Positions 1-32,499 of a stretch of 32,499 nucleotides of DNA are shown one piece after another. Origin of the DNA: Spirochaetaceae bacterium. GTDB taxonomy: Bacteria > Spirochaetota > Spirochaetia > DSM-27196 > SLST01. Location: the NCBI GenBank assembly GCA_007118855.1, contig SKQU01000092.1, positions 1-32,499 of the forward strand, read 5' to 3'. A program made the translations under genes and the position numbers. The notes under the pieces were generated by a model. That model was not told the DNA's origin and did not search any database. It saw only the letters and a program-made list of their open reading frames with translations. Every line of letters starts with the position of its first letter. Position 1 is the first letter of the stretch.

Positions 1-1228
1 CCGCGGAGGCGACGATGACCGCGAGGCTCACCGTGCTTCGCCGGCCCGCGCGTCCGGCCTGCTGCCAGGCAGAGGCGACCGATCCCGGGTACCCGCCGAG
101 GACCGCCGCGTCGAGCCCCCCGATGTCTATGCCGAGCTCGAGCGCATTGGTCGACACGACGCCATGAATCGAGCCGTCGCGCAACCCGCGTTCGATCGCG
201 CGACGCTCGTTCGGAAGGTATCCGCCGCGGTACGCCTCGACCCGGATCCGCGAGTTCTCGTTGTACACGTTCGCGAGACTCCGGTTGATGTAGCTCGCGA
301 TGAGCTCGGTCCGCGTGCGCGAACGGCTGAAGACGATGGTCTTGACGCCGGCCCGCAGGAACCGGAGCGCGATCCGCTGACTCTCATTGACCACACCCCG
401 GCGGATGCCCTGCACCCGATCGACGAGCGGAGGATTGTAGAGGATGAGGTGCTTCTCTCCGGAAGGAGCGCCGTTGCGGTCGATCAGCACCATCTCCTTC
501 TCCACGATTCGGGCCGCAAGCTCACCCGGGTTCCCGATCGTCGCCGAACAGCAGATGAACACAGGATCCGACCCGTAGAACGAGGCGATCCGTCGCAGCC
601 GCCGGATCAGATTGGTCATGTGCGACCCGAAAATGCCCCGATAGGTATGCAGCTCGTCGATCACCACGTACTTCAGATTCCGCAGGAACTTGATCCACTT
701 GGGATGGTTCGGCAACACGCCGGCGTGCAGCATGTCCGGGTTTGAGATGACGATCTGACCCTTGTCGCGCGCAGAGACACGAAGCGAAACCGGCGTGTCT
801 CCGTCGTAGGTGACGATCTTCACGCCGAGCTCGCCCGCGATCACCGATTCGTTGAGCTCCGACTGCTGATCCTGGCTGAGCGCCTTCGTGGGAAAGAGGT
901 AGAGCGCCCGGCTTTCCGGCGTCTCGAGTATTGCCTGCAGCACCGCGAGGTTGTAGCACAGCGTCTTGCCCGACGCCGTGGGCGTCACCACTACGAAGTC
1001 CTTTTTCGCGCGTGCGGCGCGATACGACTCGGCCTGATGCGCGTAGAGTGAATCGACTCCGCGTCCTCTGAGCGCTTGATCGAGTCGCGGGTCGATGCCG
1101 TCCGGCAGCGGCTCGTAGGCACCCTCACGGGCAGGGATGCGCTCCCACCTGGTGACGCACGACATGAAGCCGTCATCGTCGCGGAGACTCCTGATCACCT
1201 CGGATACCCGATCCATCCTCTGCATCAT
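1..1228 (-). CDS. MrfA/YprA-type DEAD/DEAH-box helicase (3' end cut off by window)
   Basis: The N-terminal ~409 codons of a superfamily 2 DNA helicase; the gene continues past the left edge. Translating the minus strand gives an N-terminal segment with SLYAHQAESYRA (Q-motif-like), Walker A TPTASGKT near 964-987, motif Ia LFPTKALSQDQ, an SNPDMLH segment, the Walker B box VIDELHTYRG near 640-665, motif III CSATIGNPGELA, and a C-terminal helicase half with ALELGIDIGGLDA and QQAGRAGR. This order is typical of the YprA/Hrq1 group. B. subtilis MrfA, a member, acts in mitomycin C damage repair and carries a C-terminal DUF1998 zinc region; that part would lie outside this window. Start is uncertain: in-frame ATGs occur at 1258, 1228, 1225 and 1216. 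A TACTAT -10-like box overlaps 1228, and the protein from 1216 (MDRVSEVIRSLR) resembles the family N terminus, so 1216 is a real alternative. Divergent from glgC. Confidence 0.9.
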   Translation of the reverse strand, partial: MMQRMDRVSEVIRSLRDDDGFMSCVTRWERIPAREGAYEPLPDGIDPRLDQALRGRGVDSLYAHQAESYRAARAKKDFVVVTPTASGKTLCYNLAVLQAILETPESRALYLFPTKALSQDQQSELNESVIAGELGVKIVTYDGDTPVSLRVSARDKGQIVISNPDMLHAGVLPNHPKWIKFLRNLKYVVIDELHTYRGIFGSHMTNLIRRLRRIASFYGSDPVFICCSATIGNPGELAARIVEKEMVLIDRNGAPSGEKHLILYNPPLVDRVQGIRRGVVNESQRIALRFLRAGVKTIVFSRSRTRTELIASYINRSLANVYNENSRIRVEAYRGGYLPNERRAIERGLRDGSIHGVVSTNALELGIDIGGLDAAVLGGYPGSVASAWQQAGRAGRRSTVSLAVIVASA

Positions 1229-1268
1229 AGTACGATTCGCTTTTTGCGCAATCCTCATCAATCAATTC

Positions 1269-1297
1269 TTGACCGCCGGGTATAGGCGGCTTAGACT
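1269..1297 (+). promoter_or_regulatory. Sigma70-like promoter of glgC, predicted leaderless
   Basis: The -35 box TTGACC is at 1269-1274, followed by a 17-bp spacer and a -10 box TAGACT at 1292-1297. Only six bases (acatcg) separate the -10 from the ATG at 1304, so the normal transcription start falls on the A of the start codon. No Shine-Dalgarno precedes the ATG. The boxes are seen directly; the leaderless transcript is inferred. Confidence 0.6.
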
Positions 1298-1303
1298 ACA
1301 TCG

Positions 1304-2590
1304 ATGCCGAAGACCAATGTCCTGACGATCGTCCTCGGGGGCGGCAAGGGAACGCGACTCTACCCGCTCACGAAGGACCGAGCCAAACCGGCGGTTCCCT
1401 TCGGCGGCAAGTATCGACTCGTAGACATTCCACTGTCAAACAGCATCAATGCCGGATTCAAGAAGATCTACGTACTCACGCAGTTCAACACCGCCTCGCT
1501 GCACCTGCACATCGGCAGCACCTACCTCTTCGACGCCTTCACCAGAGGCTTCGTCGAAATCCTCGCGGCCGAACAGACCTTTGACCATCAGGGGTGGTAC
1601 GAAGGCACCGGAGACGCCGTGCGCAAGAACTTCGTCCACTTCCGGACGCAGACCCCGGAACACTACCTGATCCTCTCAGGCGACCAGCTCTACCGCATGG
1701 ACCTCGAGGATTTTTTCCGCGAGCACCTCGAGCACGACAACGACGTGACGATCGCCGCGACGACCGTAGACCGCGGTCAGGCGGAGAGTCTGGGGATTCT
1801 CACCGTCGACGAGACGACCCGAATCACCGATTTCACCGAGAAACCCCGGGCGGGCGTCGACATTGCTCACATGAAGATCCCGGATGAGCTGCACCCCAAC
1901 CGCGAGCACCTTGCGATCGGCCGCGAGTACCTCGCCTCCATGGGCATCTATTTCTTCAAGGCATCTGCACTCGAGCGGGCCCTGGATAACGAGCTCGCAG
2001 ACTTCGGTAAGGAAATCATCCCCATGATCATCAACAATGAGAAGGCGGGAGCGTACGTCTACTCGGGGTTCTGGGAGGACATTGGGACGATCCGCAGCTT
2101 CTACGACACCAACCTCAACCTCGCGAGCATCAACCCGGCGTTCAACTTCTACGTCGAGCGCTCACCCATCTACACCCGCCGTCGGGATCTTCCGGCGAGC
2201 AAGTTCAACTCATGCGTCCTGTCCAACTCGATCGCCGCCGACGGATGTATCATCACGAACGCCACCATCCGGCACTCGGTCGTCGGAATCCGCACGATTA
2301 TCGAATCGGGAGCCGAGCTGGACGGCGTGATCTGCATGGGCGCCGATTACTACGAGACGCCGGAGCAACGCGCCTTCAACCGCGAGAACGGTATTCCGGA
2401 CCTTGGGATCGGCTCGGACACGCGCATCGCGCGCGCGATCATCGACAAGGATACCCGCATAGGCGCCGGATGCCGGATCGGCGTGAGCGGCACGGTTCCC
2501 GAGGACGGCGACTACGGAAACTATCACGTGCGCGACGGCATCATCATCGTCCCGAAGAACGGCACGGTACAGGCAGGCACCGTGATCTAA
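1304..2590 (+). CDS. glgC: Glucose-1-phosphate adenylyltransferase (ADP-glucose pyrophosphorylase)
   Basis: Makes ADP-glucose and pyrophosphate from ATP and glucose-1-phosphate, the committed step of bacterial glycogen synthesis; cytosolic. The 428-residue length is normal for the family. The nucleotidyltransferase domain opens with VLGGGKGTRLYPLT and continues with RAKPAVPFGGKYRLVDIPLSN. The family segments GTGDAVRKN, LSGDQLYRMD and ITDFTEKP follow. The C-terminal third carries the hexapeptide-like repeats of the left-handed beta-helix (for example SVVGIRTIIESGAELDGVICMGADYYE, in part). The ATG at 1304 is chosen because it gives the canonical N terminus and sits 6 nt after a -10 box; no Shine-Dalgarno is present. 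No other glg gene lies beside it, so it appears to be a single-gene transcript. Its stop overlaps the stop of the convergent NUDIX gene by two bases, leaving no room for an ordinary terminator. Confidence 0.97.
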   Translation: MPKTNVLTIVLGGGKGTRLYPLTKDRAKPAVPFGGKYRLVDIPLSNSINAGFKKIYVLTQFNTASLHLHIGSTYLFDAFTRGFVEILAAEQTFDHQGWYEGTGDAVRKNFVHFRTQTPEHYLILSGDQLYRMDLEDFFREHLEHDNDVTIAATTVDRGQAESLGILTVDETTRITDFTEKPRAGVDIAHMKIPDELHPNREHLAIGREYLASMGIYFFKASALERALDNELADFGKEIIPMIINNEKAGAYVYSGFWEDIGTIRSFYDTNLNLASINPAFNFYVERSPIYTRRRDLPASKFNSCVLSNSIAADGCIITNATIRHSVVGIRTIIESGAELDGVICMGADYYETPEQRAFNRENGIPDLGIGSDTRIARAIIDKDTRIGAGCRIGVSGTVPEDGDYGNYHVRDGIIIVPKNGTVQAGTVI

Positions 2591-2973
2591 TCACGTGAGA
2601 CGGCGAGCGACCGCAGAAGTGATGCGTCCGACGGCGCCAGATCAAGCGCGAGCGCCTCGCCGATCGTATAGTACCCTGACGCCTCGTGCTCGCGCAGCTC
2701 GATTTCGGCGTCGGCTACGGTAACTTCATACCCAACGAGCAGATAGCATTCCCCCTGGTGAGTGAACCGCGCTTCGCCGACCGGCCTTCCGACGTCGGCC
2801 TCGATCCCGAGCTCTTCCCGCAGTTCGCGCCTCAGCGCCTGTGCGGGGGCTTCACCGGCGTCGGACTTCCCCCCGGGAAGCTCCCAGCATCCGCCCAGGT
2901 CTCCGCCGTCGGGTCGCCGCACGAGCAGAAGGTGTTCACCGCGCCGGATGAGCGCGGCCGTTGAGACGCGCAT
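2587..2973 (-). CDS. NUDIX hydrolase, MutT-like
   Basis: A small NUDIX hydrolase of 128 residues, expected to cleave a nucleoside diphosphate linked to another group X. MutT-type 8-oxo-dGTP cleaning is possible, but the substrate cannot be read from sequence. The Nudix box is complete: GGKSDAGEAPAQALRRELRE, followed by ELGI, fits the G-x5-E-x7-R-E-U-x-E-E-x-G-U pattern. The preceding RRPDGGDLGGCWELPGG is also typical of MutT-like proteins. The start at 2973 gives MRVSTAALIRRGEHLLLVRR, the normal first beta strand; the frame stays open upstream to 3024, but that adds residues unlike the family. The start lies 4 nt after the stop of the preceding membrane-protein gene and has no clear Shine-Dalgarno, so translation is probably coupled. 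Last gene of the five-gene minus-strand operon. Confidence 0.9.
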   Translation of the reverse strand: MRVSTAALIRRGEHLLLVRRPDGGDLGGCWELPGGKSDAGEAPAQALRRELREELGIEADVGRPVGEARFTHQGECYLLVGYEVTVADAEIELREHEASGYYTIGEALALDLAPSDASLLRSLAVSRD

Positions 2974-2977
2974 CGAC

Positions 2978-3391
2978 TCAGAGAAACAGCACGCGGTGGA
3001 AGAAGAAATGAAGCACCGCGACAAGGAGTCCGAGATACGCCAGATTCTCCGAGTTCTTCAGAAAGATCGACTCGAGACGAGTCACGAAGCCCGACTCCAC
3101 CGTGCTCTTCTCACAGTAGTAGGCGAGCATCAATGTACCGCCAAGGATCATCCCCGCCAGAGCGGGTACGATATCGCCGATGATAATGACGTCATCCGGA
3201 TGCACGCTCAGAAACTGGAAGAACCCGACGAGCAGCGTGACCACTCCCAGACCGAACCGGAACCCGGGACTCTTGAAGACATCGGCGCTGAAGAACGCGC
3301 CGACCCGCAGTTTTTCGTGCAGCTGGTCGAACGCCAGGCTGACACTCGCAAGTATCAGGGTGACGATCGACAGCAGATAGACTTGATACAT
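2978..3391 (-). CDS. Unknown small integral membrane protein
   Basis: Not recognised. The product is 137 residues and very hydrophobic, with about four predicted membrane spans: roughly residues 3-21, 42-60, 65-90 and 115-133. Short polar stretches lie between them, including SVHPDDV after span 2 and EKSTVESGFVTRLESIF before span 4. The ATG at 3391 is preceded by a good Shine-Dalgarno (AGGAGAGG, 6 nt before the ATG), whereas the longer frame to 3439 has none. It sits 44 nt after a one-span membrane protein and 4 nt before the NUDIX gene, inside an operon headed by a lipoprotein and nnr. The context suggests an envelope or housekeeping role but gives no function. Confidence 0.7.
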   Translation of the reverse strand: MYQVYLLSIVTLILASVSLAFDQLHEKLRVGAFFSADVFKSPGFRFGLGVVTLLVGFFQFLSVHPDDVIIIGDIVPALAGMILGGTLMLAYYCEKSTVESGFVTRLESIFLKNSENLAYLGLLVAVLHFFFHRVLFL

Positions 3392-3435
3392 CCGGGACCT
3401 CTCCTGTATCAGGATAGCGTGAGGGCCGCGGCGGG

Positions 3436-3963
3436 TCAATGGAGCGGCAATCGGTGCGTATGGGTCCGTCCGCGCAGCGTCACCTCCAGCGGCACCTCCT
3501 CCCGCTCGAGGAAGCGGTCGGCATGCTCGCCGGAGAGGACGTGGCGTATGGTGATTGGGTGCTCCGGATCGGTCGGCAGGGTGTCGGTTATCTCGCTGCC
3601 GTCCGGAACGGTCACGCGGACGAGCGTATCGGCCCCTTCGAGGAGCACCGCATCCGTCGTTCGCCTGATCGTCAAGCTGAGGTAGATATCGGTATCGAAG
3701 ACGAATGCGCCGCCTTCGAGCACGAAACCGTCAATCTCGCTCGCCGCGGTCCCGGGGCGGATGAACAGCAGGTAGATCACGAACATGACCAGAACCAGCA
3801 CGATGTCGAGCAGAATGATGATCAGCGACCGGTTGCGCGCGAACAGTCCCACAGGCTCGGGCTTCTGCTCCTGTTTCAGCGCGAGCCGTTCTTCGCGGTC
3901 ATAGTGCCGGACGAATCGGTCGGACTCGGCCGTCTCGTCACCGCCCCGCCGCGCCGCAGACAT
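3436..3963 (-). CDS. Unknown single-span membrane protein
   Basis: Not recognised. The product is 175 residues. The first 45 are polar and highly charged (cytoplasmic by the positive-inside rule), one membrane span follows at about residues 46-68 (RNRSLIIILLDIVLVLVMFV and on), and the remaining ~105 residues look like a beta-rich extracytoplasmic domain with phrases such as ADTLVRVTVPDGSEITDTLP. The start is ATG 3963, because a strong Shine-Dalgarno (GGGAGG, 7 nt upstream) lies inside the end of nnr; the genes overlap by 26 bases. The frame remains open to 4023 without support. It is in the same operon as nnr and the lipoprotein. A bitopic envelope protein is a safe description; no enzymatic motif is visible. 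Confidence 0.75.
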   Translation of the reverse strand: MSAARRGGDETAESDRFVRHYDREERLALKQEQKPEPVGLFARNRSLIIILLDIVLVLVMFVIYLLFIRPGTAASEIDGFVLEGGAFVFDTDIYLSLTIRRTTDAVLLEGADTLVRVTVPDGSEITDTLPTDPEHPITIRHVLSGEHADRFLEREEVPLEVTLRGRTHTHRLPLH

Positions 3964-5449
3964 CGACGATCCTCCCGATTTCGGCCGGCAGCTGTTCGGC
4001 CAGGAAGAGCCCGACGCGTGCACGCAGCGTCCGTCCGGCCTGCTGATGCGCGATCACCGCCGCCCGTGCGGCGGTCCACGCATCCATCCCGCCGGCCAGC
4101 AACCCTCCGATCGCACCGGCGAGGACGTCGCCGCTGCCGCCGGTGCCCATCGCGGCGTTCATGCCGTCGATCACGGCAAACCGTCCGTCCGGACGCGCGA
4201 CGACCGTCGTACTCGCCTTGCCCACGACGACCGCGCCGCTCTGTGCGGCCAGCCGCAGGCTCGCGTCGACGAAATCCTCGCTCACGGTCTTCACGTCGGT
4301 CCCGAGTACGCGCGCGAGCTCACCGGGGTGCGGCGTGAGCACCCATCCGTCATGAAGACCCCGCAGCAACCGGTCCATCCCCCTGCCGGCGAGCAGATTC
4401 AGCCCGTCGGCGTCGATGACTCCCCGGGAGGCTCGCCCCAGAATCGTCTCGAGCTGCGAAGCTCGTGACCCGCCGGTTCCCCAGCCCGGCCCTGCAACGA
4501 CCGCATCCGCGTGCCCGATCGCCCCGTCGAGCTCGTCGAGCGGGCGAACCATCACGGACCTGACGAGCGATGCGATGATCGGGTGGACTGCGGCATCTGC
4601 GTAGATCGTCACCAGCCCGGCGCGGCAGCGGGCAGCCGCTTCGGCCGCGAGAACCGGGGCTCCCGTCGTCCCGACCGCACCGCCGACGACGGCGACGACG
4701 CCGCGCTTCGTCTTGTAGGCGCCGGCACCGAGCGGCTCGAGGAGCCCGTCGAGGTCCGACGACCCGAGCAGATCGCCCGGCAGCTCCGGGTCCTCGATCA
4801 GCGCGGTGGGAAACGAGAGCGCGACCGGAACGATCTCGCCGCAGTACGGCCGGCCCAGCGGCGTGTAGAGACAGGTCTTGGGCAAGCCCATCGTCAGCGT
4901 CCAGGAGGCGTTCACGACCGGCATCCCGGGACGCCACCGGTCTCCCAGGCCGCTCGGTGCGTCTACCGCCGCGACACGCGCCCCTGAAGCGTTGACCGCC
5001 GCGCAGATGGAGTCGAGCGGCGCCCGCAGCGCCCCGCGGATGCCGGTGCCGGCAAGCCCGTCGATGATCACCTCACTCGAGGCGATCGCGCTCCGGCACT
5101 GATCCTCGGCGCTCGGCCACTCGCTCACCGGTATCCCGAGATTCCGCACGATATCCGCGTGAAGGCGCCCCTGCTCGCCCAACTCGCCCAGGGCGGCGGC
5201 AAGCACCACCGTCACGGGAACCCCGTCCAGCGCCGCGTAGCGGGCCATCACGAGCGCGTCGCCGCCGTTATTGCCCCGCCCCACAACAACACACATGGGC
5301 GCGGCATGAGAATCACGGTGAATCCGGGGGCTGAGCTCGTCCCAGGCGCGCAATCCGGCGCTCTCCATCAGCAGCAACTCGGGAATACCGTACTCGTCAC
5401 GGGAACGGCGATCGATCTCCTGCATCGCCTCCGATCCTGCGAGCTTCAC
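3938..5449 (-). CDS. nnr: Bifunctional NAD(P)H-hydrate epimerase / ADP-dependent dehydratase
   Basis: Repairs the damaged cofactors NADHX and NADPHX. The N-terminal NnrE half epimerises the S and R hydrates and the C-terminal NnrD half dehydrates the S form using ADP; cytosolic. The NnrE part begins EMQ-like (AMQEIDRRSRDEYGIPELLL) and has VVGRGNNGGDALVMAR near residues 57-70 and DAPSGLGDRWRPG. The NnrD part (about 225-500) has VVAVVGGAVGTTGAPVLAAE, VVAGPGWGTG, VIDADGLNLLAG, TPHPGELARVLG and MGTGGSGDVLAGAIGGLLAG. GTG 5449 is the start: it overlaps the lipoprotein stop as GTGA, has a purine-rich GAGGCAGGG just upstream, and yields the family N terminus [10 protein letters not shown]. The frame extends to 5488 but that would overlap the upstream gene by 43 bases. 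Both catalytic halves look intact (503 residues). Confidence 0.95.
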   Translation of the reverse strand: MKLAGSEAMQEIDRRSRDEYGIPELLLMESAGLRAWDELSPRIHRDSHAAPMCVVVGRGNNGGDALVMARYAALDGVPVTVVLAAALGELGEQGRLHADIVRNLGIPVSEWPSAEDQCRSAIASSEVIIDGLAGTGIRGALRAPLDSICAAVNASGARVAAVDAPSGLGDRWRPGMPVVNASWTLTMGLPKTCLYTPLGRPYCGEIVPVALSFPTALIEDPELPGDLLGSSDLDGLLEPLGAGAYKTKRGVVAVVGGAVGTTGAPVLAAEAAARCRAGLVTIYADAAVHPIIASLVRSVMVRPLDELDGAIGHADAVVAGPGWGTGGSRASQLETILGRASRGVIDADGLNLLAGRGMDRLLRGLHDGWVLTPHPGELARVLGTDVKTVSEDFVDASLRLAAQSGAVVVGKASTTVVARPDGRFAVIDGMNAAMGTGGSGDVLAGAIGGLLAGGMDAWTAARAAVIAHQQAGRTLRARVGLFLAEQLPAEIGRIVDVCGAAGR

Positions 5450-6672
5450 CGTCCCTGCCTCGCTTCGAACAGGCGGTCGGTTCGCCACCAGACGATTGAC
5501 ACGTCTTCGCGTGTCGCGAACATCGCGCTCAGGATGCCGGTGTTGGAGAGGTTGAGGTCCCGGATCACGATCTCATTGTAGTCGATATCGAGGGTCCGGC
5601 GGCGTATCACCTGGCCGCTCGTGTGTAGAATGAGGAGCTGGCTCTGCTCGCGACTCTCCTTGCTGAGCAGGAAGAGGTGCTCCCCCGGTGCGGCACCGAT
5701 GAGCTCGTAGTAGAACTCCTGTTCGTCTGCGGTAGAACCGAACAGCGAATCCCGCCGTACGTTGCGCGGCACCTCCACGTACCCCTCGTACCCGCCGTCG
5801 TCTATGTCGATCCAGTAGACGCGACTCATCAGCCGGTCCACGGACTCGACTCTCTGGGCCGGACCGTGCCGCTCACGGACGTAGTAGTTCACCTTCAGGT
5901 AGAGCCGACGCAGATCGTGATCCGGCCGGACCGACTCGAGTAACGGCGCCGCGGCGGTCTCCGTGGGAACCGGAAGCGCATCAGGAGTGATCTCTATGCG
6001 CCGCAGAAGGGTGCCGTCGGCGGCGAACCAGTACACGATCGTCCGGGGAGGGGCGAGCGCCGTCACGACGATCTCGTCGTTGGCCATCACATCGATCGAC
6101 TTGATGAAGGGGAAGAAGGCGCCTCCTATGCCCTCCTGACCGAGATAGTCGATCTGGCGTCCCGTCCGGTCGAGCCGGACGACGAGGCGGTTCAGCATGA
6201 CGCCGAGCTCCTCGTCGAAGACGGCGACGCGATCAGGCACCTGGTCCTCCACGAGCAGCGTACTCTCGCTCGTGACCGCGATCTCTCCCACGATGTTGAA
6301 CGGATACTCGAATGCACGCCGATTGGAGACGCGATCACCATCGGCGCCGGTCCGAAGCATCACCGGCCGGGGATTCTGTGCGGGGTTGAAGTAGAGGGTG
6401 AGCAGGTCCCCGAACGAGGTGAACTCCATGATCCGGTTATCGTAGCCGCTGGCGAGGTAGAACAGGCCGCCCCGCATCGCGAGGCGGGTCTTGCGGGTCA
6501 CCGCCGACCCGTCGAGAAAGAGCCCGACCTGGTCTTCCATCTTCCCGTACTCGATCGAGAAGAGCCCTTCGCGCTGGAGCAGCGGCACCTGCGCCCGGCC
6601 GCAACCGGAGGCGAGGAGCCATACGAGCAAGACGAAGACAGGGAGACTCGGAAAGAGGAAACGTCGCGGCAT
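5446..6672 (-). CDS. Spirochaete-type lipoprotein with propeller-like repeats (LIC_12708-like)
   Basis: A 408-residue exported lipoprotein. The signal peptide ([20 protein letters not shown]) ends in a lipobox-like LASGC, so Cys24 or a close neighbour should be lipidated. The mature part is rich in short beta strands with recurring ExxxLVED/[14 protein letters not shown]/NDEIVVTA patterns, which suggest an NHL- or propeller-like fold. From memory it resembles the spirochaete family named LIC_12708, whose role is unknown; that assignment is moderate. ATG 6672 is preferred over ATG 6684, because 6684 lies inside the -10 box TAGTAT (6688-6683). It is the first gene of the operon with nnr and is joined to nnr by a GTGA overlap. 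It is divergent from secA, and their promoters are back to back. Confidence 0.8.
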
Positions 6673-6682
6673 CTGGTACCGC

Positions 6683-6712
6683 ATACTACCTGCCGGGCCC
6701 GCCCGGTGTCAA
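6683..6712 (-). promoter_or_regulatory. Promoter of the lipoprotein-nnr operon
   Basis: On the minus strand a perfect -35 box TTGACA (6712-6707) is followed by an 18-bp spacer and a -10 box TAGTAT (6688-6683). The expected transcription start is near 6676, so the mRNA would begin only about four bases before the ATG at 6672. No Shine-Dalgarno is visible. The -35 is back to back with that of secA, forming the inverted repeat GTCAA-tc-TTGAC at 6708-6719. Confidence 0.6.
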
Positions 6713-6714
6713 TC

Positions 6715-6744
6715 TTGACCCGACTCTCACCGGCCCGCTACATT
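6715..6744 (+). promoter_or_regulatory. Sigma70-like promoter of secA, predicted leaderless
   Basis: The -35 box TTGACC (6715-6720), an 18-bp spacer and the -10 box TACATT (6739-6744) lead directly to ATG 6751, with six bases between the -10 and the ATG. This is the same geometry as glgC. There is no Shine-Dalgarno. Transcription is expected to start at or within a base or two of the ATG. Confidence 0.6.
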
Positions 6745-6750
6745 CACGGT

Positions 6751-9504
6751 ATGCTGGAAAACCTCATTGAGGCGCTGTTCGGCTCGAAGACCGAAGCCGA
6801 TCTCAAGGCGCTGCTACCGCTCCTGCACACGGTGAACGCCGCCGAACCGTGGGCGATGGCGCTCACCTCCGGCGAGTATCGCGAGCAGACTGCACAGTTC
6901 CGCCTGCAAATCGCAGGCGGAGAGCCGCTCGACGCGATGCTTCCGCAGGCATTCGCGCTCGTGCGGGAGGCGGCGCGCCGGACGCTCGGAGAGCGGCTCT
7001 ACGACGTGCAGATTCTCGGCGGCATCGTGCTCCATCAGGGCAAGATCATGGAGATGAAGACCGGCGAAGGCAAGACCGTGAGCAGCGTCACGGCCGCCTA
7101 TCTGAACTCGCTCACCGGTCGCGGAGTGCACGTTGTCACGGTCAACGACTACCTCGCCGAACGCGACGCCGCGTGGATGAAGCCGATCTACGACTACCTC
7201 GACGTGAGCGTCGGGGTGATCCTCAGCGATATGGACAACGACGCGCGCAAGGAGGCATACCGCAAGGACATCACCTACGGTACGAACAACGAATTTGGGT
7301 TCGACTACCTGCGCGACAATATGCGCTTCGACTCGGACCGCAAGGTCCAGAACGGTCACTACTACTGCATCATAGACGAAATCGACTCCATTCTCGTGGA
7401 TGAGGCCCGAACCCCGCTCATCATCTCGGGACCTGCGGAGGACGATACCCGCAAGTACGCCGCGGTCAACCGGGTCGTAAACCAGCTCGAAGAGTGCGAA
7501 AAGGACCCTGCAACGAACGACTATCCTGAGGAACCCGTCGGGGACTACAAGCTCGAGGAGAAATCCAGGCGCGTGTCCTTCACCGAACAGGGGCTTACCC
7601 GTCTCGAGGAGATCCTCCAGCGCGCGAAGATCATCACCGACTCGCTGTTCGTCGACGACAACTTCGAGCTCATACACCTCGCCACGCAGGCCCTGCGCGC
7701 GCACAAGCTGTTTCACAAGGACCAGCAGTACGTGGTCGCCGACAGCAAGGTGGAGATCGTCGACGAGTTCACGGGCCGCATCCTCCATGGCCGCCGCTAC
7801 TCTGACGGTCTGCACCAGGCTATTGAGGCGAAGGAAGGTATCCGGATCGCTGAGCGGAACCGGACGCTCGCAACGATCACGTTCCAGAACTTCTTTCGCA
7901 TGTACGACAAGATCTCGGGCATGACAGGAACGGCTGAGACGGAGGCGAAGGAGTTCGGCAAGATCTACGGACTCGACGTCGTGGTGATCCCCACGAACCG
8001 GCCGGTGGTCCGGATCGATCAGGACGATGTGATCTACGTCGACGCACGCCAGAAATACGAGGCAATCTGCGATGAGATCCAGAGGCTCCACGACAAGGGA
8101 CAGCCGGTACTCGTGGGCACCGCCTCGATCGAGCGCTCGGAGCTGCTCGACGGCATGCTCACGAAGCGGGGTATACGTCACGAGGTACTCAACGCGAAGA
8201 ACCACGCGCGGGAGGCGCTGATCATCGCCGAGGCGGGCTCGAAGGGGGCGGTCACGATCGCGACCAATATGGCCGGCCGCGGTACCGACATCAAGCTCGG
8301 CGGCAACCCCGAGTACCGCGCCCGCAGGAAGGTTGGTACCGACGCCGCGCATGAGGAGTACATGGCCGCCTACGAGCGCGAGCGTGAGTCGTGGCGATCC
8401 CAGTACCGCGCGGTCCAGGAAGCAGGCGGACTCTACGTGCTCGGGACCGAGCGCCATGAGTCGCGCCGGATCGACAACCAGCTGCGCGGACGTTCAGGCC
8501 GCCAGGGCGACCCGGGCGAGAGCCGCTTCTTCCTCTCCATGGACGACGACCTGATGCGGCTATTCGGTCGCGGCGGCGCCAACCTCAAGTCGATCATGGC
8601 ACGCGGGCTGCCTGAAGGCGAGCCACTCAACCACAAGATCATCAACCGGAGCATCGAGCGGGCCCAGAACCGGGTGGAGGAACGCAACTTCGACATCCGC
8701 AAGCACCTGCTCGAGTACGACGACGTGCTGAACGAGCAGCGCAAGTACATCTACGGACAACGCGACGCGATCCTCACCGACTCGTCGCTGAACACGCGGG
8801 TACTGCAGACCGCGCGCGACCTCATCGCCGAGTCGCTCGCAGACGTCAACGAAGCCTCAGACGCGACCGCGACACGGATCTCTGAGCTGTTCGACTTCCT
8901 CAGGGAACGCCTCTACTACACCCCGGACGTGGCGGCCGAGGATCTCGAACGGCGCAGCGCACGGGAGATCGAGGACGCCTTGCTCGCCGAGATGGCGCGA
9001 GACGTCCGCGAGAAGGAGGAGATCGTCGGCGACGAGCAGCTGAACTTCGCGATTCGCTACGAGTACCTGCGCAACATAGACGCGCGATGGCAGGACCATC
9101 TGGAAAACCTCGAGGCGCTGCGCGAGGCGGTCTACCTGCGCTCGTATGCCCAGAAGAACCCGCTGCTCGAGTACAAACTCGAAGGCTTCGAGATCTTCGA
9201 CGAGCTTCTCTACGACATCCGGCTTGCGGTCGCACGAAAGCTGATGGCCGTCAAGGCTGAAGGGTTCCGAACGAGGATGCAGGTGCCCTCCCCGGTCCAC
9301 TCAGCCGAGGAGCATCACTCCCAGGTCTCCGCCTTCGGCGGCGGCGACGGACGCAGCGCAGCCGCGCTCGCCACCCGCCCGGCACCGTCGGCCGGGTCAG
9401 AGCCGCAGCATCAGACGGTCAAGCGCTCCATGCCGAAGGTGGGCAGAAACGACCCGTGCCCCTGCGGCAGCGGGAAGAAGTACAAGTACTGCCACGGGCG
9501 CTGA
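6751..9504 (+). CDS. secA: Preprotein translocase ATPase SecA
   Basis: The ATP-driven motor that pushes preproteins through the SecYEG channel; a soluble and membrane-peripheral dimer. The product is 917 residues, a normal SecA length. Visible features in order: Walker A MKTGEGKT (about residues 102-109), [31 protein letters not shown], the DEAD-type box [20 protein letters not shown] (about 206-225), the preprotein cross-linking domain, [48 protein letters not shown], the helical scaffold/wing, and a C-terminal zinc knuckle [15 protein letters not shown]. The start is ATG 6751, which gives the canonical [15 protein letters not shown]; the frame is open back to 6706, but those codons overlap the promoter. 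The stop is 4 nt from that of the convergent M23 gene. Confidence 0.98.
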
Positions 9505-9508
9505 GGGC

Positions 9509-10741
9509 TCACCGCCGCACGAGCTGGCCCATGGGGTCGATCCATCGGCCGTTGCGGATGACCGAGAAGTGCACGTGCGGTCCGGTGCTGCGCCCGGTAT
9601 TGCCCATGCGCCCGATCATCTGCCCGGTCGTGACCCACTGGCCGGCCGACACCGAAAAGGAGTCCAGATGGGCATAGAGCGTGCGTATGCCGTTGCCATG
9701 GTCGAGGATGATCAGGTGCCCGTAGGTGCCTGAGTTCGGCTCAACGTGCACGACCCGTCCGGAACGCGCGGCAAGCACCGGCGTACCAATCGCATTCGCG
9801 AGGTCTATGCCGTTGTGCATGCGCCACTGCCGGGTGATCGGGTCGGCGCGCATGCCGAAGCCGGAGGTCAGGCGGAAGCTGCGAACCGGCCATGAGAGCA
9901 ACTCCCCGATCGCCAGAAGATAGTCGTCGGTGGCCATCCGGGCACCCGGCACGAACAGGGTGTCGCCCACCTGGAGCACATCCGTGTCGAGGTCGTTGGC
10001 ATCGAGTATGGCGTAGACCGGCACCTCGTAGGTCGAAGCGATCCTGGACAGCGACTCGCCCGGCCCGACGGCATGGAACAGTCCGTCCCGGTTGGGAATC
10101 GAGAGAACGGTCCCCGGAAGCAGTCGCCGCACGTCGTCGACCGGATTCATGGAGAGTATCGTACCGGTACTCAGCCCGAAGCGCATCGCGATCTCGGATA
10201 TCGTGTCTCCGGATCGAACCACGTACTCCGTTCGGCGGATCTGCTCGAAGGCCGTCGCATCGACGCTGAGCGGTGCGCCACCGCCACGGGCCTCCGGGAC
10301 GCTCGGGCGCATCACGAGCTCTCGCACCGCGGCTGCCGGCACGTGAACGCCGACCTGCCGTGCGTAGAAATCGAAGGCCCCGAGGAGCGGGAGCGCCAGC
10401 GCAAGCGCGATGAGCGCAAGCGGAACGGCCCCGAACATCGCCACGTCGCGCGGATAGAGGCGGGCGGCCGAAGGTACGCGGGCAAGCCAGTAACCGGGCG
10501 GTCGCTCCCGGCGCGGTCCCCTCACCGTACGTACGGCAGCCGGCCCGACCCGCGATGGCGCGGGTGCCGCCTCAATCGTGACCTCCGGCTTCGTATAGCG
10601 ATCGGCACCGGCGCTACGCACGAGTGCGTCATCGCCTACGACGAGCCCCCCCTTACGCCGCAGCGGGTTCGCCCGGCGTGTCACTTGCCAACGTCTCTCG
10701 ATTCGCTGCGCCTCGATGATTCCTCGCATCTCGCTTTTCAT
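9509..10741 (-). CDS. LysM-LysM-M23 (LytM-type) peptidoglycan endopeptidase, membrane anchored
   Basis: A predicted cell-wall hydrolase or septal/elongation remodeller facing the periplasm. It has 410 residues: an Arg-rich cytoplasmic N-terminal tail (about 1-100), one membrane span (about 102-121), LysM domain 1 (about 173-216, EYVVRSGDTISEIAMRFGLS), LysM domain 2 (about 222-266, HAVGPGESLSRIASTYEVP) and a C-terminal M23 domain. The zinc and catalytic residues are all present: H309-x3-D313 in RMHNGIDLA, H358 in LYAHLD and H389-x-H391 in GPHVHF. It should therefore be active, unlike the degenerate LytM regulators. ATG 10741 is chosen (MKSEMRGIIE); the open frame to 10837 overlaps the divergent PBP gene. 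No Shine-Dalgarno is obvious. A -10-like TATAAC at 10769-10764 may serve it. Confidence 0.92.
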   Translation of the reverse strand: MKSEMRGIIEAQRIERRWQVTRRANPLRRKGGLVVGDDALVRSAGADRYTKPEVTIEAAPAPSRVGPAAVRTVRGPRRERPPGYWLARVPSAARLYPRDVAMFGAVPLALIALALALPLLGAFDFYARQVGVHVPAAAVRELVMRPSVPEARGGGAPLSVDATAFEQIRRTEYVVRSGDTISEIAMRFGLSTGTILSMNPVDDVRRLLPGTVLSIPNRDGLFHAVGPGESLSRIASTYEVPVYAILDANDLDTDVLQVGDTLFVPGARMATDDYLLAIGELLSWPVRSFRLTSGFGMRADPITRQWRMHNGIDLANAIGTPVLAARSGRVVHVEPNSGTYGHLIILDHGNGIRTLYAHLDSFSVSAGQWVTTGQMIGRMGNTGRSTGPHVHFSVIRNGRWIDPMGQLVRR

Positions 10742-10742
10742 A

Positions 10743-10771
10743 TCGACACGTTCATCTGAGCTTGTTATAGT
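10743..10771 (+). promoter_or_regulatory. Promoter of the PBP-maf operon
   Basis: A -35 box TCGACA (10743-10748), a 17-bp spacer and a -10 box TATAGT (10766-10771) each match the sigma70 consensus at five of six bases. The transcription start should be near 10778, giving a leader of about 17 nt without a clear Shine-Dalgarno before GTG 10795. The -10 overlaps a minus-strand TATAAC (10769-10764) that could be the -10 of the divergent M23 gene. Confidence 0.55.
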
Positions 10772-10794
10772 CCGATACTGAACTAGAGCCGCTT

Positions 10795-12675
10795 GTGGCC
10801 CACGATACCCGAAACTCCACGAACGTGCATCCCCCAATCCCTCCGCTCAGGACGCCTCGGTGGCGCTTCTATGCGTTATTTCTCCTGATCACCGCCGCCG
10901 CGGTCACCGTGCTCGTGCGCTACGGCTCGATCATGATCGGAGGGCCGCCGCCCGGCGGCTCATCGGCCCCGGAGAGGACCGAACGCGGCCCCGTTCTCGA
11001 TCGCAACGGCCGGATCCTCGCGATCCAGACGGAGCTGGAGACCGTCTGGGCATGGCGCCCGGAGGTTCAGGATCCTGAGCGCACCGCCCTGGAGCTCTCC
11101 CCGATCGTCGATATCAGCGCGGCCGAGCTGCGCAGCAGGCTTGCCGGCCCGACGGGCTCGGTCACGCTCAAGCGTACGATCTCGCCGGCAGAAAGCGAGG
11201 CGATACGGGCCGCGCGTGAGGCGGGGCTCCTGCAGGGAGTGCGCCTGCGACCCGACTACGGGCGCAGCTATCCCGAGCAGGACTCGCTCGCAGCCGCGCT
11301 CGGTTTCGTGGGAGCCGACGGGTACGGACTGGCCGGCATTGAGTACACGATGGAACCGTGGCTATCCCCCGGACGCGACGGCGGGTACGGAAATCAGGTC
11401 TTCCTGACGATCGACATGAACATCCAGCACGAGGCCGAGCGCCTCGCTCGGCGGGCGCTCGACGAGCACCGGGCGGATTCGGTCGTACTGCTGACCATGG
11501 ACTCGCGCTCCGGTGATATCCTCGCCTACGCATCGGTTCCCGGCTACGACGCCAACCAGTTCGCAGAGTACCCCGAGCACGCGCGACGCAACCGCCCCAT
11601 TTCTGATGTGTACGAGCCGGGAAGCGTCTTCAAAGTGTTCTCCATCGCCGGATTCCACCATCTCGGCACCATGGATTCGAGCACGACCTTCGCCACTACA
11701 GGCCGCTACGACGGTACGACACCGCCGATTCGTGATCTCGCGAACTACGGCACGATCGATATGACCGGGATCATCCGGTACTCGAGCAACGTGGGAGCGG
11801 CAATGGCCAGCGAACAGGTCAGCGATCGCGCCTTCTACAACATGCTGCGGCTGTTCGGCTTTGGGGAGCGGACCGGGATCGACATGAACGGCGAAGAGGC
11901 GGGATTGCTCGCCCGTCCCGAGAACTGGTCCGGCCGCACGAAGCCCACTATCGCGATCGGACAGGAGATCGCGGTGACGGCGCTTCAACTTACCTCGGCC
12001 GCGACAGTCTTCGCGAACTCCGGCGTCCTGATCAAACCCAATATCGTAGACAAGATCGTTTCGCCGAACGGTCGCGTCATCCGCAACTACGGGCGCACGC
12101 CGGTGCGTGAAGTGGTAAGTCCGGCTACTGCCCGAGAAGTGCTCCTCGCGATGGAACAGGCGGTCGTCGCCGGCACCGCGAGACGACTCGCCTACGACGG
12201 GCTGCGCATCGCGGCGAAGACCGGCACCGCCGAGAAGATCGATCCGCGGACCGGCACATACTCCACCGAGGCGTTTCTCGCCTCGACCCTCGCGATCCTG
12301 CCGGTCGAGGATCCAGGCCTGGTAATCTACATGGCGATCGACCACCCCAGGACCGGAGAGTTCTACGGCGGGCGCATCGTGACTCCGGTCATGCGCGAGT
12401 ACCTCGATTTCCTCGTCCCCTACCTGGGGATACCGCTCGAGGGAGACCGGACGATCGCGCATCCGGGCCGCATCACCGTGACTCCGGTCCGGCTGCCGGC
12501 GATCACCGACACGGTCCCCGATTTCACGGGGCTACCCAAGCGTTCGCTCCTGCCGCTCCTGGAGATCGAAGGCATTGACATCCGCATCGACGGATTCGGG
12601 TGGGTCGCGCGGCAGCGGCCCGCGGCCGGCACGCCCGTGGAGCCGGGAATCACCATCTACCTGGAATTGGAGTAA
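10795..12675 (+). CDS. Class B penicillin-binding protein with C-terminal PASTA domain (FtsI-like)
   Basis: A monofunctional D,D-transpeptidase that cross-links peptidoglycan in the periplasm. It has 626 residues: a short cytoplasmic tail, one span (about 25-48), a PBP dimerisation domain beginning RGPVLDRNGRILA, and the transpeptidase domain. The active-site motifs are S277-x-x-K280 in EPGSVFK, S330-x-N332 in RYSSNVG and K475-T-G in AAKTGTAEK, all intact. A final PASTA-like segment (about 560-626, VPDFTGLPKRSLLPLLE then PAAGTPVEPG) ends the protein. It resembles FtsI/SpoVD more than PBP2 of the elongasome, but it is outside a dcw cluster here. The start is GTG 10795, the first start codon after the promoter. 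The maf Shine-Dalgarno lies in its last codons, so the two are co-transcribed. Confidence 0.93.
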   Translation: MAHDTRNSTNVHPPIPPLRTPRWRFYALFLLITAAAVTVLVRYGSIMIGGPPPGGSSAPERTERGPVLDRNGRILAIQTELETVWAWRPEVQDPERTALELSPIVDISAAELRSRLAGPTGSVTLKRTISPAESEAIRAAREAGLLQGVRLRPDYGRSYPEQDSLAAALGFVGADGYGLAGIEYTMEPWLSPGRDGGYGNQVFLTIDMNIQHEAERLARRALDEHRADSVVLLTMDSRSGDILAYASVPGYDANQFAEYPEHARRNRPISDVYEPGSVFKVFSIAGFHHLGTMDSSTTFATTGRYDGTTPPIRDLANYGTIDMTGIIRYSSNVGAAMASEQVSDRAFYNMLRLFGFGERTGIDMNGEEAGLLARPENWSGRTKPTIAIGQEIAVTALQLTSAATVFANSGVLIKPNIVDKIVSPNGRVIRNYGRTPVREVVSPATAREVLLAMEQAVVAGTARRLAYDGLRIAAKTGTAEKIDPRTGTYSTEAFLASTLAILPVEDPGLVIYMAIDHPRTGEFYGGRIVTPVMREYLDFLVPYLGIPLEGDRTIAHPGRITVTPVRLPAITDTVPDFTGLPKRSLLPLLEIEGIDIRIDGFGWVARQRPAAGTPVEPGITIYLELE

Positions 12676-12677
12676 CA

Positions 12678-14393
12678 ATGGATGCGGCGCCGGACCTTCG
12701 CCTTGATGCCGCGGCGAACGGCAGCCCCACGCTCATCGCCGCAGGGCGCTACCTTCACAGCCGCGTTGACCCGCAACGGGAAGCAGCGAGGGCGATGGCG
12801 GCCTGCGCGCGACGCGAGCCGGCCGCCGTGCTCCTCTTCGGACTCGGCCTTGGGTACCATGCCGCGTACCTGGTCGAACACACGGAGTCCACAAGGGTCG
12901 TGGTCTTTGAGCCGGTAGCACGGATCGTCAGCATCGCGCGCGAGCACGGATCACTCGAGCGACCGCTCCAGTCCGGTCGCCTGACGATTGCCGGCGATGC
13001 GGATTCGCTATCCAGGCTCCTTCCGCAGACTGCCGCCGAAGGCTTCGAGACCTTCGTGCTCCCGGGCGCTCTGCGCCTCAGCGACGAGTACGCGGCCGCG
13101 CGAAGAATCAGCGACTCGTTCTATCGTCGGCTCGAGATCAACCACAATACGCTCCAGCGCTTCGGACGCCTCTGGGTTCGCAACCTCTGCCGCAACCTCG
13201 ACGTCATTGCCGACGCATACGCGGTGGCTTCGCTCACCAACGCCTTCTCCGGCATTCCGGTGCTCCTGCTGGCCGCCGGACCGACGCTCGACCAGATCCT
13301 TCCCGTGCTTCCCGAGCTCTCGCGCCGCCACCTCACCATCGCGGTGGACACGGCGATCGCCCCGGCTCTGCGCGCCGGCGTTCGCCCCGATTTCGCCGTG
13401 GTCGTCGACCCTCAGTACTGGAACGCCCGCCATCTCGACCGCCTGGCGAGCGAAACCACGATGCTTGTCTCCGAACCGTCCGCGCACCCCTCGGTCTTCC
13501 GGCCGTTCGCGGCGCAGACCTTTCTCTGCTCGAGCGTCTTCCCGCTCGGCCGGGCTTTCGAGCAGAGCCTCGGACACTTCGGGGTGCTCGGGGCGGGGGG
13601 CTCGGTCGCCACAACCGCCTGGGATCTGGGACGTCTGATCGGCGCAGCGGACATCGCCGTCGCAGGACTCGACCTCGGGTTCCCCGACGGGAGGACTCAC
13701 TGCCGGTCGAGCTACTTCGAGCACCTTGCGCTGTTGTGCGGGACCAGGTACGCCACGGCGGAGTCGGTCGTCTTCCGGTACGTGTGGGGCGCCGGAGCAC
13801 ACGCAATCGAGGCGAACGATGGCGCTACGATCCTTTCGGACAGGCGCATGGAGATCTACCGCCGGTGGTTCGCCGAACAGCTTGCCCTGCCCGGGGCGCC
13901 GCCCACGCTCGCCATCACCGCCGGAGGGGCCGCCGTGGACGGGATCTCGCGGCTGAGTCTCGTCCGGGCACTCGCGAAGCCCCCCTGTCGCGACGAGATC
14001 GACCGGCGCATGGCTGCGATGCGCAGCACTCTCCCCCCGAAGGAGAGCCGGCGAAGGGCATCACTGGCGGCACGCGCCGACGAGCTGCGGGGGCTCCTGG
14101 AGGACCTGCAGGGCGTCGCCGAGCAGGCGGCCGCAACGGTTCGCCGGATTCGTCAAGACCGGCAGACCGGAGAGCGGGTCGACTTCACCCCGCTCATACC
14201 GCTCGATCGCCGCCTGGGAAGGCACCCCGCCGGGGCAATCGGGGGATTTTTGATTCAGGACGCTATTTCGCGGATCCGTGCGGGGTACGGCAGCGCCGAT
14301 CTCGGCGAGCAGATAGACGCTTCGCTGAGGATGTACGAAGGGCTCGCCGAAGCGGCCGCCTATCACGCGGACCAGCTCGGACGCCGGTCATAG
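12678..14393 (+). CDS. Maf / MptE-like (DUF115) protein, probable flagellin glycosylation factor
   Basis: A 571-residue protein of the motility accessory factor family, whose central domain resembles the pterin-kinase-like MptE fold and which, in other bacteria, helps attach nonulosonic-acid sugars to flagellin. Seen here: an N-terminal Rossmann-like glycine motif (LFGLGLGYHAAYLVEH), the central DUF115 signature PVLLLAAGPTLDQILPVLPE, AVDTAIAPALRAGVRPDFAV and the later IAVAGLDLGFPDGRTHCRSS, then a helical C-terminal region. The start at 12678 is set by GGAG seven bases upstream, overlapping the PBP stop; the frame is open further back but that would lie inside the PBP gene. Its usual neighbours are flagellin or sugar-synthesis genes; here it is instead paired with a PBP. 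The sugar donor and target are not shown by the sequence. Confidence 0.85.
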   Translation: MDAAPDLRLDAAANGSPTLIAAGRYLHSRVDPQREAARAMAACARREPAAVLLFGLGLGYHAAYLVEHTESTRVVVFEPVARIVSIAREHGSLERPLQSGRLTIAGDADSLSRLLPQTAAEGFETFVLPGALRLSDEYAAARRISDSFYRRLEINHNTLQRFGRLWVRNLCRNLDVIADAYAVASLTNAFSGIPVLLLAAGPTLDQILPVLPELSRRHLTIAVDTAIAPALRAGVRPDFAVVVDPQYWNARHLDRLASETTMLVSEPSAHPSVFRPFAAQTFLCSSVFPLGRAFEQSLGHFGVLGAGGSVATTAWDLGRLIGAADIAVAGLDLGFPDGRTHCRSSYFEHLALLCGTRYATAESVVFRYVWGAGAHAIEANDGATILSDRRMEIYRRWFAEQLALPGAPPTLAITAGGAAVDGISRLSLVRALAKPPCRDEIDRRMAAMRSTLPPKESRRRASLAARADELRGLLEDLQGVAEQAAATVRRIRQDRQTGERVDFTPLIPLDRRLGRHPAGAIGGFLIQDAISRIRAGYGSADLGEQIDASLRMYEGLAEAAAYHADQLGRRS

Positions 14394-14455
14394 GGCATCG
14401 CCTCAAGTTTATCCCCGCGACCGCCGATGATCATGGTGGGTGATACTTCATCCAG

Positions 14456-14516
14456 ACGGTATGCAGCGCACCGACGAGGAATCGTCGGAGCCGACGTCCA
14501 GGCATACCGTTTTTTT
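14456..14516 (+). terminator. Nested rho-independent terminator of the PBP-maf operon
   Basis: A perfect 9-bp stem, ACGGTATGC (14456-14464) with GCATACCGT (14502-14510), encloses a second perfect 7-bp hairpin CCGACGA-GGAA-TCGTCGG (14471-14488). Seven Ts (14510-14516) follow. The T run contains part of the complement of the cheA stop codon (14515-14517). On the minus strand the stem is preceded by As but not followed by Ts, so strong termination is expected only rightwards. Confidence 0.8.
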
Positions 14517-16428
14517 ATGCCCGCGCACCCGTCGCCGCGGCCAGCCGCTCCTCCACGGCTATGCTTGCCGGGAACACGAATACCGCATCAGAGCCGGTGG
14601 TCCGGGAGTGCACGTGTCGAGAGCCCGTCTGCTCTCGCACGACCGCCTCTTCCCCGAGCACCGCATCTGCGAGGAGGACCCGGCGGTCCGTTCCCGCGCG
14701 CACGACCAGCCCGACCGAACCGTCGCGCACGCTACGCAGGCTCGCCGCGCGACCGCTCATGGTGGAGAGCTGGAGCATCCGGCCGTCATGGGTATAGTAG
14801 AGACCGCCGAGGCTGTCCCTCCTGACCCGGGAACGCTCTATGCGCTCCTGCCCGATCACCGTCGCCCGGGGTATCGCGTACGCAGACCCCTCGCTCTCGG
14901 CGACTACCACGTGAACGAGCCTGGTCGCCGCGGGAACCGTCACGACGAAAGAGACTCCGGCGTCCGGCTTGTTGATCATCCGCAGCTCACCCCTGAGCAG
15001 GGTTCGTACCGTGTGGACCACGTTGTCAAGGCCCACACCGCGCCCGGAGCTTCTGTCCGGGGCATCACGCATGGAGAAGCCGGGGCGGGCGAGAATGTCG
15101 AGCAGAGCCGACTCCTGCTCGCCGCTTCGCTCGCGCACCGCCGCCTCATGCACCCCCTTGCCGTCGTCCTGAACGATCATCCGCACGCGTTCACCGAGCC
15201 GGTCGACCCGTATCCTGATCGTGGCCGCCGGGTGCCGTCCTGCCGTCGCACGAGCCTCGATCGTCTCGATCCCGTGGTCAATGCTGTTACGCACCAGATG
15301 CATCACAGCCTCGAGCAGCGCATCGCCCACGGCCGCGGACACCAGTGCGCCCTGTCCACCCACGGCAACACGCACGCGCTTGCCCTGACCGGCGGCGTAC
15401 CTGATCGAACTGAGTCTGACTTCACGCAGCAGATCGAGCAGCTGCACACGGGCGTGCACGTTCACCCGATCCTGCAGGATCCCGGCATAGTGCGCAGCGC
15501 GACGAAGCGCGGGGGCGAGATCGCCGGAAGCACGCGCACCGTCTCCCACGATCGAGACCGCGGCGGCAACCTCGTCGGCGAGCAGAAGCATCTCTTCCTG
15601 GTTCTCCCACACGGGAGGAGCCTGCACCGGGGCTCGCTCGGACACCGCGAGAGCTCCCGGGTACGGCTCATCCGACTCGTCGAAGACCTCCGCGAAACTG
15701 AGCTCGGTGATCTCCATGAGCTCGACCTCGTCCACGTGGACCGCGCGCCGGACGCTCTCTTCATCACCCCCGCTCGTCACGATGATCGTCAGCTGGCGCG
15801 CAGCGGCTCGGTGCATGTCCTCGGCAGGCGGCTCGACGCTCACGACTGCGCATGATATCTCGAGGTTGTTGATCACGAGGAACGCCCGCGCGTAGCGCAT
15901 CTGCGGCACCGTATCAATGCCCACGACAACCCGGTAGAGCCTTTCCCCGCGTAACCGCGCCTCCCTGAGGATTCCCTGCTGCGCGGCGAGGTGCCTCGAC
16001 GTGTGGCGCGCCTGCGCACCCTCGGTGCGCTCGTCTGCATTGCCGCCGCAACCGGCGGCCTCAGTCGCTGCGTCGGCCTCCGGAGAACCGGCCCCTCGCT
16101 CCCGTGATGCGCGGTATCTCTGAAGCGCGTCCGCGAGCTCGCGCACGCCCAGGCGCAGCGCCGCCGCGGTAGACTCATCGATCGCCCCGCCTCCCTTGCG
16201 GACTCCGGTCAGCGTATCCTCGAGCAGATGCGCTGACTCGGCGACGGCGGTGACCCCGAGGAAACCGGCTTCGGACTTGATGGAGTGAGCCGCGCGAAAG
16301 GCACGGTCGATCTCGGCCGCGGTTCGCTCGCCGGGCTCGACTGCGCCGAGCACACGGTTGAGCGTTCCCAGCATGATCGTGCTGTCCGAATCGAACATCC
16401 GCTCGAGTTTCCTGCTCTGCAAGCTCAC
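14515..16428 (-). CDS. cheA: CheA-type chemotaxis histidine kinase
   Basis: A soluble kinase expected to phosphorylate CheY in response to receptors. It has 637 residues. The P1 HPt domain carries the phospho-acceptor H48 in AFRAAHSIKSEAGFLG. A P2-like response-regulator-binding segment (about 155-260) follows an Ala/Glu-rich linker. A divergent P3 (about 295-350, LQDRVNVHARVQLLDLLREV) leads into the P4 ATPase with N box HLVRNSIDHGIE, G1 DDGKG, F box ARPGFSMRD and G2 SGRGVGLDNV. A P5 CheW-like domain (about 500-620) ends it. All catalytic boxes are intact. It starts with GTG 16428, overlapping the previous stop as GTGA, with GGGAG just upstream. It is the last gene of the flagellar operon, away from any cheW/cheX/cheY genes in the window, so it may be a second or specialised CheA. 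Confidence 0.9.
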   Translation of the reverse strand: MSLQSRKLERMFDSDSTIMLGTLNRVLGAVEPGERTAAEIDRAFRAAHSIKSEAGFLGVTAVAESAHLLEDTLTGVRKGGGAIDESTAAALRLGVRELADALQRYRASRERGAGSPEADAATEAAGCGGNADERTEGAQARHTSRHLAAQQGILREARLRGERLYRVVVGIDTVPQMRYARAFLVINNLEISCAVVSVEPPAEDMHRAAARQLTIIVTSGGDEESVRRAVHVDEVELMEITELSFAEVFDESDEPYPGALAVSERAPVQAPPVWENQEEMLLLADEVAAAVSIVGDGARASGDLAPALRRAAHYAGILQDRVNVHARVQLLDLLREVRLSSIRYAAGQGKRVRVAVGGQGALVSAAVGDALLEAVMHLVRNSIDHGIETIEARATAGRHPAATIRIRVDRLGERVRMIVQDDGKGVHEAAVRERSGEQESALLDILARPGFSMRDAPDRSSGRGVGLDNVVHTVRTLLRGELRMINKPDAGVSFVVTVPAATRLVHVVVAESEGSAYAIPRATVIGQERIERSRVRRDSLGGLYYTHDGRMLQLSTMSGRAASLRSVRDGSVGLVVRAGTDRRVLLADAVLGEEAVVREQTGSRHVHSRTTGSDAVFVFPASIAVEERLAAATGARA

Positions 16429-17027
16429 TGCTCCCTCTCAACGCCTTCGCCCAGGGCGACGATCAACTCTACCTCACCAACGGTCTTCCCGACAATCGAT
16501 GCGATCCGTTCGAGCGTAACGCCCTGCAGGTACAGGCCGCGCACGCGTTCGCGCACATGTACAGCGGGAGCGTCAGCAGGCCGACGAGGCTCGTTCCCGC
16601 CGGATCCCGCAGCGGACGACGTGGACGCCGTGCGCGGTTCCCGCGATGCCTCGGTCCGTGAGTCCGGCCCGGCCCCGCAATCCTGACCTGCACGGGTGGG
16701 TTCGACCGGCCGTCCGGATCCCGTGGATACGGCGAGTCGGCGGTAGGTGTCCGACTCTACCTCCCGCGACGAGAGATCGCGTCGCAGCGCGCCGACACGG
16801 CGATCGGCCTGGGCTATGAGCTTCTCGAGCGTCCGGATTCTATCCTCGATGAGCTCGATATTCCTCTCGGACGTTGCGTTGAGCTCGGTGATGATAGCGC
16901 CGACCTCCCGCCTGATCTCTTCGAGAGCCTCCTGGCGGCTCGTTCGCGCGACGATTGTGCGATTGAGGACGAGGTAGGCGACGAGCACCATAATGGTCGT
17001 GATCGCGAGCGAGACCCATCCACCCAT
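16425..17027 (-). CDS. SwrB/DUF6115-like membrane coiled-coil protein
   Basis: A 200-residue protein with one N-terminal span (about residues 5-22), a coiled coil (about 28-95, ITELNATSERNIELIEDRIR then LEKLIAQADRRVGALRRDLS), a Pro/Ser/Gly-rich linker (about 105-155) and a C-terminal helix-turn-helix-like unit, RVRGLYLQGVTLERIASIVG, ending GEVELIVALGEG. That layout and the closing GEVELI motif resemble the DUF6115 proteins that follow the flagellar sigma factor in Firmicutes, including B. subtilis SwrB, which stimulates flagellar basal-body and export-apparatus maturation. The assignment rests on remembered motif, architecture and gene order. The ATG at 17027 lies 2 nt after the preceding stop. 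Translationally coupled to cheA by GTGA. Confidence 0.65.
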   Translation of the reverse strand: MGGWVSLAITTIMVLVAYLVLNRTIVARTSRQEALEEIRREVGAIITELNATSERNIELIEDRIRTLEKLIAQADRRVGALRRDLSSREVESDTYRRLAVSTGSGRPVEPTRAGQDCGAGPDSRTEASREPRTASTSSAAGSGGNEPRRPADAPAVHVRERVRGLYLQGVTLERIASIVGKTVGEVELIVALGEGVEREQ

Positions 17028-17029
17028 AC

Positions 17030-17353
17030 CTACCCGCAGACATCAACGTTCTGGCCGAGGTCCGGATCGCGGAACACCTGGTCGTCGGCTCGCTCGTCCC
17101 TGGCCTCAGTGCCGCGCTCGCCGGATCCCCGCTTCTCCTTCCCCGACTCGTCGTTCACCTGCTCCGGGCCCTCCTCGTCGGTGCGCGCCTGGGTGACGCG
17201 GTGCTCGAGCTGCTCGCTCTGCTCGGCGATCTCACTCGCGGCGACCATCTGAGCCTGTGCCTGCGCTTCACGGAGGGTGGACTGATCCCTCCCGATCTCA
17301 TTGAGCCGCGAAAAAAGCACCTGCAGGTCGATCGGTTGGATCGCCACGCTCAT
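17030..17353 (-). CDS. Small conserved-type flagellar-operon protein of unknown function
   Basis: A 107-residue hydrophilic protein without signal peptide or span. It begins with PIDLQVLFSRLNEIGRDQST, continues with a Gln/Glu-rich helix (about 24-58) and ends in a highly charged, low-complexity tail. Short proteins with a similar opening PIDLQV and a charged tail occur at the same place (after FapA) in clostridial flagellar operons; I infer a family relation from that memory, without a known role. The start overlaps the fapA stop by ATGA, and the stop is 2 nt from the next ATG, so it is firmly embedded in the operon. Confidence 0.7.
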   Translation of the reverse strand: MSVAIQPIDLQVLFSRLNEIGRDQSTLREAQAQAQMVAASEIAEQSEQLEHRVTQARTDEEGPEQVNDESGKEKRGSGERGTEARDERADDQVFRDPDLGQNVDVCG

Positions 17354-19293
17354 CTCCGCCCGATGGTCACATCCTCATCGGTCTCTTCGTACTTCGTCAC
17401 CTTCACCATGCCCTTGTCGGAGATGAAAGTGACCGCCTTGAACTCGTTTCGAACCTCCAGGTACGCGTCCTTGATGCTCACGCGAACGCCCGGGAAGACC
17501 GTCCCGGACGCGGACACTCGACCCGCGACCTTCAGACCGTCGAGGTATTCGCGAAGCTCCGCGGCTTCCTTCTCGATCTTTCTGAGGTCGCCCTCGAGGG
17601 TGATCCGCTTCTCCTTCAGCTCCTGGTAGTAGCGCTTCTTCTCGTCGGACACCGGACGCCCCGACTTCACGAGGCTCTCAATGGTGCTCATGTTCAGCTT
17701 CACGTCATCGAGCTGATGGGTGCACGAGTCGCGCTTCTCCTCGATCGCACCGAGCTTCTCCTTGCGCTTGGGATCGTACCCCACCTCGAGTATGGTCTCG
17801 CTTCCGGCCACCGACCCGAGGCTCTTCGCGTTGATCTCCTCAACGGCTTTCACCTGACCGCCGACGATGCTCGCCCGCTTGCCCTTGCAGATGATCTTCC
17901 GGTCGCAGAGCACCGTCGAGCTCATGATCCCGTCGGAGACGACGACGAGATTCCCCGCCTCGACACGGGCGTTCTCAATGAATTTCGACCAGAGGCTGCG
18001 ACCGCAGCGGATGGTCCCGCTGCTCTTGCCGGCTACCCCCTGATGAACGATGATATCACCTTCGGCGTCGAGGTTGCTCTTCCCGACGTTGCCCATGACC
18101 TCGATATTGCCCGCCGCCTTCACCGTGAACCCGTCGTCCACGTTCCCCTTCACGAGCACCGTCCCGAGGAACAGGACATTGCCGGTGCGCAGGTTGACGT
18201 CGCCGTTGATCACGTGAACAGGCTCCACGGTGATCTTGCCCGCGTTGATGACGACCTGACCGTTGATCTCCGCGAGCGCGGTCTTCCCGTCGTCACTCAG
18301 ACGAACGTTCTTCCCCACCGGGAACTCGACGTCCTTGCCGTCGTTCGCCGGCAGAAGGCGTCCCGTGACCGTCCGTCCGGGCTCGCCGCGTTTGGCGGGC
18401 TCCTTCTTCGCAAGCACCTGCCCCTGCACCACATTCTGAACGAGGTTCAACTCCTTGAAATCGACCTTGCCGTTCGTCTCCTTCAGCTTCACATGGCTCA
18501 CGTCGAGCTCGAAGCTGTACCGCACCCGCGCGTCATCGCCGTTCTTCGGCGGCACTCCGAAGGCGACGAGCACCGATTCACGATAGCGCGGGTCATCCGC
18601 GTACCGCTGCACCGCCTCCTCGTCTATCCCCTCCGCCACACCGTTCATCTGCAGAAACGAGACGATCTGGTCGTAACTCGGATCGGCTCCGCCGTCGCCG
18701 GGCGGGTACGCCTTGAGATACGCCTTCATCTCGTTGTCTGCGAGCTCCACGGACAGAGACGCGTCCGCCGAAGGGTCGTACTGGAACTCGCCAACCTTGA
18801 TGAACTCGCCCTGCGCGAGTTTCACGGCCTTCGCGACACGGCCCTTGTCGAAACCCTCGTCGACCCGCTCGAGCAGTTTCTCCATCGCCTGACGCTCGGT
18901 AGCCTTCGCACCGCCTCCCACCGGCTTCGTGACTTTCAGCATGATCCCGTCGGGCGCCATGCGAACGAAGACCTCACCGTCGCGATCCGCGTCTACCTCT
19001 TCTTCGGCCAGCAGCGAGAGATCGATAGCCGGCCCGGACTCCTCGGCGTCTCCGCGCGCCTGCTCGGGCATCGGGTACGCGAGAATGAGAAACGGCTTCC
19101 GCCCGACACCCATCATCCCGCGGGTGCCGCGCTCGAGCACCTCGTATTCGACGCGCTTCAGCGGCAGTCCGAGCTCGATCGCCGCCTGTTGCAGCGCGTC
19201 CTCCAGAGTCTCTCCGGAGACGGTGACTGCTTTCCCCTCGTCCCTGGAGAGCTCCTCTCTCATGTACGACTGGATCTGATCGAGGGTAACCAT
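17350..19293 (-). CDS. fapA: FapA-family (DUF342) flagellar assembly protein with N-terminal Jag_N domain
   Basis: A 647-residue cytosolic protein. Residues about 21-73 form a Jag_N-like domain (VTVSGETLEDALQQAAIELG then EVLERGTRGMMGVGRKPFLI), as in the RNA-binding protein Jag/KhpB. The rest is the FapA/DUF342 body: an acidic linker, an alpha/beta N-terminal region and a long run of beta-helix-like repeats (VHVINGDVNLRTGNVLFLGT, ITVEP, GNIEVMGNVGKSNLDAEGDI). A helical hairpin with charged residues (about 535-590) is followed by a final beta segment. In Vibrio vulnificus a FapA protein localises to the pole and affects flagellation; function here is inferred. ATG 19293 lies one base after the fliA stop and gives MVTLDQIQSYM; the open frame to 19332 lies within fliA. 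Overlaps the next gene by ATGA. Confidence 0.9.
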   Translation of the reverse strand: MVTLDQIQSYMREELSRDEGKAVTVSGETLEDALQQAAIELGLPLKRVEYEVLERGTRGMMGVGRKPFLILAYPMPEQARGDAEESGPAIDLSLLAEEEVDADRDGEVFVRMAPDGIMLKVTKPVGGGAKATERQAMEKLLERVDEGFDKGRVAKAVKLAQGEFIKVGEFQYDPSADASLSVELADNEMKAYLKAYPPGDGGADPSYDQIVSFLQMNGVAEGIDEEAVQRYADDPRYRESVLVAFGVPPKNGDDARVRYSFELDVSHVKLKETNGKVDFKELNLVQNVVQGQVLAKKEPAKRGEPGRTVTGRLLPANDGKDVEFPVGKNVRLSDDGKTALAEINGQVVINAGKITVEPVHVINGDVNLRTGNVLFLGTVLVKGNVDDGFTVKAAGNIEVMGNVGKSNLDAEGDIIVHQGVAGKSSGTIRCGRSLWSKFIENARVEAGNLVVVSDGIMSSTVLCDRKIICKGKRASIVGGQVKAVEEINAKSLGSVAGSETILEVGYDPKRKEKLGAIEEKRDSCTHQLDDVKLNMSTIESLVKSGRPVSDEKKRYYQELKEKRITLEGDLRKIEKEAAELREYLDGLKVAGRVSASGTVFPGVRVSIKDAYLEVRNEFKAVTFISDKGMVKVTKYEETDEDVTIGRR

Positions 19294-19294
19294 C

Positions 19295-20083
19295 CTACAT
19301 GATTCCCTTCTTGATGTTCGTGAGCTTCGCACGCAGACGCATGATCGCCTTGGTGTGCAGCTGAGAGACCCGCGACTCGGTGACCTCGAGAACCTGGCCT
19401 ATCTCCTTCAGCGTCAGGTCTTCGTAGTAGTAGAGGACAAGAACCTTCTTTTCCTTGTCCGGGAGCTCCTGGATCGCCTCCATGATCACCCGCTTGATCT
19501 CGTCCTTCTCGACGATGATGTCCGGGTTGAGGCTGTTCGGGCTCTCGATGCTGTCGGCGATAGAGACCTTGTCGCTGTCCTCACCGGTGTACCAGACGTC
19601 GTTGAGGCTGAGGATCGACGTTGCCGATATCTTCAGCATCGTCTTCTCGAACTCCTTCGCGGACATCCCCATCTCCCTGGCGATCTCCGCGTCACTCGCC
19701 GCGCGTCCGAGCGTGCTCTCGAGCCTCCGCACGCTCTCCTCGATCTCACGACTCTTCTGACGAACCGACCGCGGCACCCAGTCGATAGACCGCAGCTCGT
19801 CGAAAATCGCACCGCGAATGCGTGTCACCGCATACGTCTTGAACTTGACATGCTTATCCGGATCGAACTTCTCGATCGCATCGAAGAGCCCGAACACGCC
19901 GTAGCCGACCAGGTCGTCAAACTCGACGTTATGAGGCATACCGACGGCGACTTTGCCGGCCACGTACTTCACGAGCGGTGCGTACTGCTCAACGAGACGG
20001 TCACGGACGTCGGAGTCGCGCGTCGTCTGGTAGATCCGCCACAGCTCTTCTTCGGTCTTCTCTGCCAGGAGGTTCTCTCCCAT
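19295..20083 (-). CDS. fliA: Flagellar sigma factor FliA/WhiG
   Basis: An alternative sigma factor of the sigma28 group that directs RNA polymerase to late flagellar and chemotaxis promoters. It has 262 residues. Region 2 is clear ([20 protein letters not shown], then [20 protein letters not shown] and [20 protein letters not shown]). Region 3 follows ([20 protein letters not shown]), and region 4 with its helix-turn-helix is [20 protein letters not shown] followed by [20 protein letters not shown]. Nothing is missing. The ATG at 20083 has a GGGGAG directly upstream and lies 12 nt after the previous stop. Within the operon it follows flhG and the acidic-tail membrane protein. No flgM anti-sigma gene is visible in the window, so control of its activity cannot be judged here. 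Confidence 0.97.
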
Positions 20084-20095
20084 GACTCCCCTTCC

Positions 20096-20758
20096 CTATT
20101 CCTCTCGCTTCAGGACCGTGCGAATCGCACGGGCCATTATGCTCGGGTCCTCACCCGACCGACCGGAATCATCGACATCTTCGACCGCAGCATGGTCGTC
20201 GGAGAAACCTTCGGACAGCCCCTCGATGTCAGGGAGCCTGCCCGCAAGCTCTACGTCGGAAACCTCCTCCAGTTCACCGGCATCGTCCGAGTCGTCTGTT
20301 TCCGCGTAGGCCGACCGATCGGTCGACTGTTCGACCGACTCATCGGCCGCCTCGAGCTCGGCGATCTCTTCAGCCTCCGGCTCCGCGTCTGCTGCCTGCT
20401 GCTCGTACGCATCTGCGCCGTCCTCGATGACTTCGGCTTCCTCGAGCTCGAGCTCCTCGGCAGGCTCTTCCACATCCGCGGGATCGTCCACCACAATGTC
20501 GACCAGGCTGCCGCTTCGTGACTCGCCGCCGCCGACCGGGTCGCTATCCGGCGAGCCGGCGCGCGTCGTCTTCAGATCAGGCAAATACTTGTCCACGACC
20601 CAGGAGATCGCTGCGGCGAGGGCCGCGAACAGCACGGCACCGACCAGGGCGCGTCCGAGGAGCGTGGCGAAAGGCACACCACTGATGAGTCCCGTCACCA
20701 GAGAAAGGAAGACTGCCGCACCGGCGGCACCTGCACTCACGCGCCAATCGAACCTCAT
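20096..20758 (-). CDS. Unknown membrane protein with very acidic cytoplasmic tail
   Basis: Not recognised. It has 220 residues. The N-terminal 65 contain two probable spans (about 8-27 and 35-56). The next ~120 residues are extremely rich in Glu, Asp and Ala with few hydrophobic residues, so they are probably disordered. The last ~20 residues are basic and amphipathic (PSIMARAIRTVLKREE). Its position between flhG and fliA is where several Firmicutes carry a PilZ/YcgR-like gene, but no PilZ signature is present here. The ATG at 20758 has AGGA 8 nt upstream, and the 38-nt gap after flhG is among the larger gaps in the operon. It may be an adaptor acting through its charged tail; that is a guess. 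Confidence 0.75.
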   Translation of the reverse strand: MRFDWRVSAGAAGAAVFLSLVTGLISGVPFATLLGRALVGAVLFAALAAAISWVVDKYLPDLKTTRAGSPDSDPVGGGESRSGSLVDIVVDDPADVEEPAEELELEEAEVIEDGADAYEQQAADAEPEAEEIAELEAADESVEQSTDRSAYAETDDSDDAGELEEVSDVELAGRLPDIEGLSEGFSDDHAAVEDVDDSGRSGEDPSIMARAIRTVLKREE

Positions 20759-20771
20759 GGTGCTGTCCTAC

Positions 20772-20800
20772 AGGGTAGATAATAGCACATAGGCCGTCAA
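20772..20800 (-). promoter_or_regulatory. Weak candidate internal promoter before the fliA cassette
   Basis: On the minus strand TTGACG (20800-20795) overlaps the flhG stop codon. A 17-bp spacer and TACCCT (20777-20772) follow, about 14 bases before the ATG of the acidic-tail protein. The -35 is good (5 of 6) but the -10 is poor (3 of 6). If real, it would let fliA-fapA-cheA be made separately from the rest of the operon. Confidence 0.25.
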
Positions 20801-21666
20801 CCTGGGCTCCCGAAGAGCTTCCGGATGAACTGACCGACCCCGCCGCCCTCCTTGTACTCGATCTTCTCCAGCCTGCCGACGATGTGTCTCACCGACACCG
20901 ACGCCTTCCCCGTGGGATCATGGACCAGAAACGGCCGCTGCCTGAGAACGGCTTGGTGGACCGCCGGGTCCTCGTAGACGCAGCCGAGGTAGTCGACTTT
21001 CAGGTTGAGGAACTGGCTCGCGATGTTGATCACCCGTTCGGCCACCTTCTTCCCCTCGGTGACGCTCTTCACCCGGTTGACGATCAGCTTCAGCGAAAGG
21101 CCCAGATTGTCTATCTCGGTCGCGATGATCTTGATGATGCCGTACGCGTCGGTGATGGCCGTTGGTTCGGGCGTCGTCACGATGATCGCCTCGTCCGCCG
21201 CGGCGACGAAGGAGAGCACGTTATTCGAGACCCCTGCGCTCGTATCGATGATGATCACGTCCGCCGTCGCGAGCTCTGACAGCTCGGTGATGAAGTTCTG
21301 GCGCTCCTCCTCGTCAAGATTCGCGATCTTCGCAAAGCCGCTTGCGCCGGCGACGATCTGGATACCGTAGCTCGTATCCATGATGATCTCCCTCATCGTC
21401 TTCTGTTTGCGGATGAGGTGATAGAGGTTGTACTTGGGAATGATCCCGAGCACCACGTTCACGTTCGCCAGGCCAAGATCCGCGTCCATCAGGATCACCT
21501 TCTTGCCGAGCTTTGCGTAGGCCAGCGCCAGATTCGTCGAGATGTTGGTCTTCCCCACCCCGCCCTTGCCGCTGGCTATCGTGATGATCCGTGTCCTCCC
21601 GCCGGGATTGCCGGCGCCGCCGTTAATGCGCATCATCTCACGAAGGGTCTCTGCCTGATCTGCCAT
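20797..21666 (-). CDS. flhG: FlhG (YlxH/MinD-like) ATPase controlling flagellar number
   Basis: A ParA/MinD-type ATPase that works with FlhF to set flagellar number and position and that stimulates FlhF GTPase. It has 289 residues. The N terminus MADQAETLREMM matches the short FlhG activator segment (DQAxxLR). The deviant Walker A is ASGKGGVGKTNISTNLALAY. VILMDADLGLANVNVVLG is the switch I/A' box, VIIIDTSAGVSNNVLSFVAA is Walker B, and the C terminus holds an amphipathic, basic segment (VGQFIRKLFGSPG) that could bind membrane. ATG 21666 is preferred because GGAG lies 6 nt upstream; ATG 21678 would also begin after the flhF stop but lacks a Shine-Dalgarno. Confidence 0.95.
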   Translation of the reverse strand: MADQAETLREMMRINGGAGNPGGRTRIITIASGKGGVGKTNISTNLALAYAKLGKKVILMDADLGLANVNVVLGIIPKYNLYHLIRKQKTMREIIMDTSYGIQIVAGASGFAKIANLDEEERQNFITELSELATADVIIIDTSAGVSNNVLSFVAAADEAIIVTTPEPTAITDAYGIIKIIATEIDNLGLSLKLIVNRVKSVTEGKKVAERVINIASQFLNLKVDYLGCVYEDPAVHQAVLRQRPFLVHDPTGKASVSVRHIVGRLEKIEYKEGGGVGQFIRKLFGSPG

Positions 21667-21679
21667 CGTCAACTCCATA

Positions 21680-22963
21680 CTACGCGACTGCAAAGCGCTT
21701 CTCGAGCGCCGTACGAGAGACCGTGAATCCCTCGAGTTGCATCAGGAGGCGAATCCGGGTCGCACGTTCAATGTCCTGTGGAACCCGCTGTCCATCGGTA
21801 ATGAAGGATATCGGTTTCTGCCGCTCGGCAAGCACGCTGATGATATTCCCCGCCCGCGTCGTCTCGTCCATCTTGGTGACCACTACGGCCTCATACTTGA
21901 ACGGCTCGAACTGCGTCGCGATCTCCGCGACGTCGCAGGTCTTCGTCGTCGCGCTGATCGCCAGGTGCACGCGCGCCCGTCCGCCGCACATCGTGAGCAG
22001 CTCGTTCATCTCCCCCAGCTTGCGGAAATCGCGGGGGCTCTTTCCAATCGTATCAACGAAGATAATGTCGGCGTCCTGGTACAGCGCGAGGTACTTTCGC
22101 ATATCGTCGGCCGACTCCACGAACGACACCGGGACGTCCATGATCTGTCCGTACGTCTCGATCTGCTGCCTCGCTCCGATCCGGTAGTTGTCGATCGTGA
22201 GGATCCGGATATCGCGTCCTCTCCCCCCTCGATCGAGCCCGTACATCGCCGCGAGTTTCGCGATCGTCGTCGTCTTTCCCACGCCTGTGGGACCGACCAG
22301 CACGAAAATCTCCGGCTTGCCGCTGCTGCGGGGTTCGTGGATGCTGATCGACTCGCCGATCCACTCGATCACCCGTCCGTGGACCCCCTCCCGGTCGGCA
22401 AGCTCGTCGACTGAGAGCTCGCGCCTCAACCGGTCGATCATCGCGCGAACGTAGCTCGGGGCGAACCCGTTCTCCTCGAGCCGGATCCGGATCTCGCTGA
22501 TGGTGGGATGTGGATCGTCGCGCCCGCCGTCGATAGACTCGCGCAGACTGCGCAGCTCCAGGAGAACGGTGTCCAGGGTCCTGTCTCCGCCCCGCATCAC
22601 CTCGAGCAGCCGCTTCTTCTCCTCCTCGAGCGTCCGTGCGGAGCCGCCCGTGCTGCCTGGGGCCGGCGATTCGTCGGAAGCTGACCGCAGCGCCGCCGAC
22701 CCGGACGTCTGCGCCGTCGGTGCCGAGGACTGCGCCGACGCGGCGAGCGACGGCGAGACGTTCGACGCAGCCGCGCCGCCCGTGCGGCGTGGCTCACTCG
22801 AAAAGTATCCGGTCACCTCGACCCCTTCACGGCTGAACAGCCCCAGAAAGCCCCCCATACGCACCGATCGATGGTGCATGATCCGGGCATGATCGCCGTA
22901 CTTCAGCCGGATCTTCTCCTGCGCCTCACGATGCGTCGATGCCTGCTCGACAAAGTACTCCAT
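21680..22963 (-). CDS. flhF: FlhF, SRP-type GTPase for flagellar placement
   Basis: A GTPase related to Ffh/FtsY that marks where flagella are built (subpolar in spirochaetes) and recruits early basal-body parts. It has 427 residues. A basic N-terminal B domain (MEYFVEQASTHREAQEKIRL) and an Ala/Ser-rich linker (about 60-115) precede a helical N domain. The G domain follows: G1 LVGPTGVGKTTTIAKLAA, G2-region TIDNYRIGARQQIETYGQIM, G3 IIFVDTIGKSPRD, G4 VVTKMDETTRAGN and the closing SFITDGQRVPQDIERA. ATG 22963 has GAGGAG 5 nt upstream. GTG 22969 also exists and overlaps the flhA stop as GTGA; both give nearly the same protein. Confidence 0.96.
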   Translation of the reverse strand: MEYFVEQASTHREAQEKIRLKYGDHARIMHHRSVRMGGFLGLFSREGVEVTGYFSSEPRRTGGAAASNVSPSLAASAQSSAPTAQTSGSAALRSASDESPAPGSTGGSARTLEEEKKRLLEVMRGGDRTLDTVLLELRSLRESIDGGRDDPHPTISEIRIRLEENGFAPSYVRAMIDRLRRELSVDELADREGVHGRVIEWIGESISIHEPRSSGKPEIFVLVGPTGVGKTTTIAKLAAMYGLDRGGRGRDIRILTIDNYRIGARQQIETYGQIMDVPVSFVESADDMRKYLALYQDADIIFVDTIGKSPRDFRKLGEMNELLTMCGGRARVHLAISATTKTCDVAEIATQFEPFKYEAVVVTKMDETTRAGNIISVLAERQKPISFITDGQRVPQDIERATRIRLLMQLEGFTVSRTALEKRFAVA

Positions 22964-22965
22964 GC

Positions 22966-25050
22966 TCACTCCTCAATCCTTATCTCCGCAAGCGCCTCGA
23001 TGCGGACGTTCGAAACGATCTCCGGAACCGAGAGCACGGACAGGTCCGGGATGTCCCTGCGCGCGCTCGTCTTCACCAGCGGCCGCGCGGCTTCCGAGCA
23101 GAGCACGACCGGCACATGACCGACCTGCTGCACATGCCGCACGGCGTTCATCAGGGCGTTGATCCACTTGCGCTGCGCCTCCGGCGCAAGCCCGGGCACG
23201 GCACCGCCGGCCGTATCAACTCGCGACTCCACCAGTCGCCGCTCCAGCGTCGGGTCGATCGTCATCACATGGATCGTGCGCTCATCGTCGGCGTGCTGGA
23301 GGCAGATCTGCCGGGCCAGGGCCTGCCGAACCTTCTCAACGAGGAAGGTGGGATCCTTGCTGACCGACGCGAAATCCGCGAGCGCCTCCAGAATCGCGAC
23401 CAGGTTACGGATTGACACCTGCTCGGAGAGCAAGCTCTGGAGCACCTTCTGGATCTCGCCGAGAGAGAGTACCGCCTGAACGTCCTCGACCACCGCAGAG
23501 TACTCCTTCTTCAGCGCATCAAGCATGCTGCGAACCTCCTGACGGCCGAGGATGTCGGCGGCATGGTGCTTGATGATCTCAGTCAGGTGCGTCGCGATGA
23601 TCGACGGAGAGTCGACGACGGTGTAGCCGGCACGCTCGGCGCGGTCGCGCACGTCCTCGCTGATCCACATCGCCGGGAGTCCGAACGCCGGGTCGGTCGT
23701 GCGCTCGCCCGGCACCTCTTCCGTGACGCTCCCCGGGTTGATCGCGAGGAAGCTTCCCATTCGAATCGTACCGCGACCGACCTCGGTACCGCGGATCTTG
23801 AAGCTGTACTCGCTCGGTTCAAGACGCATATTGTCGATGATCCGAATGCGGGGAACCACGAGCCCCAGGTCCAGCGCCATCTCGCGCCGGATTCGCGTCA
23901 CCCGATCGAGGAGCTCGGCACCCTTGTCCCGGTCAACGAGCGGCACGAGCCCATAGCCAAGCTCGAGCGAGAGAGGATCGAGCGGCGCAACCGGCGAGAT
24001 CTCGGCGGGCGCTTCCGGCGCCCGGGCCGCAGACTCCTCCCTCGTGCGAGTCTCCTCCTGCACCTGCCGGTGTCCCAACCGATACGCGAGAAAGGCGCTC
24101 GCCACCGAAAGCGGCAGGAGCACGTACCAGGGAAATCCCGGAAGGAAGGCGATGCCGAACAGGAAGGCGGCCACGATCCAGTAGATGCGGCTCTGGCGGC
24201 TGAACTGCTCGGTGATGTCCTCGCCGAACGAGCCGTCGGAGATCGCCCGGGTTACGATGATGCCGGTCGCGGTGGAGATCAGGAGCGCCGGAAACTGCGT
24301 CACCAGACCGTCACCCACGGCGAACCGGATATAGGTGTCGGCAGCGTCGGCAAGCGACTCGCCGTGCAGCGTGACGCCGACGACGATGCCTCCCACGATG
24401 TTAATGACCGTGATCAGAATGCCGACCTTGACGTTGCCGCTGACGAACTTGCTCGCGCCGTCCATCGCTCCGTAGAAGTCCACCTCACGCTCCAGCTCGT
24501 TCTTCCGTTTCGCGGCCACCTCTTCGGTGATAGCGCCGGAGTTGTACTCCGCCTCGATTGCCATCTGCTTGCCGGGCAGGGCATCAAGCGTGAATCGCGC
24601 GGCAACCTCGGCAACGCGCGTCGCCCCCTTCGTGATGACGATGAACTGTACGGCAATCAGAATCAGGAAGATGATGATACCCACGACCAGACCTTCGGTG
24701 CCGGTCGTCCCGACCACGAAATTGCCGAACGCGATGACGATCCGCCCGCGAAAGTCGGCGCCCTGCGTGAGGATGAGCCGCGTAGAGGACACGTTCAGCG
24801 CGAGCCCGAATACGGTCGCGACGAGGAGCAGGGTCGGGAAGACACTAAACTCGAGCGCGTTCGACGTGTAGAGCACGATCAGGATGACGAGCAGACTCAG
24901 CACAATGTTCAGCGACATGAACCCGTCGAGCAGCACGGTCGGCAGCGGGATGATCAGCATCATCACCACGATGATCACGCCTACGGCGACGAGGACGTCG
25001 CTTCGCCGCCGCAGAAACGCGTTACTCAGCACGGACTGGAAATCAGCCAT
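22966..25050 (-). CDS. flhA: Flagellar export gate protein FlhA
   Basis: Core of the flagellar type III export gate; its cytoplasmic domains form the nonameric ring that docks chaperone-substrate complexes. It has 694 residues, the normal length. Eight hydrophobic spans occupy about 1-330. Conserved family phrases are SLNIVLSLLVILIVLYTSNA, FPTLLLVATVFGLALNVSST, RLILTQG, the FHIPEP-region equivalent ALPGKQMAIEAEYNSGAITE and AMDGASKFVSGNVKVGILIT. The C-terminal domain has RIRIIDNMRLEPSEYSFKIR and TVVDSPSIIATHLTEIIKHH. The ATG at 25050 overlaps the end of flhB by 8 bases. Confidence 0.97.
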   Translation of the reverse strand: MADFQSVLSNAFLRRRSDVLVAVGVIIVVMMLIIPLPTVLLDGFMSLNIVLSLLVILIVLYTSNALEFSVFPTLLLVATVFGLALNVSSTRLILTQGADFRGRIVIAFGNFVVGTTGTEGLVVGIIIFLILIAVQFIVITKGATRVAEVAARFTLDALPGKQMAIEAEYNSGAITEEVAAKRKNELEREVDFYGAMDGASKFVSGNVKVGILITVINIVGGIVVGVTLHGESLADAADTYIRFAVGDGLVTQFPALLISTATGIIVTRAISDGSFGEDITEQFSRQSRIYWIVAAFLFGIAFLPGFPWYVLLPLSVASAFLAYRLGHRQVQEETRTREESAARAPEAPAEISPVAPLDPLSLELGYGLVPLVDRDKGAELLDRVTRIRREMALDLGLVVPRIRIIDNMRLEPSEYSFKIRGTEVGRGTIRMGSFLAINPGSVTEEVPGERTTDPAFGLPAMWISEDVRDRAERAGYTVVDSPSIIATHLTEIIKHHAADILGRQEVRSMLDALKKEYSAVVEDVQAVLSLGEIQKVLQSLLSEQVSIRNLVAILEALADFASVSKDPTFLVEKVRQALARQICLQHADDERTIHVMTIDPTLERRLVESRVDTAGGAVPGLAPEAQRKWINALMNAVRHVQQVGHVPVVLCSEAARPLVKTSARRDIPDLSVLSVPEIVSNVRIEALAEIRIEE

Positions 25051-26212
25051 TTCGGCCTCCCACGACTCTTCCGGCCATCTGATAGACCTGCTTCAGCACG
25101 ATGACCACCGCCTCGTAGAACTGCTCCGGTATGGTGTCGCCGATCTCGACCTCCGCGTGCAGCGCGCGGGCGAGCGGCTTGTTCTCGACAACCGGCACGC
25201 CGGCCTCTTCGGCGATCTCGCGGATCCGGAAGGCGATATTGTCCTGTCCCTTCGCGATCACCGTCGGGGCCTCCATGGTCAACCGGTCGTACTCCATCGC
25301 GACGGCGAAGTGGGTCGGGTTCGTCACGACCACATCAGCCCGCGGGACGTTCTGCAGCATATTCCGGCTCAGGAGCTCGTTCATGCGCTGGCGCATCCGC
25401 CCCTTGATCAGGGGATCTCCTTCGAAGGTGCGCCGCTCTTCCTTGACCTCCTGCCGGGTCATCTTCAACGACTCGAGGTGCTGTTTGCGCTGGAACAGAT
25501 AGTCGAACACCGAAAGAACGAGGAGCAGGATCGCCGACTGCAGGAGCATCGCGAACGCAATCCGGGCGACGAGCGAGAATGAGTAGAGGAAAGGCGCGTG
25601 AAGGGTGGCCACGATCTCGTTGATACGGAACGCGACGTTCACGATACCGAGCGCGACAATGAGCACTACCTTGCCCAGGGACTTTCCCAGGTTGAACAGC
25701 GCCTCGCTGCTCATCAGCGCGCGCTGGAAGAACTTGCCGAAGCGCGGCGCGATCCTGTTGAGATCCGGCGTAATCGTCTTCGTCGTAAACAGAAACCCGA
25801 CCTGGACGACGTTACCCAGGATCGCGGCGGCGAAGGCGACCATACCGATGGGCAGCGTCAGGCGGATGAAGTAGCTGTAGAAGGCGTTCATGATCGTGGC
25901 GTCCGTCGTCACATCGACCTCGGTCGACCGACGCAGAAAGTACGAGAGCATCTCCAACGAGTTCGAGAACAGGTACCGCGCGAGCAGGAGCAGGGCCACG
26001 ACGGTGAACAGGAGCACGATCGAGCTCGAAACATCCTGACTCTTGGCAACCTTGCCCTCTTCGCGAGCCTTGCGGATCTTGTGCTCGGTCGGCTCCTCGG
26101 TTCGCCCCTCATCCTCGGCAGCGAACCACTGCAGGTGAACCGCCGCGAGCACTGCGGTCAGCTCGTCGGCTTCGAGTCGCAGATCCTGGGCAAGGGTATC
26201 CTGGCGCGTCAT
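25043..26212 (-). CDS. flhB: Flagellar export switch protein FlhB
   Basis: An export-gate protein that switches substrate specificity from rod/hook to filament after self-cleavage. It has 389 residues. The N-terminal tail is followed by EEPTEHKIRKAREEGKVAKS, the typical FlhB entry, then four spans (about 55-240). A charged linker KMTRQEVKEERRTFEGDPLI leads into the C-terminal domain with the autocleavage motif NPTH in VVVTNPTHFAVAMEY. The site is intact. ATG 26212 overlaps the fliR stop as ATGA. The reading frame stays open upstream to 27286, but that stretch is an out-of-frame translation of fliR and fliQ and is not part of the protein. Confidence 0.97.
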   Translation of the reverse strand: MTRQDTLAQDLRLEADELTAVLAAVHLQWFAAEDEGRTEEPTEHKIRKAREEGKVAKSQDVSSSIVLLFTVVALLLLARYLFSNSLEMLSYFLRRSTEVDVTTDATIMNAFYSYFIRLTLPIGMVAFAAAILGNVVQVGFLFTTKTITPDLNRIAPRFGKFFQRALMSSEALFNLGKSLGKVVLIVALGIVNVAFRINEIVATLHAPFLYSFSLVARIAFAMLLQSAILLLVLSVFDYLFQRKQHLESLKMTRQEVKEERRTFEGDPLIKGRMRQRMNELLSRNMLQNVPRADVVVTNPTHFAVAMEYDRLTMEAPTVIAKGQDNIAFRIREIAEEAGVPVVENKPLARALHAEVEIGDTIPEQFYEAVVIVLKQVYQMAGRVVGGRNG

Positions 26213-27003
26213 GTTCGCATCTCCGCCGCTCCGCGGAAGAACTCGAACAGCCGATCGAACCCGACGTCGATCAGGCGATCGAACGAGGCCATCAGGAACG
26301 GAATCGTGACGAGAAGGATGACGTAGGCGACGCCGATCGACAACGGAAACCCGAGCATGAGCAGGTTCATCTGGGGCGCGGCCTTCGCAAGCAGGCCCAT
26401 GACCACCTGCACGAGGAAGAGCGTTCCGAGTATGGGAAAGGAGATGATCAGAGCGTTCTCGAAGAGCGCGCTCAGCCCCTGCAGCATGGAGAGCACGATG
26501 TCCTCTCGAAGCAGTATGAGATCCACCGCGCGCACCGACTGAAACGAGTGGTAGACCCCGGACAGGAATATCTTCTGGAACCCGGCGGTGAAGACGAACA
26601 CGAACATCGCCACGATGTTCAGGAACTGACCGAGCAGCGGAATCTCGATCTGCGCGAGCGGATCGAACACCTGGCTCGCGCCGAACCCCATCTGGAGGCT
26701 GAACATCTGGCCCGCGGTCTGGAACGCCGCGTACACGATCGCGAGCATGAACCCCATGATGATGCCGATCATCGCTTCCCCCAGGGCGAGGAAGGCGTAG
26801 GCAAGCCCCGTATCGGGGATCGGATACCCCGACTGCTGAACCATCGGGAAGACGAGCACAGCGGACAGCAGGCTCAGCGCCACCTTGGCAAGCCGGGGGA
26901 TCGAGGCGGAGTTCAGCAGCGGAACGAACTGCAGCATGGCAAAGACCCGCACGAAAAGAAGAAAGAAGAGCTGGGCGTCCAGAGCGAGTCCCTCGAGCAG
27001 CAT
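26209..27003 (-). CDS. fliR: Flagellar export gate protein FliR
   Basis: Forms, with FliP and FliQ, the helical core of the export gate. It has 264 residues and about six hydrophobic segments. Family phrases include LNSASIPRLAKVALSLLSAV, GEAMIGIIMGFMLAIVYAAF, QTAGQMFSLQMGFGASQVFD and SFPILGTLFLVQVVMGLLAK. The ATG at 27003 follows the fliQ stop with no intervening base, and its own stop overlaps flhB as ATGA. The spacing supports strict co-translation of the gate subunits. Confidence 0.95.
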   Translation of the reverse strand: MLLEGLALDAQLFFLLFVRVFAMLQFVPLLNSASIPRLAKVALSLLSAVLVFPMVQQSGYPIPDTGLAYAFLALGEAMIGIIMGFMLAIVYAAFQTAGQMFSLQMGFGASQVFDPLAQIEIPLLGQFLNIVAMFVFVFTAGFQKIFLSGVYHSFQSVRAVDLILLREDIVLSMLQGLSALFENALIISFPILGTLFLVQVVMGLLAKAAPQMNLLMLGFPLSIGVAYVILLVTIPFLMASFDRLIDVGFDRLFEFFRGAAEMRT

Positions 27004-27273
27004 CTATCCCACCATCGCCGGAATCTGGCGGAACACGTTCTGCGTGAACTGCACGAGCACCCGGATCATCCACGGCCCCATCACGAAGATCGCCAGCAGA
27101 ATCGCGGCGATCTTCGGCACAAAGGTCAGGGTCTGCTCCTGGATAGAGGTCGTCGCCTGGATGATCGAGACCACCAGCCCCACGACAAGACCCGTGACGA
27201 GCGCCGGAGCAGAGACGATGAGGATGTGAAAGATGCCGGTTCGAACGATCTGAATCGCGAATCCAAAGTCCAT
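27004..27273 (-). CDS. fliQ: Flagellar export gate protein FliQ
   Basis: A small two-span subunit of the FliPQR core complex, 89 residues, the normal size. The spans are about 14-40 (LIVSAPALVTGLVVGLVVSI) and 51-74 (KIAAILLAIFVMGPWMIRVL), joined by IQATTSIQEQTLTFVPK, the signature loop of the family. ATG 27273 shares its A with the last base of the fliP stop (TGATG). The longer frame to 27321 lies within fliP and is not needed. Confidence 0.96.
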   Translation of the reverse strand: MDFGFAIQIVRTGIFHILIVSAPALVTGLVVGLVVSIIQATTSIQEQTLTFVPKIAAILLAIFVMGPWMIRVLVQFTQNVFRQIPAMVG

Positions 27274-28094
27274 CACAGACCTCCAAAGCTCGCGACGAGC
27301 TGTTGCGTCAGAAGCCCCCACCCGTCGACGAGGACGAAGAGGATCAGCTTGAAGGGAAGCGAAATCATGATGGGAGGGAGCATGATCATGCCCATCGACA
27401 TCAGGGTCGATGCCACGACCATGTCGATGATGATGAAGGGTATGAACAGGAGTATCCCTATCTTGAATGCGACGGTGAGCTCATGGAGGATGAATGCCGG
27501 AATGAGCGCGTGCGTCGGCACATCAGCAAAGGTCGCCGGAGCCGGCATATTGCCCATTCGCATGAACAGCCTGATCGTATCCGGGCTTCCGCGCATCTGC
27601 CGGTACATGAAGAGGCGAATAGGCCCCTCGAACTCGCCGTACGCCTCCTCTATGCCCATCTCCCCCTCGGCAAACGGCACGAACGCGTTCTCGTAGATGG
27701 CCGTGAACGTCGGCCACATGATGAACAGAGTCATGAAAAGGGCGATGCCCATCAGCACCTGATTCGGAGGCACCTGCTGCAGCGAAAGAGCCCTCTTGAC
27801 GAAATCCATGACGATCGCGATTCGCAGAAAACTGGTCATGAGTATGAAGATCGACGGCGCAAGGCTCAACACCGACAGCAGAAGCAGCAGCTGGAGCGAC
27901 AGCGCCACTTCCTGGTTGTCGGCGGGTTCGCGGATCTCCAGATTCACGAACGGGATTCGCAGCGACTGTTCGCCCGGCGGCACAACGGCGTCGGCGTCGC
28001 CGAGGACCTGCGCGTGCGCCGTCGGCGCGAGGATTGACAGAAGCACGACGCAGGCAACCACGATCGAGCGTTTTCGTACCGGCAAACGATTCAT
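27273..28094 (-). CDS. fliP: Flagellar export gate protein FliP
   Basis: The largest member of the FliPQR gate core. It has 273 residues and begins with a cleavable-type signal sequence (RKRSIVVACVVLLSILAPTA, probable cut after AHA). A periplasmic stretch and the family core follow: SLAPSIFILMTSFLRIAIVM, PPNQVLMGIALFMTLFIMWP, LIPAFILHELTVAFKIGILL, then FIPFIIIDMVVASTLMSMGM and MLPPIMISLPFKLILFVLVD. The ATG at 28094 has a run of G immediately upstream as Shine-Dalgarno. It overlaps fliQ by one base. Confidence 0.97.
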   Translation of the reverse strand: MNRLPVRKRSIVVACVVLLSILAPTAHAQVLGDADAVVPPGEQSLRIPFVNLEIREPADNQEVALSLQLLLLLSVLSLAPSIFILMTSFLRIAIVMDFVKRALSLQQVPPNQVLMGIALFMTLFIMWPTFTAIYENAFVPFAEGEMGIEEAYGEFEGPIRLFMYRQMRGSPDTIRLFMRMGNMPAPATFADVPTHALIPAFILHELTVAFKIGILLFIPFIIIDMVVASTLMSMGMIMLPPIMISLPFKLILFVLVDGWGLLTQQLVASFGGL

Positions 28095-28120
28095 TCCCCC
28101 CCCTGTGAGCCGAATGCCGT

Positions 28121-28735
28121 CTACGACCGCAGACGCTCGAGGCGTTCTCTCTGGCGCCTCATCAGGTCGAACGACGGCTCCTGCCCTCCCTGGACGAGCG
28201 ACGACAACGTCTCGGCAAACGAGCGCCTGGCCGCGCCCGCCTCTCCGGCGGTCAGCACGACCGCATCGACGGTCTCCTTGTCCGTTATCTCCCCGAGGAG
28301 CGTAATCGACTCACCGCCGGCGCCGACCATGAAGACCTGCGGGCCCACCTTCACGAGGTAGATTGCGCGGTTACCCGGCAGAGGCTGCGAACCGACGACC
28401 GTGATGAGATCGCTCTGCGCGTACCTTCCGTTGCCGGCGCGTCTGAGGAGATAGAAGACGAGATAGATGAGTCCGACGACGCAGGCGAGTACGAGGACCA
28501 TGCGGACGAGGTCCCAGTAGCTGAACCCCGACACGTTGAGGTCCTGCGGTTGGCCGGAGTCCGCCTGGTCGGCGAAGAGAAGCGTCCGCTCGTCGATCCG
28601 CCCCTCGCGCCCGCCGTCCAACTCCACGGGCGCGATGCCCTCGTCGGCCGGAGGCGAGTTGCGGTCAATGTCTTCTGCAAAGAATGGGAATGAGACGAGT
28701 AGCCCCACTCCGAACATCACTACAAGGCGTTTGAT
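28121..28735 (-). CDS. fliO: FliO-type flagellar export chaperone, start codon uncertain
   Basis: A bitopic membrane protein that assists FliP assembly. The mature part has a polar ~55-residue extracytoplasmic region, one span (about 72-92, LVRMVLVLACVVGLIYLVFY) with LLRRAG after it, and the FliO cytoplasmic domain (LITVVGSQPLPGNRAIYLVK, then VGPQVFMVG). A hydrophobic signal segment (KRLVVMFGVGLLVSFPFFA) precedes it. The start is unusual: the best Shine-Dalgarno, GGAGGGG (28746-28740), is 4 nt before an ATC codon at 28735, which would give MKRLVVMFGV. ATG 28717 and GTG 28720 are ordinary starts but lie about 19-22 nt after that site; GTG 28771 lies in a hairpin loop. I list 28735 as the Shine-Dalgarno-based guess; 28717 is the conservative choice. 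Gene order before fliP supports FliO. Confidence 0.8.
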   Translation of the reverse strand: MKRLVVMFGVGLLVSFPFFAEDIDRNSPPADEGIAPVELDGGREGRIDERTLLFADQADSGQPQDLNVSGFSYWDLVRMVLVLACVVGLIYLVFYLLRRAGNGRYAQSDLITVVGSQPLPGNRAIYLVKVGPQVFMVGAGGESITLLGEITDKETVDAVVLTAGEAGAARRSFAETLSSLVQGGQEPSFDLMRRQRERLERLRS

Positions 28736-28738
28736 CTG

Positions 28739-28781
28739 TCCCCTCCCGTCAGTGGCGAGGGGAACTCCCACCCCCCTCGCC
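28739..28781 (-). promoter_or_regulatory. Two mutually exclusive hairpins around the fliO Shine-Dalgarno
   Basis: On the mRNA strand, CCCCTCGCC (28762-28754) can pair perfectly with the upstream GGCGAGGGG (28781-28773), a 9-bp stem with a 10-nt loop. Alternatively TCCCCTC (28763-28757) can pair perfectly with the downstream GAGGGGA (28745-28739), a 7-bp stem with an 11-nt loop that buries the best fliO Shine-Dalgarno. The two stems share the same CCCCTC strand, so only one can form. The pairing is seen in sequence; a regulatory role is inferred. Confidence 0.4.
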
Positions 28782-28785
28782 GGAC

Positions 28786-28829
28786 CCACGAACCCGTGGC
28801 GGCACGGTTAAACCGCCGCAGGCTCGTGG
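28786..28829 (-). promoter_or_regulatory. Stem-loop between fliY and fliO
   Basis: Given on the plus strand, CCACGAACC (28786-28794) pairs with GGCTCGTGG (28821-28829) at eight of nine positions. Inside it GCGGC (28799-28803) pairs with GCCGC (28815-28819). No T run follows in either direction, so it is unlikely to be a simple terminator. An RNase-protection or processing hairpin separating fliM-fliY from the export genes is possible. Confidence 0.45.
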
Positions 28830-28844
28830 CCCCGCCTTCTCATT

Positions 28845-29903
28845 CTACGGCATGCCGCTCATCCGCTCCATGGGCGATACGATCTCGGTTACCCGCACGC
28901 CGAAGTTTTCGTCGATCACGACAACCTCACCCTTCGCGATGAGTTTGTGGTTGACCAGGATGTCCACCGGCTCACCGGCGAGCTTGTCCAACTCTATGAT
29001 GGTTCCTTCGCCCATCCCCAGAATCTCCTTGATCAGCTTCCTCGTGCGCCCGAGCTCAACGGTCATCTCCATGTACACGTCCATGAGAAGACCGATGTTC
29101 CCCTGCTCGCCGGTCGTACCGGCCGGACTCAGGTTCGGGAACTGGACGCTCTGCACGTTGGGAGTCCCGCCCATCTGCATCCCCATCATCGCGCCCATGC
29201 CCTCCGGCTGGGCGGCACCCGGTCGCTGCGCCGGTCCGCCTCCCGCCGGCGCCCCGGTGCGTGGTTGCTGCGTCGTCCCCAGGACCGCCTGGACCACCGC
29301 GGCGTCAAAGATCTCGTACACCTCAATCGAATCCCTGTCGTCGATCGTCACCTCGTAGGTAAGCCGCACGAACTGCCCGTCCGGCAGCTCGAGCGACGAC
29401 GAATCGCCGTACACTCCTTCCGGCGGGTCGTTCATCAGCGTCGTCCCGGCATTGTCTCCGAGAGCCGTCACGACCGGTCCGGCGATCTGACTGAAGGCTT
29501 CCTGGAGCGCGTTCACCGCGGCATCGTCGAGCTCAACGCCCTCCTGACCCATCATGGGGCCGGCAATCTCGATCGCGGCCTGGGAGCCGAGTACGTACGA
29601 GTGGTGACCGGGCGCGCCCTCGGTGAGGTTCATCCGGATCTGGACGATCTCAGCCGGAAGCGAGGGCGAGAAGCCCTCGGCGTCCATGAGGTCCACGCCG
29701 GGCGCCTGAATACTCACCTCGTTATTCACCAGGAGCGACAGATTCGACTGCTGACTGCCGACGGTCTGGTGGATCAGCTGCTCGAACTCCCGTCGCTGCT
29801 GGTCGGTGAGGGCCGGGGTCGTGGGGCCGGCATCGAAGTCCATCCCACCGCTTCCCTGCAACAGAGCGTCTATTTCATCCTGGGAGAGCGATCCATCACT
29901 CAT
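28845..29903 (-). CDS. fliY: Flagellar switch protein FliY (CheC-like region plus C-terminal FliN domain)
   Basis: C-ring component, 352 residues. The N terminus MSDGSLSQDEIDALLQG resembles the CheY-P-binding tail of FliM. Two CheC-type repeats follow (about 35-70 and 127-165), then a Gly/Pro/Met-rich linker (about 218-255). The FliN/SpoA domain (about 268-345) contains LLMDVYMEMTVELGRTRKLI, IIELDKLAGEPVDILVNHKL and GEVVVIDENFGVRVTEIV. In CheC-type phosphatases each repeat has (D/S)-x3-E-x2-N-x22-P. Here repeat 1 reads R38-Q42-H45-P68 and repeat 2 reads N131-E135-S138-P161, so the catalytic Asn is lost in both. ATG 29903 (GGAG 7 nt upstream) is preferred over TTG 29909. Previous names include FliN for the whole protein. 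Confidence 0.95.
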   Translation of the reverse strand: MSDGSLSQDEIDALLQGSGGMDFDAGPTTPALTDQQRREFEQLIHQTVGSQQSNLSLLVNNEVSIQAPGVDLMDAEGFSPSLPAEIVQIRMNLTEGAPGHHSYVLGSQAAIEIAGPMMGQEGVELDDAAVNALQEAFSQIAGPVVTALGDNAGTTLMNDPPEGVYGDSSSLELPDGQFVRLTYEVTIDDRDSIEVYEIFDAAVVQAVLGTTQQPRTGAPAGGGPAQRPGAAQPEGMGAMMGMQMGGTPNVQSVQFPNLSPAGTTGEQGNIGLLMDVYMEMTVELGRTRKLIKEILGMGEGTIIELDKLAGEPVDILVNHKLIAKGEVVVIDENFGVRVTEIVSPMERMSGMP

Positions 29904-29905
29904 CG

Positions 29906-30931
29906 TCAATCTCCTTCGTCGGCAACAAGCTCTTCGAAATCTTCGTGCTCGATATCCTCGAGTTGCTTGATGATCTGCACGGCCAGCTTATTGCCCACCT
30001 GGCCCGGCCGACAGAGAAACTTCCGCCTGTTCCCTATGTTCAGCGACATGGGGTCACTCACTCGAATATTGGGCAACCGGATAACGTCGCCCGGGCGCAG
30101 GCCCAGAACGTCACCAACGGTCAGGTCCATGCTGCCGATCTCCGCGACGACGTTGACGGCCACCGTCGCGAGCTTGTCTCGCAGGATATTGAGGTTCTCA
30201 GTGGTCGTCCCGCGGCGTACCGTCGAGTACCAGTACTGCGCGCTGAGCTTGCTGATGATCGGCTCGATGGTCAGATACGGAATGCAGAAATTGACCATGC
30301 CCTCGACCTCCCCCACCTTGGTCTCGAGCGTCACGAGCACGACCATCTCCGTTGGAGGCACGATCTGGGCGAACTGCGGGTTCGTGTCGATCTGGCCGAG
30401 CCGCGGGCGAAGGTCTATCACCTGATTCCACGCCTCGCGCATGCTCCCGAGGATCCGGACGATGATCCCTTCCATGACGGAGGTCTCAATATCCGAAAGC
30501 TCGCGGGTGACCTTGCTGCCTTCCCCCTGCCCGCCGAAGAGACGGTCGATGATGCTGAAGGTGATGGCGGGATCTATCTCGAGGATTGCGGATCCTTTCA
30601 GCGGATCCATGTTGATGACCGCGAGCGTCGTGGGATTGGGAATCGAGCGGATGAACTCTTCGTAGGTCAGCTGGTCGACCGACGCAACGTGGAGCTGCAC
30701 GAGGCTGCGCAGCTGCGCGCTGAGGCTGGTCGTCGTGAGACGTGCGAACGTCTCATGCATCATGTTGATGGTACGAAGCTGTTCCTTGGAGAACTTGTCC
30801 GGCCGTTTGAAGTCATAGATCTTGATCTTGCGCTGGTCGGCCGGCTGAGGTATGTCGTCAGTATCCATGTCCCCGGACGAGATCGCCGTCAAAAGCTGAT
30901 CGATTTCGTCCTGGGATAGAACTTCCGTCAT
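29906..30931 (-). CDS. fliM: Flagellar motor switch protein FliM
   Basis: A C-ring protein that binds CheY-P and contacts FliG and FliY/FliN. It has 341 residues. The N-terminal CheY-P-binding motif is LSQDEIDQLLTAI. The middle CheC-like domain contains KIKIYDFKRPDKFSKEQLRT, FARLTTTSLSAQLRSLVQLH, VDQLTYEEFIRSIPNPTTLA, IDPAITFSIIDRLFGGQGEG and LRPRLGQIDTNPQFAQIVPP. The C-terminal SpoA domain has VGDVLGLRPGDVIRLPNIRV. It ends in an acidic tail. ATG 30931 gives the canonical MTEVLSQDEID and has GGAGGGG 10 nt upstream; the open frame to 30964 is not supported. It overlaps only the alternative TTG start of fliY. The 82-nt gap upstream to fliL shows no convincing promoter. Confidence 0.97.
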   Translation of the reverse strand: MTEVLSQDEIDQLLTAISSGDMDTDDIPQPADQRKIKIYDFKRPDKFSKEQLRTINMMHETFARLTTTSLSAQLRSLVQLHVASVDQLTYEEFIRSIPNPTTLAVINMDPLKGSAILEIDPAITFSIIDRLFGGQGEGSKVTRELSDIETSVMEGIIVRILGSMREAWNQVIDLRPRLGQIDTNPQFAQIVPPTEMVVLVTLETKVGEVEGMVNFCIPYLTIEPIISKLSAQYWYSTVRRGTTTENLNILRDKLATVAVNVVAEIGSMDLTVGDVLGLRPGDVIRLPNIRVSDPMSLNIGNRRKFLCRPGQVGNKLAVQIIKQLEDIEHEDFEELVADEGD

Positions 30932-31013
30932 TCTATCAGTTCCCCTCCGTAGCAATGGTCGCACGGATCAACAAGAAAAGCAATCCCCCTTGGGCCAGTT
31001 TCGTCAAATCCTG

Positions 31014-31571
31014 TCAGAACGGGAGAAACTGGTAGCTGCCGAAGACGATATCGCGTATACTGCCGCTTCTCAGGATGCGGTTGATCCGATCCTGCAAATC
31101 CTGGCGTGCTTTGTTGCGGTTGGCCTGGCCCTGGAGCTCATCAACCGATTTGCCGCCGAAGTAGTCATGGAAGATTCCGATCAGCTGGATCCTGCGGCGG
31201 ATCAGCTCGGTCGTCAGCGCGTCGTTCGCACCGTCGTAGCCAAGAAAGGGCTCGATGATATAGGTCGTCCGCACATCGTCGTGAGTGCTCCCCCGCAGTT
31301 CCCCGATCTGCTGAAACCAGTCGAGAATGGGTGCCTCGGCCCGGTACTCCTCGCTCGTCGGGATCCGTGTCTGGCTCACGCCGCCGCGGTTGAGGAAGTT
31401 CACGGTGACCACGACCACGGTCACGATGAAGATCACCGCTCCAAGGATGATACCAACCCACTTCAGGACCTGAATCAGGACGCCGGAGAGAAAGCCTATC
31501 CGTTTCTGTCCCGGTTGCGATTCTTCAGCACCGACGACATCGTCATCAGCATCAAACATGTCATCAGCCAT
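31014..31571 (-). CDS. fliL: Flagellar stator-associated protein FliL
   Basis: A single-span membrane protein that surrounds or supports the stator. It has 185 residues: an acidic cytoplasmic tail (about 1-25), one span (about 36-60, VGIILGAVIFIVTVVVVTVN), and a periplasmic stomatin-like domain with PFLGYDGANDALTTELIRRR and QDRINRILRSGSIRDIVFGS. It is somewhat longer at the tail and linker than enterobacterial FliL. It begins 14 nt after the motB stop, and its place between motB and fliM is the usual spirochaete order. Confidence 0.93.
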   Translation of the reverse strand: MADDMFDADDDVVGAEESQPGQKRIGFLSGVLIQVLKWVGIILGAVIFIVTVVVVTVNFLNRGGVSQTRIPTSEEYRAEAPILDWFQQIGELRGSTHDDVRTTYIIEPFLGYDGANDALTTELIRRRIQLIGIFHDYFGGKSVDELQGQANRNKARQDLQDRINRILRSGSIRDIVFGSYQFLPF

Positions 31572-31585
31572 GTGATCTCCTCATC

Positions 31586-32320
31586 TCAGAGCGTTCCTTC
31601 GGTCAGGATAATCACGTCCACCCGGCGGTTGTATGCCCGGCCCTCTGGTGTCGTGTTATCCACGAGCGGGGCAAACTCTCCCCGGCTCATCAGCTGGAAC
31701 TGTTGCTCGTCCACGCCGTAGTCTCGCAGATACCGCATGACTGCCGCGGCACGGTCCGACGCGAGCTCCCAGTTCGACTCCCAGGCCAGGCCCGGCCCCA
31801 CCGGTATGTCGTCCGTGTGACCCTCGAGCCGGAACATCCGGTGGCTGAACTCGTCTGCCGACAGGAGTCGGGCGAGCTTCTGCAGGACCTCGCGGGTCTG
31901 TTCTATGTTCACCCGTGCCGAGGCGCTCGCAAAAAAGGCGTCGGAGGCAAGGCTTATCACCAGTCCGCGCTCGTCCTCGGTCACCCGGACGAGGTTGCTG
32001 CGGATCTCCGGCTCAAAGATGCTCACCGCCTCGCGTCGTGCTTCGCTGAGCGCGCGGCCCCGTTCCATCGACGGCAGCGACATGATCGTGTTGCCGAGCT
32101 CGGCGAGCGGCCCCGCCTCCAGCGTATTCCCGCCGGTGAAGTTTCCGAGCCCGGGGAAAGCGGCGAGGATCAGCCGCAGCTGGTAGCCGTCGATCGTTGC
32201 CGTCGTGAACAGCAGCACGAAGAAGGTCAGCAGGAGCGTGACCATGTCCCCGTAGGTCAGCAGCCAGTCAGCCGCCCCCTCGGCTTGTTTTCTCTTTCTT
32301 CGCCGCGCGGGTCCTGCCAA
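31586..32320 (-). CDS. motB: Flagellar stator protein MotB
   Basis: The stator subunit that anchors MotA to peptidoglycan and carries the ion-binding aspartate. It has 244 residues. The basic N terminus RRRKRKQAEGAADWLLTYGD is followed by a single span with the essential D25 (YGDMVTLLLTFFVLLFT). Then comes a plug/linker and an OmpA-like domain with LEGHTDDIPVGPG, WELASDRAAAVMRYLRDYGV, MSRGEFAPL and AYNRRVDVIIL. The start is TTG 32320, because GGAGGG lies about 5 nt upstream and the protein begins just before the basic MotB N terminus. The rare TTG may lower MotB relative to MotA, in line with the 4-5:2 MotA:MotB stoichiometry; that link is inference. Confidence 0.95.
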   Translation of the reverse strand: MAGPARRRKRKQAEGAADWLLTYGDMVTLLLTFFVLLFTTATIDGYQLRLILAAFPGLGNFTGGNTLEAGPLAELGNTIMSLPSMERGRALSEARREAVSIFEPEIRSNLVRVTEDERGLVISLASDAFFASASARVNIEQTREVLQKLARLLSADEFSHRMFRLEGHTDDIPVGPGLAWESNWELASDRAAAVMRYLRDYGVDEQQFQLMSRGEFAPLVDNTTPEGRAYNRRVDVIILTEGTL

Positions 32321-32337
32321 GCGAGCCCTCCTTCAGT

Positions 32338-32499
32338 CTAGTCGCGCGCCGATTCCTGACGCATTACCTCGCGCTGGGCCGGCGGCAGGAAGCTCACCAA
32401 CTTCTCGAGCAGGATGCGCGGATTGTCGCCCGACTGGATTGAGAGTATACCCTCAATGACGATCTCCTTCACCCTGGTCTCTTCCTTGTCGCGGTCTTC
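32338..32499 (-). CDS. motA: Flagellar stator protein MotA (C-terminal end only)
   Basis: Only the last 53 codons are in the window; the gene continues past the right edge. The visible sequence, including VKEIVIEGILSIQSGDNPRI and LLEKLVSFLPP, is the typical C-terminal cytoplasmic helix of MotA. The TAG stop at 32340-32338 is 17 nt before the motB TTG. The promoter of the flagellar operon must lie outside this window. Confidence 0.92.
   Translation of the reverse strand, partial: EDRDKEETRVKEIVIEGILSIQSGDNPRILLEKLVSFLPPAQREVMRQESARD

Follow-up and report, generated by a model that had tools for sequence, protein, structure and literature searches.

A probable CheA-type histidine kinase gene coupled to the flagellar fliA-fapA genes in Spirochaetia

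The fliA-distal genes and their junctions

The window analysed here is a stretch of 32,499 nucleotides from a Spirochaetaceae bacterium (contig SKQU01000092.1). It contains a run of flagellar genes, given below in coordinate order.

14515-16428, minus strand: CheA-like kinase gene, 637 aa (Pfam Hpt, P2 and HATPase_c matches, AF2 model, catalytic residues)
16425-17027, minus strand: gene for a protein with a transmembrane segment (TM), coiled coil and C-terminal HTH ("TM+HTH"), 200 aa (35-row alignment; TM and coiled coil by eye)
17030-17353, minus strand: small-protein gene, in the slot named YjfB in PMC11607428, 107 aa (33-row alignment)
17350-19293, minus strand: fapA, 647 aa (Jag_N, FapA_N and FapA domains)
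19295-20083, minus strand: fliA/whiG-type flagellar sigma factor gene, 262 aa (NCBIfam FliA_WhiG, 296.6 bits, cut-off 189.6)
20096-20758, minus strand: FlgV candidate, 220 aa (from position and sequence; kept in place in relatives)
20797-21693, minus strand: flhG (Pfam ParA/CbiA; NCBIfam MinD-type models below cut-offs; adjoins flhF)
21680-22969, minus strand: flhF (NCBIfam FlhF, TIGR03499, 197 bits, cut-off 174)

The start of fapA was taken as the ATG at 19293; the mechanical ORF call opens upstream, at GTG 19332, and it is this longer reading that was scanned against Pfam, matching FapA (2.1e-73, 247.7 bits), FapA_N (4.9e-50, 169.8 bits) and Jag_N (1.6e-14). The fliA and fapA genes lie 1 nt apart, fapA and the small-protein gene share an ATGA overlap, 2 nt separate the latter from the TM+HTH gene, and a GTGA overlap joins the TM+HTH and kinase genes. 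The ORFs and the sequence thus bear out the four-gene set and the ATGA, 2-nt and GTGA junctions proposed in an earlier note on this DNA. Two congeneric genomes share an unchanged GGGAG stretch ahead of the GTG start of the kinase gene. Scanning 14300-20900 gave no sigma-70-like promoter (shuffle mean 0.8); terminator-like sites showed no excess (3, against a shuffle mean of 2.9).

Much of this arrangement is known already. In spirochaetes, Firmicutes and other phyla, PMC11607428 describes sigma28, FapA, the small protein (YjfB) and the TM+HTH protein as a group; FlhF, FlhG and FlgV belong with them in the superoperon, as do their counterparts in the window, where FlgV is a candidate. The earlier proposal, that the first three genes repeat an order conserved behind the flagellar sigma gene, agrees with this submodule. 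The protein encoded at 20096-20758 has, by eye, two hydrophobic N-terminal stretches, an acidic tail and a short basic/hydrophobic C-terminal end, and the features described for FlgV in PMC11607428 match it, a likeness of description and position alone. What differs is the kinase, present here: the main text of PMC11607428 mentions neither CheA nor Hsp70, and the CheA-like gene is not part of the submodule as that text describes it.

The TM+HTH protein ends in the C-terminal motif GKTVGEVELIV. Of the resemblance to SwrB/DUF6115 suggested earlier, the DUF6115 part holds for the C terminus at the level of the family and not for the window protein taken singly, which scores 12.8 bits against a DUF6115 cut-off of 27 (profile positions 96-133 of 134). 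All 35 aligned relatives match DUF6115 at E<=1 (best 1.5e-7), a loose threshold at which 13 of 14 control genomes match too, 3 of them above the cut-off. A match to SpiroCoCo_C reached 25.2 bits (cut-off 125). In Bacillus, the swrB gene lies after sigD; SwrB is likened here by description and not by sequence. It is reported to activate flagellar export (PMC4526659).

Linkage of the kinase across Spirochaetia

The CheA-like kinase was found in 37 of the 53 Spirochaetia genomes read and, in 35 of these 37, the TM+HTH gene lies upstream on the same stretch. This rules out the possibility that the adjacency is a quirk of a single genome, which the earlier note had allowed for, and because the gene order recurs in dozens of other genomes it is beyond chance. 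None of the Treponema- and Borrelia-like stretches read yielded the kinase, and the two Borrelia-sized genomes among those read have no kinase behind TM+HTH; weak matches (5e-10 to 1e-9) more than 4 kb away from TM+HTH in three further entries (L245-L247) were left out of the kinase count. A phylum search with the single protein at E<=1e-28 matched 7 of 198. The profile search (266/296 at E<=1e-60) also matches ordinary or long hybrid CheAs over most of the profile's length and gives no lineage count; those placed in the tree described below fell with ordinary CheAs, save G308, a true member.

The 35 linked genomes differ in what separates the two genes, a feature missed by the earlier note. 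The kinase gene is directly next to TM+HTH in 13, lies beyond an Hsp70 gene and a DnaJ-HEAT gene in 21, and beyond a fused remnant in one (G037), where a single 175-aa ORF matches both the Hsp70 and the DnaJ-HEAT models. By mechanical ORF ends, the kinase ORF overlaps the preceding ORF in 17 of the 22 genomes with the pair or the remnant, the other five gaps being 2-11 nt. Among 15 entries searched, the Hsp70 matches listed, besides the operon copy of G018, are 36-48% identical to the query, and no DnaJ-HEAT match better than E 9e-7 was obtained outside that operon copy. The pair is absent at the locus in the window's own family and in G013, G028, G035, G049, G058 and G060. Thus, it is dispensable for the kinase, and a strict requirement for it was rejected.

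A probable CheA-type kinase with a diverged P5

Few bacterial kinases have been studied as thoroughly as CheA, which in the usual view takes its input from receptor arrays via CheW. The window kinase has the P1-P2-P3-P4-P5 order of chemotaxis CheAs (classes F1-F17) and their catalytic boxes, with P1 at about residues 3-112, P2 at 160-248, a short P3 at 273-326, P4 at 330-503 and a diverged P5 at 504-617. Pfam scores are 40.8 bits for Hpt, 39.3 for P2 (cut-off 23) and 48.9 for HATPase_c; at E<=0.05, Hpt and HATPase are matched by 30/30 relatives and P2 by 26/30. An AF2 model (mean pLDDT 81) contains all five domains and fits Thermotoga and E. coli CheA. In the P2 region there is a match to chain 1u0s, a solved P2 structure from Thermotoga CheA (E 8.1e-10), and P3-P5 and P4-P5 superpose, with domains moved, on 1b3q (Z 21.4, rmsd 15.1 over 331 residues) and 2ch4 (Z 21.0, rmsd 9.7 over 293 residues), respectively.

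Differences from chemotaxis CheAs lie in P5 and in the length of P3. CheW scores 13.0 bits in the window kinase (cut-off 23.5) and falls below the cut-off in 11/11 members scanned singly (best 22.7 bits), whereas the chemotaxis-type CheA of the same genome, used as a control, gives 99.9 bits for CheW and 58.6 for H-kinase_dim. According to Berry et al. (2023, PMC10782961), HMMER finds CheW in every one of 13,673 CheAs. Two P5 columns that hold R in 95% and K in 92% of 38 other CheAs have these residues in 0% of the 24 operon-linked rows ungapped at the position. H-kinase_dim (P3) is matched by 0/30 relatives, although PMC10782961 reports that HMMER often misses this profile, and the model shows a two-helix hairpin aligning to 1b3q. 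The helices (273-300 and 304-326) make up about 54 residues, short of the more than 70 taken from PMC10703414 and PMC10782961 to define an extended P3, such as PMC10703414 reports for spirochaete chemotaxis CheAs. In the tree, the operon-linked kinases are set apart from the 38 other CheAs by a split of 100/99, and five diverged copies have an unsure place (75/43); the tree was built from 67 of the 159 rows available and 307 columns, with ordinary rows of more than 340 letters cut at 340, and includes long rows (L081, L083, L090) and compositional warnings. On domain scans, tree and own-genome control, the terminal gene, earlier called simply cheA, is a CheA relative and not a plain chemotaxis cheA: most likely, its product is a CheA-type kinase other than the chemotaxis-type CheA of the genome.

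Could it nonetheless be a second chemotaxis kinase, still working in receptor/CheW arrays and merely housed in a flagellar operon? The CheW-like fold of P5 in the model and the Pfam CheW matches of 9/30 relatives at E<=0.05 (the best, 2.5e-6, necessarily over the cut-off) speak for array coupling, and in Bacillus subtilis cheA also sits within the fla/che operon. Against this stand the loss of the canonical P5 positions and the absence of che genes among the ten downstream ORFs scanned with Pfam. Likeness between operon-linked members is also lower in P5 (24%) than in P4 (39%), which is only partial evidence because ordinary CheAs share the trend (32% and 49%). On balance, we consider an array kinase unlikely.

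The catalytic core looks intact. The window kinase has all nine residues examined in the N, G1 and G2 boxes and at the acceptor histidine (H48, N381, H385, D421, G423, G425, G462, G464 and G466), as does G308, and so do 35/35 copies outside one family (f8) that span all nine positions; the check fits copies onto a fixed alignment, in which the histidine of L081 reads as lost yet is aligned in other alignments. This conservation argues against a pure scaffold, which would not need those residues. A protein acting mainly as scaffold or regulator, with phosphotransfer secondary, finds its best case in f8, where the gene stays in place while the acceptor histidine and the G2 box are lost in 5/5 aligned copies and a sixth copy (L087) retains 2/9 residues, so that the locus can persist without phosphotransfer. 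Similarly, G008 has at the locus a 503-aa ORF with a sub-threshold P2 match; it retains N-box-like and G2-like stretches, is hit very weakly by the kinase profile (E 3.1e-5 among seven sequences) and is probably a very diverged homologue. A main role as scaffold or regulator seems decidedly unlikely.

A possible second input to the flagellum

Together, we propose that the terminal gene encodes a CheA-type histidine kinase dedicated to the flagellar operon, distinct from the genome's chemotaxis-type CheA, with an input apart from the arrays and a CheY-type partner, a reading to which we give about an even chance. Gene coupling, conserved linkage, catalytic residues, the P1-P5 model, the weak P5/CheW signature and the separate place in the tree support it. 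FliA, FapA, the TM+HTH protein and the kinase would be made together; as a dimer, the kinase would bind ATP in P4 and phosphorylate His48 of P1, and P2 would dock a CheY-type receiver, to which the phosphate would pass. A P5 without the typical CheA positions and a P3 shorter than that of spirochaete chemotaxis CheAs suggest that input does not come mainly from a receptor/CheW array, and it may come instead from a basal-body-linked module (TM+HTH, FlgV and, where present, Hsp70/DnaJ-HEAT). The output might tune the motor or filament assembly. Transcription control, in which the kinase modifies a response regulator setting FliA-dependent late flagellar expression and not the motor, is very improbable: the gene adjoins fliA and is coupled to regulatory and not structural genes, but a single one of the ten downstream ORFs carries a receiver domain (the hybrid histidine kinase of L090), no regulator is a neighbour as a rule in the sample, and P2 is typical of CheY docking.

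In many spirochaetes, therefore, a kinase with a worn receptor-coupling end may feed the flagellum by a separate route. Unlikely, in our estimation, is a wider version: in many Spirochaetia, an array-independent CheA lineage within a flagellar assembly module, with Hsp70/DnaJ-HEAT helpers in several lineages, would read the state of the basal body and pass phosphate to CheY at the pole itself, so that motor state and filament assembly receive another input, one that borreliae and treponemes lost or never had. Among described parallels is Borrelia CheA1, a spirochaete CheA with a short P3, reported to be dispensable for chemotaxis in vitro; it is, however, highly similar to CheAs of other bacteria (PMC10703414) and is likened here by description alone.

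If the proposal is true, the CheY-motor pathway would have a second feed, from a conserved CheA lineage that goes with flagellar assembly genes, and free-living spirochaetes with the gene would offer a concrete experimental way into the link between motor state and flagellar assembly. Among the matches listed from open-licence PMC papers, none dealt with a flagellar-operon CheA-like kinase or joined spirochete, CheA and FapA. Absence from the borrelia- and treponema-like stretches read may explain why the kinase has gone unstudied, and CheA censuses built on profiles could overlook it because of its weak CheW match.

The small protein encoded between FapA and the TM+HTH protein had no informative Pfam match. 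It agrees with YjfB of PMC11607428 in gene position only, YjfB being absent from the best 25 of 27 families at E<=1. Its 33-row alignment shows conserved ends, IQPIDLQxLF and DPDLGxxIDISG, around a variable polar middle.

A CheA-like gene at the end of a flagellar cluster

The following flagellar genes lie on the - strand of the window:

29906-30964 (-), fliM
28845-29909 (-), FliN-type gene
28121-28789 (-), fliO
27273-28094 (-), fliP
within 25043-27286 (-), flhB, Pfam match
within 22966-25050 (-), flhA, Pfam match

After flhA, the order on the same strand is flhF, flhG, a FlgV candidate, fliA, fapA, and genes for a 107-aa small protein, a 200-aa TM/coiled-coil/HTH protein (TM+HTH) and a 637-aa CheA-like kinase. 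The best fapA start is the ATG at 19293, with the fliA stop 1 nt before. The three junctions from fapA to the kinase are an ATGA overlap, a 2-nt spacing and a GTGA overlap, exactly as an earlier note on this DNA had read them. The ORF beyond the kinase gene is convergent and on the + strand, so the - strand cluster appears to stop at the kinase as its last gene. This ORF (12600-14393, +) encodes an MptE-like/Maf-type protein (PF01973, 7.2e-27). The FlgV candidate (20096-20758, -) has a long acidic tail and matches the description of spirochaete FlgV in excerpts of PMC11607428.

According to the same excerpts, flgV adjoins the genes for sigma28, FapA, the small protein YjfB and TM+HTH in phyla that include spirochaetes and Firmicutes. 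The three genes after fliA are therefore an already-known set, with whose order the window agrees. All 35 rows of the TM+HTH family matched DUF6115 at E ≤ 1 (best 1.5e-7), the window's protein only below cut-off, and 30 of 35 relatives matched DUF2802 at E ≤ 1. SwrB, to which the earlier note likened TM+HTH, is described in excerpts of PMC4526659 as acting in flagellar export activation. The GEVELI-type C-terminal HTH (16425-16600, -) is similar to the end portion of SpiroCoCo coiled-coil proteins (7.9e-6, under that family's cut-off). In an alignment of relatives, both ends of the small protein are conserved; a Pfam search returned no informative family for it.

Conservation of the kinase

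Kinase and FapA searches, each run over the window's genome and 60 relatives (61 in all), yielded 56 stretches from 52 genomes, 36 chosen by kinase match and 20 by FapA. With G007, G026, G041, G047, G048, G053, G054 and G056 outside the survey, 53 genomes, the window's included, were classed by linkage and residues. A kinase with an intact-looking core was found in 37/53. All nine catalytic positions (H48 and the P4 boxes) are covered in 35 of these and 9/9 residues are kept in each, the kinase being split across two contigs in G004 and truncated at a contig end in G036. Strongly diverged copies occur in two genomes of family f2 (G015 and G021, the latter with 9/9 catalytic residues), degenerate copies in six of family f8, and a very diverged 503-aa ORF in G008 is a probable homologue. 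No kinase was found in G051, G052 and G059, with more than 9.8 kb downstream of TM+HTH examined, and in four genomes (G017, G034, G042, G057) the contig ends too early to judge. TM+HTH lies upstream of the kinase on the same stretch in 35 of the 37 kinase-bearing genomes and is hidden by contig limits in G033 and G022; the kinase follows it directly in 13 of the 35 linked loci. A second set, chosen to cover other families, comprised 18 genomes, 15 from the same class and 3 from outside it. The kinase was found in one of these (G308), directly after TM+HTH and with 9/9 catalytic residues, and was not found within the examined stretch in 17.

The acceptor His and G2 are absent in all five aligned f8 copies (L080, L082, L084, L085, L089), which retain HGIE of the N box and DDG of G1. 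Thus, in f8 the locus can persist without phosphotransfer, and this supports a scaffold part in the kinase's function.

Domains, fold and lineage

At E ≤ 0.05, the 30 aligned kinase members matched Hpt (30), HATPase_c (30), P2 (26) and CheW (9) in Pfam, and none matched H-kinase_dim. Of 11 kinases scanned singly (the window's, that of locus L052 and nine others), none reached the CheW cut-off of 23.5 bits (best 22.7); the chemotaxis-type CheA of the window's own genome scored 99.9 bits for CheW and 58.6 for H-kinase_dim. With an E of 2.5e-6, the strongest CheW match in the aligned group of 30 is necessarily above cut-off, and CheW loss is therefore graded. Berry et al. report, in the part of PMC10782961 drawn on here, that HMMER found CheW in all 13,673 CheAs; such censuses may therefore have overlooked operon-linked kinases below the cut-off.

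The AF2 model of the kinase (mean pLDDT 81, pTM 0.63) shows P1 helices, a P2 fold, a short P3 hairpin, P4 and a strand-rich P5. Excerpts of PMC10703414 describe an extended P3 in spirochaete chemotaxis CheAs. A PDB profile search retrieved E. coli CheA (6s1k, 4.1e-86) and Thermotoga CheA (1b3q, 8.2e-75), and the top Foldseek + VIA matches to the model were CheA chains, chiefly via P4.

In an unrooted tree of 67 P4-P5 rows, a 100/99 branch parts all operon-linked copies, 24 of them intact and 5 diverged or degenerate, from 38 other CheAs, which comprise chemotaxis-type CheAs of spirochaetes, long hybrids and CheAs of other phyla. A single origin of the operon-linked kinases would fit this tree but is not proved by it, because the root was not inferred. 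Among rows with a letter, two P5 columns hold R (95%) and K (92%) in the 38 other CheAs and 0% in the 24 operon-linked ones. Alikeness between members is 24% in P5 versus 39% in P4 for operon-linked kinases, and 32% versus 49% for ordinary CheAs; ordinary CheAs, too, are more divergent in P5 than in P4, which cautions against over-reading the divergence of the kinase P5.

Proposed role and neighbouring genes

Gene order, coupling, conservation and the fold model are the observed basis for reading this gene as a flagellar-operon kinase. The protein would be active as a kinase, pass phosphate to CheY through P2, take its input from the flagellar module rather than from receptor arrays, and act on the motor or its assembly; we give this scheme an even chance of being right. 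Among the papers listed by literature searches, none dealt with this flagellar-operon CheA-like kinase, and a figure in PMC11607428 might show it.

In 21 of the 35 linked loci, Hsp70 and a small DnaJ-HEAT gene, with overlapping ORFs, lie between TM+HTH and the kinase (for example L052:8582-10925; Hsp70 PF00012, 4.3e-153). This places a chaperone pair inside a flagellar operon; the window's family is without it at that place. In one linked locus (G037, L045:8146-8673, +), a single 175-aa ORF at this position matches both the Hsp70 and the DnaJ-HEAT models, as though the two genes had been joined by an in-frame deletion. Both genes are also present in 3 of the 17 kinase-negative stretches of the second set (G122, G299, G337), and two kinase-negative genomes of about 0.91 Mb in that set (G291, G316) have Hsp70 without DnaJ-HEAT. 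Their loci, L240 and L241, gave no match to fliA in the cluster, to DnaJ-HEAT or to the kinase, and retain fapA, the small protein, TM+HTH and an Hsp70 of 485-486 aa. In G050, the gene directly behind the kinase (L090:3631-5745, -) encodes a hybrid histidine kinase that combines SBP_bac_3, HisKA and HATPase domains with a receiver domain.
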